From: Plantactinospora sp. KBS50
Lineage (GTDB): Bacteria; Actinomycetota; Actinomycetes; Mycobacteriales; Micromonosporaceae
Direction of reading: 5' to 3'
NCBI RefSeq assembly: GCF_002285795.1
Contig: NZ_CP022961.1
Coordinates: 3,414,001-3,478,000 of the forward strand
DNA length: 64,000 bases
Below, in pieces: positions 1 to 64,000 of this stretch. The position numbers and the translations under genes were made by a program. The notes under the pieces are model-generated. The model was not told where the DNA came from and did no database searches. It saw only the letters and a program-made list of their open reading frames with translations. Each line of letters begins with the position of its first letter. Within the stretch, counting starts at the first letter, position 1.

Positions 1-173
1 ACGGAACGCTGGGTACACATCCGACCGCGAACAGCGATCATCGTATGGGTGGCGCCGATGTCACCGGTAAACCGGCTTGACTGGAGAGCGCAATTATCTG
101 CCCCGATTCGGACCGCCACCGCCCGCCCATTCGGCGGATGACACACCGTATCGGCGATCCCCATCATCAGTAG

Positions 174-830
174 ATGCCACTACGGTCTCTGCGCTTCCGA
201 CTGGTCGACTCCCCCACCTCGCTGGGCGGGAAACGGCGCGCCCGGCGCGCCGCCTGGCTCTCCGAGACCTTCCCCGGACTGGCCGACATGACGGTCCTGG
301 ACATCGGTGGCCGGGTGGCGAGTTGGGCCGACGCGCCGGTCCGGCCGGCCCACGTGCACCTGGTCAACCTGGAGACACCGCCGACCGACCTGCCCGACTG
401 GGCCGAATCAGACCAGGCCGACGCCTGCGACCTGCCGGCCGCGATCCGGTCCCGCCGGTACGACCTGGTGTTCAGCAACAGCGTGCTGGAACACGTCGGC
501 GGGCACGAACAGCGCCGCCGGATGGCCGCGGTGGTCCGCGAGCTCGCCCCGCGCTACTGGGTGCAGACTCCGTACCGGTACTTCCCCATCGAGCCGCACT
601 GGGTGGCGCCGGGAATGCAGTTCCTGCCGGTGCCGGCCCGGGTGCTGATCGCCCGCAAGTGGCCGCTGGCGTACACCCCGAACAAGCCCTGGGAGCAGGC
701 GATGCGGCAGGTCCTGACCACCGAACTGGTCGGCCGGACCGAGCTGCGGTACCTCTTCCCCGACGCCACCATCCGGTCCGAGCGGATCGCCGGCCTCACC
801 AAGTCACTGATCGCCGTCCGGACCGCCTGA
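174..830 (+). CDS. SAM-dependent class I methyltransferase
   Basis: A 218-residue protein with the class I Rossmann methyltransferase pattern: a glycine motif I (VLDIGG) near residue 43 and the post-motif segment LVFSNSVLEHVGG near residue 100. This places it with Methyltransf_11/23-like enzymes that use S-adenosylmethionine. The acceptor cannot be read from the sequence. The C-terminal third is aromatic (YRYFPIEPHW) and resembles methyltransferases found in glycan or natural-product clusters. The ATG at 174 is the first start that leaves the fold intact; no strong ribosome binding site precedes it. The gene stands alone, with a short gap before the carboxypeptidase. Family is fairly sure; substrate unknown. 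Confidence 0.8.
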   Translation: MPLRSLRFRLVDSPTSLGGKRRARRAAWLSETFPGLADMTVLDIGGRVASWADAPVRPAHVHLVNLETPPTDLPDWAESDQADACDLPAAIRSRRYDLVFSNSVLEHVGGHEQRRRMAAVVRELAPRYWVQTPYRYFPIEPHWVAPGMQFLPVPARVLIARKWPLAYTPNKPWEQAMRQVLTTELVGRTELRYLFPDATIRSERIAGLTKSLIAVRTA

Positions 831-865
831 GCGGGCCCCCGCGGCCGGCCGGACCGCCGCGGGGC

Positions 866-900
866 TACCCTGCTTGGCCATGAACGGTTGGTGCGTATGA
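866..900 (+). promoter_or_regulatory. Possible -10 box and six-codon mini-ORF before the carboxypeptidase
   Basis: TACCCT at 866-871 fits the actinobacterial -10 pattern TAnnnT. Eight bases later an ATG (880) opens a six-codon ORF whose TGA (898-900) overlaps the carboxypeptidase ATG at 897 (ATGA). A nearly leaderless mini-ORF coupled to the main start would explain the absence of a Shine-Dalgarno sequence. This rests on motif reading only. Confidence 0.3.
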
Positions 901-2129
901 GGTTCCGGCGCATCCTCGCCGCCCTCACGGGAGTTCTGCTCACCCTTCCGGTCACGGTGCTGCCGCCGGCAGCGGCCAGCGCGGCGGCGGACGTACCGTG
1001 TCCCGCCGTCAGCCCGCCGGTCAGTCGACCGCCCCGGCCGCCCGTTCCCGAGCCCGATCCCGCCGACCGCCGCATCGGCGGCGACGCACTGGCCACCGCC
1101 GGGCTCGCGGTGCCGCCGGGCGCGACCCGGCCTCCGGCCGTCACCGCGACCTCCTGGATGGTCGCCGACCTGGACAGCGGCGCGGTGCTCGGCGGCTGCG
1201 GCCCGCACGAGTACGGCGTGCCGGCCAGCACCCAGAAGCTGCTGCTCGTGGCGACCGTGCTGCCGAAGCTGGACCCGGAGCAGGTCGTCACGGTCAACCG
1301 CAAGGATCTCGACTTCGAGCGCGGCAGCTCGGCCGTCGGCCTGGTGCTCGACGGCCGGTACCCGGTACGGACCCTCTGGCTGGGCCTGCTGCTCAACAGC
1401 GGCAACGACGCCGCGAACGTGCTCGCGCGGCTCGGCGGCGGCGACGCCGGGGTGGCCGGCACGGTGGCGGCGATGAACGCCGAGGCGCACCAGTTGGGCG
1501 CCCGCCAGACGCACGCCGCCACCCCGTCCGGACTGGACGGACCGGGCCAGGTCACCAGCCCGTACGACCTCGCGCTGATCACCCGGGCGTGCTTCGACAA
1601 CGAGGACTTCCGCAGCTACGACGCGGCCAGGACCGCGCAGATGCCGCCGCAGCCGGCCGGCGCCAAGAACGGCTTCCAGATCCAGAACGAGAACCAGTTG
1701 CTGTTCCACTACCGCGGGGGAATCGGCGGCAAGACCGGCTTCACCACCCTGGCCCGGCACAGCTACGTGGGCATCGCCGAGCGGGGCGGTCGCCGGCTCG
1801 TGGTCACCCTGCTCGGCGCCGAGGCCCGGCCGCTGCGCGGCTGGCAGCAGGGCGCGGCGCTGCTGGACTGGGGCTTCGCCCAGCCCACCGACGCGTCGGT
1901 CGGCCGGCTCGTCGCCCCCGGCGAGCTGGACGCCACGCCCGGCCCGGCGGCATCCCGACCCGGCGCCGCGCGGTCGCTGGACCGGGTCGGCCGCCCCGGC
2001 GGCGCCGGGCTGGTCGGCTGGCCCGTGCTGGCCGGCACCGCCGCGCTGCTCGGCGTCGTGGCGCTGCTGCTGCTCGTGCTGGCCGTGCGGTCCCGTCCCC
2101 GGCACGTCGGCCGCCGCCGGGCGCGCTGA
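897..2129 (+). CDS. D-alanyl-D-alanine carboxypeptidase (DD-peptidase, S11 family)
   Basis: A secreted, membrane-anchored penicillin-binding protein that trims the terminal D-Ala from peptidoglycan stem peptides. All three S11 motifs are present: SxxK (STQK, Ser about residue 111), SxN (SGN, about 168) and KTG (about 279). A signal peptide occupies residues 1-31 (basic RFRR, hydrophobic stretch, AAASAAA). A proline-rich linker follows, and a single C-terminal membrane helix (about residues 365-395) ends in a basic tail, as in actinobacterial DacC-like proteins. The ATG at 897 is preferred over in-frame TTG 888 and GTG 891 because it gives the cleanest signal peptide. About 410 residues is normal for the family. 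Confidence 0.9.
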   Translation: MRFRRILAALTGVLLTLPVTVLPPAAASAAADVPCPAVSPPVSRPPRPPVPEPDPADRRIGGDALATAGLAVPPGATRPPAVTATSWMVADLDSGAVLGGCGPHEYGVPASTQKLLLVATVLPKLDPEQVVTVNRKDLDFERGSSAVGLVLDGRYPVRTLWLGLLLNSGNDAANVLARLGGGDAGVAGTVAAMNAEAHQLGARQTHAATPSGLDGPGQVTSPYDLALITRACFDNEDFRSYDAARTAQMPPQPAGAKNGFQIQNENQLLFHYRGGIGGKTGFTTLARHSYVGIAERGGRRLVVTLLGAEARPLRGWQQGAALLDWGFAQPTDASVGRLVAPGELDATPGPAASRPGAARSLDRVGRPGGAGLVGWPVLAGTAALLGVVALLLLVLAVRSRPRHVGRRRAR

Positions 2130-2150
2130 GCCGCGGGGGGGTGGTCGGCG

Positions 2151-3694
2151 GTGGGTGAGGCTACGGGTGCCGGGGTGGTGATCGGCGTCGACATCGGCAC
2201 CACCAGCACCAAGGCGGTGGCCTACGACACGACCGGCCGGTCGCTCGGGTCGCACTCGGTGGGCTACCCGCTCGACGAGCCCGCCCCCGGCCACGCCGAG
2301 CAGGATCCGTACCTCATCTGCGACGCCGTGGTGGAGGCCGTCCGGACGGTCGCCGCGGACCTGGGCGGGCCGGTCGCCGGGCTGTCCTTCAGCACGGCCA
2401 TGCACAACGTGATCGGGCTCGACGGCGACGGCGCACCGCTGACCCCGTCGATCACCTGGGCGGACTCCCGCGCCACCGCCCAGGCGGAACGGTTGCGCGC
2501 CGCGCCCGGCGGGCTGGACCTGCACCGGCGCACGGGCACCCCGCTGCACCCGATGGCCCCGCTGCCGAAACTGGTCTGGCTCGCCGAGCGGGCGCCCGCG
2601 CTGTTCCGCCGGGTGGCGCACTGGGTCGGCATCAAGGATCTCGTGCTGCTGCGGCTGGCCGGCCGGCTGGTCACCGACCACTCGGTCGCCTCCGGCACCG
2701 GCCTGCTCGACATCCACCGACTGGACTGGGACCCCGAGGCGCTGCGCATCGCCGGCATCCGGCCCGACCGGTTGCCCCGGCTGGTGCCCACCACCACCGT
2801 GCTGCCCGGGCTCACCCCGGCCGCGGCCCGGGCCACCGGGCTGCCCGCGGACACCCCGCTGGTGGTCGGCGCCGGTGACGGCCCCCTGGCCAACCTGGGT
2901 CTCGGCGCGGTACGCCCCGGCGTGGCCGGCTGCTCGATCGGCACCAGCGGCGCCATCCGGGTGATGGTGCAGCGGCCCGCCGTCGACCCCCGGGGCCGGG
3001 TCTTCTGCTACGCGCTCACCGAGGACCGCTTCACGGTGGGCGGCGCCATCAACAACGGCGGCATCGTGCTCGAATGGGCCGGCGAGGCGCTCGCGCCCGA
3101 CCTCGGCGAGCGGTCCGCGGAGAGCCTGCTCGCGCTCGCCGCCCGCGCGCCCGCCGGATCCGACGGGTTGGTCATGCTGCCGTACCTGCTCAGCGAGCGC
3201 GCCCCGCACTGGAGCGCGCTGCCCCGCGGGGCGTACGTGGGGCTGACCAACGCCCACCGCCGCGAACATCTGGTCCGGGCGGCGCTGGAGGGCGTCTGCC
3301 TGCAACTGGCCCTGGTGCTCGCCTCGGTGCGCTCGGCCGGGAACGAGATCCACGAGGTACGCGCCAGCGGCGGCTTCGCGCGCAGCCCGCTGTGGCGGCA
3401 ACTGCTGGCCGACGCGCTCGGCACGGACGTCCGGTTCCCGGCCGGTCACGAGGGTTCCAGCTTCGGCGCGGCCCTGCTCGGGATGCAGGCGCTGCGCCTG
3501 GTGCCGTCGATCGACGTCGCCGCCGACCTCGTCGAGATCGCCGAGACGGTGCGTCCCGACCCGGCCGCCGCGGACACCTACGCCGCGCTGTTGCCGATCT
3601 TCGCCGACCTGTACGACGCGCTCACCCCACCTTCCGGGCGCTGCGCCGGCGGCCCACCGGACACGCCGGGCCGGCACCGGGGCGGGTCGGGTAG
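2151..3694 (+). CDS. gntK: Gluconokinase (FGGY kinase), 3' end frameshifted
   Basis: A sugar kinase of the FGGY family that phosphorylates gluconate to 6-phosphogluconate. The N-terminal phosphate-binding motif GVDIGTTSTKAVAYD, the gluconokinase-typical segment TGTPLHPMAPLPKLVW (about residue 125) and the C-terminal adenosine site GGFARSPLW are all visible. The GTG at 2151 follows a G-rich ribosome binding region. The frame has no stop until 5672, far inside the opposite gene. Adding one C to the C run at 3625-3628 switches to a frame that reads TFRALR and stops at 3694, giving about 514 residues, normal for the family. I therefore read a one-base deletion near the C-terminus. The catalytic domains are unaffected. 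Confidence 0.8.
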
Positions 3695-3746
3695 CGGGCC
3701 GGGCCGGGTAGCGGGCCGGGGGCCGCGGATCCGGGGCCGGTGCTGC

Positions 3747-6700
3747 TCAGGCCGGGAACCGCAGCACCACCAGGGCCTGGTCGTCCTCGGCCGCCGGCAG
3801 CCGGTCCATCACCGCCGCGGCCACCTCGTCCGCGCTGCCGCCGGAGGCCTCGGCCAGCACGTCGGCGAGCGTGGCGACACAGTCCGGGTAGGCGTGCTGG
3901 CGCAGTTCCACCAACCCGTCGGTGAACGCCACCAGCAGGTCACCCGGTTGCACGGACAACTCGGTCACCGGAATGGTCTCGTCCACCAGGCCGAACGGCA
4001 GCGCCCGCGCGGTGGCCACCGCCGTGGCCGGAGCACCGTGGCGCAGCCACAGCGGATGCGGGTGGCCGGCCCGGACCATCTCGACCCGCCGCCGGCCCGG
4101 GTCCACCAGCAGGATCAGGCAGGTGCCCAGGAAGGCCCGGCCGAGCAGTTCGGTGACCCGGGAGAAGACGTCACCCAGCGGCACGCCGAGCCGGATCAGG
4201 GTCCGCACGACGGTACGCAGCTGCGCCATGTCCGCGGCCGCCTCCACCTCGTGTCCGACGACGTCCCCGACCACCACCGCCAGCCGGTCGCCGTCGAGCC
4301 GGATCAGGTCGTACCAGTCGCCGCCGAGGTTGAGGCCGGTCATCGCCGGCCGGTACCGCACCGCCACGTCGAGTCCGGCCGGCGGCGCCCCCGCGGTGTC
4401 GAACAGCCGGCCGGCCAGCCGGCTCACCAGGTCGTGCTCCGCGGCGGCCAGCCGGACCCGTTCCAGCGCCTGCTCGCACAGGTCGGCCACGGTGTCCAGC
4501 AGGGCAAGGTCGGTGGCCCGGAACGGCCGGGCCCGGGACCAGCCCAGCGCGAGTGCGGCGATCGGCCGGCGGCGCACGTCCAGCAGCGGCAGCGCCACCG
4601 TGGTCACCATGCCGCTCGATTCCGTGGCGTCGGGCAGGTCCGGGTAGCGCCGGCGGAACGCCTCCCGGTCCGGCAGCACGATCCGCTGCCCGGTCCGCAG
4701 GCATTCCGCGATCGGCCGCGGGTCGTCGATGGTCATCCTCTGGTACGCCTCGGCCAGCCGCGCCGGCAGGCCGTGGTGGCACAGCCGTACCCGCCGGCCG
4801 CCCTCGCGCAGCAGCAGGCCGGGGGCGACCGCACCGAGCACCGGCGGCACGGCCGCGAGGATCGCATCGATGGTCTCCGGCACCGTCCGCGCGGCGCTCA
4901 ACCGGGCCGCCAGGTCGGCCGTGGCCTGGGTGGAGCGGATCAGCTCGGCCCGCTGCAACGCCTGGCTGGCGAAGCCGGCCACGGTGGTGAGCAGGCTGTC
5001 CAGCACGTCGTCGTGGCGCACCGGGCCGGCCCAGTCCAACCGCATGGCGCCCAGCGCGGTGCCGTCGGTGTGGTGCAGCGGTACGCAGATGCCGTGGATC
5101 AGCGGCGCGGGCGCCGCGGCTTCGGGCGTCGCCGGGTCGGACACCGCGGTCTCGGGTGCCGTCGGGTCGGACGCCGTTACGTCGGACACCGTTACGTCGG
5201 GCGCCGCCGCGTCGGGTGCGGCAGCCGCGGGCGACGGACCGGTACCCGCCAGCGGCAGCACCCGGTTCTGCCGGATCGCGGTGGCCAGCGGCAGGTCGGC
5301 GTCGAAGTCCACCTGCTCGTTCCGGAGTCCCCGCCGGCCCGCTCGACGAAACGCAGCACCCGCAGCGCGGGGCGGCCGGGTTCGGCGACGGCGATCCGGA
5401 CGTCCCGGGCCGCGAACACCGGTCCCACCTGGCCGGCCATCGCCCGCAGGATCTCCTCCGGTCCCTGCGCCCGGCTCAGCTCGCCGGCGAACCGGGCCAG
5501 TGCCTCCGCCCGGCGCAGGGTCCGCTGCCGCTCGCCGATGTCCCGGGACACGGTCGCCAGGTACCCGGTCGCGTCCGCCTCCGGCCCCGTGCTGACCGTG
5601 AAGAGCTGCTGCTCCACCTCCACCTCGGCGCCGGTGTCCAATCGGGACAGTCGGGTCTCGGTCCGCCGGTAGCCGTCCCGCAGCGCCCCGGCGATCAGCC
5701 CCTCGGGGGCGCCCAGGTCGGTCAGCCGCTGCCCGCCGCCGGGCTCCGCGGGCAACCCGAGCAACTGCCGGCCGGCCGGGTTGACGTACACCATGCCGCC
5801 GTCGGCCCGGGCCACCGCGATCGCGTCCCCCGACCGCTCCACGAGCGCCTGGAACAGCCGCAGCTCGGCCTGCGCGAGCCGTTCCCCGGTCAGGTCCGTG
5901 GCGTACGCGAGCCAGCGCAACGGCTCCCGGTGCAGCGCCACGATGCCGATCAGCACCGGCACCGGGTGCCCGTCGCGGTGCCGGTACTCCTTCGCGTACG
6001 CCGGCGCCCGCCCCGTGGTCCGCAGTTCCTTGATCGCCCGCTCGTCGGCCTCCTCGAACCCCGCCGGGGTGAGGTCCGGCCAGTGCAGCCGGCCGGCGGC
6101 CACGTCCGCGCGGGTGTAGCCGAGCATGCTGAGGAACGCGTCGTTCGCCTCGGTGATCCGCTCACCCTCCCCGCCGAAGACGGCCAACACGTCGGTGGCG
6201 GCGAGCCGTTCGTACCGGACCCGCTCGGCGTCGAGCGCCTCCCGCAGCCGGGTGCGTTCGGTGACGTCCACGACGGTGAAGCCGACCCCGATCGTCTCCG
6301 CCGGGTCGGCCAGCCGGATCGGGAAGTAGCTGGCCACCGCGTGCCGGAACCGGCCCGGCGCGTCCGGCTCCGGTGTCGAGAACTCCACGCCGCTGACCGG
6401 TCCCTCGGCCAGGGTGCGCCGGATCAGCTCGGTGACCCGCTCGCCGATCAGCGGCAGCAGTTCGGCGGGGGTACGCCCCAGATGCTCGGCCTCGGTACGC
6501 CGGTTGATCGCCGCGAGCGCCGGGTTGACGTACTGGAATCGCAGCTGCGTGTCCACCCAGCCGAAGCCGACGGGCGCGCTTGCCAGCATGGCCTCGCTGA
6601 TCGTCGCGGCGCGGTCGGCGGCCTGCTCGGCCGCGATGACGTCCTGCACGTCGGTGAAGGTGCCGAGCCACTCCACGATCCGGCCGTGCTCGTCGCGCAG

Positions 6701-7066
6701 CGCGGTGCTGCGCGCCGAGACGTGCCGGTACCGACCGCTGGGCGCGTGCCACACCCGGAAACTGGTCCGGTAGACCCGGGCGCCGGTGCGCAGCGCGTCC
6801 GCCCAGGCCCGGTGCACCCGGCTCAGGTCGTCCGGATGCACCATCGCCGACCAGCCGTCGCCCGCGTACTCCGGCCAGCTCTGGCCGGTGTACGCCTCCC
6901 AGGACGGTTGCGGCGCGGTTGCCGCGCCGCCCGGCCCGGCGGTCCAGATGATCGCCGCGGAGGCACCCATCAGCGCACGGAAGCGCCGGTCGGGGTCGAC
7001 CGATCCGGCGGCGACGCCGTCGGTGCCGTCCCCGGCCGGAATCGGCGTCGGTCCGGAGTCGCTCAC
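3747..7066 (-). CDS. PAS-PAS-PAS-GAF-SpoIIE (PP2C-type) serine phosphatase, frameshifted
   Basis: A multi-domain sensor phosphatase of the RsbU/SpoIIE kind, which usually controls anti-anti-sigma switches. The 5' part carries at least three PAS domains (for example WHPDDL-like and YVNPAGRQLLGL segments) and the first half of a GAF domain. The 3' part carries the rest of the GAF domain, a second GAF-like region and a SpoIIE domain with metal-binding aspartates (GGDWYD, VVGDVVGHE, FTDGL). The two halves are in different frames and join near 5315, inside the GAF domain; adding one base restores the reading. The GTG at 7066 has a good ribosome binding site (GGAGG, seven bases upstream). It converges on the gluconokinase gene. 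Confidence 0.8.
5120..5230. repeat. Degenerate 15-bp tandem repeats inside the GAF domain
   Basis: Imperfect 15-bp units of the form GTCGGACACCGTTAC recur on the plus strand. On the coding minus strand they give alternating Ala/Pro/Thr/Val/Asp/Ser stretches (APDVTVSDVTASD). They sit between the first GAF strand block and the segment beginning LIHGICVPL, so they lengthen a loop of the GAF domain. Confidence 0.6.
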
Positions 7067-7201
7067 AGCGCGACCTCCACCCCGCTGGCCGGCTACTCGG
7101 CTGGACACCGACCGTATCACCGTGCCCAGCGGCACCACGCCGCCCGAACGGTGCGGAAACGCCGCGAAAACGGTCACCCGGGCCGCCGCCGCCGGCCTGG
7201 C

Positions 7202-7317
7202 GTCGCGCCGCCGGCCGGATGTCGCGCCGCCGGCCGGATGTCGCGCCGCCGGCCGGATGTTGCGCCGCCGGCCGGATGTTGCGCCGGTGTCCCGGATGTT
7301 TGCGCCGGTGTTCCGGA
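7202..7317. repeat. 19-20-bp tandem repeat (six units) before a methyltransferase gene
   Basis: Four 19-bp units, GTCGCGCCGCCGGCCGGAT with at most one change, run from 7202 to 7277. Two degenerate 20-bp units follow to 7317. The array lies in the intergenic region between the SpoIIE phosphatase gene and the methyltransferase gene and ends 44 bp before the GTG start, where the methyltransferase promoter would be expected. Confidence 0.85.
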
Positions 7318-7361
7318 AATTGCGCTGGTGGCCGGGCCGCGGGCTGTGGCACCGTGCCGGC

Positions 7362-8189
7362 GTGGACGATGACTACCGGGCCGTCAACCGGGCGATGTGG
7401 GACGAACGGGCGCCGGCGCACGCGGCGTCCGAGGGCTACGGGCTGCGCCGGTTCGTCGCGGACCCCGACCATCTGAGCCAGGTGGTCCGGTTCGACCGGG
7501 ACCGGCTCGGTGACATCCGCGGCCTGCGCGGTGTCCACCTCCAGTGCCACATCGGCACCGACACCCTGTCGCTGGCCCGGCTCGGCGCCCGGATGAGCGG
7601 ACTGGACTTCTCCCCCGCCGCACTGGCGCACGCCCGCAGGCTGGCCGCCGACTGCGGCGCCGACATCGCGTACGCGCAGGCCGACCTCTACGACGCGGTC
7701 GACGTGCTGGGCGGCGGCGGTTTCGACCTGGTCTACACCGGAATCGGGGCGCTGTGCTGGCTGCCGGACATCCGGCGCTGGGCCGCGGTGGTCGCCGACC
7801 TGCTGCGCCCCGGCGGCCGGCTGCACCTGCGGGAGGGGCATCCGGTGCTCTGGGCGCTGCCCGACCCGCGCCCGGACGGCCTGATCACACTGGAACACCC
7901 GTACTTCGAGCGACCCGAGGGGACCGTCTGGGACGAGGACGGCACGTACGTCGACACCGACGTGCGCTTCGTCAACACCCGCTCGGTGGAGTGGAACCAC
8001 GGCATCGGCGAGGTGGTGACCGCGCTGCTGGCGGCCGGCCTGAGGCTGACCGCGCTGGTCGAGCACGACAGCGTGCCGTGGGAGGCGCTCCCGGGCCGGA
8101 TGGAGCGGGTCGGGTACGACGAGTGGCGGCTGGCCGACCGCCCGTGGCGGCTGCCACACACGTACACGCTGCAGGCCGTCAAGGGCTGA
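7362..8189 (+). CDS. Class I SAM-dependent methyltransferase
   Basis: A 275-residue protein of the Methyltransf_11/25 type. It shows motif I (VHLQCHIGTDTLSLARLGA), an acidic strand-2 end (MSGLDFSP) and the motif IV region FDLVYTGIGALCWLPD, followed by LLRPGGRLHL. The N-terminal segment DYRAVNRAMWDERAPAH is typical of small actinobacterial methyltransferases with unknown acceptors. The GTG at 7362 is chosen because it begins right before that conserved segment; the longer open frame upstream runs into the tandem repeat. No pathway partner is adjacent, so the substrate is not assigned. Confidence 0.8.
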   Translation: MDDDYRAVNRAMWDERAPAHAASEGYGLRRFVADPDHLSQVVRFDRDRLGDIRGLRGVHLQCHIGTDTLSLARLGARMSGLDFSPAALAHARRLAADCGADIAYAQADLYDAVDVLGGGGFDLVYTGIGALCWLPDIRRWAAVVADLLRPGGRLHLREGHPVLWALPDPRPDGLITLEHPYFERPEGTVWDEDGTYVDTDVRFVNTRSVEWNHGIGEVVTALLAAGLRLTALVEHDSVPWEALPGRMERVGYDEWRLADRPWRLPHTYTLQAVKG

Positions 8190-8404
8190 CGGCCCGGACC
8201 CGGCGCGGGCCGGCACGTCATCGGTCGCCGACACGTCGTCGGTCGGCCCGGACCCGCCGCCGGGCCGGCAGGGCCGAGCGGCCCGTGCGGGTGGGTCACG
8301 TGGCCTGCGATACATCGCCGTGTTTCCGGACGCCGGCGGACGTACCGTTTCTGGTGGAGCCGTCGGGGGACCCGCCCCGTCACCGCCGGACCGGAGATCA
8401 TGAG

Positions 8405-9865
8405 ATGAACGCGCAGCCGCACCGCCGACACCACGTCGTCGTGATCGGGGCCGGGTTCGGTGGCCTCTTCGCCACCAAGGCCCTGCGCACCGCCCCCGTG
8501 GACATCACGCTGATCAACGGCACCGCCCAGCACCTGTTCCAGCCGCTGCTCTACCAGGTGGCGACCGGCATCCTGTCGGAGGGCGAGATCGCGCCCCCGA
8601 TCCGGGAGATCCTGCGCCGGCAGGACAACGTCGAGGTGCTGCTGGGCACCGTCACCAAGGTCGACGTGCAGCGACGGGTCGTGACCGCCACGGCGCCGGG
8701 CACGAGCTACACGGTGGAGTACGACAGCCTGATCGTGGCGGCCGGCGCCTCCCAGTCGTACTTCGGAAACGACCAGTTCGCCGAGTACGCGCCGGGGATG
8801 AAGAGCATCGACGACGCGCTCGAACTGCGCGGCCGGATCTTCGGCGCCTTCGAGCTGGCCGAGTTGGAGTCCGACCCGGAGCTGATCGACCGCTGGTTGA
8901 CATTCGTGGTGGTCGGCGCCGGTCCCACCGGCGTGGAGATGGCCGGCCAGATCGCCGAGCTGGCGCACCGGACCCTGCCCAGGCAGTACCGCCGGATCGA
9001 CACCCGCCGGGCCCGGGTGATCCTGCTGGACGCCCTCGACGCGGTGCTGCCCAGCTTCGGTGACCACCTGTCCACGCGCGCCCTGCGGCAACTGCACCAG
9101 ATCGGCGTCGAGGTCGAACTGGGCAACCGGGTGGTCAGCGTCGACGACACCGGCATCGAGGTGGAGACGCCGCGCGGGCACCAGCGGATCGAGTCGATGA
9201 CCAAGATCTGGGCGGCCGGCGTCGCCGCGCCGCCGCTGGCCCGGCAGCTCGCCGCCGCCACCGGCGCGCGCACCGACCGGGCCGGGCGGCTCATGGTCAA
9301 TCCGGACTGCACGGTCCCCGGCCACCCGGAGATCTTCGCGGTCGGCGACATGATGGCGCTGGACCGGCTGCCCGGCGTCGCCCAGGTGGCCATCCAGAGC
9401 GGCCGGCACGCCGCCGACCAGATCGAGCGCCGGCTGCGCGGCCGGGAGACGGGCCAGCCGTTCCGGTACTTCGACAAGGGCAGCATGGCGACCATCTCCC
9501 GGTTCTCGGCGGTCGCCAGCGTCGGCCGGCTGCGCTTCAGCGGCCTGGTCGGCTGGCTGATGTGGCTCGTGGTGCACCTGTTCTACCTGGTGGGGTTCAA
9601 GAACCGGCTGACCACCGTGCTGCACTGGGCGGTCAGCTTCATCGGTCGCGGCCGCTCCGAGCGGGTCGCCACGTTCCAGCAGGTCTTCGCCCGGCGCGCG
9701 CTGCGGCAGGCCGGGCCGGAACTGATCCGGTTCGGCGGCCGGGAGACCCCGACCGGCGAGGACGAGGCGCCGGCCGGCCAGGAGGAGACCCGGACCCGCG
9801 AGGAGGGGGCACCGGCGGACCGGGCGGAGGCGCCGGCCGAGCCGGCGGCCGCGCGCCGGCCCTGA
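8405..9865 (+). CDS. ndh: Type II NADH:quinone oxidoreductase (NDH-2)
   Basis: A single-subunit, non-proton-pumping FAD enzyme that passes electrons from NADH to menaquinone at the inner face of the membrane. The FAD-binding motif VVVIGAGFGGLFATKAL is at residues 11-27 and the NADH-binding motif VVVGAGPTGVEMAGQ near 170. IFAVGDMMAL (second FAD contact) and the quinone-site helix VAIQSGRHAADQI follow. A C-terminal amphipathic or membrane-associated helix pair (LVGWLMWLVVHLFYLVGFKN) precedes a low-complexity Glu/Ala/Pro tail of about 40 residues, probably disordered. The ATG at 8405 has GGAG about nine bases upstream. At 486 residues it is slightly long because of the tail. Confidence 0.93.
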   Translation: MNAQPHRRHHVVVIGAGFGGLFATKALRTAPVDITLINGTAQHLFQPLLYQVATGILSEGEIAPPIREILRRQDNVEVLLGTVTKVDVQRRVVTATAPGTSYTVEYDSLIVAAGASQSYFGNDQFAEYAPGMKSIDDALELRGRIFGAFELAELESDPELIDRWLTFVVVGAGPTGVEMAGQIAELAHRTLPRQYRRIDTRRARVILLDALDAVLPSFGDHLSTRALRQLHQIGVEVELGNRVVSVDDTGIEVETPRGHQRIESMTKIWAAGVAAPPLARQLAAATGARTDRAGRLMVNPDCTVPGHPEIFAVGDMMALDRLPGVAQVAIQSGRHAADQIERRLRGRETGQPFRYFDKGSMATISRFSAVASVGRLRFSGLVGWLMWLVVHLFYLVGFKNRLTTVLHWAVSFIGRGRSERVATFQQVFARRALRQAGPELIRFGGRETPTGEDEAPAGQEETRTREEGAPADRAEAPAEPAAARRP

Positions 9866-9983
9866 GCCGGTCCCCCGGCGCCACTGTTACGGCACGGTTA
9901 CCCGGCTGCGAAGCCCCGGTGGCCCGGTGCGTCGAACGTTGCCCCCAGGCGGGCCACCGGCGCCCGCATCCGGGGAGGACACC

Positions 9984-10541
9984 ATGAGAGTCACGAGGGC
10001 GTTGTTCGCCCTGCTGGTGGCGGCGAACGGGCTGCTGGCCTGCACGGTTCCGGCGACCGCCGCCGCCGCGCCGTACTGCGGCATCACCTGGGGCAGCCTG
10101 GACAGGTCCGGCGGCACCCTGAGCACCGCCGCGCTGCTGGAGGTACGCGCGGGCCGGCACGACTGCTACGACCGGCTGGTGTTCGAGACGGACGGGACGG
10201 CGAACGGATACCGGGTCAGCTACGGCGAGGCGTACACCGGCGGGCAGGGCACGGCGCTGTCGCCGTACACGGCCGGCGGCGCCGTCCTGGCGGTCGTGCT
10301 GCTCGCCCCGGCCGAGGACCCGGCCGGCGGCGGCGCCGGATACCCGGCGGTCACCGGGACCCATCCGCTCAACCTGCTCGGCTACCCCACCCTGCGGGAC
10401 GTGGTGTACGGCGGCAGCTACGAGGGCTACACGACGTTCGCCGTGGGCGTGCGGGACCGGCTGCCGTTCCAGGTGACGGTGCTGGCCGGACCGGGTACGC
10501 ACAGCCGGATCGTGCTCGACGTGGCGCACCGCTGGCAGTAG
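9984..10541 (+). CDS. Secreted AMIN-like domain protein
   Basis: A 185-residue exported protein. Residues 1-29 form a signal peptide (RALFALLVAANGLLACTV...ATAAAA). The mature part begins YCGITWGSL and contains the AMIN-like pattern with paired cysteines: RAGRHDCYDRLVF, GYRVSYGEAY and a C-terminal SRIVLDVAHRW. The family is common in actinobacteria and thought to act at the cell envelope; no enzymatic role is known. The ATG at 9984 has a strong GGGGAGG site seven bases upstream. It sits just before a two-component system, separated by a hairpin. Confidence 0.8.
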   Translation: MRVTRALFALLVAANGLLACTVPATAAAAPYCGITWGSLDRSGGTLSTAALLEVRAGRHDCYDRLVFETDGTANGYRVSYGEAYTGGQGTALSPYTAGGAVLAVVLLAPAEDPAGGGAGYPAVTGTHPLNLLGYPTLRDVVYGGSYEGYTTFAVGVRDRLPFQVTVLAGPGTHSRIVLDVAHRWQ

Positions 10542-10561
10542 CTGCTCCGGTGCCGGGGGCT

Positions 10562-10584
10562 GGCGGGGCGGCCGATGCCCCGCC
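10562..10584 (+). terminator. GC-rich hairpin after the AMIN-like gene
   Basis: GGCGGGGC at 10562-10569 pairs perfectly with GCCCCGCC at 10577-10584 around a seven-base loop, 21 bp after the stop codon. There is no T tract, as is usual for actinobacterial terminators. The hairpin covers the ATG at 10575, which argues against that codon as the start of the next gene. Confidence 0.5.
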
Positions 10585-10610
10585 GGCCGGCCACGGCGGT
10601 ACCGTGCCTC

Positions 10611-11291
10611 ATGGACGGTCACGTGCTCGTGGTGGAGGACGACCCGTCGATCCGCGAGGTCACCGCGATCGGCCTGCGCCGGTCGGGTTTCCAGGTGAGC
10701 ACCACCGGCGACGGCCACGGCGCGCTGGAGCACTGGCGGACCGGCGGCGTGGACCTCATCGTCCTGGACGTGATGCTGCCCGGACTCGACGGCCTCCAGG
10801 TGTGCCAGGCCGTCCGGCGCAGCAGCGGCGTACCGATCCTCATGGTCACCGCCCGCACCGACACCACCGACGTGGTCGCCGGGCTGGAGTGCGGCGCCGA
10901 CGACTACCTGCGCAAGCCGTTCGAACCGGCCGAACTGGTGGCCCGGGTCCGCGCCCTGCTGCGCCGCGGCACCCATCCGGAGGAGGAGACCGTGCTGCGC
11001 ATCGGCGGGCTGGCGATCGATCCGGCGCGGTTCACGGTGCACCGGGAGGACCGGGAGGTCCCGCTCACCGCCACCGAGTTCCGGCTGCTGCTCGAACTGG
11101 CCCGCCGGCCCGGCCGGGTGTTCACCCGGGACCTGCTGCTGGACCGGGTGTGGGGCTACCCGTACCTGGGTGACTCCCGGCTGGTGGATGTCGCCGTCCA
11201 GCGGCTGCGGGCCAAGATCGAGGCCGATCCGGCCCGGCCCGAGCTGGTCCGGACCGTCCGCGGCGTCGGCTACAAGCTCACCGGCCACTGA
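10611..11291 (+). CDS. OmpR/PhoB-family response regulator
   Basis: The DNA-binding half of a two-component system. The receiver domain (residues 1-118) has the acidic pair ED-D at 9-11, the phospho-acceptor Asp at about 53 (IVLDVMLPG) and the Lys in DDYLRKPF. The winged-helix domain (about 135-226) has LTATEFRLLLELARRPGRVF and ends RTVRGVGYKL. The ATG at 10611 puts MDGHVLVVEDD at the N-terminus, as expected. TACCGT ends only a few bases before it, so the transcript may be leaderless. The sensor kinase follows nine bases later and is surely its partner. The arrangement recalls the CseB/CseC cell-envelope system of Streptomyces; the stimulus is not shown. Confidence 0.92.
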   Translation: MDGHVLVVEDDPSIREVTAIGLRRSGFQVSTTGDGHGALEHWRTGGVDLIVLDVMLPGLDGLQVCQAVRRSSGVPILMVTARTDTTDVVAGLECGADDYLRKPFEPAELVARVRALLRRGTHPEEETVLRIGGLAIDPARFTVHREDREVPLTATEFRLLLELARRPGRVFTRDLLLDRVWGYPYLGDSRLVDVAVQRLRAKIEADPARPELVRTVRGVGYKLTGH

Positions 11292-11300
11292 GACGTACCC

Positions 11301-13142
11301 GTGCGCCCGCCACCGGCCCCGACAACCCCCGCCGCACCGGACGCGGTCCCTCCCGCCGTACCGGCCGGGGGCTTTCCCGCCGTACCGGCGGCGGTCTCGG
11401 ACCTCGGGCCGGACGCGGTGCCGGACGTCGGGCCGCCGGGCCGCGGGCCGGACGCGGTGCCGGACGTCGTGCCGCCGGGCCGCAGGCCGGACGCGGTGCC
11501 GGACGTCGTGCCGCCGGGCCGCAGGCCGGACGTCGGGCCGGACGTCGTGCCGCCGGGCCGGTTCCGCCGCCGACTGACCGTGGCGTTCGTCCTGGTCGCT
11601 GGGGTTGCCGCCGCGGTACTGGCGGTCGGGGCATACCTGCTGGTCCAGCGCGCCCGGCTGGACGACTCGCTCGACCAGGCCGCCACCGACCTGCGCTACC
11701 AGCTCGTCATCGCCGGGCAGTTCCTGCCGCTGGACGGCGAGCACGGCGCCGAGCTGCTGGAATCGTTCGAAGGCAGCGGCCGGCACGTCCTGCTGGCCAC
11801 CGGCACCGGCCCGACGGCGACCAACCCGGCGGCGTCCAACCCGGCGGTCGCCCCGCCGCTCGGGACGCGGCTGCGTGCGCTGGTCGGCACCGGGCAGCTC
11901 GGGTACGAACGCTCCGGCGACCGGCTCGTGGTGGGCGGACGGATCCCCGGCTCCACGGCGCAGCTGTACGTCGTACATTCGGAGCAGCGGATCCGGCGCG
12001 ACCTGGCACAGCTCCGGTACGCCCTGCTGGCCGGCTGGCTGGCGGTGCTGTTACTGGCCGGGGCCGTGGGCAACGCCCTCGCCCGGCGGACCCTGGAGCC
12101 CGTGGCCCGGGCCGGCCGGGCGGCCCGGGCGATCGCCGAAGGGCTGCTGTCCACCCGCCTGCCGGTGACCGGCCGGGACGAGTTCGGCGCCTGGGCGCTG
12201 TCCTTCAACGGGATGGCCGAGGCGCTGGAACGCCAGATGTCCGCCCTGGCCGCCGCGCAGCGACGGGAACGGCGGTTCACCGCGGACGTGGCGCACGAAC
12301 TGCGTACCCCGGTCACCGCGCTGGTCGGCGCGGCGGCGCTGCTGCACGAGGCCCTGGACGGCCTGCCCGAGGAGCTGCGCCGCCCGGCACAGCTGCTGGT
12401 CGGTGACACGGTACGGCTGCGCCGGCTGGTCGAGGACCTGATGGAGATCTCCCGGCTGGACGCCGGTCGCGAATCGTTGGCGGCCGAGCCGGTCGACCTG
12501 CGGGCCGCGGTGACCTCGCTGGTCGCGGCCCGCGGCTGGACCGATCGGGTACGCGTGCGCGGGCCCCACACGGTGCGGCGCACCGATCCGCGCCGGCTGG
12601 AACGGGTACTGGCCAACCTGATCGCCAACGCGGTCGAGCACGGCGGCCGCACCGTCGAGGTGACCATCGACGGCGCCGGGCCGGGTGCGGTGATCGACGG
12701 CGCCGGGCCGGGTGCCGTGGCCGATCGCACCAGCCGGGGCGGCGCCGGGCCGGGAGCGGTGGCCGATCGCACCAGCCGGGGCGGCGCCGGCCCGGGAGCG
12801 GTGGCCGATCGCACCAGCCGGGGCGGCACCGGCCCGGGTGCGACCGTCACGGTCGCCGACGACGGCCCGGGCATCCCCGCCGAGCACCTGCCGCACCTGT
12901 TCGACCGCTTCTACAAGGCCGACTCGGCCCGTACCGGCCCGGGCAGCGGCCTCGGGCTGGCCATCGCCCGGGAGAACGCCCGGCTGCTGGGTGCCACACT
13001 GACCCTGGAGAGCCGGCCGGGCACCGGTACCCGGGCGCGGATGGTCCTGCCGGCCAACCCACCGGCCGCGCACGCCACGGATCCGACCGCTCCCGGAGGA
13101 CCGTCGCCGGGGCGTACCGGGGTGGCAGCATGCGACGACTAG
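11301..13142 (+). CDS. Sensor histidine kinase with repeat insertions
   Basis: Membrane sensor kinase partner of the upstream regulator. It has a Pro/Val/Gly/Arg repeat region (about residues 35-87), membrane helix 1 (about 92-114), an extracytoplasmic sensor of about 125 residues, helix 2 (about 240-260), a HAMP domain, a HisKA domain with the phospho-acceptor His near 332 (FTADVAHELRTPV) and a HATPase_c domain. The N box (LIANAVEHGG, about 439-448) and the G boxes (VADDGPGIP; GSGLGLAIARE) are intact, but a 14-residue unit repeated about four times (about 457-516) separates them. At 613 residues it is longer than usual because of the two repeat regions. It overlaps the lipoprotein start by 13 bp. 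Confidence 0.92.
   Translation: MRPPPAPTTPAAPDAVPPAVPAGGFPAVPAAVSDLGPDAVPDVGPPGRGPDAVPDVVPPGRRPDAVPDVVPPGRRPDVGPDVVPPGRFRRRLTVAFVLVAGVAAAVLAVGAYLLVQRARLDDSLDQAATDLRYQLVIAGQFLPLDGEHGAELLESFEGSGRHVLLATGTGPTATNPAASNPAVAPPLGTRLRALVGTGQLGYERSGDRLVVGGRIPGSTAQLYVVHSEQRIRRDLAQLRYALLAGWLAVLLLAGAVGNALARRTLEPVARAGRAARAIAEGLLSTRLPVTGRDEFGAWALSFNGMAEALERQMSALAAAQRRERRFTADVAHELRTPVTALVGAAALLHEALDGLPEELRRPAQLLVGDTVRLRRLVEDLMEISRLDAGRESLAAEPVDLRAAVTSLVAARGWTDRVRVRGPHTVRRTDPRRLERVLANLIANAVEHGGRTVEVTIDGAGPGAVIDGAGPGAVADRTSRGGAGPGAVADRTSRGGAGPGAVADRTSRGGTGPGATVTVADDGPGIPAEHLPHLFDRFYKADSARTGPGSGLGLAIARENARLLGATLTLESRPGTGTRARMVLPANPPAAHATDPTAPGGPSPGRTGVAACDD
11403..11561. repeat. 39-bp tandem repeat in the kinase N-terminus
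   Basis: A 39-bp period is clear between 11471 and 11549 and more degenerate upstream. It encodes PPGRRPDAVPDVV-type units in the cytoplasmic N-terminal extension, ahead of the first membrane helix. The unit is a multiple of three, so copy-number change keeps the frame. Confidence 0.8.
12669..12848. repeat. 42-bp tandem repeat inside the HATPase domain
   Basis: Three full 42-bp units (12696-12737, 12738-12779, 12780-12821) are flanked by partial copies at 12669-12695 and 12822-12848. Each encodes GGAGPGAVADRTSR or a close variant. The array lies exactly between the N box and the first G box of the ATP-binding domain. Confidence 0.9.
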
Positions 13143-14125
13143 GGCGGGTGTCGAAGCCCTCGGCCGGACCGGCGGCGGTCGCGTTGCCGCCATTTGCGGC
13201 GGTCGTATCCCGGCGACCGGCGGCGGTCGCGGCCCGGCTGCTGGCGGCTGCCGTGCTGGCGGCGGTGGCCGGCTGCGCCCCGGAGGTCGGCTCGCTCGGG
13301 CCGGCACCGACCGCGGCGCCGGCGGCCGACCCGACCACCGCGCCGCCGCCGGCCGCCACTCCGGCCGCGAGCGGCAGCCCACGACCCGGCGGCGGGGTGG
13401 CGACCGGGACGCCGTCGCGCACCGGCTCCCCCGCACCGGTCCGCACCGACACCCTCGGCATCGAGCTGTGGTACGTCCGAGATGGACTCCTGGAGCCGAC
13501 CCGACACGTCCGGCCGGTGACCCAGGCCACCTCCCGGCTCACCCTCAACGAACTGGCCACCGGCCCGAACCCGGCCGAGGCGGCGGCGGGGTTGTCCAGC
13601 GACGTACCCCCGGACATCGAGATCGACGGCATCGACGACGGGGTCGAGACGCTGGTCGTCGGGCCGGGCTTCGAGGCCGGCGGCACCACCGCGGTACGGC
13701 TGCGCCAGGCTCAGATCGTGTACAGCCTCACCCAGTTTCCGAGCGTCGAGCGGGTGGTGTTCCGGCGGACCGGACGCCCGGACCCCGCCGCGCTGGGCCG
13801 AGCCGACCTGGCCGACCTGCTCCCGCCGATCGTGGTGACCGCGCCCGGCGTCGGCGCCGCCGTACCCAATCCGGTCACCGTTGCCGGCACCGCGGATGTC
13901 TTCGAGGCGACGGTCAACATCCGGATCCTGGACTCGGCCGGACGGACGGTGGCGACCGGCTTCACGATGGCCAGCTGCGGCAGCGGCTGCCGCGGGGGTT
14001 ACCGGACGACCCTCGGGTACCGCGTCGACAGCGACCAGCCGGGTCGGATCGAGGTGTTCGAGGTGTCCGTCCGGGACGGTCGGCGGGTCAACCTGGTGTC
14101 CCGGCCGGTCTGGCTGACCCGCTGA
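13130..14125 (+). CDS. Lipoprotein with GerMN and Gmad2 domains
   Basis: A cell-surface lipoprotein encoded directly after, and overlapping, the sensor kinase. The N-terminus carries an extended basic and hydrophobic signal ending in the lipobox-like VAGC (Cys about residue 47), then an Ala/Pro/Thr-rich linker. A GerMN domain (about 110-215, IELWYVRDGLLEPTRHV to IVYSLTQFPSVERVVF) and a Gmad2 immunoglobulin-like domain (about 230-331, PPIVVTAPGVGAAVPNPVTV) follow. Both domains occur in actinobacterial envelope lipoproteins encoded with two-component systems (LpqB, CseA-like). A role in modulating the kinase is inferred from the overlap and order only. Confidence 0.85.
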   Translation: MRRLGRVSKPSAGPAAVALPPFAAVVSRRPAAVAARLLAAAVLAAVAGCAPEVGSLGPAPTAAPAADPTTAPPPAATPAASGSPRPGGGVATGTPSRTGSPAPVRTDTLGIELWYVRDGLLEPTRHVRPVTQATSRLTLNELATGPNPAEAAAGLSSDVPPDIEIDGIDDGVETLVVGPGFEAGGTTAVRLRQAQIVYSLTQFPSVERVVFRRTGRPDPAALGRADLADLLPPIVVTAPGVGAAVPNPVTVAGTADVFEATVNIRILDSAGRTVATGFTMASCGSGCRGGYRTTLGYRVDSDQPGRIEVFEVSVRDGRRVNLVSRPVWLTR

Positions 14126-14139
14126 ACCCCGCTCGTCCG

Positions 14140-14184
14140 GCGCCGGTCCGCCTCCGGGCGCCGCGGAGGCTTCCGGACCGGCGC
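14140..14184 (+). terminator. Bulged hairpin after the lipoprotein gene
   Basis: The 14140-14155 arm pairs with 14165-14184: ten pairs (GCGCCGGTCC) plus six pairs (GCCTCC), with a four-base bulge and a nine-base loop. It begins 15 bp after the stop codon and would end the regulator-kinase-lipoprotein transcript. Confidence 0.55.
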
Positions 14185-14188
14185 GTCG

Positions 14189-14296
<108 letters not shown>

Positions 14297-14431
14297 GATC
14301 ATCGGTCGGGTCGGGTCGGGCTCGGCGGGCATGGCGGGCATGGCGGGTCCGTTCCCGCATCATCCGAATCGGGGTCCGATCGGGTCGGAAAGGGACCGGA
14401 AAGCGTCGTACGGGAGTGCGAACGTGGTTGC

Positions 14432-16009
14432 GTGATCGAGGAGTTCCACCGGGTAGCGGGACTGGCCGCGACGTGCGCCGCGGCCCCCACGTGGTCACTG
14501 CCCGGCGCGGACCTGACAGCGGCGCTGGACGCGGTCGAGGTGGCCGCGCGCCGACTCGCGGTGACCAGACTCGCGCTGATCCGGGAGATCGACGGGCGGG
14601 ATGTGGCCCGCGCGGAGGGTGCCTCGTCCACGACCGCCTGGCTGCGGGATCGGTTACGGATCTCCGGCACCGCGGCCCGTCGCCTGGTCACCGACGCCAC
14701 ATGGCTGGACGGGGATGATCCCCACACGGGCACCGGCCCCGCCGGTGGACTCCCGGCCGATGGCCCCGACGCCACCGCCACCGCCGCCGCGTCCGGCGTC
14801 ACCACCATCGCCACCACCACGGCCGATGTGGCCGCCCGGTCCGCGGCCGATGTGGCCGCCCGGTCCGCGGCCGCTGCGGCGGTCGCCGGGGCCGGCGTCC
14901 ACGGCCCGGTCCCACCCGACCCCACCCCAGGCGACGGCGCCGCAGACAGCGAGCCTGCCGCAGACAGCGGCGCCCCAGGCAGCGGCGCCCCAGGCAGCGG
15001 CGCCGCCGGTTGCAGCGCGGCCGGCTGCGGCCCCACCACCGCCGGACCGGTGCTACGAGCCGCACTGCGCACCGGCACCATCAGCCTCGAACAAGCCCGC
15101 ACCATCGCCACCGCGGTGACCGCCACCCGCGCAGAAGCCGGCAACCAGGTCGCGGACAAAGCCCTCCACGCGCTGCTCGGCCACGCCCGCGAGCTGACAC
15201 CCGAAGCACTACGACTGTGCGCCGACCGGATCCTCTGGCACATCGCACCCGAGGCAGCCGAAGAAGCCGACCGCAGAGCACTACACCGGGCCGATCAACA
15301 CGCCCAACTCCGGCGCCACCTGGCCCTGTCCACCACCGCCGAAGGCTGGATACGACTACGCGGCACCCTCGACCCCGAAACCAGCGCCACCCTGATCACG
15401 GCCCTGGACCCGCTCACCCAACCCAACGGCCCCGGCGACAACCGCACCCCCGGCCAACGCCGACACGACGCCCTGACCGAAATACTCCAACTCGCCCTAC
15501 GCACCGGCGACCTACCCCACAACGGCGGCGACGCGACCCAACTCGTCGTCACCACCAACCTCGACACAATCACCGGCCAACTCCACGCCGGCACCCTCGA
15601 CACCGGCCACCGCCTCGCCCCCGAAGCCGTACGCCGACTCGCCTGCGACGCCACCGTGCTGCCCGCCGTCCTCGGCACCCAAAGCCAGATCCTCGACCTC
15701 GGCCGACAACGCCGTCTCATCACCGGACCACTACGCCGCGCCCTCATCCTGCGCGACAAAGGCTGCGCCTTCCCCGGCTGCGACCGCCCACCCCGCTGGT
15801 GCCACGCCCACCACATCCACCACTGGGCCGACGGCGGCACCACCACACTCCACAACGCCGTCCTACTCTGCCGCCACCACCACCGCGTCATCCACCACGG
15901 CGACTGGACCGTCCACCTCAACCCCGACGGCCACCCCGAATTCACCCCACCCACCTGGATCGACCCCCGCCGACTACCCCGACGCAACCACTACCACCTC
16001 CGCTGCTGA
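14432..16009 (+). CDS. DUF222 / HNH endonuclease domain protein (13E12-repeat family)
   Basis: A member of the actinobacterial family that joins an N-terminal DUF222 domain to a C-terminal HNH nuclease fold. DUF222 spans the helices AALDAVEVAARRLAVTRLAL and LRDRLRISGTAARRLV. The HNH motif lies near the C-terminus: CAFPGCDRPPRWCHAHHI, then HHWADGGTT, NAVLLCRHHHRVIHHG. A low-complexity Ala/Gly/Thr/Pro insert of about 110 residues splits the DUF222 part. The biological role of the family is unknown; members are multicopy and mobile-like in mycobacteria. The GTG at 14432 is chosen because it directly precedes the conserved N-terminus; an earlier start would translate the microsatellite. From about 15050 the coding strand becomes C-rich and G-poor, unlike the neighbours. 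Confidence 0.85.
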   Translation: MIEEFHRVAGLAATCAAAPTWSLPGADLTAALDAVEVAARRLAVTRLALIREIDGRDVARAEGASSTTAWLRDRLRISGTAARRLVTDATWLDGDDPHTGTGPAGGLPADGPDATATAAASGVTTIATTTADVAARSAADVAARSAAAAAVAGAGVHGPVPPDPTPGDGAADSEPAADSGAPGSGAPGSGAAGCSAAGCGPTTAGPVLRAALRTGTISLEQARTIATAVTATRAEAGNQVADKALHALLGHARELTPEALRLCADRILWHIAPEAAEEADRRALHRADQHAQLRRHLALSTTAEGWIRLRGTLDPETSATLITALDPLTQPNGPGDNRTPGQRRHDALTEILQLALRTGDLPHNGGDATQLVVTTNLDTITGQLHAGTLDTGHRLAPEAVRRLACDATVLPAVLGTQSQILDLGRQRRLITGPLRRALILRDKGCAFPGCDRPPRWCHAHHIHHWADGGTTTLHNAVLLCRHHHRVIHHGDWTVHLNPDGHPEFTPPTWIDPRRLPRRNHYHLRC

Positions 16010-16653
16010 ACCAACCATCCATGGACCAGACTGCGGTTGGCACGCCCGAGCGGCGGGCGGAGTCGGCGTCCATCCACGAAAGCAGGGAGCTGCCGCCGCG
16101 CAACCCAGCGACCGCCGGCATGGCCGACCCGCGCTGGTTGCGGGCCCCCACGGGAACCCGCCGAACGGGATCCGGGACCGCGCCGCGCCTGGACAAGGCG
16201 TAGGGCGGACGCCCCGCCGACCCCGGGGACGAACTACTCGGCGAGTTCACGGTGGGTCGACGCCGCCCGGTTTCATCCCGCAGTCGTCGCCACCCACACT
16301 GACAACTGGCGGCAGCGGGCCACCGGTGCCCTCGCCGGGGCCGGTCGGGTCCACCCCGCCGATCCCGCGAACGTCAGCCGGCTACTGCGCGCCGCCGCCT
16401 GCGCGCCGCGTCTGGTCCTCGCCGAGCGCTGGGGTGAACGGGCTCGGCTGCATGGCCGAGAACGCCCGGGACCAGATCGCCGCGTTCACCGTCCAGTGAC
16501 CCGGCACCGCCCCGGCCCGGACGGTCCCTGGGCGGCCACACCCGACCCGGCACCCGCCGCCCGCCCCGCCGAACTCCACGGCCTGATCACCACGCACTGC
16601 TGAGCCCGCCGCCGAGGCGATCAGCCGATGCCTCCGGATCAGGCCGGGGTGGC
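16010..16653. other. Intergenic region without a confident gene
   Basis: Open frames exist on both strands, but none shows a recognisable domain, a ribosome binding site or a consistent codon pattern. A short stretch around 16430-16500 reads as a plausible protein C-terminus (MAENARDQIAAFTVQ then stop), which could be a decayed gene end. Nothing further can be supported. Confidence 0.5.
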
Positions 16654-17136
16654 TCAGCCCGCGAGCACCTTCTCGACCGCCGCCACGACCTCGGGCGACT
16701 CGGGGTCGACCGGTGGCGCGAAGCGGGCCGCGACCCGGCCCTCGGCGTCGACGAGGAACTTCTCGAAGTTCCACCGGACGTCCCCGGTGTGGCCGTCCGC
16801 GTCGGGCGCGTCGATCAACGCCGCGTACAACGGGTGCCGGCCGGAGCCGTTGACCTCCACCTTCTCCGTCAGCGGGAAGGTCACCCCGTAGGTCGCGCTG
16901 CAGAACTCGGCGATCTCCTCGGGGCTGCCCGGCTCCTGGCCGGCGAACTGGTTGCAGGGCACGCCCAGCACCGTCAGCCCCGGGTACCGCTGGGCGAGCC
17001 GCTCGAGCCCGGCGTACTGCGGGGTGAGGCCGCACCTGGAAGCGACGTTGACGATCAGGGTCGGCCGTCCGCGGTGCCGGCCGAGTTCGTCCGGCTCTCC
17101 GGCCAGGGATGCGATTCCGATGTCGTACAGGGACAT
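16654..17136 (-). CDS. Glutathione peroxidase-family thiol peroxidase
   Basis: A 160-residue peroxidase of the GPx family, which in actinobacteria usually works with thioredoxin or mycothiol to reduce peroxides. The peroxidatic cysteine is Cys35 (NVASRCGLTPQY), not selenocysteine. The other active-site residues are present: Gln in FAGQEPGS, Trp and Asn in VRWNFEKFLV. Lengths and motif spacing fit the family. The ATG at 17136 gives the standard MSLYDI N-terminus. The open frame extends upstream only through a tandem repeat and is not the real start. The gene stands alone. Confidence 0.93.
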   Translation of the reverse strand: MSLYDIGIASLAGEPDELGRHRGRPTLIVNVASRCGLTPQYAGLERLAQRYPGLTVLGVPCNQFAGQEPGSPEEIAEFCSATYGVTFPLTEKVEVNGSGRHPLYAALIDAPDADGHTGDVRWNFEKFLVDAEGRVAARFAPPVDPESPEVVAAVEKVLAG

Positions 17137-17152
17137 GGTGGCCACCCTACGC

Positions 17153-17330
17153 CCGACGACGCCGACCCCCGCGAACAACCACGCCACCCCGACGGCGCCG
17201 ACCCCGGCGAACAACCGCGCTGCCCCGACCAACAACCGCGCCGCCCCGACGAACAACCGCGCCACCCCGACGAACAACCGCGCCACCCCGACGGACGACC
17301 GTGCCGCCCCGACCAACAACCAGGCCGGCT
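17153..17330. repeat. 21-bp tandem repeat upstream of the peroxidase gene
   Basis: About eight imperfect 21-bp units related to GAACAACCGCGCCACCCCGAC fill most of the gap between the peroxidase start and the next gene. The array begins within 20 bp of the peroxidase ATG, so it overlaps the expected promoter and leader. Confidence 0.85.
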
Positions 17331-17350
17331 CGTGGCGACAGGTCGTCGCG

Positions 17351-17836
17351 TCAGCCGGGTCCGTGCGAGGTGGCGGCCGCCACCACGAGCATGATCATCC
17401 GGTCGCGGTGGCGACGGGTGAGCAGCGCGAAGCAGGCCGCCAGCACCACCAGGTCCGACCGCGTGCCGGTGCACTCGACCCGCACCCGGCCGCCGAACAG
17501 GGCCGGCGCCCGGACCGTGATCCGGCCGTCCGGATGATCCAGCACACCGACGTACCGGGCGGGGGTGCGCCGGACCGTCCAGCGGGCCGGCACCGGCGCG
17601 GATCCGGGGAGTTGGGCCTCCCGCGGGGCCAACCGTACGCCCGGGGCGCCGCCCGGACCGGCCGTGACGTGGCGGCGGCGCCGGTCGCGGGTGTGGGCCA
17701 GCCAGCTACCCGCGGCGGTGGTCAACTCGGCCGAGGCCAGTCCCCGGCCGGCCCGCAGCCGGCCCGCCGCGGGTCCGGACGCATCCAGCAGTGTCCATTG
17801 TGTCCGGCCGGTCCGGCGCAGGATGAGTGTGTTCAT
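17351..17836 (-). CDS. Hypothetical protein, 161 residues
   Basis: I do not recognise this protein. It starts MNTLILRRTGRTQWTLLD and looks like a small beta-rich soluble domain (short alternating strands such as YVGVLDHPDGRITVRAPALFG). It has one hydrophobic segment near the C-terminus (SDLVVLAACFALL) followed by basic residues and a second weak hydrophobic stretch. The N-terminal layout loosely recalls LURP-one/scramblase-like beta barrels, but no motif proves it. The ATG at 17836 has a very good GGAGG site six bases upstream, which supports a real gene. It lies between two repeat arrays. Confidence 0.65.
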   Translation of the reverse strand: MNTLILRRTGRTQWTLLDASGPAAGRLRAGRGLASAELTTAAGSWLAHTRDRRRRHVTAGPGGAPGVRLAPREAQLPGSAPVPARWTVRRTPARYVGVLDHPDGRITVRAPALFGGRVRVECTGTRSDLVVLAACFALLTRRHRDRMIMLVVAAATSHGPG

Positions 17837-17992
17837 GGCGGTCCTCCGTCCGTTTGCCCGGCGGGCTCACCGGTCGCGAGGGCAACCGTAGGTCCGCGGC
17901 GGGCCGGTCCTCATCGGGCCGGGGACGGATCCGCCGGCCCGGCCTGGTTCGCGGGTCGGAGCCCGGCATCCGTCCCGCGGCCGACGTCCCCC

Positions 17993-18108
17993 CGGCCGAG
18001 AGCACGCGGCCGACGTCCCACGGCCGAAGTCCCACGGCCGAGAGCACGCGGCCGACGTCCCACGGCCGAGAGCACGCAGCCGACGTCCCACGGCCCGGAA
18101 CACGCGGC
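17993..18108. repeat. 28-bp tandem repeat downstream of the ribosome-protection gene
   Basis: Units of about 28 bp (CGGCCGAGAGCACGCGGCCG and so on) recur four times with small changes and one insertion, ending about 55 bp before the stop codon of the GTPase gene. The rest of the 326-bp gap (17837-18162) contains no gene. Confidence 0.8.
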
Positions 18109-18162
18109 GACAACACGCCGCCGACCGACGGCACGTCGCCGGCGGCACGCGGCGGCGATCCG

Positions 18163-20178
18163 TCAGACCCGACGGACGACGTGCAGCAGGTACGCCCGTC
18201 GGTCCAACGGGTTGTGGTCCGACCTTGTCCGGGTGGGCGCGGCACCGCGTACCTGTCGGTGGTGGTCGAACGCGGCCTCCAGGGTGCCCTCGCCGCGGGT
18301 CAGCCCCGGCAGCCGGCGCTCCAGGTCGTGCACCCGGGCGGCCGGGACGACGCCGTGGATGGTGTACGTCCGGCCGTGCGGCTCGCTGCCGCGGGGCACC
18401 GCCTCCAGGGTGGACAGTGCCGCCAGCACCGGCCCGAGCAGGTCGGCCGGGATGTCCAGCCGGAACCGGTGCATCGGCTCGTACACCCGGGTCCCGGCCC
18501 GGCGCAACGCGGCCATCAGCACCAGCGGGGTGAGGTTGCGGAAGTCGCCGGCCGTGCTGGACATGCTCTTGTCGAAGACGCCGTGCGAGTGGCTCTGCCG
18601 GGCCCAGTAGCCGGACCGGATCAGGGTGACCCGGCAGTCGGTCACCGCCCAGCCGCACAGTCCCTGGCCGAGGGTCTCCCGCACGGTCTCCTCGATCGCC
18701 CGCAGGAAGGCCAGCGGCAGCGCACCCGGCTCGATACCCAACCGGAACTCGATACCGCTGTCCAGCGGCGCCGGCTCCACCCGCAGCCCGATCGTGCCCA
18801 GGAACGGATTGTCCTTTGCACCGATCACCTCCACGGCCGCGCCGGTGTGCACCGGCCGCTCGATGCAGATCGTGGTGGACTCCCGGAACGTCACGGCCAG
18901 GCCGTACCCGGCGGCCAGGGTGGCCTCGACGACCTCCTTCTGCACCTCGCCGTAGAGCGACACGGAGATCTCCTGCCGCACGTCGTCCTGGCGCAGGTTG
19001 ATCAACGGATCCTGCTCGGCGAGCTGGCCGAGGGCGGCGTGCACCGCGGCCCGGTCGGCCGCCCGCACCGGCAGCACCACCGTCTCCAGCGACGGGGGCG
19101 CGAAGCGGTGACCGCCGGCCGCGCCACCGGCCGTGCCGTCGACCGCCGCACCGACCGCGTCGCCCACGGGGTCGCCGATGCGGATCCGGCTGAGCCCGCG
19201 TACCCGACCGATGCGGCCCGCGGGCAGGGCGTCGGTCCGGACGGTCGTGCCCCCGTCGAACAGCTCGATCCCGGTCACCCGGTCCGGCCGGTCGGCGGCG
19301 GCGCCCACCCGGTCACGCAGCCGCAGCGTCCCGGCGAACATCCGGACGTACGCGAGCTTCTCCCCCGCCGGCCCGCGCTCGACCTTGAACACGGTGCCGG
19401 CGGCCGGTCCCGCGGCGTCGCCGGCCGCCGCCGGCAGCAGTTCGGGGAGGGCGGCCAGCAGCGCGTCGACCCCGGCGCCGGTGATGGCCGAGCCGAACAG
19501 CACCGGGTGTACGGCGGCCCGCCGGCTCTGCGTCACCAGCGCGGCGCGCAGCCGGGCCGGGGTGACGCTCGCCGGGTCGCGGACGTACGCGGCGAGCAGC
19601 GCGTCGTCGCGGTCGGCGAGCACATCCAGCGTCCGGTCCCGCGGCCGCGCGGCCGCGGCCGGGTACGGCCGGTAGGCGGCCTCCCGGCGCCCGGCGGACA
19701 CGACCGTGCCCAGCGGCACGACGGCCGGCGAGAGCTGCTCGGCCAGGCCGGCGAGCAGGTCGTCGGGGCGCGCGCCGGCCCGGTCGATCTTGTTGACGAA
19801 CAGCAGGGTGGGTACGCCGAGCCGCCGCAGCGTCCGCATGAGCAGCCGGGTCTGCGCCTGTACGCCCTCGACGGCGGACACCACGAGCACGGCGCCGTCG
19901 AGGACGCCGAGCGCCCGTTCGACCTCGGCGATGAAGTCCGGGTGGCCGGGCGTGTCGATGAGGTTGACCGCCACGTCGCCGACCCGGAACGAGACGACCG
20001 CGGATCTGATGGTGATCCCGCGCTGCCGTTCCAGGGCGAGCGTGTCGGTGCGGGTGCTGCCGTCGTCCACGCTGCCGGGCGCATCGATCGCGCCGGCGGC
20101 GTACAGCAGCCGCTCCGTCAGGCTGGTCTTACCGGCGTCGACATGCGCCAGAATCCCGAGATTGAGGGTACGTGTCAC
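18163..20178 (-). CDS. Tet(M)/OtrA-like ribosome-protection translation GTPase
   Basis: A 671-residue relative of elongation factor G of the tetracycline-resistance ribosome-protection class. These proteins bind the ribosome and dislodge tetracycline-type drugs in a GTP-dependent way. G1 (AHVDAGKTSLTERLL), G2 (RGITIRSA), G3 (DTPGHPDF) and G4 (NKIDRAG) are clear. The later domains match the class: FKVERGPAGEKLAYVRMFAG (domain II), LYGEVQKEVVEATL (domain III) and the IV/V region with YWARQSHSHGVFDKSMSSTAGDFRNLTPLV. The GTG at 20178 has AAGGA upstream. It may confer intrinsic resistance or protect against another ribosome-binding compound; actinomycetes carry many such paralogues. Confidence 0.88.
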   Translation of the reverse strand: MTRTLNLGILAHVDAGKTSLTERLLYAAGAIDAPGSVDDGSTRTDTLALERQRGITIRSAVVSFRVGDVAVNLIDTPGHPDFIAEVERALGVLDGAVLVVSAVEGVQAQTRLLMRTLRRLGVPTLLFVNKIDRAGARPDDLLAGLAEQLSPAVVPLGTVVSAGRREAAYRPYPAAAARPRDRTLDVLADRDDALLAAYVRDPASVTPARLRAALVTQSRRAAVHPVLFGSAITGAGVDALLAALPELLPAAAGDAAGPAAGTVFKVERGPAGEKLAYVRMFAGTLRLRDRVGAAADRPDRVTGIELFDGGTTVRTDALPAGRIGRVRGLSRIRIGDPVGDAVGAAVDGTAGGAAGGHRFAPPSLETVVLPVRAADRAAVHAALGQLAEQDPLINLRQDDVRQEISVSLYGEVQKEVVEATLAAGYGLAVTFRESTTICIERPVHTGAAVEVIGAKDNPFLGTIGLRVEPAPLDSGIEFRLGIEPGALPLAFLRAIEETVRETLGQGLCGWAVTDCRVTLIRSGYWARQSHSHGVFDKSMSSTAGDFRNLTPLVLMAALRRAGTRVYEPMHRFRLDIPADLLGPVLAALSTLEAVPRGSEPHGRTYTIHGVVPAARVHDLERRLPGLTRGEGTLEAAFDHHRQVRGAAPTRTRSDHNPLDRRAYLLHVVRRV

Positions 20179-20239
20179 GCGTGCGGTCCTTCAGGTAGCC
20201 GGCCGGTGCCTTCTGCTTGGACGGGCACGCTGCACGCAT
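20129..20239 (-). CDS. Possible leader peptide of the ribosome-protection gene
   Basis: An ATG at 20239, preceded by a GAAGGGG stretch, opens a 36-codon frame (MRAACPSKQKAPAGYLKD...) that overlaps the first 50 bases of the GTPase gene in another frame. Short overlapping leader ORFs control several ribosome-targeting resistance genes by attenuation. Here the evidence is position and ribosome binding site only. Confidence 0.3.
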   Translation of the reverse strand: MRAACPSKQKAPAGYLKDRTRDTYPQSRDSGACRRR

Positions 20240-20270
20240 CTCGGAGTCCCCTTCGTCGGGTCGGTTCGGT

Positions 20271-20310
20271 CGAGTACACCAGCCACCGCCACCGGCGGCA
20301 ATCCAATTCA
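20271..20310 (-). promoter_or_regulatory. Candidate promoter with AT-rich upstream element
   Basis: On the minus strand, an AT-rich block TTGAATTGGAT (20300-20310) abuts and slightly overlaps a TTGCCG -35 candidate (20296-20301). A TGTACT -10 candidate (20273-20278) follows with 17-bp spacing. An AT-rich block beside the -35 is the layout of WhiB7-controlled resistance promoters. The match is by eye and the hexamers are poor. Confidence 0.3.
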
Positions 20311-20329
20311 ACCGCCGGCGCGGCGGCGC

Positions 20330-21301
20330 TCAGCCGCGGACGGCCAGGTCCGGTACGGCCGGTTCCGCCGCGTCCGGACCGGGCCGGGCCGGACGCAGTT
20401 CGTCGAGCCGGACCAGCGCCACCCCGGCGACGATCAGCACCCCGCCGAGCAACTGTCCGGCGGTCGGCAGTTCGGCCAGCGCCAGCCAGGCGATCAGCAC
20501 CGCGAACAGCACCTCGGTGAGTCCGACGAAGGAGGAGAGCCGGGCTCCGAGGGCGCGGGCCGCGCCGATGCCGGTGACGTAGGCGACCACGCTCGCGATC
20601 AGCGACAGCCCGACCACCGGGACGAGCCAGCCGAGCCGGTGTCCGCCCAGTTCGACGGTGCCGAAGGTGGCGTGCAGCGGCAGCACGCCGAGCAGGCCGA
20701 CCCCGAGCAGCACGACGGTGCCGACCGCCATCCCGCCGCAGGCCAGCACGACCGGGGACAGGTCGCTGTCGGTCCGGGCGGACAGTACGAAGTAGCCGGC
20801 CAGCCCCACGGCGGCGCCCAGCCCCCAGAACACGCCCGCCGGGTGGATCCCGCCGCCGCCGGTGATGTTGAGCACCAGGGCGAGTCCGGCGATGGCGGCG
20901 ATCGAGCCGGCGACGGTGAGCCGGCGCGGCGGCTGGCGGTGCACCAGCCACGTCCAGCCGACCACCAGGATGATGCCGAGATACTCCAGCAGCAGGGCCA
21001 CGCCCACCGGGAGATACCGTACGGCGTTGAAGAAGCAGCCCTGGGCGGCGCCCACGGCGAGCAGCCCGAAGGCGCCGATGACGCCGGCGTGCCGGGGCAG
21101 GGTGCGCCACCTGCCGCGCAGGGACCAGGCGGCGGGTCCGGCCAGGATCAGGGCCGCCACCCCGACCCGGGTGGCCACCGCCGCGTCGGAGGACCAGCCG
21201 GCGTCGATGAGGGAGCGGGCGAAGGTGCCGGAGGTGGCGAACGCGGCGGCGGACAGCAGCGCCAGCCCGAGGCCGACACCGGCGAAACGTTGCTGCGGCA
21301 T
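20330..21301 (-). CDS. EamA-family (DMT) transporter
   Basis: A 323-residue integral membrane protein with about ten hydrophobic helices in two EamA halves (about residues 10-140 and 160-300). Substrate classes in this family range from amino acids to drugs and metabolites; none can be assigned. It is divergent from a CGNR zinc-finger regulator, a pairing seen often in actinobacteria, so the regulator probably controls it. The ATG at 21301 has GGAG in the expected position (rev of CTCC at 21306-21309). Confidence 0.88.
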   Translation of the reverse strand: MPQQRFAGVGLGLALLSAAAFATSGTFARSLIDAGWSSDAAVATRVGVAALILAGPAAWSLRGRWRTLPRHAGVIGAFGLLAVGAAQGCFFNAVRYLPVGVALLLEYLGIILVVGWTWLVHRQPPRRLTVAGSIAAIAGLALVLNITGGGGIHPAGVFWGLGAAVGLAGYFVLSARTDSDLSPVVLACGGMAVGTVVLLGVGLLGVLPLHATFGTVELGGHRLGWLVPVVGLSLIASVVAYVTGIGAARALGARLSSFVGLTEVLFAVLIAWLALAELPTAGQLLGGVLIVAGVALVRLDELRPARPGPDAAEPAVPDLAVRG

Positions 21302-21362
21302 GGATCTCCTCGCACGTGTAATGACTGAAACCGCCGTATGCTAGTGACGCTAGACCGATGGA
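21302..21362. promoter_or_regulatory. Divergent promoter region with CTAG inverted repeat
   Basis: The 61-bp gap between the transporter and its putative regulator contains CTAG-TGACG-CTAG (21341-21353), an inverted repeat, and TATGCT just before it. This is the natural place for a CGNR regulator operator controlling both genes. Confidence 0.35.
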
Positions 21363-21956
21363 GTGACAGGGGTCAAGTTGCTTTTCACCCATGACACCGA
21401 GTGCACGCTGAGCGCCACCGCCGCGCTGGTGAACACCGCCGGCGGCGATACCGGAAGCGGAACCAGCGACACCGGGAACACCGAGGGACTGCCCGACGTC
21501 GCCGCACTCGACGCGTTCGTCACGGCGCACAACTGGACCGGACGGCACGAACGGACCGAGGCCGAGCTGCACGGGGTACGCGAGCTGCGGCCCCGGCTGC
21601 GCCGGATCTGGTACGCCGACGAGGACGGCGTGGTGGAGATCGTGAACGGGCTGCTGCGCGCGGCGGCGGCGCTCCCGCAGTTGATCAAGCACGACGACCA
21701 GCCGTACCACCTGCACGCCGTGCCGCGGGACGCGCCGCTGCCCACCCGGATGGCCGTGGAGGCCGCCATGGCGCTGGCGGACCTGATCCGCGCCGGCGAA
21801 CTGGACCGGCTGCGCCGCTGCGCCTATCCCGGCTGCGCCAACGTGCTGGTCGACCTGTCCCGCAACCGCAGCCGGCGGTTCTGCGACGCCGGCTGCGGCA
21901 ACCGGGCCGCGGTCAGCGCCTACCGGGCGCGCAAGGCCGCCGGCCGGAAGTCATAG
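21363..21956 (+). CDS. CGNR zinc-finger regulator (ABATE domain)
   Basis: A 197-residue protein with an N-terminal ABATE-like (stress-induced transcription regulator) domain and a C-terminal CGNR zinc finger. The finger reads CAYPGCANVLVDLSRNRSRRF then CDAGCGNRAAVSAYRARK, with four cysteines and the diagnostic CGNR. Family members are predicted DNA-binding regulators. The GTG at 21363 is the likely start. Its divergent arrangement with the EamA transporter suggests local control. Confidence 0.85.
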   Translation: MTGVKLLFTHDTECTLSATAALVNTAGGDTGSGTSDTGNTEGLPDVAALDAFVTAHNWTGRHERTEAELHGVRELRPRLRRIWYADEDGVVEIVNGLLRAAAALPQLIKHDDQPYHLHAVPRDAPLPTRMAVEAAMALADLIRAGELDRLRRCAYPGCANVLVDLSRNRSRRFCDAGCGNRAAVSAYRARKAAGRKS

Positions 21957-22012
21957 ACAGTTCCTAGCTTCCGCCTCGCCCGCTCCCAGGCGCCGCGACC
22001 AGGCTCGGACCC

Positions 22013-22096
22013 ATGAGCAAGCGCTGGGTGCGAATCGTCGGGCTCCGGGGGCCGGCACCGCTGGGCCGGACCGGCCGCCGCGGGTGGCCGGCATGA
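22013..22096 (+). CDS. Possible 27-residue small ORF
   Basis: An ATG at 22013 opens a 27-codon frame (MSKRWVRIVGLRGPAPLG...) whose TGA overlaps the ATG of the glycosyltransferase at 22093. It may be a translated leader that couples to the next gene. There is no homology evidence and it could be chance. Confidence 0.25.
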   Translation: MSKRWVRIVGLRGPAPLGRTGRRGWPA

Positions 22097-23312
22097 GCGC
22101 GCCGACCGCCGCGCTGCGGGCGGCACGGACGGCGCGTACGCCCCCGCGACCACCGTCCTGGACGTGGTCATCCCGGTTCACAACGAGGAGACCGACCTCG
22201 AACCGTGCGTCCGGCGGCTGCACGACTACCTGGCCACCACCTTCCCGTACCCGTTCCGGATCACCATCGCGGACAACGCGAGCACCGACGCCACCCCGGC
22301 GGTGGCGCTCCGGCTCGCCGCCGAACTGCCGCGGGTCACCGCCGTACGGCTGGCGGAGAAGGGCCGGGGACGGGCGCTGCGGGAGGTGTGGTTCCGCTCC
22401 GAGGCCGCGGTCCTGGCGTACATGGACGTGGACCTGTCCACCGATCTCGCCGGCCTGCTCCCGCTGGTGGCCCCGCTGATCTCCGGGCACTCGGAGCTGG
22501 CCATCGGCACCCGGCTGGCCCGCGGTTCCCGGGTCGTGCGCGGGCCGAAACGGGAACTCATCTCCCGCGGCTACAACCTGCTGCTGCGCGGCGCCCTGGC
22601 GGTCCGCTTCTCCGACGCGCAATGCGGCTTCAAGGCCATCCGCCGGGACGTGGCCCGCCGGCTGCTGCCGCTGGTCCGGGACACCGGCTGGTTCTTCGAC
22701 ACCGAACTGCTGGTACTGGCGCAGCGGGCCGGGATGCGCATCCACGAGGTACCGGTGGACTGGGTGGACGACCCGGACAGCCGGGTGGACCTGCTCGACA
22801 CCGCGCTGACCGACCTGCGCGGCATCGTCCGCCTGGTCCGGGCGCTCGCCGGCGGCGCGCTGCCGGTCGCGGAGCTGCGCCGGGACCTCGGCCGGGCGCC
22901 GCTGGCCCCGGGCGTGCCGGCCGGCCTGGGCCGGCAACTCGTCCGGTTCGTCACGGTCGGCGTCGCGTCCACCCTGGCGTACCTGCTGCTGTACGCGGCG
23001 CTGCGGACCGGCCTGGGTGCCCAGCCGGCGAACCTGCTGGCGCTGCTGGTGACGGCGATCGGCAACACGGCGCTGAACCGGCGGCTCACCTTCGGGGTAC
23101 GCGGTGCCGCGGGCGCCGCGCGCCAGCACGCCCAGGGGCTGCTGATCTTCGCCCTCGGGCTCGTCCTGACCAGCGGCTCGCTCGCCGTGCTGGGCGCGCT
23201 GCTCCAGCAGCCGCCGCGGCTGGTGGAGCTGACCGTGCTGACCGTGGCCAACCTCACCGCCACGCTGCTGCGCTTCCTGCTGCTGCGCCGCTGGGTCTTC
23301 CGCACCGCCTGA
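22093..23312 (+). CDS. Family 2 glycosyltransferase fused to a GtrA-like membrane domain, 5' frameshift
   Basis: A GT-A glycosyltransferase (residues about 25-240) followed by a GtrA-like four-helix membrane domain (about 280-400). Visible motifs are VVIPVHNEETDLEPCVRRLH, the donor-site acidic YMDVDLSTDLAGL, and FSDAQCGFKAIRRDVARRLLP. Such proteins act on polyprenyl-phosphate carriers. The conserved frame opens only at GTG 22164, inside the first beta strand. The natural ATG at 22093 (ATGA overlap) is in another frame. One extra C in the five-C run at 22141-22145 would join them and give a TTVLDVVIPVHNEE N-terminus, so I read a one-base deletion. Confidence 0.8.
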
Positions 23313-23447
23313 GGGCGGTCGGCGGCCACCCGGCCGGAATGCGACCTCGGTCATATCCGGGGAATGTGCCAGGCCATTCGCATTAGGCTCGGTGCGCCGC
23401 CCGGCCGCGGGGGACGGCGGCACAGCGCAGGGGGGATTGCACCGATC

Positions 23448-24944
23448 ATGTCCGTTACCACCTCCACCGGATCCGGCCTGCCCGAAACACCGGTTGCCGC
23501 CGGCAGCGCACATCCACGGCGCTGGGTGGCGCTGGCGGTCATCGCCGTCGCCCAGCTGATGGTCGTTCTCGACGCCACGATCGTGAACATCGCGCTGCCC
23601 CAGGCCCAGGCCAGCCTCGGCATCTCCGACGCCGACCGGCAGTGGGTGGTCACGGCGTACACGCTGGCCTTCGGCGGTCTGCTGCTGCTCGGCGGCCGGA
23701 TCGCCGACTACTGGGGGCGCAAGCGCACGTTCCTCGTCGGCATCGTCGGCTTCGCCCTGGCCTCCGCGGTCGGTGGCGTGGCGCAGAGCGGCGAGCTGCT
23801 GTTCGCCGCCCGCGCCCTGCAGGGCGCCTTCGGCGCGCTGCTGGCCCCCGCCTCGCTGGCGCTGCTCACCGTCCTCTTCACCGAGGCGCACGAGCGGGCC
23901 AAGGCGTTCGCGGTGTACGGCGCCATCGCCGGCGGCGGTTCGGCGGTCGGGCTGGTGCTCGGCGGCGTCCTCACCGAGTACGCCAACTGGCGCTGGTGCC
24001 TGCTGGTGAACGTGCCGGTCGCGCTGGTCGCGCTGGTCGCCGCGCTGCCGCTGGTGCCGGAGAGCCGGGCGCACGGCAACACCCGGTACGACGTACCCGG
24101 CGCGCTGGTGATCACGGCCGGCCTGGTCACCCTGGTGTACGGCTTCACGAAGGCGGCCGAGGACGGCTGGGGCGCCACCGCGACCATCGCGCTGATCGCC
24201 GCGGGGGTGGTGCTGATCGCCGCGTTCGTGCTCATCGAGCTGCGGTCCAGCCATCCGCTGCTGCCGCTGCGGATCGTGCTGGACCGCAACCGGGGCGGCG
24301 CGTTCCTGGCCTCGATGCTCATCGGCGCCGGCCTGTTCGGGGCGTTCCTGTTCCTCACCTTCTACTTCCAGGTGGTGCTGCGGTACAGCCCGGTCAAGGC
24401 CGGCCTGGCGTCGCTGCCGGTGACCGCCGGCGTACTCATCGCCGCCACCCTGGCCAGCCAGCTCATGCCGCGACTGGGCGCCAAGCCGCTGATGCTCACC
24501 GGCGCCGCCCTGGCCGCGTCCGGCATGCTGCTGCTCACCCGGATCGGCGTGGACACCTCGTTCCCGGCGCACCTGCTGCCCGCCCAGGTCGTCCTCGGGC
24601 TGGGCCTGGGTTTCACCTTCGTCCCGCTGTCCAGCCTCGCCCTGGTGGGCGTGCCGGAACACGACGCCGGTGCGGCCAGCGCGGCGCTGAACGCCACCCA
24701 GCAGGTCGGCGGCTCGCTGGGCACCGCCCTGCTGAACACCATGTACACCAGCGCGGTGACCGCGTACCTCGCCAGCCACCTGCCGCCGGACCCGGTCACC
24801 CAGGTGCGGGGACTGGTGCACGGCTACACCGTGGCGTTCGCCTGGGGGGCCGGGCTCATCCTGCTGTCCGGGGTGGCCACCGCGGTCCTGATCACGGTCC
24901 GCCGGCGGGATATTCCGACCGGAAACGCCATCCACGTGGGATGA
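23448..24944 (+). CDS. DHA2-family MFS transporter (EmrB/QacA type)
   Basis: A 498-residue exporter with 14 predicted membrane helices. The helix-1 motif LMVVLDATIVNIALPQAQ, motif A (GGRIADYWGRKRTF) and motif C in helix 5 (GAIAGGGSAVGLVLGGVLTE) are intact. Members pump drugs or other small molecules out by proton antiport. The ATG at 23448 follows a GGGGGATT stretch. It ends 39 bp before smpB and about 600 bp from the lanthipeptide synthetase stop. It could serve as that product's exporter, but nothing in the sequence shows it. Confidence 0.88.
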   Translation: MSVTTSTGSGLPETPVAAGSAHPRRWVALAVIAVAQLMVVLDATIVNIALPQAQASLGISDADRQWVVTAYTLAFGGLLLLGGRIADYWGRKRTFLVGIVGFALASAVGGVAQSGELLFAARALQGAFGALLAPASLALLTVLFTEAHERAKAFAVYGAIAGGGSAVGLVLGGVLTEYANWRWCLLVNVPVALVALVAALPLVPESRAHGNTRYDVPGALVITAGLVTLVYGFTKAAEDGWGATATIALIAAGVVLIAAFVLIELRSSHPLLPLRIVLDRNRGGAFLASMLIGAGLFGAFLFLTFYFQVVLRYSPVKAGLASLPVTAGVLIAATLASQLMPRLGAKPLMLTGAALAASGMLLLTRIGVDTSFPAHLLPAQVVLGLGLGFTFVPLSSLALVGVPEHDAGAASAALNATQQVGGSLGTALLNTMYTSAVTAYLASHLPPDPVTQVRGLVHGYTVAFAWGAGLILLSGVATAVLITVRRRDIPTGNAIHVG

Positions 24945-24983
24945 TCGGTCGCCGTCGCGGCGGCGTCGGGTACGGGAGGTGCG

Positions 24984-25487
24984 GTGGCCAGGGAGACCGG
25001 ACGCAAGGCCGTCGCCTCGAACCGCAAGGCCCGCCACGAGTACACGATCCTCAAGACGTACGAGGCCGGGCTCGTGCTGGTCGGCACCGAGGTCAAGTCG
25101 CTGCGCGCCGGCTACGTGTCGCTGGTCGACGCGTTCGCCCAGGAGCGGGACGGCGAGATCATGCTGTACGGGCTGCACATCGCCGAGTACGGCTTCGGTA
25201 GCTGGACCAACCATCAGCCGCGGCGGACCCGCAAGCTGCTGCTGCGCCGGGTGGAGATCGACCGGATCCTGGAGAAGCTGCGGGAGCCGGGGCTGACCCT
25301 GGTCCCGCTGTCCATCTACTTCTCCGACGGCTGGGCCAAGGTCGAACTGGGGCTGGCCCGCGGCCGGCGGACCTACGACAAGCGGCAGGCCATCGCCGAG
25401 CGCGACGCGAACCGGGAGATCGCCCGCGAGCTGGGTCGACGGCTCAAGGGCCGGCCCGGGTCGACCCGCCGGACCTCCCGGGCCTGA
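24984..25487 (+). CDS. smpB: SsrA-binding protein SmpB
   Basis: A 167-residue SmpB, the partner of tmRNA in rescue of stalled ribosomes. Family hallmarks are present: [61 protein letters not shown], and the basic C-terminal tail that folds in the decoding centre. It differs from the usual actinobacterial sequence at several places ([15 protein letters not shown]). The tmRNA gene, often adjacent, is not seen in this window, and the usual ftsX neighbour is also absent. It may be a second copy. Confidence 0.9.
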
Positions 25488-25543
25488 GCCCGTCCCCGCG
25501 CCCCGTCCTCGCGCCCCGTCACGCCGCGATGCCCTCGACCGGC

Positions 25544-28500
25544 TCAGCCGGACGGGCAGGCCGCCACCGCGTCGGGGCGCAACGACCAGCCCGGCGGCGG
25601 CGCCGGCAGCGGGCCGCCCGGGTACGCCGACCGGCCACCCGCGGCGCCCGCCGCCGGGTCCGCGCCGCCAGCGGGAGAACCCGCGGCGGCGGCCGGGGGG
25701 CCCGCGGGCGAGTCCGGTCCGGCCAGCCAGGCTGCCCAACTCGGCGCCGGCAGCCCGGCCGGACCGGACCGCCGGGCCAGCCGCCGGACGAACCCGAGCG
25801 TGCCGGCCAGCCCGTGCGCCCAGGAGGCGCCGTGACCGTCGGCGTCGTCGCCGAACCGGGGCCGTCGGGCCGAACCACCGGCGCGCAGCAGCAGATGCCG
25901 GCCGGCCGTGGCCGCGGCGTCCCAACCCGGCCCGCCGCCGTCGGTCAGGGCCAGGTCCACCAGCAGGTTGCCGACCCCCGCGCTGCCGCAGCACTGTCCG
26001 GGTACGCCGATCCGGGGCAGCAGCGTCACGCACTGCTCGCCCAACCGGCCGGCCAACGCGCTCAGCGCCGGATCGGCCAGCACGCTCCCGCCGTACAGCA
26101 GGACCTGGGCCATCCCGGCGAGGCCCTGGCACCAGGAGACGGCCAGCGACGCCGCCCGCGGGCCGCCGGCGCGCTGGACCAGCGACTCGGCCCGGCCGGC
26201 CAGCAGGGCGACCCGGTCGGCCGCGGCGGCCCGGTGCGCCGGCTCGCCGGTGACCTCGGCGAGGCACAGCAGCAGTTCGGCCGTACCGGCCAGGCCGCGC
26301 GCGCGACCCGCGGACGGTTCGACGGCCGCGGCCTCGGGCAGCCGGTCCGCGGCGGTCCGGCCGGCCGGCGCCGGACCGGCCAGGATCGATTCGGCGCACC
26401 GCCGGGCCACCGCCAGGTGCGCCCGATCGCCCGTACTCCGGTGCAGCAGCAGGTGGCCCAGACCGACCCCGGCCGCGCCGGCCATCAGGTCGTCGCCCGC
26501 GGGCAACCAGCCGGCGCCCGGGACGACCGGTTCCGGGTGGTCCGGGCCGGCGAAGCCGCGGTCGCGCGCCAACTGGAGGAAGACGTCCACCCCGGTACGC
26601 CCGGCGAGCAGCCCCGGCGGCGGATTGCGCCGGGTCACCGCGCGGACCGTGTGGTGCAGCAACGCCCGCAGCGCGTCCGGCACGCCGGGCCGGTCGGCGT
26701 GCTGCAACAGTTCGAGACCGACGCCCGCCGTCCCCCGGTAGATGCCGATGTCGGCGCCGGCCGGTTCCGCCAGCAGCCGGCCGGTGGCCACCAGCAGGTC
26801 CGCCACCAGGTGATCCGTGATCTCCGCGGCCAGTTCCGGGCCGAGGTCCGGCGGCTCGGGCCGGCTCCGCGGGCCGCTGCGCCGCCGCGGCTCGGCCCCC
26901 GGCCCGGCGCCGGTGCCGGTGCCGTTGCGGAGGCCGCCGCCGGTGCCCGTGCCAGTGCCGGTGCCGCCGCCGGTACCCGTGCCGGTGCCGCCGCCGGTGC
27001 CCGTGCCCGTGCCCGTGCCGGTGCCGGTGCCGGTGCCGGTGCCGGTGCCCGTGTCCGTGCCGGCGCTGGTGCCCGTGCCGGCGCTGGTGCCCGTGCCGGC
27101 GCTGGTGCCGTGGCCGTGGCCGTGCGTGCCGTCGCCGGCCAGCCGGGCCGCGGCGGTCCGCATGGTGTCGTCGTCCCCGCTGACCAGGTCGGCGATCGCC
27201 GCGAACACCCCGGTGGGCCGGCCACCGCAGCGGGACCGGATGGTCTGCAACGCACGCCGGCGGGGCAGTTCCAGGTCGTCGTCCACGGTCACCGGGTGCA
27301 GCCCGTCGGCCGCGAACATCAGCACCATGCCGAGCGCGTGCAGGTCGTCGGTGTCCCGCGGCGGCTCGTGCCGGCGCTGCCGCGCCGGGGCGTACCCGGC
27401 GGTGCCGCCCGGCACGTACGCGCCCGCGTAGGCGGCCAGGCCGAAATCGATGAGCGCCGCCCGGTCGCCGTCGATGACCACGTTGCGGGAGGTGAGATCG
27501 CGGGCCACCACCCCGCGGCGGTGCAACTCCAGGACGCCGCGGGCCAGCCGGGCGGCGAGCCCGTCGAGGGTACGGCCGCCGCCGGGCGCCGCACCGGCCG
27601 GCAGGTACCGGCCGTGGTGCGCGACGTCGTCGACCAGGTTGTACGGTCCCACGTCGGTGGTCACCAGGAACTCGTCGTCGCCGTGCCGGAAGTGGTCCAG
27701 AAACCGCGGCACGTCGGGCATCCCGGTCAACGCCTGGAGCACCCGCCGCTCGTTGCGCAAGCGCAGACGGACGTCGCCGGCCTCCTCGTGCTCGTCGACG
27801 TGCGCCCGCGCCTGCTTCACCACCACCGTGCCGCCGTCGCGCTCGTCGATCGCCCGGTACACGTTGCCGCGCCCCGACTCGTAGATCCCGGCCACCACCC
27901 GGTAGTAGCCGCCCAGCACCGCCAGCCGGTCCACCGCGTGCAGGTCCACCCGCTCCCCGGTGAACGGGTCGATCGGGCAGGCCGGCGGTGCGCAGCGCAC
28001 CCCCGCGAGTCCGGCCGGCCGCTCCAGCAGCCCGCCGGTCAGCGCCGTACCGATCAGTCCGGGGCCGGTCAGCCCCGTACCGGCGGGTCCCGGGCCGACC
28101 AGGCCCGCGCCGGCCGCCTGGCCGCCGTCCGGGCCGGCGCCGAGCATTCCGCCCGAGCCGAGCCCGGCATGCACGCCCGGGCCGCCGATCGGGCCGTACC
28201 AGTAGTAGACCGGCGCCGCCGGATCGACCCGCCGCTCGCCCAGCACCCGCGGCGCCGGCTCCCCGCGCAGCAACTCGGCGAGGGACCAGCCCAGTTCCCG
28301 CACCCGGTCCGGTTCCGGGTAGATGGTGACCGCCTTGCCCACCGCCGCAGGCACGCTGTACCCGTCGTTCAAGCGGGCCAGCACCCGGGCCGAACGGGCC
28401 AACCGGACCGGGCAGCCCTGCGCCAGCAGCAGCGGCAACAACCGCTCCACCAGCGCGGGAAAGGCCACCGACCGGCACGAGACGTGCAGCTTCCAGCCGT

Positions 28501-28630
28501 ACTCCGGAAGCACGACCGCGCCACCTGGCACCAGCGTCAGCCAGGTGGCGTCGCACCGCAGCAGGTAGCCCGGCCCCCCGTACATCGCGACGGCGCGGGC
28601 GACCCGATCCTTCAACTCGGCGCTCTCCAT
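25544..28630 (-). CDS. Lanthipeptide synthetase, class III/IV architecture (lyase-kinase-cyclase)
   Basis: A 1028-residue three-domain enzyme predicted to phosphorylate, eliminate and cyclise a ribosomal peptide. The N-terminal region (about 1-180) fits the OspF-like lyase part (GYLLRCDATW, YGWKLHVS, PVYYWYGPI). The kinase-like domain (about 262-500) has VVVKQARAHVD, VVARDLTSRNVVIDGDRAALIDFGLA and a DTDDLHALGMVL segment. A Thr-Gly dipeptide linker (about 505-580) follows. The LanC-like cyclase (about 610-960) keeps zinc ligands SWCQG (Cys834) and CCG (Cys880, Cys881), plus SWAHGLAG. Retained zinc ligands point to class IV rather than class III. A Gly/Ala/Leu-rich insert of about 70 residues lies before the kinase. 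The precursor candidate ends 24 bp upstream. Confidence 0.85.
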   Translation of the reverse strand: MESAELKDRVARAVAMYGGPGYLLRCDATWLTLVPGGAVVLPEYGWKLHVSCRSVAFPALVERLLPLLLAQGCPVRLARSARVLARLNDGYSVPAAVGKAVTIYPEPDRVRELGWSLAELLRGEPAPRVLGERRVDPAAPVYYWYGPIGGPGVHAGLGSGGMLGAGPDGGQAAGAGLVGPGPAGTGLTGPGLIGTALTGGLLERPAGLAGVRCAPPACPIDPFTGERVDLHAVDRLAVLGGYYRVVAGIYESGRGNVYRAIDERDGGTVVVKQARAHVDEHEEAGDVRLRLRNERRVLQALTGMPDVPRFLDHFRHGDDEFLVTTDVGPYNLVDDVAHHGRYLPAGAAPGGGRTLDGLAARLARGVLELHRRGVVARDLTSRNVVIDGDRAALIDFGLAAYAGAYVPGGTAGYAPARQRRHEPPRDTDDLHALGMVLMFAADGLHPVTVDDDLELPRRRALQTIRSRCGGRPTGVFAAIADLVSGDDDTMRTAAARLAGDGTHGHGHGTSAGTGTSAGTGTSAGTDTGTGTGTGTGTGTGTGTGTGGGTGTGTGGGTGTGTGTGGGLRNGTGTGAGPGAEPRRRSGPRSRPEPPDLGPELAAEITDHLVADLLVATGRLLAEPAGADIGIYRGTAGVGLELLQHADRPGVPDALRALLHHTVRAVTRRNPPPGLLAGRTGVDVFLQLARDRGFAGPDHPEPVVPGAGWLPAGDDLMAGAAGVGLGHLLLHRSTGDRAHLAVARRCAESILAGPAPAGRTAADRLPEAAAVEPSAGRARGLAGTAELLLCLAEVTGEPAHRAAAADRVALLAGRAESLVQRAGGPRAASLAVSWCQGLAGMAQVLLYGGSVLADPALSALAGRLGEQCVTLLPRIGVPGQCCGSAGVGNLLVDLALTDGGGPGWDAAATAGRHLLLRAGGSARRPRFGDDADGHGASWAHGLAGTLGFVRRLARRSGPAGLPAPSWAAWLAGPDSPAGPPAAAAGSPAGGADPAAGAAGGRSAYPGGPLPAPPPGWSLRPDAVAACPSG
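26895..27130. repeat. Hexanucleotide repeat encoding a Thr-Gly linker
   Basis: Runs of GTGCCG/GTGCCC hexamers on the plus strand (GGCACC on the coding strand) extend over more than 200 bp with a few variant units. They encode a nearly pure Thr-Gly tract, with GTSA variants at its start, between the kinase and cyclase domains of the lanthipeptide synthetase. Confidence 0.9.
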
Positions 28631-28654
28631 CCCGAACGCTCCCGACCGACGGCT

Positions 28655-28822
28655 CTAGCGGCCGGTGGCGTACAGCGACGGGTCGGTCGCCGCGGGCCGG
28701 GGAAGGCAGTCGGCGCACCGCAGGCGAGCCCGTTCGAGCTGGGGGCCGTCGTCGAACGCGACAACGGGCTCCAGCGCTTCCGGACCGGCGTCCCTGGGTT
28801 CCAGACCGAGCGGTGCGGTCAC
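28655..28822 (-). CDS. Candidate lanthipeptide precursor peptide (LanA), 55 residues
   Basis: A GTG at 28822 with an excellent GGAGAGGA site six bases upstream opens a 55-codon gene that ends 24 bp before the synthetase ATG. The first 35 residues are leader-like: acidic and hydrophobic, with LEPVVAFDDGPQLERARL. The C-terminal 20 residues form a small core candidate: Cys36 and Cys39 (RCADC) followed by Thr46, Ser49 and Thr53. Thus two cysteines and three dehydratable residues are available, with the cysteines ahead of the Ser/Thr. An alternative start at GTG 29008, with a weaker site, would give 117 residues. The role is inferred from size, composition, ribosome binding site and position. Confidence 0.6.
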   Translation of the reverse strand: MTAPLGLEPRDAGPEALEPVVAFDDGPQLERARLRCADCLPRPAATDPSLYATGR

Positions 28823-29046
28823 AATGGGTCCTCTCCGGCCGGACCGGCCTGATCCCAGGAGGTCTTGTGGATCTCCGCGGACCGACGCGGAGTCCGGACG
28901 GTGATCCGGCGAGGCGGCGGTCCGACCGGATACCGGTGTCGTATCCGGGTGGACCGCCAACGCCGCCGGGCGTCGCCCGGGCCCGCCGTGGCCCGCTTGT
29001 AGATCCACGAGACACCCCCTAGACCGTGGATCCCGTAGGCTCCCGT

Positions 29047-29075
29047 ACGCTACCGAACACGTCCAGTTATCTCAA
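29047..29075 (-). promoter_or_regulatory. Promoter for the lanthipeptide operon
   Basis: On the minus strand TTGAGA (29070-29075) and TAGCGT (29047-29052) are separated by exactly 17 bp. This is the best promoter-like pair upstream of the precursor gene and would give a leader of about 220 bases. Confidence 0.5.
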
Positions 29076-29540
29076 TGTGCCGCTGTGTGGGTCGGAACGG
29101 TCATCGGCCGAGGAACCGGTTACGGAGATCCACTGGTCGCGGCCTTCCCGGGCCAGGAAGTTTGCCGAGGTCGCGCCGGGCGCCACCGCCAGCGCAGCCG
29201 CCACGTGCCCGTCCGCCGCGCGGCCGCCGCGGCACGATGGACCGTACGCGCCGGTAGACACGGACCGTCCGGGTAGGAGCCGTCCGGCCCGGACCGCCAC
29301 GCACAGATGACACCCCTCGGCGCATCGCCGACACGTCCCGTTACACGCTTCGTCGCGGGCGTACGGGGTCGGCCGTGCCGCCGTCCGCGGTCGAGCGGGA
29401 CAGACCCGGCGAACCCGACACTCCTCCCGGGTCGCCCGTCCGGCGCCGGCCGACCCGCGTCCGGGGTCCGACCCCTCGACACCGGAGCGCCCCCAGTGGA
29501 CAATGGCGGGCACACCCCCCGGAGCACCCCACCGGAAAGC
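29076..29540. other. Intergenic stretch without a supported gene
   Basis: Several overlapping frames exist on both strands, but none has a ribosome binding site or recognisable domain. I see no convincing promoter or structure here except that its right end merges into the CRISPR leader-like sequence. Confidence 0.5.
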
Positions 29541-29608
29541 GTGTGATCTTGCGCGGCAAAGTGAACGGAACCCGAGAAGTTGATCCGTAGCACCGCAGGT
29601 CAAGAAGC
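29541..29608 (+). promoter_or_regulatory. CRISPR leader-like sequence
   Basis: Just before the first repeat the base composition drops in GC (for example AAAGTGAACGGAACC) and ends with CGCAGGTCAAGAAG, which resembles the repeat-proximal leader end of actinobacterial type I-E arrays. This suggests the array still has its leader and reads left to right. Confidence 0.45.
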
Positions 29609-29697
29609 CCGCTCCCCGCACACGCGGGGATGATCCGAGTAGGGGTCTGAACCCGGGGCTCAGCGCCGACCGCTCCCCGCACACGCGGGGTGATCCT
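29609..29697 (+). CRISPR. Two-repeat type I-E CRISPR remnant
   Basis: Repeat 1 (29609-29637) contains the palindromic core CTCCCCGCACACGCGGGGAT and ends GATCCG, the standard actinobacterial type I-E repeat. Repeat 2 (29670-29697) is the same but lacks one A after the GGGG and diverges at its last bases, as terminal repeats often do. The spacer between them (29638-29669) is exactly 32 nt, the I-E norm. No cas gene is in the window, so the array is orphaned here. Confidence 0.85.
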
Positions 29698-29720
29698 TCG
29701 CCGGTCAGTGGCTCGGTGCG

Positions 29721-29799
29721 ATGGTCAACTCGTCTTCGGCGAAGTTGGGGTGTTGCGGGCGTCCGGACACCCCGACTTCACCGAAGACGAGTCGACCAT
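29721..29799. repeat. 33-bp imperfect inverted repeat (large hairpin)
   Basis: Arms 29721-29753 and 29767-29799 pair over 33 positions with three mismatches around a 13-base loop. The left arm begins ATGGTCAACTCGTCTTCGG. It lies 24 bp after the CRISPR remnant and 41 bp beyond the stop codon of the KDG kinase gene. It could be the terminator of the long uronate operon or a small mobile-element-like hairpin; it lacks a T tract. Confidence 0.85.
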
Positions 29800-29840
29800 G
29801 GTGAGCTGCGACGGTCGACTGGGTGCCGCCGCCGCGCGGG

Positions 29841-30947
29841 TCAGCGGTCGACGCGGGCGCCGCCGCCGCGGACCAGCTTCTCCACCTCGGCGAGGCTGGC
29901 CATCGAGGTGTCGCCGGGTGTGGTCATCGCCAGCGCCCCGTGCGCCGCGCCGTACTCGACCGCCAGGGCGAGGTCACCGAGTTCGAGCAGGCCGTAGATG
30001 AGGCCGGAGGCGAAGCTGTCCCCGCCGCCCACCCGGTCCAGGATCTGCAACCCGGGGCGGTGGGTGGCGCTGACGAAGCCCTCCGGCGACCAGGCTGTCG
30101 CGCCCCAGTCGTTGACCGTGGCCGTGTGCACCGTGCGCAGCGTCGTGGCGATCACCTTCAGATGCGGGTACGCGGTGACCACCTCCTTGAGCATCCGGCG
30201 GAAGTTCGCCGCGTCCAGGGTGGACAGATCCTCGGCGGTGTCCGGCACCTCGAAGCCGAGGCCGGCGGTGAAGTCCTCCTCGTTGCCGATCAGCACGTCG
30301 ACGTACCGGACCAGCCGCCGGTTGACCTCCCGGGCCCGCTCCTGGCCGCCGACCGCCTTCCACAGGCTCGGCCGGTAGTTGAGGTCGTACGAGATGATCG
30401 TGCCGTGCCGGCGGGCGGCGGACATGGCCGCCTCGACGACGTCCGGGGTGCCCTCGGCCAGGCCGGCGTAGATGCCGCCGGTGTGCAACCAGCGCACCCC
30501 GAGGGTGCCGAACAGGTGCTCCCAGTCGACGTCCTCGGGCCGCAGTTGGCTGGCGGCGCTGGCGGCCCGGTCGGAGACGCCGACGGCGCCGCGCACGCCG
30601 AAGCCGCGTTCGGTGAAGTTGAGCCCGTTGCGGACCCCCCGCCCGATCCCGTCGTAGGGCATCCAGCGCAGCAGCGCGGTGTCCACGCCGCCGGTGAGGA
30701 TCAGGTCCTCGACCAGCCGGCCCACCTCGTTGTCGGCCAGCGCGGTCACCACGGCGGTGCGCTGCCCGAAGCAGCGGCGCAGCCCGCGGGCCACGTTGTA
30801 CTCGCCGCCGCCCTCCCAGACCCGCAACGACCGGGCGGTCCGGATCCGGCCCTCCCCCGGGTCCAACCGGAGCATCACCTCACCGAGGCTGACCAGGTCG
30901 TACCGGCAGTCGTCCCGGTCCCGCGCCGTCAGTCCGGTCCCGCTCAT
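29841..30947 (-). CDS. kdgK: 2-keto-3-deoxygluconate kinase (PfkB family)
   Basis: A 368-residue PfkB sugar kinase predicted to phosphorylate 2-keto-3-deoxygluconate (KDG) to KDPG. Family motifs are present: the N-terminal VSLGEVMLRLDP, the glycine region WEGGGEYNVARGLRRCFG, and the C-terminal catalytic DRVGGGDSFASGLIYGLL with the catalytic Asp. The ATG at 30947 has GGAGG five bases upstream. The KDPG aldolase stop overlaps its start (ATGA), so the product is made next to the enzyme that cleaves it. It is the last gene of the minus-strand operon. Confidence 0.88.
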   Translation of the reverse strand: MSGTGLTARDRDDCRYDLVSLGEVMLRLDPGEGRIRTARSLRVWEGGGEYNVARGLRRCFGQRTAVVTALADNEVGRLVEDLILTGGVDTALLRWMPYDGIGRGVRNGLNFTERGFGVRGAVGVSDRAASAASQLRPEDVDWEHLFGTLGVRWLHTGGIYAGLAEGTPDVVEAAMSAARRHGTIISYDLNYRPSLWKAVGGQERAREVNRRLVRYVDVLIGNEEDFTAGLGFEVPDTAEDLSTLDAANFRRMLKEVVTAYPHLKVIATTLRTVHTATVNDWGATAWSPEGFVSATHRPGLQILDRVGGGDSFASGLIYGLLELGDLALAVEYGAAHGALAMTTPGDTSMASLAEVEKLVRGGGARVDR

Positions 30948-31570
30948 CCAGCCCTCCCACCCGCGCGCACGGCCGCCGCCGCGAGCGCGCTGATCTCGTC
31001 CCACCGGCCCTCCCGCAGCAGCGGGCGGGCCACCATCCAGGTGCCGCCCACGGCGAGGACCGCCGGGATCGAAAGGTAGTCGGCCAGGTTGGCCGCGTCG
31101 ATGCCACCGGTCGGCACGAACCGGACCGACGGGAACGGCGCCGACAACGCGGACACCATGGCCACGCCGCCGAGCCGCTCGGCGGGGAAGAATTTCACCG
31201 TCTCCAGGCCGGCGTCCAGCGCCATCATGATCTCCGTACCGGTCGCCACCCCGGGAAACAGCGGTACGCCCCGCTGGGCGCACCGGCCGGCGACCGCCGG
31301 GGAGAAGCCGGGGCTGACCACGAACCGGGCACCCGCCTCCACGGCCCGGTCCACCTGGTCGGGGTTGACCACGGTGCCGGCTCCCACCAGCAGTTCCGGC
31401 TCCTTGGCCAGGGTACGGATGGCCGCCTCGGCGGCGGCGGTCCGGAACGTCACCTCGACGGCCCGCAGCCCGCCGGCCAGCAGTGCGGCGCCGAGCGGCC
31501 CGGCCTGGTCCGCGTCGTCGAGCACGACCACCGGCAGTACGCCGGTCTCGGCGAGAACCTCGGCGATCAC
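30944..31570 (-). CDS. eda: KDPG / KHG aldolase
   Basis: A 208-residue class I aldolase that splits 2-keto-3-deoxy-6-phosphogluconate into pyruvate and glyceraldehyde 3-phosphate. The signatures are VEVTFRT (catalytic Glu), GAGTV, and the Schiff-base lysine in ETVKFFPAE, followed by FVPTGGI. Length is exactly typical. It overlaps the cupin gene by 4 bp and the kinase by 4 bp, completing the last two steps of uronate breakdown. Confidence 0.93.
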   Translation of the reverse strand: MIAEVLAETGVLPVVVLDDADQAGPLGAALLAGGLRAVEVTFRTAAAEAAIRTLAKEPELLVGAGTVVNPDQVDRAVEAGARFVVSPGFSPAVAGRCAQRGVPLFPGVATGTEIMMALDAGLETVKFFPAERLGGVAMVSALSAPFPSVRFVPTGGIDAANLADYLSIPAVLAVGGTWMVARPLLREGRWDEISALAAAAVRAGGRAG

Positions 31571-31875
31571 GGCAGCAGGTGCATCCAGCTGAAGACCAGC
31601 GGCTCGTCGCCCTCGCTGATCAGGTGGTGGTCCTCGCCCGGCTCGATGAGCAGCACGTCCCCGGCGGTGAACCGGTCGGCCCGCGCGCCGTTGATCTCGA
31701 TGGTGCCGCTGCCCTGGAAGATGCAGAAGACCTCGGGCACCGTGTGGGTGTGCGGCCCGGGCTCGTTGTGGGTGCGGAAACCGGGCTCGTCGTACCGGCG
31801 GAACCCGCCCCGGTCGATCTGCCGGCCGTCCGGGATGGCCGTGCCGACCACGTCAGCGAGCGTCAGTTTTCGCAT
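31567..31875 (-). CDS. Small cupin-domain protein
   Basis: A 102-residue single-domain cupin with metal ligands in order: PGPHTHTVPEVFCIFQG (two His and a Glu) and GEDHHLI (third His). Single-domain cupins of this size in pectin loci include KdgF, which opens unsaturated uronates released by lyases. That role would fit the two pectate lyases nearby, but sequence alone does not prove it. It overlaps the preceding oxidoreductase gene by 23 bp and the aldolase by 4 bp. Confidence 0.8.
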   Translation of the reverse strand: MRKLTLADVVGTAIPDGRQIDRGGFRRYDEPGFRTHNEPGPHTHTVPEVFCIFQGSGTIEINGARADRFTAGDVLLIEPGEDHHLISEGDEPLVFSWMHLLP

Positions 31876-33052
31876 GGGAACTCTCCTTCGGTGATGGGTG
31901 CAGGACCGTCCGGTACGGCGGCACCGCCCACGGCACGCCCAGCTCGGACGGTAGCGCTCCGCGCTCGGCCGCGGCCCGCAGCAGGTCCGCCACGCCGTCG
32001 ATGACCTGACCGGCGCCCTCGGGGTGCGGCCGGAGGTACCGGTCGGGCACCGGCGTGGGTACCGGTGCGGTGGCGAGCACCGCGAGCATCGCGGTGAACA
32101 TCCGGGTCCGGGCCAGCGGCGCCACCAGCGGTACGCCGGCGGCCCGGTGCGCCAGCAGGTTCTCCAGCAGGTCGACCCGGCCGGCCGGAGGGCGCCAGTC
32201 CGGGTCGCCGGGCAGCCGCAGCCGGTCCGTCGGATACTCCAGCACCGCGCCGCCGGCGTGGATCTCCCCCGGTACGAACGTGTCGGAGCTGAGCGTGACC
32301 GCCACCTCGACGGTGCCGCCGGCCAGGTCGGTGAGGCGCAGGCAGGCGGTGTCCTCCACCTCGATGTCCCGGGTGCGGTACCACTCCAGGTCCACCGCCA
32401 CCGGCCCGCGCGGCCAGCCGGTCGCGGCGTCGGCCACCGCGATCGACTGCATCAGCGCGTGCGCGAACGGGTTGGCCAGCGCGCCGTCGGCGACGAACCG
32501 CCCGTGCAGCCGGCGGCGGCCGGCCCAGGGCGAGCGACGCCAGTACGCATCCTGCCGCCACCAGGCGCCGAGCCCGGCGGCCAGCAGTGGCCCGCCGGTG
32601 TGACCCCGGGCCGCGGAGCCGTCCCCGCCCGACGGGGCCACCGCGGCGGCCGCGGCCGACACCAGGCCGGGCAGGGCCGCCGAGCCGAGGGCCTGGAACC
32701 CGACCTGGCAGGACCGGCCGGTCCGGTCCAGCGCGGCGAGCAGGTCGGCGTGCTCGTCCAGCGAGGACACCGGCGGCTTCTCCAGCAGCAGGTCCGCGCC
32801 GGCGGCCACGGCGGCCAGCGCGATCTCCAGGTGGGTGTGCGGCGGCGTACAGATGATCACCACGTCCGGCGCGGTGGCCGCGAGCATCGCGGCCAGCTCG
32901 GTGAAGACCGGTACGTCGCCGGGATCCTCGACCGGGTTGGTGTCGCAGAGCGCGACCGGCTCGACCAGACCGCGCTCGGCGAGCCGGGCCAGGTTGCGCC
33001 GGTGCGACCGGCCGTGCCCGCCCGCACCCACCAGCGCCACCCGAGCGCTCAC
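31853..33052 (-). CDS. Gfo/Idh/MocA-family oxidoreductase
   Basis: A 399-residue NAD(P)-dependent sugar oxidoreductase. The Rossmann motif VALVGAGGHGRSHRRNLARL opens the protein. The family EKPP motif (LLLEKPPVSS, about residue 92) carries the conserved Lys. The C-terminal domain contains DGALANPFAHALMQS. The GTG at 33052 has GGAG eight bases upstream, and that ribosome binding site plus start lies within a 60-bp unit that is duplicated upstream. Substrate is unknown; context suggests a uronate or a sugar from pectin side chains. Confidence 0.88.
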   Translation of the reverse strand: MSARVALVGAGGHGRSHRRNLARLAERGLVEPVALCDTNPVEDPGDVPVFTELAAMLAATAPDVVIICTPPHTHLEIALAAVAAGADLLLEKPPVSSLDEHADLLAALDRTGRSCQVGFQALGSAALPGLVSAAAAAVAPSGGDGSAARGHTGGPLLAAGLGAWWRQDAYWRRSPWAGRRRLHGRFVADGALANPFAHALMQSIAVADAATGWPRGPVAVDLEWYRTRDIEVEDTACLRLTDLAGGTVEVAVTLSSDTFVPGEIHAGGAVLEYPTDRLRLPGDPDWRPPAGRVDLLENLLAHRAAGVPLVAPLARTRMFTAMLAVLATAPVPTPVPDRYLRPHPEGAGQVIDGVADLLRAAAERGALPSELGVPWAVPPYRTVLHPSPKESSHAKTDAR

Positions 33053-33192
33053 CGGAACATCTCCGTTTGCGGCTGCGGGGCTGGCAAACCCGGCCAGCTC
33101 CTCGCGCTCACCGGAACATCTCCGTTCGCGACTGCGGGGGCTGGCAGACCCGGCCAGCTCATCGCGCTCACTGAAGTTTCTCCGTTCGCGAG
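33047..33192. repeat. 60-bp tandem duplication of a stop/start junction
   Basis: Unit 1 (33047-33105, 59 bp) and unit 2 (33106-33165, 60 bp) are about 88% identical, and a 27-bp partial third copy follows (33166-33192). Each copy holds, on the minus strand, an ACGGAGA ribosome binding site, a TGA or its equivalent and a GTGAGCGC start. The unit boundary is the natural overlap between the end of the DUF624 gene and the start of the oxidoreductase gene. Confidence 0.92.
33049..33171 (-). CDS. 40-residue micro-ORF between two coupled genes
   Basis: The GTG at 33171 overlaps the DUF624 stop, and the TGA at 33049-33051 overlaps the oxidoreductase GTG at 33052. The frame therefore bridges two GTGA junctions exactly. 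It encodes two versions of the same 20-residue unit (MSAMSWPGLPAPAVANGDVP, then VSARSWPGLPAPQPQTEMFR). Each start has a GGAG-type site. It is a direct product of the tandem duplication and would be translated by coupling; a cellular function for the peptide is not implied. Confidence 0.6.
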   Translation of the reverse strand: MSAMSWPGLPAPAVANGDVPVSARSWPGLPAPQPQTEMFR

Positions 33193-33776
33193 AGGCGGCG
33201 GGTGACCGCGTGCAGCGCCGCCAGCGCGTACCCGACGAGGATCGGGACGGTGACCGGCGCGACGAGCGTGCCGAGCAGCAGCACCAGGCTGCTCACCCCG
33301 ACGGCGGCCAGCCAGCGCGCCGGCCGGTCGGCGCACTGCCGGGCGACGGCGGTGGCCGCCGCCCGCCAGCCCCGGCCGTCGGTGTGACCCACCTCGACCA
33401 CGACCAGACCGACGTAGCCGGCCAGCAGCGCCGCGACGGCCCCGGTCAGGACCAGGACGGGCGGCCCGCCGGGTACGGCGCCGCCGGCCAGCCCGATCAG
33501 GTCGGCGGCCAGCAGCCCGGCGCCGGCCAGTGCGACCAGGCTCGCGCCGGCGCCCGGCAGCAGCGCCCGACGAAACCGGTCGATCGTGCGGTGCGCCGGC
33601 GGCCAGCTTCCGGTGTCCAGCCAGTCTCGCAGGGCGGCGCTGGCCGTGCCGGCGGCCGCCGCGGCGCTCAGCAGCGGCAGGGCGGCGATGGTGAGCAGGA
33701 TGCCCAGCGTCGCCAGGTCGGTGGCGTCCCGGGTGATGTCCCGCCAGTCCCGCCGGTCGGTCGCCTCCACGGTCAT
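33168..33776 (-). CDS. DUF624 (YesL-like) membrane protein
   Basis: A 202-residue protein with four to five hydrophobic helices (for example TLGILLTIAALPLLSAAAAAG and SSLVLLLGTLVAPVTVPILV). DUF624/YesL proteins are encoded with ABC transporters for plant-polysaccharide oligosaccharides in many Gram-positives, such as the rhamnogalacturonan locus of Bacillus subtilis. Their role is unknown; a transporter accessory function is suspected. It starts 4 bp after the permease gene stop. Confidence 0.75.
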   Translation of the reverse strand: MTVEATDRRDWRDITRDATDLATLGILLTIAALPLLSAAAAAGTASAALRDWLDTGSWPPAHRTIDRFRRALLPGAGASLVALAGAGLLAADLIGLAGGAVPGGPPVLVLTGAVAALLAGYVGLVVVEVGHTDGRGWRAAATAVARQCADRPARWLAAVGVSSLVLLLGTLVAPVTVPILVGYALAALHAVTRRLSRTEKLQ

Positions 33777-33780
33777 CGGC

Positions 33781-34694
33781 TCAACCCTTGATCCCGCTGG
33801 TGTTGATGCCCTCGACGAGCATCCGTTGGAACGCGACGAAGAACAGGAAGACCGGCAGCAGCGAGAGCACGGACATGGCGAACATCGGCCCGATGGAACT
33901 CTGGCCGGTGGAGTCGATGAACAGGGTCAGCGCCACCGGAACGGTGTAGTCCGGCAACTGGGACAGGTAGACCAGTTGGCGGAAGAAGTCGTTCCAGGTC
34001 CAGATGAAGGTGAAGATGGCGGTGGTGACCAGCGCCGGCCGGCTCAGCGGCAGGATGACGTGCCGGAAGATGCCGTACGCGTTGGCGCCGTCGATCTTCG
34101 CGGCCTCGTCCAGTTCGCGCGGGATGCCGCGCATGAACTGCACCATGAGGAACACGAAGAACGCGTCGGTGGCCAGGAAGTGCGGGATCAGCAGCGGCAG
34201 GTAGGGCCACTGCGCGCCGACCAGGCCGAGGGTGCGGAACAGGATGTACTGCGGCACGATCAGCACGTGTCCGGGCAGCAGCAGGGTGCCGATCATGATG
34301 GTGAACCAGACCCCGCGCAGCCGGAACCGCAGCCGGGCCAGCGCGTACGCCGCGAGCAGGCAGGAGACCGCGTTGCCCAGCACGGCGAGCACGCTGACCA
34401 GCGCGCTGTTGAAGAAGAACCGGCCGAAGCTGACGTCGAAGTTGGTCCACCCTGCGAGTAGTTGCCCGGGGTGAACTTCTGCGGCAGCAGCCCGATGTTG
34501 TTGACGATCTCCGCCTGTGACTTCACCGAGGCGCCGAGCATCCACACCAGCGGGTAGAGCACCACGGCCAGGATGGCGATCAGGATGACCAGCCGGACCG
34601 CCTGCCGGCGGCGCAGGCTGGCCCGGCGGCGGTCGGCGGTCCGGGCCGGTCCGGTGCCGGTCGGCGGTGGACCGGCGACGCGCAGCGTGGTCAT
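33781..34694 (-). CDS. Sugar ABC transporter permease (MalG type), frameshifted
   Basis: Second permease of a CUT1-type importer. The N-terminal part (MTTLRVAG..., one helix LVILIAILAVVLYPLVWMLG) and the rest (VSFGRFFFNSALVSV to SGIKG) are in two frames that meet at about 34453. One added G in the GGG run gives a continuous NYSQGWTNFDVSFG. The EAA loop ELDEAAKIDGANAYGIFRHVILPLSRP, which contacts the ATPase, is intact. Six helices are expected. The ATPase subunit is not encoded here and is probably a shared MsiK-like protein elsewhere. The ATG overlaps the upstream permease stop. Confidence 0.85.
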
Positions 34695-35668
34695 GAGTTC
34701 GTCCCGTCGGAGTAGTGCACCCAGAACCGCCCGGTGGAGAAGAAGACCGCGGTGATCACGCTGACGGCGATCAGGAAGACCCAGGCCATCGCCGAGGCGT
34801 AGCCCATCTCCAGGTTGGTGAAGCCGGACACGTAGAGCTTGAGCGTGTACATCAGGGTCGAGTCGACCGGGCCGCCGGTGCCGCGGCTGACCACGAAGGC
34901 CGCCGTGAAGCCCTGGAAGCCGTGGATCGTCTCCAGCACCAGGTTGAAGAAGATGACCGGGGAGAGCATCGGCAGCGTCACGTGGAAGAACTGGCGGGAC
35001 CGGCCCGCGCCGTCCACCGCGGCCGCCTCGTACAGCTCGGTCGGCACCTGCTTCAGCCCGGCCAGGAAGATCACCATGGGTGCGCCGAACTGCCAGATGG
35101 CCAGCGCCATGAGGGTCTCCAGCGCCCAGTCCGGGTCGTTCACCCACGGCTGCCCCTGGATGCCGAACAGGCCGAGGAACGAGTTCACCGCGCCGTCCCC
35201 GCTGAACATGCTGCGCCACACGATGGCCAGCGCCACGCTGCCGCCCAGCAGCGACGGCAGGTAGAACAGGCCGCGGAACAGCCCGACCCCGCGCCACGCC
35301 TTGTTCAGCAGCAGCGCCACGCCGAGCGCGGCGGCCAGCTTCAGCGGCACGGCCACCAGGGCGAACGTCACGGTGACCCGGACGGCGTGCCAGTACGCCG
35401 GGTCGGCGGTGAACATCCGGCGGTAGTTGGCCAGCCCCACCCACTCGACCTCCGACCACGGGGTCAGCACGTCGTAGTTGGTGAAGCTCAGGTAGAGCGA
35501 CAGCAGCATCGGGATCGCCGTGATGCCCAGCAGACCGAGCAACCAGGGCGACAGGAAGACGTACCCGGCCAGACCCTCGCCTCCGGCGCCCGGTCCGGAC
35601 CGCTTGCGGGCGGTCCGGACCGGGCGCGGGGCGCGGTGGATCTGCTCGGGCGCCGTGGTCACGGCCAC
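34691..35668 (-). CDS. Sugar ABC transporter permease (MalF/UgpA type)
   Basis: First permease, 325 residues and six helices, starting with a basic cytoplasmic tail and GYVFLSPWLLGLLGITAIPMLLSLYLS. The EAA motif ELYEAAAVDGAGRSRQFFHVTLPMLSP is complete. With the binding protein and the second permease it forms an importer for a sugar. The genetic setting (pectate lyases, uronate catabolism, LacI regulator) points to oligogalacturonides or uronates. Confidence 0.9.
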   Translation of the reverse strand: MAVTTAPEQIHRAPRPVRTARKRSGPGAGGEGLAGYVFLSPWLLGLLGITAIPMLLSLYLSFTNYDVLTPWSEVEWVGLANYRRMFTADPAYWHAVRVTVTFALVAVPLKLAAALGVALLLNKAWRGVGLFRGLFYLPSLLGGSVALAIVWRSMFSGDGAVNSFLGLFGIQGQPWVNDPDWALETLMALAIWQFGAPMVIFLAGLKQVPTELYEAAAVDGAGRSRQFFHVTLPMLSPVIFFNLVLETIHGFQGFTAAFVVSRGTGGPVDSTLMYTLKLYVSGFTNLEMGYASAMAWVFLIAVSVITAVFFSTGRFWVHYSDGTNS

Positions 35669-35702
35669 GAGCGGGCTCCTCTCCGCGGCGATATCACGCC
35701 GG

Positions 35703-37046
35703 TCAGGCGATGGCTGCCTGGCAGGCGGCCATGAACTGCTCCGCCGCCTCCGCCGAGCTGGACCGGCCGAACTGGGCCTCCTCGGCCGCCTTGAGCAGCT
35801 CGGACCGGATCGTGCTGTGTCCCTTGAGCGGCACCTGCGGCGCCTGGCCGAACTTTCCGGCCATCTCCGTCTCGAACTGGATGGACAGCTTCATCGCCGG
35901 GTCGTCGACCGAGTCGGCGATCTGCTGGCGCAGGTCCAGGTTGGACGGCAGGCCACGGTCGGTGCCGAGGATCTTCACGGCCTCCGGGTCGTTGACCAGG
36001 AAGTCGATCACGTCCGCCGCCGCGTCCTTGTGCTTGCTGCCCTTGAACACCGAGTAGTACATGGACGCCCGCGCCCACTGGCCGCTCGGGTCGCCCGGGT
36101 AGGCCACCACGCCCAGTTCGTTGTTGGTGTTCTTCTTCAGCTCGGGCAGCTGGTTGGCCCAGACCCAGGAGGTGTCCGCCTTGCCGGTGACCACGAGCTG
36201 CGTCGTGACGTCGGTGGCGTTGCCCTCGTGGATCACGTCGGGGCTGGGGGTGGCCTTCTTGTCCCGGGCACCCTTCCACAGGTCGAACCAGGCCGTGACG
36301 TCCGCCGCGGTGAACCCGAGGGACGTGCCCTGGTAGAGGTCCTTGCCCTGCTGGCGCAGCCACACCCAGAACGCCTTGTAGTCCGCGCTCGGGTCCTGGG
36401 TTCCCGGCACCCCGGTCTTGGCGGTGACCTGCTGCGCCCAGGCGATGTGCTCCTCCCAGCTCATTCCGGTGGTCGGCTCGGGCAGGCCGTTCTTGGTCAG
36501 CAGCGTCTTGTCGTACACCAGGCCCTGGGTGTTCTCGCCGGACGCGATCCCGGCGAGCTTGCCGTCGACCACGCCGTACTTCCAGAGGCTCTCCGGGAAC
36601 TTGCTGGTGTCGATCTTCCCGCTCTGCTGGAGGCTGGTGAGGTCGAGGGTCGCGTTGCGGGACGCGTACTCGGTCAGATAGTTGTCGTCGATCTGGAAGA
36701 TGTCCGGCGCGCCGCCGCCGGCGACCAGGGTGGCCAGCTTGTCGAAGTAGCCCTTGTTGGCCTGCCAGGTCTTCTCGAAGGTGACGTTCGGGTGCTTCTG
36801 GGTGTAGAGGGCGAGGGCGTCCTCGGTCAGCTTGGCCCGCGCGTCACCGCCCCACCAGAAGATCGAGATCTTCACGGGGGCGTTCGGGTCGTCGCTGGAG
36901 TCGTCACCGCCGCAGGCGGCGGCGCCGAAGGTCAGCGGCGCGGCGATCAGGGTGGCGGCGACCAGGCTCAGCAGCCGCCGGCGGGGTAGGGCGGTACGGT
37001 GGTTGGCGGCGGGTGGATCCGCCGGTGTGGTCGGTTCGGCGTACAT
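35703..37046 (-). CDS. Extracellular sugar-binding lipoprotein of the ABC importer
   Basis: A 447-residue family 1 solute-binding protein. The N-terminus has a twin-arginine-like RRR and a hydrophobic stretch leading to the lipobox AAAC (Cys about residue 45), so it is anchored to the membrane outer face. The mature part begins APVKISIFWWGGDARAKLTEDAL. It contains APDIFQIDDNYLTEYA, a hinge region of the CUT1 class. GAGG lies upstream of the ATG at 37046. It starts 20 bp after the LacI gene, so it shares that transcript. Confidence 0.92.
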   Translation of the reverse strand: MYAEPTTPADPPAANHRTALPRRRLLSLVAATLIAAPLTFGAAACGGDDSSDDPNAPVKISIFWWGGDARAKLTEDALALYTQKHPNVTFEKTWQANKGYFDKLATLVAGGGAPDIFQIDDNYLTEYASRNATLDLTSLQQSGKIDTSKFPESLWKYGVVDGKLAGIASGENTQGLVYDKTLLTKNGLPEPTTGMSWEEHIAWAQQVTAKTGVPGTQDPSADYKAFWVWLRQQGKDLYQGTSLGFTAADVTAWFDLWKGARDKKATPSPDVIHEGNATDVTTQLVVTGKADTSWVWANQLPELKKNTNNELGVVAYPGDPSGQWARASMYYSVFKGSKHKDAAADVIDFLVNDPEAVKILGTDRGLPSNLDLRQQIADSVDDPAMKLSIQFETEMAGKFGQAPQVPLKGHSTIRSELLKAAEEAQFGRSSSAEAAEQFMAACQAAIA

Positions 37047-37066
37047 CTGCGCTCACTCCTCGGGCA

Positions 37067-38206
37067 TTAGGAGGCGACGACCGTCCCGGCGGTCGCCGTC
37101 GTGGTGCCCGGGTCCGCAGTGGGATGCGGACCCGGGCCGGCGGCGGTGGTCCGGATGCCGGGTCGGTCGGTCGCGGCGGCCGGGCCTGGCCCGGTCGATT
37201 CGCGGATAACCAGCTCCGTCTGGAGCGTCACCTGTGCGGTGGTGCGCCGGTCGTCGCCGGCTGTTCCCCTGCCCCCGGCACGTCCGCCGCGACTGCCGGC
37301 GGGCGCATCGTGTTGCAGGAGCATGTCGACGGCCGTCCGGCCGGCGACCGCGGTCGGGGTGGCCACGGTCGTCAGCTTGGGTCGGGTGAGGCGGCTCAGC
37401 GCGATGTCGTCGATGCCGACGACGCTGACGTCCCGCGGTACCCGCATTCCGATGGCGTCCAGCCCTTCGATCAGGCCGATCGCCATCAGGTCGTTGTAGG
37501 CCAGTACGGCGGTGGCCCCGCACCGGCGGACCTGCTCGGCCAGGGCGCCACCGCTGCTCTCGGTGGGGGTGTTCGGGCCGATCACGGTCAGGGTCGCGCC
37601 GCCGGAGCGGGCCGCGGCGCTGGCCGCGCGGCGGATCTCCCGGCTGGTCCAGGAGCCGCGCGGACCGGCCAGCAGCGCGAGGTCCCGGTGGCCGAGGCCG
37701 AGCAGGTGTTCCACGGCCAGCCGGGCGCCCTGGCCGTTGTCCATCACCACCGTGGGCAGCCCGGTGATCTGGCGGTTTATCACCACCAGCGGGACCTCCC
37801 GGCTGAGCTGCTCGATGAGGCTGTTGCTCATCCGCGGGCTGCACAGCAGCACCCCGTCGACCTGCTTGGCCAGCGCGTGTACCAGTTCCTCCTCGGCCGC
37901 CGGGTCCTCGTTGGTGTCGGCGACGAAGACGTGGTAGTCGCGCTGCCGGGCCTGCCGCTCGGCAGCCTTGATCAGTGGCGGGAAGAACGGGTTGGCGATG
38001 TCGGCGATGATCAGGCCGATGTTGTGGGTGCGGCCGGTGATCAGCGCCCGGGCCGCCCGGTTGGGGCGGTAGCCGAGGCTCTCCGCGCAGGCCAGCACCC
38101 GGCTGCGGGTGTCGGGGTTGACCAGGTGCGGCGCGGAGAACGTCCGGGACACGGTGGAGATGTGCACGCCGGAGGCCCGCGCGACGTCCCGGATGGTGGC
38201 TGGCAC
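37067..38206 (-). CDS. LacI-family transcriptional regulator
   Basis: A 379-residue repressor. The helix-turn-helix is at the extreme N-terminus (ATIRDVARASGVHISTVSRTFSAPHLVNPDTR) followed by the hinge GYRPNRAARALI. The sugar-binding core includes IGLIIADIANPFFPPLIKAAE and VVGIDDIALSRLTRPKLTTV. The C-terminal 50 residues are a Thr/Pro/Gly-rich extension beyond the usual family end. The GTG at 38206 is supported by AAGGGA six bases upstream and by homologous N-termini. It heads the transport/catabolic operon, and its own promoter contains a LacI-type operator, so it probably represses itself and both operons. Confidence 0.92.
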   Translation of the reverse strand: MPATIRDVARASGVHISTVSRTFSAPHLVNPDTRSRVLACAESLGYRPNRAARALITGRTHNIGLIIADIANPFFPPLIKAAERQARQRDYHVFVADTNEDPAAEEELVHALAKQVDGVLLCSPRMSNSLIEQLSREVPLVVINRQITGLPTVVMDNGQGARLAVEHLLGLGHRDLALLAGPRGSWTSREIRRAASAAARSGGATLTVIGPNTPTESSGGALAEQVRRCGATAVLAYNDLMAIGLIEGLDAIGMRVPRDVSVVGIDDIALSRLTRPKLTTVATPTAVAGRTAVDMLLQHDAPAGSRGGRAGGRGTAGDDRRTTAQVTLQTELVIRESTGPGPAAATDRPGIRTTAAGPGPHPTADPGTTTATAGTVVAS

Positions 38207-38254
38207 ACGAGGTCCCTTCAACGGCGGGCAGGTCGTTCCCGCAAGGTGCCAGCA

Positions 38255-38283
38255 ATTAATGCAAACGATTGTGCCCATGTCAA
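38255..38283 (-). promoter_or_regulatory. Promoter of the LacI operon with operator in the spacer
   Basis: On the minus strand TTGACA (38278-38283) and ATTAAT (38255-38260) are separated by 17 bp. The spacer holds CAATCGTTTG (38262-38271), a near-palindrome matching the LacI operator style and the stronger site at 38409-38428. A bound repressor would lie between the two hexamers. Confidence 0.75.
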
Positions 38284-38321
38284 CGGCCGTCGATTACATC
38301 AAGGTTGCGGCGAGGGTACGG

Positions 38322-38334
38322 TGAAGCGCTTACA
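38322..38334. promoter_or_regulatory. Additional LacI-type half-palindrome
   Basis: TGAAGCGCTTACA contains the eight-base palindrome AAGCGCTT, a core common to actinobacterial LacI-family operators. It sits midway between the two divergent promoters, where it could support looping. Confidence 0.35.
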
Positions 38335-38377
38335 TGCGGACGAAACCGGATCTATCAGGCCGGTTGTGTCCGCTCCG

Positions 38378-38428
38378 TTGACGAACCACCATCGATCGTG
38401 ATTACTTCGACTGCAAACGTTTGTAGTC
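38378..38428 (+). promoter_or_regulatory. Promoter and operator of the plus-strand uronate operon
   Basis: TTGACG (38378-38383) and ATTACT (38401-38406) are 17 bp apart. The 20-bp inverted repeat GACTGCAAACGTTTGTAGTC (38409-38428, one mismatched pair) follows immediately, covering the expected transcription start. This is the strongest LacI-type operator in the region and is 16 bp from the first ATG. Confidence 0.8.
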
Positions 38429-38443
38429 GAGAGGGGTTCACGG

Positions 38444-39772
38444 ATGCCGGCCAGTTCCCCCGGACGACGTCGGTACGCCGTCGTCGGCACCGGTGCCCGG
38501 GCCGAGATGTTCGTCCGCGCGCTGGTGGTGGACCACGCGGACCGCGCCGAACTGGTCGCGTTCGCCGATGTCAACCAGGCCCGGATGGACGCGCACAACC
38601 GCTGGCTGACCGACCTCGGTCGGCCGGCCGTGCCCACGTACCGGGCCGCCGACTTCGCCGCCATGCTGGACAAGGAGCGCGTCGACACCGTGCTGGTGAC
38701 GACGGTGGACCGGACGCACGACGAGTACATCGTCGCCGCGGTCCGGGCCGGCCGCGACGTCGTGACCGAGAAGCCGATGACGGTGGACGTGCCGCGCTGC
38801 CGGCGCATCCTCGACGCGGTCGCCGAGACCGGCGCCCAGGTGTCGGTCGCCTTCAACTACCGGTACAACCCGCTGCACGAGGCGGTCCGCGCCACCCTCG
38901 CCGCGGGCGAGATCGGCGAGATCGGCTCGGTGCACTTCGAATGGCTGCTGGACGTCCGGCACGGCGCGGACTACTTCCGCCGCTGGCACCGGGACCGGGC
39001 CAACTCCGGCGGACTGCTCGTGCACAAGGCCGGCCACCACTTCGACCTGGTGAACTGGTGGCTGGACAGCGTGCCCGAGCGGGTCTACGCCGAGGGTCGG
39101 CTGTTCTTCTACGGTCCGGCCGGCCAGCGGCACGGCTACGCCCGCGACTACGACCGGGTGCACGGCTCCCCCGCCGCGCAGGATGACCCGTTCGCGCTGC
39201 GGCTGGCCGAGCATCCCCGGCTGCGGGAGCTGTACCTGGAGGCCGAGGGCGAGGACGGCTACCACCGGGACCAGAACGTCTTCGCGCCCGGCGTGACGAT
39301 CGAGGACGACATGGCGGTGCTGGTCCGCTACGCCAGCGGGGCCACCATGAGCTACCACCTCACCGCCTACGCGCCCTGGGAGGGCTACCGGGTGATGTTC
39401 AACGGCAGCCGGGGCCGGCTCGAACTGGAGGTGGCCGAGAGCACCCACGTCAGCCCGGCCGCCGCCGGTGCGCTCAAGGGTGCCGCGCTGCACGGTGCCG
39501 AGGCCGCCGCCGAGGAGGGATCGGCCACGCTCACCCTGCGCCCGTACTGGGCGCCGCCCCGCCAGATCCCGGTGGCCGGGCGTACCCGCTCCGGCCACGG
39601 CGGTGCCGACGCCCGGATGGCCCGGGTGCTCTTCGGCGGCGAGGCGGACCCGCACGGGCGCACCGCCACCGCCCGCGACGGCGCCCTCGCCCTGCTCACC
39701 GGCCTGGCCGCCAATCAGTCCATGGCCACCGGCGAGGCCGTCCGGGTCGCCGACCTGCTCACCGTTGCCTGA
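38444..39772 (+). CDS. Gfo/Idh/MocA-family oxidoreductase (large form)
   Basis: A 442-residue sugar oxidoreductase. It has a Rossmann start YAVVGTGARAEMFVRAL, the EKP motif VVTEKPMTVD and the catalytic-region pattern LLVHKAGHHFDLVNWWL. The C-terminal extension (GYHRDQNVFAPGVTIEDDMAV) is typical of the longer forms found in plant-polysaccharide loci. The exact reaction is unknown; hydrolysis or epimerisation by redox chemistry is known for relatives. It is the first gene of the plus-strand operon, right behind the LacI operator, with GAGGGG ahead of the ATG. Confidence 0.88.
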   Translation: MPASSPGRRRYAVVGTGARAEMFVRALVVDHADRAELVAFADVNQARMDAHNRWLTDLGRPAVPTYRAADFAAMLDKERVDTVLVTTVDRTHDEYIVAAVRAGRDVVTEKPMTVDVPRCRRILDAVAETGAQVSVAFNYRYNPLHEAVRATLAAGEIGEIGSVHFEWLLDVRHGADYFRRWHRDRANSGGLLVHKAGHHFDLVNWWLDSVPERVYAEGRLFFYGPAGQRHGYARDYDRVHGSPAAQDDPFALRLAEHPRLRELYLEAEGEDGYHRDQNVFAPGVTIEDDMAVLVRYASGATMSYHLTAYAPWEGYRVMFNGSRGRLELEVAESTHVSPAAAGALKGAALHGAEAAAEEGSATLTLRPYWAPPRQIPVAGRTRSGHGGADARMARVLFGGEADPHGRTATARDGALALLTGLAANQSMATGEAVRVADLLTVA

Positions 39773-39790
39773 TCCGCGAGGAGACCATCC

Positions 39791-41221
39791 GTGCCCGCCG
39801 CCCCCGACCTGCTCCTGCCCGCCGAACCGAACCAGCGGGCCATCGCCCGGGACCTGTACGCGCTGGTGGCGGAGCGCCCGCTGATCTCGCCGCACGGGCA
39901 CGTCGACCCGGCCATCCTGGCCGACGACACGCCGTTCCCCGACCCGGCGCAGCTGCTCATCGTGCCCGACCACTACCTGACCCGGATGCTGCTCAGCCAG
40001 GGCGTGCCGCCGGCGGAACTCGGCGTGCCGAGCCGGGACGGCAGCCCGGTGGAGACCGACGGCCGGCGGATCTGGCGCCGGTTCGCCGAGCACTGGTACC
40101 TGTTCCGCGGCACCCCGTCCCGGCTCTGGCTGGAACGCACCTTCCGCACCGTGTTCGGGGTGGACACCGCGCTGTCGCCGCAGACCGCGGACCGCGTGTA
40201 CGACGAGATCGCCGACCGGCTGGCCGAGCCGGAGTTCCGGCCCCGGGCGCTGTTCGAGCGCTTCAACATCGAGGTGCTGGCCACCACCGAATCGCCGCTG
40301 GACGACCTGGGCCGGCACGCCAAGCTGGCGGCCGACGGCTGGGGTGGGCCGGGCGGTCGGGTGGTCACCACGTTCCGGCCGGACAACGTGGTGGACATGG
40401 AGTTCGACGGCTGGCAGGACAACGTGGCCCGACTCGGCGAGGTCGCCGGCACGGACACCATGGCCTACGAGGGCTACCTGGAGGCGCTGCGCCGGCGCCG
40501 GGAGGCGTTCATCGCCGCCGGCGCCACCAGCTCCGACCACGGCCATCCCACCGCCGGCACGCTGTCGCTGTCCGCCCGCGAGGCGGCCCAGCTGTACGAG
40601 CGGGGGCTGCGCGGCGGCGCCGACGCGGCCGACGCCGAGGCGTTCCGGGCGCACATGCTGCTGGAGTTCGCCCGGATGTCGCTGGAGGACGGGCTGGTGC
40701 TGCAACTGCACCCGGGCGCGGTCCGCAACCACAACCGGTGGTTGTACGCCCGGCACGGCCGGGACACCGGCGGCGACGTACCGCAGGCCACCGAGTACGT
40801 GCACGCGCTGGCGCCGCTGCTGGACGCGTACGGCAACGACCCCCGGCTGCGGGTGGTGCTGTACACCCTGGACGAGTACACCTTCAGCCGCGAGCTGGCG
40901 CCGCTGGCCGGCGGCTACGCCGCGCTCTATCTCGGCGCGCCCTGGTGGTTCCTGGACTCGCCGGAGGTGCTGCGCCGGTTCCGCGAGTCGGTGACCGAGA
41001 GCGCCGGCTTCTACAACACCGCCGGGTTCGTCGACGACACCCGGGCGTTCTGCTCCATCCCGGTCCGGCACGAGGTGGCCCGCCGGGTGGACGCCGGATT
41101 CCTGGCCCGGCTGGTCGCCGAGCACCGGCTGCCGCTGGACGAGGCCGCCGAGACCATCGTCGACCTCGCGTACCACCTGCCCCGCAAGGTCTTCCGGCTG
41201 GACGGGGAGGCGCACCGATGA
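39791..41221 (+). CDS. uxaC: Uronate (glucuronate/galacturonate) isomerase
   Basis: A 476-residue amidohydrolase-fold isomerase that converts D-glucuronate to D-fructuronate and D-galacturonate to D-tagaturonate. The N-terminal metal motif ISPHGHVD, then DHYLTRMLLSQG, the LFERFNIEVLATTESPLDDL segment and the C-terminal ESAGFYNTAGFVDDTRAFCSIPVRHEVARR are all family hallmarks. The GTG at 39791 follows GAGGAGA. The stop overlaps the next start by 4 bp (ATGA), so it is co-translated with the dehydratase. Confidence 0.94.
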   Translation: MPAAPDLLLPAEPNQRAIARDLYALVAERPLISPHGHVDPAILADDTPFPDPAQLLIVPDHYLTRMLLSQGVPPAELGVPSRDGSPVETDGRRIWRRFAEHWYLFRGTPSRLWLERTFRTVFGVDTALSPQTADRVYDEIADRLAEPEFRPRALFERFNIEVLATTESPLDDLGRHAKLAADGWGGPGGRVVTTFRPDNVVDMEFDGWQDNVARLGEVAGTDTMAYEGYLEALRRRREAFIAAGATSSDHGHPTAGTLSLSAREAAQLYERGLRGGADAADAEAFRAHMLLEFARMSLEDGLVLQLHPGAVRNHNRWLYARHGRDTGGDVPQATEYVHALAPLLDAYGNDPRLRVVLYTLDEYTFSRELAPLAGGYAALYLGAPWWFLDSPEVLRRFRESVTESAGFYNTAGFVDDTRAFCSIPVRHEVARRVDAGFLARLVAEHRLPLDEAAETIVDLAYHLPRKVFRLDGEAHR

Positions 41222-42507
41222 GCACCACCATCACCGCCGTGGACGTGCACGACGTCCGGTTCCCCACCGCCCGCGACGGCGACGGCTCCGACGCCATCAA
41301 CCGGGGCGACTACTCGGCCACGTACGTCGAGCTGCGCACCGACGCCGGGCCGACCGGCGCCGGCTTCACCTTCACCAACGGGCGCGGCAACGAGATCACC
41401 TGCGCGGCGGTCCACGCGCTCGCGCACCACGTGACCGGCCGGACGGTCGAGGAGATCGCCGCGGAGCCGGTGGCGTTCTGGCGGTCGCTCACCGCCGACG
41501 TGCAACTGCGCTGGCTGGGGCCGGAGAAGGGCGTCATCCACATGGCCGCCGGCGCGCTGGTGAACGCCGTGTGGGACCTGCGGGCCAAGCTCGCCGACCG
41601 GCCGCTGTGGCGGTTCCTGGCCGACCTGCCCACCGCGGAGCTGGTGGCGAACATCGACTTCCGGCACATCACCGACGCGCTCACCCCGGACGAGGCCGCC
41701 AGCATCCTGGACAAGGGGCTGATCGGGCTCGCCGACCGCTGCGCCGAACTGGACCGGGACGGCTTCCCCTCGTACACCACCTCGGTCGGCTGGCTCGGCT
41801 ACCCGGACGACAAGGTGCGGGCGCTGACCCGCGCCGCGTACGGGCAGGGCTGGCGGGCGATGAAGATGAAGGTCGGCGGCGAGCTGGCCGACGACCTGCG
41901 GCGGGCCCGGATCATCCGCGCGGAGATCGGCCCCGACGCGCTGCTGATGATGGACGCCAACCAGGTGTGGGACGTCGACGAGGCGATCGAGAAGATGGCC
42001 GTGCTGGCCGAGGTCGAACCGTACTGGATCGAGGAGCCCACGCACGCCGACGACGTGCTGGGGCACGCCCGGATCGCCCAGGCCGTCGCGCCGGTCCGGG
42101 TGGCCACCGGCGAGGTGGCGGCCAACCGGGTGATGTTCAAGCAGTTCCTCCAGGCCGGGGCGCTGGGGGTGATGCAGATCGACGCCTGCCGGGTCGCCGG
42201 GGTGAACGAGGTGCTCGCCGAGCTGCTGCTGGCGGCCAAGTTCGGCGTGCCGGTCTGCCCGCACGCCGGCGGGGTGGGGCTGTGCGAGTACGTGCAGCAC
42301 CTGGCGATCTTCGACTACCTGCGGGTGGGCACCGCCCTGACCGGCCGGATGGTCGAGTACGTCGATCATCTGCACGAGCACTTCGTCGACCCGGTGCGCA
42401 CCCGCGACGGCCGCTACCTGCTGCCCGACCAACCCGGTTACAGCAGCACGATGCGGCCGGAGTCCATCGCCCGGTTCTCCTTCCCGGACGGCCCGGCGTG
42501 GCGGTGA
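41218..42507 (+). CDS. Enolase-superfamily sugar-acid dehydratase (L-fuconate dehydratase-like)
   Basis: A 429-residue mandelate-racemase-type enolase-superfamily enzyme. Catalytic features are visible: MKMKVGG (Lys on the second strand), metal ligands in [19 protein letters not shown] and the following Glu in ATGEVAAN, and the His region [14 protein letters not shown]. These match L-fuconate dehydratase best. Between uronate isomerase and uronate reductase genes, it takes the place normally held by mannonate (UxuA) or altronate (UxaA) dehydratase, which are unrelated folds. It may act on an aldonate from the uronate route or on L-fuconate/L-galactonate; the sequence cannot decide. Confidence 0.85.
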
Positions 42508-44014
42508 GGGCCGGCGCCGACCGGGCCGCCGGGCCGCTGGCCGGCGAGCGGTTGACGCTGCGCACCCTGTCCCGGGTCCCGGCCGCCAGCCGACCGCTGC
42601 TGCGACCCGGCAGCGTGCCGGCCGGCATCGTGCACCTGGGACTGGGCGCGTTCCACCGCGCGCACCAGGCGGTCTACACCGAGGCCGCGGTGGCGGCGGC
42701 CGGCGGGGACTGGGGCATCATCGGCGTCGCCCCGCGCAGCCGTACGGTGGTGGACGAGCTGGCCGCGCAGGACGCGCTGTTCAGCGTGACCACCGCCGCC
42801 TCGGCCGGCAACCACACGCAGGTGATCGGGGCGCTGCACGGGGTGCGCCACGCGGCCAGCGATCCGGCGGCGGTGGTGGCGCTGCTGGCCGACCCGGCGA
42901 TCCGGGTGGTCACGCTCACCGTCACCGAGAAGGCGTACCAGCTCGACCCGGCGACCGGGCGGCTGCGCCCGGACGCCGAGCTGGCCGCGGACCTGACCGG
43001 CGACCGACCGCCGGTGACCGTGCCCGGTCTGCTGCTGCGCGGCCTGCTGGCCCGCGCGGCCGCCGACGCCGGCCCGCTGGCGCTGGTCAGCTGTGACAAC
43101 CTGCCGGCCAACGGGCGGCGGCTGGCCGGCCTGGTCACCGAGGCGATCGGGTACGCGCGGGTGCCGGACCGGGCGGCGGAGTGGATCGCCGAGCGGGTGA
43201 CCTTCCCGGGCACCATGGTGGACCGGATCGTGCCGGCCAGCACCCCGGCGACGATCGCGGCCGCGGCCGACGCGCTGGGCGTGACCGACCTGGCGGCCGT
43301 GACCGCCGAGCCGTACCGGCAGTGGGTGATCGAGGACCGGTTCCCCGCCGGCCGCCCGGCGTGGGAGCGCGCGGGCGCGGTGCTGACCGACGACGCCGGG
43401 CCGTGGGAGCGGCTGAAGCTGCGCACGCTCAACGGCGTGCACTCGGCGGCGGCCTACCTGGGCGCGCTGGCCGGTCGGGAGACCATCGCGGACGCGCTGG
43501 CCCTGCCGCACCTGCCCGACGTGCTGCGCCGGCTGGTCGCCGAGGACGTGGCGGCGAGCTTCCGCCCGCCGGACGGGATCTCCGTGGTCGGGTACGGGGA
43601 GCAGGTGCTGGGCCGGTTCGCCGACCCGGCGATCCGGCACCGCACCATCCAGGTGGCGATGGACGGTTCGCAGAAGCTGCCGCAGCGGATCCTGCACACC
43701 ATCGCCGACCTGTCGGCGGCCGGCCGGAGCGCGCACTGGGCCACGCTGGTGGTGGCGGCCTGGATGCGGTTCGCCCGGGGGTACGCCGACGACGGTTGCG
43801 CGCTCACCCTGGACGACCCGCTGGCCGAGCGGATCCGGGCGAGGCTGGCCGGGCACCCGGACACCCCCGCGGGGTGGCGGACGCGCTGCTCGGCCTCACC
43901 GAGGTCTTCCCGACCGAGCTGGCCGGGGACGACCGGATCCGGGCGGCGGTGACGGGCTGGCTGACCGAACTGGACCGGCACGGCGTCGCGGGCACCCTGG
44001 CGCGGGCGGTGTGA
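42504..44014 (+). CDS. Mannitol dehydrogenase-family uronate reductase, 3' frameshift
   Basis: A polyol/uronate NAD-dependent reductase, probably fructuronate (UxuB) or tagaturonate reductase by context. Visible are the N-terminal nucleotide motif IVHLGLGAFHRAHQAVY, VTLTVTEKAYQLD, ALVSCDNLPANGRRL, VDRIVPAST, and the catalytic-helix segment RLKLRTLNGVHSAAAYLG with the essential Lys. The frame changes at the GGGG run at 43871-43874. One added G gives VADALLGLTEVFPTEL and the normal C-terminus at 44014. The GTG at 42504 overlaps the dehydratase stop. Total about 503 residues fits the family. Confidence 0.88.
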
Positions 44015-44077
44015 GGATGTCCCACGGAAAGGAGGTCGGCTGATACCCGCCGGCGGTCACCCGGACGGAAAACGCGG

Positions 44078-44227
44078 TGCAAACATTCGCCGGAAACGCC
44101 GCCGAGAATTCGGGCAAGCGGACAATTATCGACCCCCGCGGGCTCGGAAAATACGCCACGCCTAAAATCATTGCAACATATTTGCACACATATTTCATTG
44201 ACTAATCCGAGTGGATGTCTCTACCTT
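44078..44227 (+). promoter_or_regulatory. Pectate lyase promoter region with TGCAA inverted repeats
   Basis: This AT-richer gap holds TGCAAAC at 44078-44084 (operator-like half-site), a clean inverted repeat TGCAA-CATAT-TTGCA at 44172-44186, and a promoter candidate TTGACT (44198-44203) with TACCTT (44222-44227), 18 bp apart. The TGCAA half-sites match those of the LacI operators 6 kb upstream, so the lyase is probably in the same regulon. Confidence 0.55.
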
Positions 44228-44290
44228 TCGTAATAGATGTATTTCAACCTCGTTACGAGAGTTAGACGACATACCGACGGAGTGTGCGAC

Positions 44291-45673
44291 ATGCGATACC
44301 GCAGATCGGCCGCGAGGACGCTCGCGGCCGTCCTCGCGTTGACCGCCCCGGCCGCCCTGGCCCCGACCCCCGCGAGCGCCGTCACCCCGACGCGCGCGGG
44401 CACCGCCGAGCGGCAGCTCGGCCCGGCGGCGAACGCCCTGGGCCGCCAGGTGCTGCCGGACAACGACGGCTGGGCCGCCATCGACAGCGGCACCACCGGC
44501 GGCTCCACCGCCGGCGCCGACCAGGTGTACGTGGTGTCCAGCCGCGCCGAGTTGGTCGACGCGCTGGGCGGAGACAACGCCACCAACCGGAGCAACGCCA
44601 CGCCGAAGATCATCTTCATCGACGGCCGGGTGGACGGGTTCGAGGCCGACGACGGACACCTGCTGGACTGCGCCGACCTGGCCGACCCCGACTACACGCT
44701 GGACGCCTACCTGGCCACCTACGACCCGGCGGTGTGGGGGCGGACCAACCCCACCGGCCCGCTGGAGGAGGCCCGGGTGCGCTCGGTGGCCAACCAGACC
44801 CGGCAGACCCAGATCAACGTCGGGCCCAACACCACGATCATCGGCCGGCACGGCGCCAGCCTGACCGGGCTGACCCTGATGATCGACAGCGCGAACAACG
44901 TGATCGTGCGCAACCTCACCTTCGTGGACGCCCGCGACTGCTTCCCGGCCTGGTCGCCCACCGACGGCGACACCGGCAACTGGAACTCGCAGTACGACAA
45001 CCTCTCGGTCCGGCGCAGCGAACACGTCTGGGTGGACCACAGCTCCTTCAGCGACGGCGACAACCCGGACAGCGGCCAGCCGCTCTACTTCGGCCGGCCC
45101 TACCAGGTGCACGACGGCTCGCTGGACATCACCCACACCGCCAGCCTGGTCACCGTCACGTACAACCGGTTCACCGGGCGGGACAAGCTGATGCTGATCG
45201 GCTCGTCGAACACCGTCGGCCCGGACGTCGACCGGCTCAAGGTGACCGTGCACGGCAACTACTTCGACGGCGACCTGCAACGGCTGCCCCGGGTCCGGTT
45301 CGGCCAGGTCGACGTCTACAACAACTACTACCGGCTCGGCGGGCCGGACTTCGTCTACGCCCTCGGCGTCGGCGTGCAGTCGTCCCTCTACGCCGAGAAC
45401 AACTACTTCGACCTCAACGACGGGACCACGGCCGCCGACCTGCTCTACGACTGGGGCGGCACCGCGATCACGGTGCGCGGCAACTGGGTCCGCGAGGGCG
45501 GCGCGCTGCCCCACCCCGTCGACCTGCTCGCCGCGTACAACGCCACGCACGACCCGGACCTGGCCGGCGACGTCGGCTGGACCCCCGTGCTGCGCGCCGG
45601 CCCGGTACTGCCGGCCCCGCTGGTGCCGTTCGCGGTACGACTGCTCGCCGGGGCCAACCGGCTGCCGGTCTGA
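44291..45673 (+). CDS. Secreted pectate lyase, family PL1
   Basis: A 460-residue exported lyase that cuts polygalacturonate by beta-elimination. A signal peptide (RYRRSAARTLAAVLALTAPA...ASA) spans about residues 1-32. The parallel beta-helix body shows PL1 motifs: NTTIIGRHG, NVIVRNLTF, calcium-site DARDCFPAWSPTDGD, the WVDHSSFSDGD strand (about 246), and the catalytic-arginine region LPRVRFGQVDVYNNYYR (about 334). The ATG at 44291 has GGAG upstream; the longer frame from 44237 would put extra residues before the signal peptide. It supplies oligouronides to the importer and catabolic operons. Confidence 0.93.
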   Translation: MRYRRSAARTLAAVLALTAPAALAPTPASAVTPTRAGTAERQLGPAANALGRQVLPDNDGWAAIDSGTTGGSTAGADQVYVVSSRAELVDALGGDNATNRSNATPKIIFIDGRVDGFEADDGHLLDCADLADPDYTLDAYLATYDPAVWGRTNPTGPLEEARVRSVANQTRQTQINVGPNTTIIGRHGASLTGLTLMIDSANNVIVRNLTFVDARDCFPAWSPTDGDTGNWNSQYDNLSVRRSEHVWVDHSSFSDGDNPDSGQPLYFGRPYQVHDGSLDITHTASLVTVTYNRFTGRDKLMLIGSSNTVGPDVDRLKVTVHGNYFDGDLQRLPRVRFGQVDVYNNYYRLGGPDFVYALGVGVQSSLYAENNYFDLNDGTTAADLLYDWGGTAITVRGNWVREGGALPHPVDLLAAYNATHDPDLAGDVGWTPVLRAGPVLPAPLVPFAVRLLAGANRLPV

Positions 45674-45678
45674 ACCTC

Positions 45679-45724
45679 CGCGGCGCCCCGCCACCACAGC
45701 ACCACCCCCGCGGCGGGCGCCGCG
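45679..45724 (+). terminator. Hairpin after the first pectate lyase
   Basis: CGCGGCGCCCCGCC (45679-45692) pairs with GGCGGGCGCCGCG (45712-45724) with one bulge, immediately after the stop codon. A second GC-rich hairpin follows around 45740-45765. Confidence 0.5.
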
Positions 45725-45812
45725 AAGCACCGCGGGACGGCGGCCGGGCATGGCCGCCGCCCCGCGGGCCCACCCCACCCCTCCTCACCCCACACAGCGC
45801 CTGGAGGATCCC

Positions 45813-47444
45813 GTGCACCGCAGAACCAGAGCCAGCACCAGAACCATCCGGCGGGGATTGCTGGCGGCCGCCGGCGCCCTGCTGACCACCGTCGCCATGA
45901 CCGCCGTCATGACCACCGGGGCCGCGGCCGCCACCCTGTTCAGCGACGACTTCAACGACGGCAACGCCGACGGCTGGTCCAAGTCCGGCGGCGACTGGTC
46001 GGTCGTCACCGACGGCACCCCCACGTACCAGCAGGGCAAGGCCGACAGCGAGTTGGCCCGGGTCTTCGCCGGCGACACCGGCTGGACCAGCTACGGGGTG
46101 CAGGCCCGGGTCAAGCCGCTGTCGTTCAACGGCACCGGGCTGGTCGGCATCGCGGCCCGCTCCACCAGCGCCACCAAGATGTACCGGCTGGCCCTCACCA
46201 GCGCCAACCGGGCCGAGTTGCAGGTCGTCAACGGCAGCTCGATCACCGTGCTCGGCTCGGCCGCGCTGACGGTCTCCACCGGCACCTGGTACACCCTGCG
46301 CATCGACGCCAGCGGCAGCACCATCCGCGGCTACGTCAACGGCACGCAGATCGGCTCGGGCAGCGACAGCGCCTACAGCGCCGGCCGGATCGTCCTGGTC
46401 ACCGTGTACGCCACCGCCCGGTTCGACGACGTCGTGGTGGACAGCAGCGGCACGACGCCCACCACGGCCGCGCCGACCACCGCCGCGCCCACCACCGCCG
46501 CCCCGACCACGGCACCGCCGACCACCGCGCCGCCGCAGACCGGCGTCAGCGGCTGGGCCACCCAGGGCGGCGGTACGACCGGCGGCAGCGGCGGCGGGAC
46601 CGTGACGGTCACCTCGGCCAGCGCGCTGACCAGCGCGGTCAGCGGCGACTCGGCACAGACCGTCCGGGTCAGCGGCAACTTCTCCTGCTCCACCGAGATC
46701 CGGGTCGGCTCCAACAAGACGATCCTCGGCGTCGGCTCCGGCTCCGGACTCACCGGCTGCGGCCTGAACCTGCGCGACGCGCACAACATCATCATCCGGA
46801 ACATGCAGATCTCCAAGGTGCAGGCGAGCACCGGCAACGGCGACGCGCTGCACCTGGACAACACGACGAACGTGTGGCTCGACCACAACGACCTGTCCAG
46901 CGACACCACGCACGGCACCGACTACTACGACGGCCTGATCGACATCACGCACGCGTCGAACTACATCACCGTGTCCTGGAACAAGGTCCACGACCACGTC
47001 AAGTGCTCGCTGGTCGGGCACAGTGACAGCAACAGCTCCGAGGACACCGGCAAGCTGAAGGTCACGTACCACCACAACTACTTCAGCAACTGCTTCCAGC
47101 GCAACCCGCGGGTCCGGTTCGGCAACCCGGTGCACGTGTACAACAACTACTACTACCTCAGCCCGGGCACCTCGGACTACAGCTACGGCATCGCCACCAC
47201 CTGCAACGCGGGCGTGCTCGTCGAGGGCAACTACTTCGAGAACGAACCCGACCCGACCCACGTCGGCGAGGGCTCCTCGCCCAACGGCAACCTGGTCCAG
47301 CGGAACAACTACTTCGTCAACTCCGGTACGCCGGAGACCAACGGCAGCGTGGCGAGCATCCCGTACTCGTACACGCTGGACTCCGCGAGCGGCGTGAAGG
47401 CCAGCGTCACCGCGGGCGCCGGCACGGGCCACATCTCCACCTGA
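45813..47444 (+). CDS. Secreted two-domain pectate lyase (LamG-like domain, PT linker, PL1)
   Basis: A 543-residue exported enzyme. The signal peptide (residues 1-40, ends TTGAAAA) is followed by a jelly-roll domain resembling LamG/DUF1080 (SDDFNDGNADGWSKSGGDW to ARFDDVVVD, about 41-210), likely a carbohydrate-binding module. A Thr/Pro/Ala repeat linker (about 212-245) leads to a compact PL1 lyase of about 290 residues. Lyase motifs are NKTILGVG, WLDHNDLSSD, DITHASNYITVSWN, and QRNPRVRFGNPVHVYNNYYY with the catalytic Arg. The GTG at 45813 has GGAGG six bases upstream. It complements the first lyase and probably targets insoluble pectin. Confidence 0.93.
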   Translation: MHRRTRASTRTIRRGLLAAAGALLTTVAMTAVMTTGAAAATLFSDDFNDGNADGWSKSGGDWSVVTDGTPTYQQGKADSELARVFAGDTGWTSYGVQARVKPLSFNGTGLVGIAARSTSATKMYRLALTSANRAELQVVNGSSITVLGSAALTVSTGTWYTLRIDASGSTIRGYVNGTQIGSGSDSAYSAGRIVLVTVYATARFDDVVVDSSGTTPTTAAPTTAAPTTAAPTTAPPTTAPPQTGVSGWATQGGGTTGGSGGGTVTVTSASALTSAVSGDSAQTVRVSGNFSCSTEIRVGSNKTILGVGSGSGLTGCGLNLRDAHNIIIRNMQISKVQASTGNGDALHLDNTTNVWLDHNDLSSDTTHGTDYYDGLIDITHASNYITVSWNKVHDHVKCSLVGHSDSNSSEDTGKLKVTYHHNYFSNCFQRNPRVRFGNPVHVYNNYYYLSPGTSDYSYGIATTCNAGVLVEGNYFENEPDPTHVGEGSSPNGNLVQRNNYFVNSGTPETNGSVASIPYSYTLDSASGVKASVTAGAGTGHIST

Positions 47445-47494
47445 GCCGGCCGGTCCCCCGGCACGACCCGAACCACCCGAACCACCGGAACCAC

Positions 47495-47528
47495 CCGGCC
47501 GCCCGGACGTCACCGTCCGGGCGGCCGG
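47495..47528 (+). terminator. Perfect 15-bp hairpin after the second pectate lyase
   Basis: The arm CCGGCCGCCCGGACG (47495-47509) pairs perfectly with 47514-47528 around the loop TCAC, 50 bp after the stop codon. The following 100 bp repeat the GGGCGGCCGG element. This closes the pectin island. Confidence 0.75.
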
Positions 47529-47622
47529 CCGTTCCCCGGCGCGGCCCGGACGGGCGGCCGGCGGGGCGGCCCGGACGGGCGGCCGGCCGTTCCGGCCCCG
47601 GGACAGCGTCTGGAGCCGGCCC

Positions 47623-48056
47623 CTACGCGGCGGTGGCCTCCCGCACGTCGGTGAGCAGCGCGGCGTGCCCGGCCCGGAGCCGGGCGAGCGCCGGATCACC
47701 GCCCGGACCGGCCCGGCGGTCCAACTCGGCCCACGCCTCGGCCAACGCCGTGGCCAGGGCCCGCAGCTCGGCCGCGTGCCGGTGGGCGCCGCGCCGGTGC
47801 TGCTCCTCCAGCCGACGGGCCCAGCCGGCCGAGACGGCGGCCACCCGGTCGGCGTCCGCGCGGGCCTGCGCGGCGGTGCGGGCCGCGGCCGCCGGCACGA
47901 TCGCGGCAACCGGCCGCGGGTCGCCGTCGCGGGTGATCATCGTGACGGTGTCGTTCACCTCGGCCAGGCCGACGAGCTGGGTCAGCCGGGTGCGGACCTC
48001 GCGCAGCGGCAGTGCGCGCGGTGGATCCGAACCGGCGTCAGGGCGGGGACAACCAT
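47623..48056 (-). CDS. Phd/YefM-like antitoxin-domain protein, 5' end uncertain
   Basis: The N-terminal part (LPLREVRTRLTQLVGLAEVNDTVTMITRDGDPRPVAAIVPA) fits the Phd/YefM antitoxin fold. A long Ala/Arg/Glu-rich, probably coiled-coil tail of about 90 residues follows. The conserved frame has no start codon just before the domain. An ATG at 48056 lies one frame away and would connect if one base is missing in the C run near 48044-48047. No toxin gene lies beside it on this strand, so partner and function are open. Boundaries are approximate. Confidence 0.45.
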
Positions 48057-48208
48057 GGATGGATGATGCCGCCCGGGTCCGACACTTTCCGGCGGCACCG
48101 CCTCCCGGCAGCGCCTCCCGGCACCGCGCCGTCCAGGCGCGACCGGGCCGGCGGGTGGCGGCTGACGAGCGGCGGACGGCGACGGGCGCCCGGTGCTGGC
48201 CGGCGGGC

Positions 48209-48258
48209 GTTGACGGCGGCGGGCGGTGACGGCGGCGGGCGGTGACGGCGGCGGGGCG
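48209..48258. repeat. 16-bp tandem repeat
   Basis: Three units of GTGACGGCGGCGGGCG with minor changes lie between the antitoxin-like gene and the divergent HD-domain gene, close to the promoter of the latter. Confidence 0.75.
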
Positions 48259-48301
48259 GGGTGGCACAGGTGGCGTCCCCACCCCGGGACCGCGGATCGG
48301 C

Positions 48302-48316
48302 TATAAGTGACCCATG
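48302..48316 (+). promoter_or_regulatory. -10 box of a probably leaderless transcript
   Basis: TATAAG (48302-48307) is followed by six bases and then the ATG at 48314. With normal spacing, transcription would begin at or within a base or two of the A of the start codon. No Shine-Dalgarno sequence is present. A -35 box is not evident. Confidence 0.6.
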
Positions 48317-49042
48317 GATCTCCCCGGGCACCTGGGCTCGATGCCGATGCATGCGATAACCGAGATCCATGGCGAGTCGGGGCTGCTGGAACGGTTCCGG
48401 CTGGAGATCGAGCGGTTCGACCCGCCGGCCCGCCGCCGGCTGACCGCCGCCCTCGAACTCGCCGCCGCCCTGCACCGGGACGACCGGCGGGTGCGCGAAC
48501 CGTACCTGAACCACCTGCTGCGGGTGGCGATCCGGATGATGCACCACTACCAGGTACGGGACGTCGACGTCATCGTCGCCGGCCTGCTGCACGACACCGT
48601 GGAGGACCATCCGGCGGAGCTGGCCGGCGACCTGCCCGCCGGGGCCGACCTGCGCAGGGCCGCGCTGGCCGCCCTGGCCGACCGGTTCGGCGCCCGGGTG
48701 GCCCGGCTGGTCGCGGCCGTGACCAACCCGGAGTACGACCCGGACCGGGACCGCAACACGCAGTACCGCGAGCACGTGGCGGCGAACCTGGAACGGGAGC
48801 CCTGGGCGCGGGTCATCAAGGTCTCCGACTTCACCGACAACGGGGTGGGGATCATCCACACTGTCGGCCCGAAGGTGCTGTCCTCGGCGGTCAAGTACCG
48901 GCCGCTCGTTCCGGTGCTGCGGGACCTGGTCGCCCGGGCGGACACCCCGCTGGCCGAGCCGGTGAAGCAACACATCTACGACCAGTTGGACCTTGCCGAG
49001 GAGCGGTTCAGCGCCATCCTGGACGCACCCTCCGACAACTGA
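48314..49042 (+). CDS. HD-domain phosphohydrolase, RSH/Mesh1-like
   Basis: A 242-residue protein whose core (about 55-190) matches the HD hydrolase domain of RelA/SpoT enzymes. The pattern is YLNHLLRVAIRMMHHY (first His), AGLLHDTVEDHP (HD and ED), LADRFGARVARLVAAVTNPEYDP, and VIKVSDFTDNGVGI (the late Asp-Asn). The synthetase and regulatory domains are absent, as in the small alarmone hydrolases (SAH/Mesh1). A (p)ppGpp or related nucleotide hydrolase is the natural guess; substrate is not proven. Expression looks leaderless. Confidence 0.8.
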   Translation: MDLPGHLGSMPMHAITEIHGESGLLERFRLEIERFDPPARRRLTAALELAAALHRDDRRVREPYLNHLLRVAIRMMHHYQVRDVDVIVAGLLHDTVEDHPAELAGDLPAGADLRRAALAALADRFGARVARLVAAVTNPEYDPDRDRNTQYREHVAANLEREPWARVIKVSDFTDNGVGIIHTVGPKVLSSAVKYRPLVPVLRDLVARADTPLAEPVKQHIYDQLDLAEERFSAILDAPSDN

Positions 49043-49124
49043 CGCGCCCGGCGACCGAGCGCCACCCGGCACGGCGGCGGCCGGTCGGCGGGCACGGCAA
49101 AGCACGGCGGCGGCCGGCCGGCAC

Positions 49125-49162
49125 GGCGGCGCCCCGACACCCGTGCGGGTGCCGGGGCGCCG
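49125..49162. terminator. Convergent hairpin between HD-domain and snapalysin genes
   Basis: CGGCGCCCCGACACCC within 49125-49142 pairs with GGGTGCCGGGGCGCCG within 49147-49162, with one mismatch, around a four-base loop. It lies between two convergent genes and can serve both. Confidence 0.65.
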
Positions 49163-49200
49163 TGCCGAACCCGGTCGGGCTCAGCCCTGCCGGAAACCGC

Positions 49201-49773
49201 TCAGCGGGCGGCGCCGGAGAGCGCCGGCCAGCTGTCCTGGAAGACCGTGGTCCCGGCGCCGCCGCTGATCGCGTAGCCGCCGAAGTTCTGGTCCACCCGC
49301 GCGGCCTCGGCCGCACTCGGGTACGGGTTGGTGCAGGACGTGCCGGCGCTGCCGCCGGACATCAGGATCGCGCAGCTGCCGTTGTAGTTGTCCGGCAGGC
49401 CGAGCAGGTGTCCCATCTCGTGAGCCACGATCCGCAGCGGGCTGTACTGCGCCGCCTGCTGGCTGTCGATCACGATGTACCCGTTGCCGAGGCTGTACCG
49501 CACCGCGTACGAGCCGCCGCCGGACGTGTAGTAGATCATGATGTTCGAGCCGCAGCGGGACATGTTCACGTTGTTGGTGGCGTTGTTCCAGATCGTCGCG
49601 GCCTGGTTGGCGTAGCTCGCGTACGGGCCGGCCTGGCTGGTGCTGTAGCAGACCGTGGCGTCGAGGCTGGCCGCGGCCGCGGCCGGCGCGCCGCTGACGG
49701 CGACACCGCCGAGCACGGCCAACGCGGCGGCCGAGAGGGTGGCCAGGACACGAACGAGCGGGCGCAGGGGCAT
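49201..49773 (-). CDS. Snapalysin-type zinc metalloprotease (M7)
   Basis: A 190-residue secreted protease. The signal peptide ends around residue 34 (APAAAAA). The mature part starts LDATVCYSTSQAGPYASY. The zinc motif HEMGHLLGLPD gives the two His and the Asp typical of M7 metzincins, and the Met-turn region ILMSGGS follows. Paired cysteines around TVCY/SRCG and SCAI/TSCT fit the disulfides of snapalysins. The ATG at 49773 has GGGAG eight bases upstream. The LysR activator that often sits beside snapalysin genes is absent. Confidence 0.92.
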   Translation of the reverse strand: MPLRPLVRVLATLSAAALAVLGGVAVSGAPAAAAASLDATVCYSTSQAGPYASYANQAATIWNNATNNVNMSRCGSNIMIYYTSGGGSYAVRYSLGNGYIVIDSQQAAQYSPLRIVAHEMGHLLGLPDNYNGSCAILMSGGSAGTSCTNPYPSAAEAARVDQNFGGYAISGGAGTTVFQDSWPALSGAAR

Positions 49774-50103
49774 GCTTCACACTCCCATTTCGGCACTGAA
49801 CGAGGGTTAGGGAAGCTTACTAATTCGCATATATGGATGTCTACACCTACGCACGTCCGCATCCCCGCGATCCGCCCACGGCGGCATCGGTCCGGCAGGT
49901 GGGCACATGATCGAACACGTCCGGTTCCGCCCGGTACCGCGCACGCCACGCAGCGGTCCGGCCATGCGGGCACCGAGCGCCACGACCGCCCGATGATCCC
50001 CTCACTGTCCTGACCCGATTCCAGCACGCCGGTCCCGCGACGGCCCGTGGCGAAACGTCGGGCCCATCGTTGCGACCGCCGGGCGGCGATGCACACTGGA
50101 GTC
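49774..50103. other. Intergenic region with the snapalysin promoter
   Basis: The left part is AT-rich. On the minus strand TAGACA (about 49839-49844) and TAAGCT (about 49815-49820) are 18 bp apart, a plausible snapalysin promoter. The remainder (49850-50103) contains no recognisable gene. Confidence 0.45.
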
Positions 50104-50885
50104 ATGTTGACGTTCGTCGCGGCCCTTGCGGCGGCATTCGGCGGCGCGATCGCCGGCGTCATCGCCAATGCCATGGTGGACAAGTCCCATCCCATGAGGC
50201 CCTACCTGGCCGCGTTGACCGTGGCCTGCGTCGTCTTCATCGCCGTTCAGACGTTGGCGAACCGCTCGTCCCAGCCGACGGATGGAACGTCCCTGCCGGG
50301 CGCGGACCCGACGGCCACCTCGGCATCGACCAGCGGACCGGGATCCACCACCGCACCGGCCGGTCCGACACCGACACAGGTGAGGCCACCGTCGCCGGAA
50401 TCCCCCGAGTCGCCTCCGGTGATGGCCGCCTCACTGCTCGACCTGCCCGCCGTCGAGGAGGACACCAACAGCAGCATCGACCTCGACGAGCCCGGCACGG
50501 TGGAGATCGACGGCACCACGTACGGTCGCGCGCTGGTCTACCAGTGCTCGATCTTCTGCAACGGATCTTCTCCGCAGGTCCGCGAGGTGACGCTGGGCAG
50601 GAAGTTCACCCGGTTCACCACGACGGCGGCCGTTCTGGACACCAGCACCGGCAGGTACCGGATCGACATCACGCTGGACCGGCGCGCGCCCACGACCTTC
50701 ACCACCACGCCGGGAAATCCGACAGCGATCGATGTCGATGTGACCGGCATCTCGCGGTTGCGGATCGAGTTGTACGCCCGGGGAAACTCAAAAGTCCGTT
50801 GCAGGCAGGGGCCGACGCCGCTGCCGGCAACAACGGCGGCGGCCTGCCCGGCATCGGCCTCGGAGATCCGATCCTGCTTCCGTGA
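50104..50885 (+). CDS. Membrane-anchored NPCBM-like domain protein, 3' frameshift
   Basis: Two membrane helices open the protein (LTFVAALAAAFGGAIAGVIAN and YLAALTVACVVFIAVQTLA). A Ser/Thr/Pro linker (about 65-110) and an extracytoplasmic beta-sandwich (about 135-230) follow, with IDGTTYGRALVYQC, LGRKFTRFTTTAAVLD and DVDVTGISRLRIELYA. This resembles NPCBM/novel putative carbohydrate-binding domains. After Tyr-Ala the frame is broken at the CCC run at about 50780. One added C yields APGKLKSPLQAGADAAAG and the stop at 50885. The ATG at 50104 has GGAG four bases upstream. Function unknown. Confidence 0.65.
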
Positions 50886-50943
50886 ACGCGCCCCGACCGT
50901 GAACGCGCCCCGCTCGGGTGCGGGCGTCAGCCGGGTGCGGGCG

Positions 50944-52062
50944 TCAGCCGGAGAAGGCGCGGGACGCCGTCGCCGACTCCGCGGGCGCGACCTGCGGACC
51001 GGATCCCGCGGCGACCGCGGGCCGGCCCGCCGCTGCGGCGCCGCCGGTGGCGCCGGCCAGCCGGTACGCCCGGCGCAGCGCCGCGTAGGCCCGGTAGGCG
51101 TCGGCGGCCAGGAACCGGTGCTTGAGCCCGGTCACGCCGCCCGGCGCCGGATAGCCGTCCGCCGGCCGGTAGCGGCGGAAGTGCCGGGCCGCCCGGTGGA
51201 AGAACTCGGCGCGCAGCCGCTCGGGCAGCCGCTGGTCGTTGCCGGCGATCACCAGGTAGTGATCGACCATCAGCCGGAAGACCCGGGCCCGGAACGGCTC
51301 CGCGGCGGAGCCGATCCGGTCCAGTTCGCCGAAGACCCGCTCGTACTGGTCGAAGACGTCGAAGTGCCGCTCGCTGACGGTCCGGGTGATCCCGCCTGTC
51401 ACCCGCTGGCGGTAGTGGTAGCAGACCCGGTCCAGCACGGCGATCGTGCCGGCGCCCAGCAGCAGCGGGTGGCTGAACGCGCAGTCCTCGTACCAGCCGG
51501 GGTAGAAACGCAGGTCACGGTCGCGCAGGTGACCCCGGCGGACCACCTTGTTCCAGGCCGCGTGCTGGAACTCCACCAGGTGCGGATGCGCCGACAGTGG
51601 ACCCACGGCGCCGGCGTCGCGCAGCACCCGACTGCTCGGGTCGGTCTCGGTCCGGCCGTCCGGGTCGTACACCCGCAGGTGGTCGACCAGCAGGACGTCC
51701 GGACGGTGCGCCCGCAGCGCGGACAGCACCGCGTCGACCGATCCGGGCGGCAGCACGTCGTCGCTGTCGACGAACCAGACGTACTCCCCGCCGGCTCGGG
51801 CCAGGCCGGCGTTGCGGGCGCGGCCCAGCCCGACGTTCGACTCCAGGTGCAGCACGGTCATCCGGGGATCCGACCGGGCGTACCCGTCGAGCAGTCCCGG
51901 GCAGCCGTCCGGCGACGCGTCGTCGACCGCCACCACCTCAAGGTCGGCGCCGCCGTCGGACAGCACGGAGTCGAGGCAGGCGCGCAGGAAGGGTTCCACG
52001 CCGTACACCGGGACCACCACGGTGAGCAGCGGGTCACGGCCGGGGGAAGGTCTCGCGGTCAC
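50944..52062 (-). CDS. Family 2 glycosyltransferase
   Basis: A 372-residue GT-A enzyme of the wall-polymer type. LTVVVPVYGVEPFLRACLDSVL, VVAVDDASPDG and the donor-binding YVWFVDSDDVLPPG are clear, and PGWYEDCAFSHPLLL follows in the acceptor region. A helical C-terminal part of about 130 residues and a low-complexity Ala/Gly tail end the protein. Relatives build teichoic-acid-like or capsular polymers. The GTG at 52062 has GAGGG about eight bases upstream. It lies next to the Pse locus on the same strand and may belong to it. Confidence 0.85.
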   Translation of the reverse strand: MTARPSPGRDPLLTVVVPVYGVEPFLRACLDSVLSDGGADLEVVAVDDASPDGCPGLLDGYARSDPRMTVLHLESNVGLGRARNAGLARAGGEYVWFVDSDDVLPPGSVDAVLSALRAHRPDVLLVDHLRVYDPDGRTETDPSSRVLRDAGAVGPLSAHPHLVEFQHAAWNKVVRRGHLRDRDLRFYPGWYEDCAFSHPLLLGAGTIAVLDRVCYHYRQRVTGGITRTVSERHFDVFDQYERVFGELDRIGSAAEPFRARVFRLMVDHYLVIAGNDQRLPERLRAEFFHRAARHFRRYRPADGYPAPGGVTGLKHRFLAADAYRAYAALRRAYRLAGATGGAAAAGRPAVAAGSGPQVAPAESATASRAFSG

Positions 52063-52152
52063 CCCGACACCCTCTGTGCCGTACGTTGTCAGACCGTCAC
52101 ACCCGGGCGTGCAGCGGGCTGACACCGGGTGAACAGCGGGCAAAACGCCGTT

Positions 52153-53774
52153 TCAGCGCCGCTCGTAGAGCGCGACCGTGCCCAGGTGCAGCCGCCACAG
52201 CCGGACCAGCCGGTAGCCGCGGTCCAGCGCGGCGCGCTCCCGGCCGCCGAGGTCGGACAGGGCGTTGTCGTCGCGCCGCGCACCGAGGTACCAGATCCGG
52301 TCGGCGCCGCCCAGGCACGGCGCCGGATCCGCGCACTCCCCCGCCTCCAGTTCGCCCACCTCGGCCGCCGGGCGGACCAGCAGGACATCCCGCGGTCGGG
52401 ACCGGCCCCGGGTCTGGTAGTCGAAGCCGGAGCGCAGCGACCAGGTGCCGACCCGGCCGTACAGGATGCCGTCCGCCGGGCGCTGCCGGTCCACGATGAT
52501 CCGGGTGGCGGCCCGGAAGTCCATCCCGCCCGGGCGGCGGGGCCGCGCACGGCCCGCTGCGTCGGCACCGCCGCGGCCACGACGAGCAGCAGCGCCAGCG
52601 CGATCCGCAGCACCGGCACCGTCCGCGCCCCCGATCCGCGCAGCGCGACCGGCACCGTCCGGGCCACCGGGCCGCGCAGCGCGACCGCGGCGAGCAGGCA
52701 GACCGGCGCGAGCACGCCGATGACGTACCGCGGCACCCACATCGACGCGCCGGGCGCCGAGGCGGCCAGCAGCAGCGCCGGCGGCAGCACGGCGAGCGCC
52801 GCGAGGTCCCGGACCGGTCGGGGTCGCGGCCAGCGGGCGGCCAGCGCCAGCCCGACGAGCGGCAGCCCGACCACGGGAGCCAGGAAGATCGCGCCGGGGG
52901 CGTTCAGCACCTGGGCGAGGGTGAGGTCACCGATCCAGGCCAACTGCCGGTCGCGCTGAGCGAGGCCGAGCGCCACCAGCGGCAGCACCGGCGCCACGGC
53001 GGCCGGCACGGTGCACAGCCATCGGGTGACCGCGCGGTCGCGGCCCGGCCGGCCCCGGGACAGCACCACGACCGCGTGCCCGGCCAGCACGAGCAGGCCG
53101 ATGACGTGGGACCAGCCGAGCAGCGTGACTGCCAGGCCGTAGCGCAGCCACCGGGACCACGACGGGCGGTCCAGCGCCGCGTACAGCAGCAGGGTGGCCA
53201 GGGTCGCGAAGAGGAACTCGAAGCCGTACGGGCGGGCCTCCTGCGCGTACCGGGACAGTTGCGGAACCGCGACCAGGAACAGCCCGCCGGTCAGCCCGAC
53301 CACCGGGTCGAACAGCCGCCGGCCCAGCTCCCCGGCCAGCCCCACGCCGATCGCCACGCCCAGCAGCGAGGGCAGCCGCAGCGCCAGCTCGGAGTCGCCG
53401 AAGATCGCCGTCCAGGCGTGCACGAACAGGTAGTACGGCGCGATCACGCCGTCCAGGTGGGTGGCCTGGTGCAGGATCTGCGGTACGGTCCGGCGGGCCA
53501 CCGCCCAGGTGGCGTGCTCGTCCCAGCCGAGGGACGGGTTCCGCAGCCGGTAGCGCCCGACGACCAGCATGGCCAGTCCCGGCACCAGCGCGGGGACCAG
53601 CACGGGGACCAGCGCCCGGAGCCGGCCGATCCGGCCCGCCGACGCACCGCGCCGGACAGCGGACGGACCGGGTGGATCGGGTGGATCGGCACGGTCGGCC
53701 TGCCCGGCACGCTCGGCCTGCCCAGCACGGTCGGCCGGATCGGGGCGGTCGGTCACCGGGACCGGCGCGGTCAC
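52153..53774 (-). CDS. GT39/ArnT-like membrane glycosyltransferase, 3' frameshift
   Basis: A polyprenyl-phosphate-sugar-dependent membrane glycosyltransferase of the PMT_2 class. After a charged cytoplasmic tail with DRAGQAE/DRADPP repeats, many hydrophobic helices follow. The first lumenal loop carries the catalytic acidic motif GWDEHATWAVARR, then THLDGVIAPYYLFVHAWT and SRYAQEARPYG. The C-terminal part (MDFRAATRIIVDRQRPADG to TVALYERR) is in another frame. One added G in the run at 52525-52527 rejoins it. The GTG at 53774 overlaps the PseG stop, so it is probably the transferase that uses, or acts next to, the Pse-type sugar. Confidence 0.8.
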
Positions 53775-54834
53775 CCCGGCACCCGCTCCGGCGCCACCCG
53801 GCGCAGCAGCTCGGCCGCCACCCGCCGGACGCCGTCGCCGTCCACCGCCGCCCACGCCCGGTCGGCCAGCCCGGCCCGCCGGAGCGGGTCGGTGAGCAGG
53901 GACCGCAGGGTGGCCGTGGCCCGCGCGGCCACCGGCTCGGTCGCCAGGTCCGCGAGCCGGCCCAGGCCGGCCACCAGTCCCCGGTGGACCAGCCGGTCGT
54001 AGCCGAGCCGCTGGTTGTCCACCACCCAGACCAGCGCGGCCGGCCGGCCCAGGCAGAGCAGTTCCCAGGCGGACGTGCCGCTGGCGCCGACCACCAGGTC
54101 GGCCTCGGCCATCAGCCGGGCGAGGTCGTCGGTGGGCGCGACGACGCGCAGCCGCTGGCCGGCGGCCGGGCGCAGCTCGTGCAGGGCGGCCCGGATCGGC
54201 CCGGTCGCGCCGACAATCGTGGCCGCCAGCGGCGCACCGGTGTTCAGCAGCAGCCGGGTGAGCACCGGCGCCGCGGCGTACGCGTCGGTGCCGCCGAAGA
54301 AGCCCAGAACCCGGGGCGTACCGGTGGTGGCGGCGGTGGCGGTGGCGGTGCCGGGCGCGCGGTCCGGGCGCAGCCGGCGGACGTCGCCGCGCAGCAGGCA
54401 GTAGCGCAGCCCGGCCAGCCGGACCGCGCCCGGCGGCAGGTCGACGGCGGCCAGTTCGGCGTCCAGGTTCTGGTCGACGTACAGGTCGGCGACCGCGCCG
54501 CGCGGATCGCCGTCGACCACGGCCAGCACCACCCGGCCGTCGGCGCGCAGCGCCGGCCCGGAGGCCGGGTCGAGCGTGTACGAGTCCAGCACCACCGCGT
54601 CCAGCCGCAGTGACCGGGCCGCGGCGGCGAGCGCGGCCGGTCCGGCGGGCGCCGGATGCCAGGCCACCGGCCGGCCGGCCAGTTGCCGGGCGGCCCACGC
54701 CAGGCCGCCGACGTCGGTCAGGAAGTGCACCGCGACCCCCGGGCGACCAGCTCGTCGGCCAGCGCGAGGCACCGCATCAGATGCCCGACGCCGGTCGCCG
54801 GGCCGGCGTCGCAGCGGATACCGATCCTGGTCAT
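53771..54834 (-). CDS. pseG: PseG-like UDP-sugar hydrolase, 5' frameshift
   Basis: A GT28-fold hydrolase that removes UDP from 2,4-diacetamido-2,4,6-trideoxy-L-altrose in pseudaminic acid synthesis. The first 33 residues (MTRIGIRCDAGPATGVGHLMRC...), with the catalytic His in GVGHLMRC, are in one frame. The rest (VAVHFLTDVGG to the C-terminus) is in another. One added G in the five-base run at 54736-54740 joins them as ARGVAVHFL. Later motifs FFGGTDAY, VVGASGTSAWELLCLGRPA and VVDNQ are typical. The ATG overlaps the PseF-like gene by 4 bp. Confidence 0.85.
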
Positions 54835-55559
54835 GCCTTCGACAGTTCCTTCTGCCGTACGTGCGCGTTCAGCCGGCCCAGTTGGGGCCGCTGGGCCAGC
54901 CAGCCGGCGAGGGTGCGCAGCGGGACCGGCTCGTCGCCGAGCTGCGCCACGATCTCGCTGATCAGCCGCCAGTCCTCGGCGGTGTCCAGGGTGAGTCGCA
55001 GATGGGACAGGTCCGGTTGCAGGGTCAGCCCGGCCACCCGGAACAACTCAGGGTGAGTGTAGATGTACGAGGTGACGTGGGTGCGGTGGTAGTCGGTGGC
55101 CAGGGGGTCGAGGGCGCGCAGCACGCCCGGCCGGACGATCTCCACGTCCAGTCCGCGTGGGAGCGTACGGGCGATCGAGGTACTCAGGTAGTCCACCTCG
55201 GGCAGTGCCGCGAACGCCGCCGTGACCTGGGCGATCAGGCCCGGGTCCAGCAGCGGGCAGTCGGCGGTGAACCGCAGCACGGCCTCGCTGTCCCGGGTGT
55301 CCAGCACCCGCAGGAAGCGGCCCAGCACGTCATCGAGCGGACCGCGTTCGCAGGGCACGCCGATCCGCGCGCACTCGGCGACCACCGCGTCGTCCTCGGG
55401 CGCGGTGCTGGTGGCGACCACGAGGTCGGTCACGGCGCCGCTGGCCCGGGCCGCCCGGACCACGCGCTCCAGCACGGTCCGGTCGCCGAGCCGGCGCAGC
55501 ACCTTGCCGGGAAGCCGGGTGGAGCCCATCCGGGCCTGGATGATGCCGAGGGTGCGCAT
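54831..55559 (-). CDS. PseF/SpsF-like cytidylyltransferase
   Basis: A 242-residue nucleotidyltransferase. The N-terminus MRTLGIIQARMGSTRLPGK is the CTP-binding signature, and RFTADCPLLDPGLI supplies the metal-binding Asp. RTLPRGLDVEIV and LRLTLDTAEDWRL complete the pattern of SpsF/PseF proteins that activate nonulosonic acids with CMP. In a pse operon the natural role is CMP-pseudaminic acid formation. It precedes PseG with a 4-bp overlap. Confidence 0.85.
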   Translation of the reverse strand: MRTLGIIQARMGSTRLPGKVLRRLGDRTVLERVVRAARASGAVTDLVVATSTAPEDDAVVAECARIGVPCERGPLDDVLGRFLRVLDTRDSEAVLRFTADCPLLDPGLIAQVTAAFAALPEVDYLSTSIARTLPRGLDVEIVRPGVLRALDPLATDYHRTHVTSYIYTHPELFRVAGLTLQPDLSHLRLTLDTAEDWRLISEIVAQLGDEPVPLRTLAGWLAQRPQLGRLNAHVRQKELSKA

Positions 55560-55665
55560 GGTGGTCCTGTCCTGACGGTTCCGGATGGTCGGTCGGGTGG
55601 TGCCGGGGCGGGCGGTGGGGCCGCCGGGACCACCGCGGCGGCGGCCCGCCGCGGTGCGGGGCGGG

Positions 55666-56796
55666 TCAGCCGTCGAGGATGGCGCGCAGCGTCTCCACCA
55701 CCCGGTCCTGGTCGGACTCGGACAGGTCGACGAAGAGCGGCAGCGACAGTTGCTCGCGGTAGAACGCCTCGGCCACCGGGCACATCCCGCGCCGGTAGCC
55801 CAGGTCGGCGAAGGCCGGGTGCCAGTACACCGGGATGTAGTTCACCTGTACGCCGATGCCGGCGGCCCGCATCCGGTCGTACACCTCGCGACGCCGCCCG
55901 TCCAGGATCCGCACCGGGTACAGGTGCCGGGTGGGCTCGACCCAGGCGCGCCGGACCGGGCGGCGCAGCCCCGGCACGCCGGCCAGCAGCGTGTCGTACC
56001 GGTCGACGAGCGCCGCCCGGCGCGCCCGGAAGTGCGCCAGCCGGGCCAGTTGGGCGCTGCCCAGCGCGCACAGCACGTCCGGCAGCCGGTAGTTCAGGCC
56101 GAACTCGTGCACCTCCTGGTGCCAGCCGCCCTCGTCCGGGTCGCGCAGCAGGTCCCGGTCCCGGACCATGCCCAGGCTGCGGAACCGGGCCGCGCGGCGC
56201 AGCAGCGCCGGATCGGTGGCGGCGACCGCACCGCCCTCGCCGGTGGTGAGGTTCTTGGTGGGGAAGAACGAGAAGGTGGTCAGGTCGGCGAGGCTGCCGA
56301 CCGGCCGGTCCCGGTACGTCGAGCCGAGCGCGTGCGCGGCGTCGGCGACCAGCACGGCCCCGGCCGCCTCGGCGACCTTGCGCAGGTCGTCGTACTCGGC
56401 CGGGTGGCCCGCGTAGTCGACCGCGGCCAGCGCCCGGGTCCGGCCGTTCACCAGTGCGGCAGCGGCGGCCGGGTCGAGGTTGGCGGTCTCCTCCTCGACG
56501 TCGGCGAACAGCACCCGGGCGCCCAGCAGCACGGCCGTGGCGGCGGTCGCCACGAACGTCATGGGGCTGGTCACCACCTCGTCCCCCGGCCCGAGGCCGG
56601 CCGCCGCGTACGCGGTGTGCAGCGCGGCGGTGCCGTTGCTGACCGCGACGCAGGGGGCGCCGGCCACGGCCTCCAGGTCCCGCTCGAAGCGCCGCACCCG
56701 CGGCCCGGTGGTCAGCCAGTCGCTGCGCAGCGCGGCGACCACGGCCTCGACGTCCGTGTCGTCGATCGACTGCCGGCCGTACGGCAGCATCGTCAC
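55666..56796 (-). CDS. pseC: PseC-like UDP-sugar aminotransferase
   Basis: A 376-residue DegT/DnrJ/EryC1/StrS PLP enzyme. It should transaminate the 4-keto product of PseB to UDP-4-amino-4,6-dideoxy-L-AltNAc. PYGRQSIDDTDVEAVVAALRSDWLTTGP begins the family pattern. SNGTAALHTAYAAAG, the PLP-contact VADAAHALG and the Schiff-base Lys in FSFFPTKNLTTGEGG are clear. LNYRLPDVLCALG and VQVNYIPVYWHP follow. The GTG at 56796 overlaps the PseB stop; an ATG two codons later is an alternative. Confidence 0.9.
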   Translation of the reverse strand: MTMLPYGRQSIDDTDVEAVVAALRSDWLTTGPRVRRFERDLEAVAGAPCVAVSNGTAALHTAYAAAGLGPGDEVVTSPMTFVATAATAVLLGARVLFADVEEETANLDPAAAAALVNGRTRALAAVDYAGHPAEYDDLRKVAEAAGAVLVADAAHALGSTYRDRPVGSLADLTTFSFFPTKNLTTGEGGAVAATDPALLRRAARFRSLGMVRDRDLLRDPDEGGWHQEVHEFGLNYRLPDVLCALGSAQLARLAHFRARRAALVDRYDTLLAGVPGLRRPVRRAWVEPTRHLYPVRILDGRRREVYDRMRAAGIGVQVNYIPVYWHPAFADLGYRRGMCPVAEAFYREQLSLPLFVDLSESDQDRVVETLRAILDG

Positions 56797-57776
56797 GGCT
56801 TCTCGGCCAGGATGGCGCGCATCTGCGCCACCGACAGCCACAGGTCGTTGCTGTCCGACCGGTACGTGAAGCCGTCCGGCACCGGCGTCCCGCCCGGCGG
56901 CGTCTGGTAGCCCCAGCTGGCCACCACCGGCTGCACCAGGTACCGGTCGGCGAACCGCAGGGTCCGCCGGCTGTCGTCCGCGGAGATCATCTCCTCGTGC
57001 AGCTTCTCCCCCGGGCGCATCCCGATCTCGTGCGTCGGGGCGTCCGGAGCGACCGCCTCGACCAGGTCGAGGATGCGCATGCTGGGGATGCGCGGCACGT
57101 ACAGTTCGCCGCCCTGCATCCGCTCGAACGACTCGACCACGAACCGCACGGCCTGGTCCAGGGTGATCCAGAACCGGGTCATCCGCTTGTCGGTGACCGG
57201 CAGGCTCCGGCCGGCCGCGTCGAGCTGGCGGAACAGCGGCACCACCGAGCCGCGGCTGCCCATCACGTTGCCGTACCGGACCACCGCGAACCGGGTGGGG
57301 TGGTGTGCCGCGTAGTGGTTGCCGGCGATGAACAGCTTGTCGGCGACCAGCTTGGTGGCGCCGTACAGGTTGATCGGGCTGGACGCCTTGTCGGTGGAGA
57401 GCGCCACCACCCGCTGCACGCCGGACTCGATCGCCGAGTCGATCACGTTCTGGGAGCCCTCGATGTTGGTGTCGACGAACTCCGACGGGTTGTACTCGGC
57501 CGTGTCCACCTGCTTGAGGGCCGCGGCGTGCACCACGTGATCGATGCCGTGCATGGCCCGGACCAGTCGGTGCCGGTCCCGGATATCGCCGAGGAAGAAC
57601 CGCAGCCGCGCGTCGTTGCCGAACTGCTGCCGGACCTCGTACTGCTTGAGTTCGTCCCGGGAGAACACCACGATGCGCTGCGGATCGAGTTCGGCGAGTG
57701 CGTACCGGAGGAACGCCCGCCCGAAGGAGCCGGTGGCCCCGGTGACCAGGATGGATGATCCGGATAGAACGCTCAA
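56793..57776 (-). CDS. pseB: PseB-like UDP-GlcNAc 4,6-dehydratase (5-inverting)
   Basis: A 327-residue extended SDR that opens pseudaminic acid synthesis. It has ILVTGATGSFGRAFLRYAL at the N-terminus, VFSRDELKQYEVRQ, HAAALKQVDTAEYNP and the catalytic STDKASSPINLYGATKL, all diagnostic of PseB rather than other dehydratases. A TTG at 57776 with GGAG seven bases upstream is the best start. It is the first gene of the minus-strand glycan operon and divergent from the acyl carrier protein gene. Confidence 0.92.
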   Translation of the reverse strand: MSVLSGSSILVTGATGSFGRAFLRYALAELDPQRIVVFSRDELKQYEVRQQFGNDARLRFFLGDIRDRHRLVRAMHGIDHVVHAAALKQVDTAEYNPSEFVDTNIEGSQNVIDSAIESGVQRVVALSTDKASSPINLYGATKLVADKLFIAGNHYAAHHPTRFAVVRYGNVMGSRGSVVPLFRQLDAAGRSLPVTDKRMTRFWITLDQAVRFVVESFERMQGGELYVPRIPSMRILDLVEAVAPDAPTHEIGMRPGEKLHEEMISADDSRRTLRFADRYLVQPVVASWGYQTPPGGTPVPDGFTYRSDSNDLWLSVAQMRAILAEKP

Positions 57777-58016
57777 GACTGTGCTCCAAGGGTGCGGGTT
57801 TCGGTACGCGACCCGGCCGTGGAGATCGCCCCGGCCAGATGTTTTCGAACGCGACTCGGGTCGGAAGCATAACCACGCATCGCCGAAAGAAAAGGCGCAG
57901 AGGAATGGTCAGATAAAGCGCAAGCCGCTATTCACACACCGTTCAGCTCCGATTTGCGGACCCGACGGCACCGATGCGCGAGGGTGGGTACCCCTGCCCA
58001 CATCGAGAGAGCGACC
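57777..58016. promoter_or_regulatory. Divergent control region of the glycan and acyl operons
   Basis: This 240-bp region is AT-richer than its surroundings (GATGTTTTCGAAC, GAAAGAAAAGGCG, GGTCAGATAAAGCG) and must hold promoters for both the pse operon and the ACP operon. I cannot fix individual hexamers with confidence. Confidence 0.5.
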
Positions 58017-58259
58017 ATGCCTGAGCTGCACGAACTGCGCGACGTCTTCCGATCCTCGCTGGACCTGGCGCCCGACGCCCCGGTGGATGACCTGCGCTAC
58101 CCGACGCAAGCGTGGGACTCGCTGGCCCACATGTCCCTGGTCGCCACGATCGAGGACCGGTTCGGGGTCATGCTGGACACCGACGACGTGATCAATCTGA
58201 GCAGTTTCACCGAGGCGGTGCGCATTCTCGACAAGTACGGGGTGGAGCTTCATGACTGA
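58017..58259 (+). CDS. Acyl carrier protein
   Basis: An 80-residue acidic ACP. The phosphopantetheine attachment site is Ser35 in TQAWDSLAHMSLVATIEDRFGV, the DSL motif. It is not the housekeeping AcpP by sequence or neighbours. The ATG at 58017 is preceded by a GAGAGA stretch. It overlaps the FabG-like gene by 8 bp and so is made with it, presumably as the carrier on which an acyl group is built or reduced for this locus. Confidence 0.9.
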   Translation: MPELHELRDVFRSSLDLAPDAPVDDLRYPTQAWDSLAHMSLVATIEDRFGVMLDTDDVINLSSFTEAVRILDKYGVELHD

Positions 58260-58992
58260 GCCGCGGGTCGCGCTGGTCACCGGTGCCTCCCGCGGCATCG
58301 GCCGGGCCGTGGCCACCCGGCTGGCCGAGGCCGGCCACGATCTCGTGCTGCACGCGCGCACCACCGAGGCGGTCGAGCCGGTGGCCGAGGAACTGGCCGG
58401 GAAGTTCGGGGTACGGGCCGTGCCGGCGGCCGGCGACGTCGCCGACCCGGCCACCGGCGACGCGCTGGCCCGGCTGGTCTTCGACCGGTTCCGCCGGCTG
58501 GACGCGCTGGTGGTCAACGCCGGCACGCACGCCGCCGGGATGCTCGGGATGACCGACGACGCCCTGGTGCGGCGACTGTTCGAGGTGAACGCGGTCGGCG
58601 CGGCGTACACCCTGCAGAAGTCGGTGCGGCTGCTGCGGCGCGGCCTCGACCCGGCGGTGGTGCTCGTCTCGTCGGTGACCGGCACGGCCGGCGCCGCGGG
58701 CCAGGCCGCCTACGCGGCCAGCAAGGCCGCGGTGGCCGGGCTGGCCCGGTCCGCGGCCAAGGAACTGGGGCCGCGCGGCATCCGGGTCAACGCCGTGGCG
58801 CCGGGCTTCATCAGCACCGACATGCTGGCCACGCTGGACGAGGCCGGCCGCGCGCAGCGGGTGGCCGCCACCCCGCTGCGCCGGCTCGGCACGCCCGAGG
58901 ACGTCGCCGAGGTGGTCGAGTTCCTGCTCAGCCGCCGGGCCGGGTTCGTCACCGGGCAGGTCCTGGGCGTCGACGGGGGCATCGTGCCGTGA
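58252..58992 (+). CDS. FabG-like short-chain dehydrogenase (3-oxoacyl-ACP reductase type)
   Basis: A 246-residue classical SDR. ALVTGASRGIGRAVATRLAE is the NADP site, and VVNAGTHAAG is the NAG motif. The catalytic Ser-Tyr-Lys is in VSSVTGTAG and YAASK (Tyr154, Lys158), and GFVTGQVLGVDGGIV ends the fold. Next to an ACP, a 3-oxoacyl-ACP reductase making a 3-hydroxyacyl group is likely; sugar reductases share the fold, so this stays inference. It shares 4-bp overlap with the ligase. Confidence 0.85.
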   Translation: MTEPRVALVTGASRGIGRAVATRLAEAGHDLVLHARTTEAVEPVAEELAGKFGVRAVPAAGDVADPATGDALARLVFDRFRRLDALVVNAGTHAAGMLGMTDDALVRRLFEVNAVGAAYTLQKSVRLLRRGLDPAVVLVSSVTGTAGAAGQAAYAASKAAVAGLARSAAKELGPRGIRVNAVAPGFISTDMLATLDEAGRAQRVAATPLRRLGTPEDVAEVVEFLLSRRAGFVTGQVLGVDGGIVP

Positions 58993-60443
58993 CCCTCGCA
59001 CTCCATCCGCAGGCGCGGCTGGTCGACGCCGGGACCGGCCGGCAGGTCGACGGCGCCGAACTGGGCCGGCAGGTCGAGGCCGCCGCGGCCGCCCTCACCC
59101 GGGACGCCGAGCGGCGCCGGGCGGCCGGCGAACCCGCCGGCATCGTGCTGGCGCTGATGCCCACCGAGATCCCGGCCATCGTCCGGTACCTGGGCGCGCT
59201 GGCCGCCGGCCGGCCGGTCGCGCTGCTCGACCCGTACCTGTCCCGGGACCGGCTGGCCGGCTACCTGGACCGGTTCGCGCCGGCCCTGGTCACCGGGGTC
59301 GACGGGAGGCACGGCGGGCCGCCGGCCGGCTACCGGGCGGTCGAGCCGGCCGGGCTGGGTCCGGTCTGGTCGCGCACCGCCGCGGGCGCGGTGCAGCCGC
59401 ACCCGGCTCTGGCGCTGCTGCTGGGCACGTCCGGTTCCACCGGCAACCCCAAGCTGGTCCGGCTCTCCGGCGCGGCGCTGGCGGCCAACGCGGACGCCAT
59501 CGCGCGGTGCCTGCGGATCGATCCGGACGAGGTGGCGCCCACCACGCTGCCGCTGTTCTACTCGTACGGGCTGAGCGTGCTCAACAGTCACCTGCTGGCC
59601 GGCGGCACGGTGCTGCTGGAGCGCACCGGGTTCCTCCGGCCGGACTTCTGGACGGCGGTGCGGGAACACAAGGCGACCTCGCTGGCGGCCGTGCCGTACC
59701 AGTACGAGATGCTGCGCCGGCTGCGGTTCGACCCGGCGCAGCATCCGCTGCTGCGCACCCTCACCCAGGCCGGCGGCCGGTTGCGGCCGGAGCTGTTGGC
59801 CGACTTCGCCGCCCGCGCCGCGGACGCGGGCACCCGGATGTACGTCATGTACGGGCAGACCGAGGCGACCGCCCGGATGACCGTGCTGCCCCCGCAGCGG
59901 CTGGTCGACAAGCTCGGCTCGGTCGGCCTGCCGGTGCCCGGCGGCGCCGTGTCGATCGAGGACGGGCAGGTCGTCTACCGCGGCCCGAACGTGATGCTCG
60001 GGTACGCCGAGAGCGCCGCCGACCTGGCCCGGGGCGACGTGCTGGGCGGGGTGCTGCGCACCGGCGACCTGGGCCGGGTGGACGGGGACGGGTTCCTGTT
60101 CATCACCGGCCGGCAGTCGCGGATCGGCAAGGTGTTCGGCACCCGGGTCAACCTGGACGACGTCGAGCGGCACCTGACCGGCGCGGCACCCGTCGCGCCG
60201 AGCGAGCCGGGGGCCGACCGGGCACCCGCCGGCGGGCTCGGACCGGTCGCGGCCGTCGCCGGGGACGACCGGATCCACGTCTTCGTCGAGGGCGCCACCG
60301 ACGGGCAGGCGCGCGCCGCCCGTTCGGAACTCGCCCGGTTCCTCGGCAGCCACGTGTCCGGACTGGACGTCCGGTCGATCGACGCGCTGCCCCTGCTGTC
60401 CACCGGCAAGGTGGACTACCGTGCCCTGGAGGCCCTGCGGTGA
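58989..60443 (+). CDS. AMP-dependent acyl synthetase/ligase
   Basis: A 484-residue ANL-family enzyme. LLLGTSGSTGNPKLVRLSG is the P-loop motif A3, MYVMYGQTEATARM is A5, RTGDLGRVDGDGFLFITGR is A7, and KVFGTRVNLDDVERHL with the C-terminal Lys (STGKVDYRAL) is A8/A10. It should activate a carboxylic acid as acyl-AMP and load the neighbouring ACP. GTG 58989 overlaps the SDR stop and its own stop overlaps the LuxE-like start. Confidence 0.88.
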   Translation: MTLALHPQARLVDAGTGRQVDGAELGRQVEAAAAALTRDAERRRAAGEPAGIVLALMPTEIPAIVRYLGALAAGRPVALLDPYLSRDRLAGYLDRFAPALVTGVDGRHGGPPAGYRAVEPAGLGPVWSRTAAGAVQPHPALALLLGTSGSTGNPKLVRLSGAALAANADAIARCLRIDPDEVAPTTLPLFYSYGLSVLNSHLLAGGTVLLERTGFLRPDFWTAVREHKATSLAAVPYQYEMLRRLRFDPAQHPLLRTLTQAGGRLRPELLADFAARAADAGTRMYVMYGQTEATARMTVLPPQRLVDKLGSVGLPVPGGAVSIEDGQVVYRGPNVMLGYAESAADLARGDVLGGVLRTGDLGRVDGDGFLFITGRQSRIGKVFGTRVNLDDVERHLTGAAPVAPSEPGADRAPAGGLGPVAAVAGDDRIHVFVEGATDGQARAARSELARFLGSHVSGLDVRSIDALPLLSTGKVDYRALEALR

Positions 60444-61510
60444 CCACCGCTGCACCCTTCTCGCTGGCCCAACCGGACCGCGAGAGCGCCCTGCTGACCG
60501 AGCTGGTCGGGCTGCTGCACCGGCACCGGGACCGGTGCCCGCCGTACGCCCGGATCCTGGCCGCCACCGGCCATCCGCACGAGGAGTACGACCGGGTCGC
60601 CGACCTGCCGTGGCTGCCGGTGCGGCTGTTCAAGCACGAGCAGTTGCGCAGCATCCCGGCCGACGAGGTGTTCAAGGTGGTCACCTCGTCCGGCACCACC
60701 GGCGACATCAGCCGGATCTACCTGGACCGGGAGGCCGCGGCCACCCAGACCCGGCAGCTCGGCGCCACGTTGCAGGCCGTGCTGGGGCCGCACCGGCTGC
60801 CGATGATCCTGGTGGACAGCCGCGCCACGGTACGGGACCGGCGCTCGTTCAGCGCCCGCGGCGCCGGGGTGCTGGGAATGGCGACCTTCGGCCGGGACCA
60901 CGCCTGGGCGCTGGATGCCGAGGGCCGACCCGACGTACCGGCGCTGCGGGACTTCCTGGCCCGGCACGGCGACGCGCCGTTCCTGGTCTTCGGCTTCACC
61001 TACCTGGTCTGGCTGCACCTGTACGAGGTGGCCCGGGAGCACGGGCTGGACCTGGGCAACGGCATCCTGATCCACTCGGGCGGCTGGAAGCAGCTGGCCG
61101 ACCGGGCGGTGGACCCGGCCGAGTTCCGGCGCCGGCTGGCCGCCGACACCGGGCTGCGCCGGGTGCACAACTTCTACGGGATGGCCGAGCAGATCGGCAC
61201 GGTGTTCCTGGAAGGACCGAGCGGCGGCTCGCTGTACTGCCCGGACTTCGCCGACGTGATCGTCCGGGATCCGCAGACCTGGGCCGAGCAGCCGGTGGGC
61301 CGGCCCGGTCTGATCGAGGTGGTGAGCACGCTGCCGCGCTCGTACCCGGGCAACGTGCTGCTCACCGAGGACCTGGGGGTGGTGGACGGCGTGGACGACG
61401 GCGACTGGCCGGGCAAGCGGTTCCGGGTGCTCGGCCGGCTGCCCCGGGCGCAGGCCCGCGGGTGCAGCGACACCTACCGGGAGCCCGCGGCGGTCGGCGG
61501 CGTCCGATGA
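60440..61510 (+). CDS. LuxE/PaaK-like acyl-protein synthetase
   Basis: A 356-residue ANL-type enzyme of the LuxE family. FKVVTSSGTTGDISRIYLD is the nucleotide-binding motif. FVFGFTYLVWLHL, GILIHSGGWKQL and NFYGMAEQIGTVFLE are LuxE-specific segments. ARGCSDTY near the C-terminus (Cys about residue 341) matches the acyl-cysteine site of LuxE. In lux systems LuxE activates a fatty acid and hands it to LuxC for reduction. Here it stands between a ligase and a LuxC-like gene, all overlapping. Confidence 0.85.
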   Translation: MTTAAPFSLAQPDRESALLTELVGLLHRHRDRCPPYARILAATGHPHEEYDRVADLPWLPVRLFKHEQLRSIPADEVFKVVTSSGTTGDISRIYLDREAAATQTRQLGATLQAVLGPHRLPMILVDSRATVRDRRSFSARGAGVLGMATFGRDHAWALDAEGRPDVPALRDFLARHGDAPFLVFGFTYLVWLHLYEVAREHGLDLGNGILIHSGGWKQLADRAVDPAEFRRRLAADTGLRRVHNFYGMAEQIGTVFLEGPSGGSLYCPDFADVIVRDPQTWAEQPVGRPGLIEVVSTLPRSYPGNVLLTEDLGVVDGVDDGDWPGKRFRVLGRLPRAQARGCSDTYREPAAVGGVR

Positions 61511-62777
61511 TCGAGCAGCGGTTTCCCGCCGGGCCGCCGATCGGCCCGGCCGAGCTGGCCGACCTGACCGGCGCCGACCCGACCGGCGCGGGACCTGCCG
61601 GCGCGGCACGCAGCGGCGCCGGGCTGCCGGTGCGGGACCGGCTGGCCGTCGGCGACGAGCGGATCCTCGACTTCCTGGCCCGGTTCGCCCGCCGGCTGCT
61701 CGCCCCGGCCGTCGCCCGCCGGCATCCCGAACTGGGCTCGCTGGGCTACTTCCTGCGGCCGGCCGAACTGTCCCGCGCGGTGGCCCGGATGCGCGCCCCG
61801 GACGCGTACGTCTTCCCGCGCGGCAACGTCCTGCACATCCCCCGGCGAACGTGGACACCATCTTCGTCTACTCCTGGGCGCTGTCCGCGCTCGCCGGGAA
61901 CGCCAACATCGTGCGGATCTCCGGCCGGGCCGCGGCCGCCGCCGACACCGTGCTGGCGGCGCTGAACGACACCCTCGCCGAGGCCGACCCGGTGGTCGCC
62001 GGCAGCCAGCGGATGATCACGTACGGCCGGGACGACGCGGTGACCGCGGCGCTGAGCCACTGGTGCGACCTGCGGGTGATCTGGGGCGGCGACGCGGCCG
62101 TCGACGAGATCCGCCGGCACCCGCTGCGGGCCGCGGCCCGCGACCTCACCTTCCCCGACCGGTCGTCCTGGGCGGCGCTGTCGGTGGCCGGCTGGCGGGC
62201 CGCGGACTCCGCCGCCCGGCGCGCCGCGGTGACCGGGTTCGCGAACGACGCGTACTGGTTCGACCAGGCCGCCTGCGCGTCGCCGCGCACCGTGTTCCTG
62301 GTGGGTCCGCCCGCGGCGGCCGAACAGGTGCGCGCCGAGTTCCTGGCCGCGCTGGGCGAGGCGGTGGCCGACCGGGGCTGGCAGGTGGACGCGGCCATGG
62401 CCGTGCAGAAGCAGGTGTCCGCGTACGGGCTGGCCGCGGCCGGCACGGTGCGGACGGTGACCTTCGCCGGCAACGCGGTGACCGGGATGGTGCTGGCCGA
62501 GCCGGTGACGCTGCCGCGGACCTGGCTGGGCGCCGGGGCGTTCCCGTTCGCCACCGTGCCGACGCTGGCCGACATCGTGCCGCTGATCACCCGGCGGGAC
62601 CAGACGTTCACCCACTTCGGCTTCCCGGCCGGTGAGCTGGCGGAGTTCGCGGCGGCCCTGGGCGGGCGCGGGGTGGACCGGATCGTCCCGTTCGGCGCGG
62701 CGCTCACCTTCGACGCGGTGTGGGACGGCTACGACCTGACCCGCGAGTTCACCCGACTGACCACCCTGCGCACGTGA
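61507..62777 (+). CDS. LuxC-like acyl-CoA/acyl-protein reductase, 5' frameshift
   Basis: An NADPH-dependent acyl reductase. The first part (MIEQRFPAG to VFPRGNVLHIP) and the remainder (VDTIFVYSWALSALAGN onward) are in two frames. One added C in the run at 61839-61843 gives HIPPANVDTIFVYSW. The catalytic Cys is in YWFDQAACASPRTVF, and LVIWGGDAAV-type and THFGFP segments are as in LuxC. With LuxE it could reduce an activated acid to an aldehyde. The two N-terminal GADPTGAGPAGA repeats are low-complexity. It overlaps both neighbours by 4 bp. Confidence 0.85.
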
Positions 62778-63778
62778 GCGCGCAGACGGCGGCAACCGGG
62801 CCGGCGCCGACCCTGTCGGTCGTCGTCCCGATGTTCAACGAGCAGGACGCCGTCCCGCCGCTGGTCGCCCGGCTCCGGCCGGTGCTGGACGGGCTGGGCG
62901 TCGGCTACGAGGTGGTGGCGGTCGACGACGGCAGCCGGGACGCCACCGCGGCCGTGCTGTTCGACCACGGCCGCACCTGGCCGCAGCTGCGGATCGTGCG
63001 GCTGCGTCGCAACAGCGGGCACCAGGCCGCGCTCACCGCCGGGCTGCACCGCGCCCGCGGCGAGTGGGTGGTGAGCATCGACGCCGACCTGCAGGACCCG
63101 CCGGAGACCATCGCCGAGATGCTGCGGGTGGCCCACGCCGCCGGCGTCGACGTGGTGTACGGGGTGCGCGCCGACCGGAGCACGGACACGCCGTTCAAGC
63201 GGCACACGGCCGGGGCGTACTACCGGTTGATGCGCCGGCTGGTCGGCGCCGAGGTGCCGGCGCAGGCCGGCGACTTCCGGCTGCTCAGCCGGGCGGCCGT
63301 GACGGCGCTGCGGGACCTGCCCGAGCGGTCGCCGGTCTACCGGCTGCTGGTGCCCGCGCTCGGCTTTCCCAGCGCGCAGGTGCGGTACGCGCGCGCCGGG
63401 CGGGTGGCCGGGCGGACCAAGTATCCGCTGCGCCGGATGGTGGCGCTGGCCTGGGAGAGCACCGCCAGCTTCTCGGCGGCGCCGCTGCGCCTGGCGACCT
63501 GGCTGGGCACGCTCGCGTTCCTCGCCTGCCTGGCGCTGATCGGGTACGGCGCGGTGGTGTACGCCAACGGCACGGTGATTCCGGGTTGGACGTCGCTGTT
63601 CCTGGCGGTGCTGCTGCTCAGCGCGGTCCAGTTGATCTGCCTGGGACTGCTCGGCAGCTACGTCGGGCGGATCTACGCGGCGGTGCAGGACCGGCCGGTG
63701 TACCACGTGGCGTTCGACTCGGCCGACCAGCCCAGCCCGGCGGCGGCGTTCGACGCGCCGACGTCGGTGCCCGGCTGA
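62774..63778 (+). CDS. GtrB/DPM-like polyprenyl-phosphate glycosyltransferase
   Basis: A 334-residue GT2 enzyme with two C-terminal membrane helices (ATWLGTLAFLACLALIGYG and LFLAVLLLSAVQLICLGLLG). LSVVVPMFNEQDAVPPLV, VVAVDDGSRDATAAVL, SIDADLQDPPETI and AQAGDFRLLSRAAV are the GtrB/Dpm1 hallmarks. It should move a sugar from a nucleotide donor to undecaprenyl phosphate, the donor form used by GT39-type transferases such as the one at 52-54 kb. GTG 62774 overlaps the LuxC stop. Confidence 0.9.
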   Translation: MSAQTAATGPAPTLSVVVPMFNEQDAVPPLVARLRPVLDGLGVGYEVVAVDDGSRDATAAVLFDHGRTWPQLRIVRLRRNSGHQAALTAGLHRARGEWVVSIDADLQDPPETIAEMLRVAHAAGVDVVYGVRADRSTDTPFKRHTAGAYYRLMRRLVGAEVPAQAGDFRLLSRAAVTALRDLPERSPVYRLLVPALGFPSAQVRYARAGRVAGRTKYPLRRMVALAWESTASFSAAPLRLATWLGTLAFLACLALIGYGAVVYANGTVIPGWTSLFLAVLLLSAVQLICLGLLGSYVGRIYAAVQDRPVYHVAFDSADQPSPAAAFDAPTSVPG

Positions 63779-63904
63779 GACTCCGGCCGAGACATCCGGT
63801 CGAGGGGTTCCGGGCCGGGGTTCCGAGCCGGGGTTTCCCGCGGAGGTTCCGGCTGAGGTTCCGGCTGAGGGGTTCCGGCCGGCGCGCGGCGGACCGCCTC
63901 CGGC

Positions 63905-63941
63905 GGTTCGTCCGGACACCGGTGTGGTGTCCGGACGAACC
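63905..63941 (+). terminator. Perfect 16-bp hairpin ending the acyl/glycan operon
   Basis: GGTTCGTCCGGACACC (63905-63920) pairs without mismatch with 63926-63941 around GGTGT. No T tract follows, as is usual in this GC range. The stretch before it (63800-63880) holds short GAGGTTCCGGCT repeats. Confidence 0.85.
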
Positions 63942-64000
63942 CTCCGGCGGCGCCGGGCCGCGGCGCCGTCGCCGCGGCCCGGCGGTGCGCTTCTGGGGCT

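Follow-up and report, generated by a model that had tools for sequence, protein, structure and literature searches.

Genes and features of the locus

Within the window, by which we mean the whole stretch of 64,000 nucleotides that was analysed, a small gene and a large one lie in tandem on the minus strand, with 24 nt between the TAG of the former and the ATG of the latter. The features read from the sequence and from alignments are as follows.
28830–28836, minus strand: ribosome binding site GGAGAGG, 7 nt ahead of the GTG start
28655–28822, minus strand: precursor gene (lanA) of 55 codons with GTG start and TAG stop; conserved at homologous loci and found by a leave-one-out profile at E 1.2e-9
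28718–28822, minus strand: probable leader, residues 1–35, with the motif LGLEPRDAG (alignments A2 and A5; putative leader/core boundary)
28658–28717, minus strand: probable core, residues 36–55, CADCLPRPAATDPSLYATGR, two Cys followed by Thr46, Ser49 and Thr53; both cysteines invariant across the 11 rows of alignment A2
25544–28630, minus strand: predicted class IV (LanL-type) lanthionine synthetase of 1028 aa (NF038150, Pfam domains, match to CuvL)
28181–28630, minus strand: phospho-Ser/Thr lyase domain, residues 1–150, Lys47 and His49 kept (Pfam, alignments)
27131–27925, minus strand: kinase domain, residues 236–500, Lys272, Asp378 and Asp395 kept (Pfam, alignment)
25766–26848, minus strand: LanC-like cyclase domain, residues 595–955, Cys834, Cys880 and Cys881 (CCG-type zinc site) and Asp714 kept (alignment)
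26297–26299, minus strand: codon CGC, Arg778, where the LanC catalytic His (NisC His212) is expected (DNA read and alignments)

The small frame runs from GTG at 28822–28820 to TAG at 28657–28655 and encodes the 55-residue peptide MTAPLGLEPRDAGPEALEPVVAFDDGPQLERARLRCADCLPRPAATDPSLYATGR. An initial annotation had proposed a small gene here without naming a strand. The frame is real and present as it described, as are the ribosome binding site, the 24-bp spacing to a lyase-kinase-cyclase synthetase and the positions given for Cys36, Cys39, Thr46, Ser49 and Thr53; Thr2 is the sole further Ser or Thr of the peptide. Its ceiling of two rings also holds, since the peptide has only two cysteines.

Neither NCBIfam nor Pfam returned a match to the precursor, NCBIfam returned none to three sister precursors, a PDB sequence search with the window precursor gave nothing up to E 10 and an Rfam scan of the window gave nothing at gathering scores. 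In the 2020 study of Walker et al. (PMC7268733), 86% of the class IV precursors identified were unannotated, so that a lack of annotation would be nothing out of the ordinary here. In the open-licence literature, among the matches listed, no published account of the window precursor was found and the motif strings CPATCGPC, CPYTCGPC and LLELAPR were absent; text matches to LLELEPR, again among those listed, were, where placeable, words such as AlleleProfileR.

In the synthetase, the domains RamC_N, Pkinase and LANC_like all score above their Pfam cut-offs. The class IV LanL model NF038150 matches at 496 bits (E 2.3e-148), below its curated cut-off of 650, which may simply not cover the clade described below; the class III model NF038151 also matches, at 215.9 bits. 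The nearest solved protein by sequence is 8car/8cav (8car at E 5.4e-106), and 8car, whose entry title names CuvL, the curvocidin synthetase, is likewise the best structural match (Z 45.0, rmsd 5.9 over 728 residues) of a model built on alignment A1 (mean pLDDT 66.0, pTM 0.63). As regards class IV membership, lyase, kinase and cyclase domains, a zinc triad and a short adjoining precursor with Cys and Ser/Thr towards its C-terminus are all found. A long Thr-Gly-rich linker (window 26864–27130, about residues 501–589) lies between kinase and cyclase and is absent from the ten A1 relatives; the synthetase also carries an insert near residues 170–205 and a C-terminal tail.

The pairing of the peptide with its synthetase was assessed by searching 354 genomes of the host's family with the peptide alone, 68 of which gave some match at E 0.1. 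Three of the non-self matches, namely the best two (G328 and G142, at E 1.8e-5 and 3.3e-5) and the seventh (G242, at E 0.0058), each immediately precede a synthetase orthologue; these orthologues are 60, 54 and 49% identical to the synthetase of the window over the aligned parts. The remaining matches look like chance: thirty loci were fetched, and apart from the window and these three, none of them (26 loci) includes a synthetase match. A profile of 15 relatives from which the window peptide had been left out, run against the 813 stop-to-stop frames of at least 25 aa in the window, recovered the precursor frame at E 1.2e-9, the sole match below E 0.04 (next frame 0.043). Comparison across genomes thus supports the proposal that the peptide is the precursor of the adjacent synthetase: homologues of the synthetase have the same kind of small frame nearby rather than another, and the leader and Cys pattern of this frame are conserved in related genomes. 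Silent and replacing codon differences in eight pairs of close-relative precursors numbered 9:6, 8:3, 11:4, 9:7, 12:11, 20:4, 11:15 and 7:15, so that clear purifying selection is confined to some of the pairs; for the window, no sufficiently close relative is available for this test. Additional precursors scattered in the manner of ProcM substrates were absent from the window's genome at E 0.1 among the 150 of 223 first-look candidates scored.

Two other readings of the pair were considered. High GC content yields many spurious frames, 90 of at least 80 aa overlapping window positions 20000–40000, but it is hardly credible that the small frame is such a product of a GC-rich intergenic stretch: its sequence and position are conserved across genomes and a ribosome binding site precedes it. 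A chance frame was rejected because the peptide search reaches synthetase orthologues and the leave-one-out profile finds the frame. It is also very improbable that the pair consists of a class III (labionin-type) precursor and a LanKC enzyme. Such an enzyme would have the identical domain order, and NF038151 does match at the score given above; against this, the window cyclase has the full zinc triad, which nine of the 38 synthetases read outside the clade, those nine being presumably class III, do not have, NF038150 reaches 496 bits, and the core lacks the Ser-x2-Ser-xn-Cys order. The labionin type was rejected on the NCBIfam scores and the zinc triad.

Placement in the curvocidin (CuvL) clade

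A search of the same 354 family genomes with the lyase-kinase region found a match in 29 genomes at E 1e-20, in eleven of them, including that of the window, at E 4.9e-48 or better; a twelfth, in G099, is a broken synthetase. Among 394 genomes drawn from the class, 71 matched at E 1e-40, with five outside the host's family below 1e-119 and the next at 1.7e-78. In the family of one of those five, a search of 341 genomes with the CuvL cyclase gave a match in 53 at E 1e-30, and stretches were fetched for 20 of these genomes. One genome (G1032), which we take to be Thermomonospora curvata, matches 8car with 100% identity over the 328 residues searched.

An alignment of 33 clade synthetases and 15 others was used for a tree of 48 rows, in which all 33 CCC-type rows, including that of G1032, fall on one side of a branch with support 100/100, separate from the CHG-type LanL and LanKC-like rows; the window sits next to G328 and then G142, and the placement of one long outgroup row (L085) is uncertain. 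Left out of the clade set were G004 (short), G099 (broken), G973 and G977 (frames not caught) and the Streptomyces locus L032; neither these nor the CCG row L060 stand in the tree. Whilst the tree used 15 of the 40 other rows, the reading of zinc and His positions took all 40, two of which were too short, leaving 38. The zinc site is Cys-Cys-Cys in 33 of 33 clade rows. Of the 38 others, 28 have Cys-Cys-His, nine are without a triad and one (L060, from G107) has Cys-Cys-Cys, giving Cys-Cys-His in 28 of the 29 zinc-type rows. L060 is not part of the clade as delimited here, and it too shows a CCG zinc motif together with an intact catalytic His; the CCC site alone is therefore no proof of clade membership, and its use as a mark exclusive to the curvocidin clade was rejected.

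A recognisable precursor lies near 32 of the 33 clade synthetases; for G767, none was found within the 6.8 kb read. The precursor of G777 is upstream of its synthetase on the opposite strand, G1038 has two copies and G1032 (L129) two very similar ones in tandem ahead of the synthetase, one of which reads SALLEPRDAG...GSCTVCHWGRTVLCDDFSTQA after its start; at L032, outside the 33, a copy follows the synthetase. In a list of 35 precursors, which excludes the second copy of G1032 and the G973 and G977 precursors, a PRxxG motif is present in 32, most often as PRDAG, the form found in the window (exceptions: IRDAG in G729 and PREAD in G996 and G951). As a rule, the leader motif is followed by a Cys pair, CxxC or Cx3C. 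In alignment A5 (17 rows) M1, P9, R10 and C36 are invariant and G13 nearly so; in A2 (11 rows) both C36 and C39 are invariant. The sister precursors of G328 and G142 have three cysteines and that of the window two, a number also found elsewhere in the clade in G729 and G1038.

On this sequence comparison, the window peptide and synthetase are assigned to the curvocidin clade, whose synthetase CuvL has been solved (PDB 8car/8cav). The view that the precursor was unlike known ones is therefore not supported; through this membership it becomes a further case of a precursor kind already known and little studied. An unrecognised small gene is thereby placed in a definite family, and with 35 precursor sequences the leader motif and core rules of that family become testable.

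Curvocidin, from Thermomonospora curvata, is tricyclic. Compared with the CuvL system encoded by G1032, the window shares the synthetase clade, the CCC zinc site, the position of the precursor upstream of the synthetase, the leader motif (LLEPRDAG in curvocidin, LGLEPRDAG in the window) and the beginning of the core (CTVC and CADC, respectively). It differs in that the G1032 precursors have three cysteines where the window peptide has two, too few for three rings, in that two precursors are found in the CuvL genome and one in that of the window, and in that CuvL keeps the catalytic His where the window synthetase has Arg; the two enzymes are 32–42% identical, depending on the domain.

Other systems are more distant. 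Venezuelin, the class IV product of VenL, is set beside the window by description: according to a passage of PMC2843593, its small cluster resembles the window in having no protease gene, but includes venTH transporter genes, and the peptide has four Cys and four rings, one reversed. A computational survey of 2024 (PMC11251773) includes L-CCC synthetases that combine a lyase-type dehydratase with a CCC cyclase, as here; eight such peptides are listed in its Table 1, among combinations that the survey calls new, as predictions only. ProcM-type LanM enzymes of class II have a CCG-type zinc site like that of the window (a passage of PMC10027976), but use another dehydratase and many scattered substrates, against one precursor found in the window's genome with 150 of 223 candidates scored.

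The lyase motif of L138 (G973), which is related to CuvL and has a CCG cyclase, reads GWKIYVS, with Tyr where others have the lyase His. Signs of decay recur: the G004 synthetase frame (L068) terminates after the kinase domain and its locus yielded no intact precursor, the G242 synthetase (L073) is without an internal stretch, and in G099 (L078) the synthetase is broken and the precursor intact.

Cysteine order and the cyclase histidine position

The two genes very probably form a class IV lanthipeptide unit belonging to the curvocidin clade, because the precursor search lands on synthetase orthologues and 32 of 33 clade synthetases have a precursor nearby, because of the clade tree, the CCC site and the matches to CuvL, and because the kinase and lyase catalytic residues are kept and venezuelin offers a precedent for rings in which Cys comes first. 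Against this reading stand Arg778, the NF038150 score below cut-off and, among the 15 neighbouring genes scanned, the lack of an evident lanthipeptide ABC exporter or protease gene, although venezuelin has no protease gene either and a gene for an MFS transporter is found two genes away. In such a unit, the leader, which carries the PRDAG motif, would dock on the synthetase. Phosphorylation of Thr46, Ser49 and Thr53 would fall to the kinase domain, and the lyase domain would then remove the phosphate to leave Dhb and Dha. Cys36 and Cys39 would then add to these C-terminal residues, forming at most two (methyl)lanthionine rings with Cys always N-terminal. Dehydration of the three residues is predicted with good support, as the active-site residues are intact and LanL enzymes are known to work in this way; closure of the rings by the enzyme is uncertain, since Arg778 stands where relatives have the catalytic His.

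The order of Cys before Ser/Thr, which the initial annotation had singled out as the reverse of the commonest one, follows of necessity from the sequence, provided that rings are made. The segment that starts eight residues ahead of the first Cys and ends at the last one contains no Ser or Thr, a distribution found only in the window and G142 among the 35 precursors, so that Cys would be N-terminal in every ring. Such an order is not strange for class IV. As set out in a passage of PMC2843593, the venezuelin rings Cys32-Dhb43, Cys34-Dhb39 and Cys45-Dha49 are Cys-first, three of four, and only Cys50-Dhb31 is reversed; the introduction of the 2024 survey refers to C*[ST] as an occasional motif (PMC11251773). 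The Cys-first order is thus not new for class IV, though extreme in the window peptide.

The most unusual feature lies in the cyclase. The motif AHGLAG reads RARGLAG in the window synthetase, at a position that aligns with GFAHGLAG of CuvL and the His-Gly motif of LanCL proteins and that, from the literature, we take to be that of NisC His212. All 32 other clade rows and all 29 other zinc-triad rows have histidine here, leaving Arg778, in one genome, alone among 62 zinc-triad rows (33 clade and 29 others); the nine rows without a triad have five Tyr, two Arg, one Gln and one His. NisC variants H212N, H212F and D141N keep zinc and give no cyclisation, as stated in a passage of the review PMC7296275. 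Given that NisC His212 mutants bind zinc without cyclising, ring closure in the window peptide may be impaired, spontaneous or altered. Arg778 bears on activity, not on descent. A literature search found no paper on a His-to-Arg change in such cyclases. Help in trans from another cyclase is possible; the only other LANC_like protein of this genome is a LanM by TIGR03897 (L162:3713-6805, 550.9 bits, class II), and the idea of a spare cyclase found no support.

The window synthetase deviates at five positions that are otherwise invariant, the most among the 33 rows (next row, four). In relative-rate tests against G328 with G142 as outgroup, changes numbered 69 to 22 in the cyclase, 26 to 19 in the kinase and 23 to 13 in the lyase, with p 0.03 for the contrast between domains; with G777 as outgroup, the cyclase gave 44 to 24. 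The chi-squared values for the cyclase were 24.3 (G142), 5.9 (G777), 0.1 (G1038), 0.9 (G229), 1.0 (G098) and 2.6 (G442). The effect looked strong with the nearest outgroup, but four of the six gave little or none of it; a faster cyclase or relaxed selection on it is therefore regarded as suggestive only, a hint from sequence comparison.

The pair may be real and its cyclase crippled or decaying, the product then being a dehydrated peptide with Cys36 and Cys39 free or joined by a disulfide, or with uncatalysed rings. We regard this as possible, though on the unlikely side: the uniqueness of Arg778 among zinc-triad rows, the broken invariant positions, the 69-to-22 rate result, the two cysteines of the precursor against three in the sisters G328 and G142, and the decay in relatives (G004, G099 and G242) all speak for it, whereas the zinc ligands and Asp714 are kept, the frame is open throughout its 1028 codons and the faster cyclase is not robust across the six outgroups. 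Alternatively, Arg778 might be a sequencing error in an ordinary CuvL-type cyclase. CGC is one base from CAC, and the genus is represented by a single genome in the comparison, so that no second strain serves as a check; nevertheless, with a one-contig genome that is 99.99% complete and a gene free of frameshifts, an error is improbable.

Within the class IV curvocidin-clade reading, we also put forward a more specific proposal that is speculative and, taken whole, doubtful. In it, the catalytic His has disappeared from the cyclase of a zinc-type class IV synthetase whose kinase and lyase keep their catalytic residues, and the enzyme acts on a core with all dehydratable residues after both cysteines. 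It would either release a dehydrated product whose CADC cysteines are free or form a disulfide, or close Cys-first rings independently of His. If true, the His-independent route would have its natural counterpart in the class III-like cyclases that have no triad; eight of the nine read are also without His. Arg778 is a natural variant at the residue that NisC needs for cyclisation, which makes closure by a His-free zinc LanL testable and opens a second question, whether a strictly Cys-first core needs the histidine.

Surroundings of the gene pair

Beyond the synthetase, away from the precursor, are genes for SmpB, an MFS transporter, a glycosyltransferase, a CGNR regulator, an EamA transporter and an EF-G-like protein. 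The precursor side carries sugar-acid genes, namely a PfkB kinase, a KDPG aldolase, a cupin, a GFO_IDH_MocA protein, two BPD_transp_1 permeases, a solute-binding protein and a LacI regulator, together with one gene without a Pfam match. The smpB gene (window 24984–25487) is the convergent neighbour of the synthetase; neither ARAGORN nor Rfam found a tmRNA gene in the window. At the G142 locus, a gene (L067:4905-6932) encodes an ABC_tran domain and is joined in a blastp network by genes of G229, G242, G097, G099, G328 and G348, a network that may reflect no more than the ATPase domain.

At window positions 29609–29690, in the interval that separates the precursor from the sugar-kinase gene, CCGCTCCCCGCACACGCGGGG occurs twice without mismatch, the copies lying 61 nt apart. 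The repeat resembles those of type I-E CRISPR arrays, and the pair would be a one-spacer remnant or orphan mini-array. Nearby, at 29721–29799, an inverted repeat with 33-nt arms that are 91% complementary and 13 nt apart would form a hairpin that is terminator-like or mobile-element-like.
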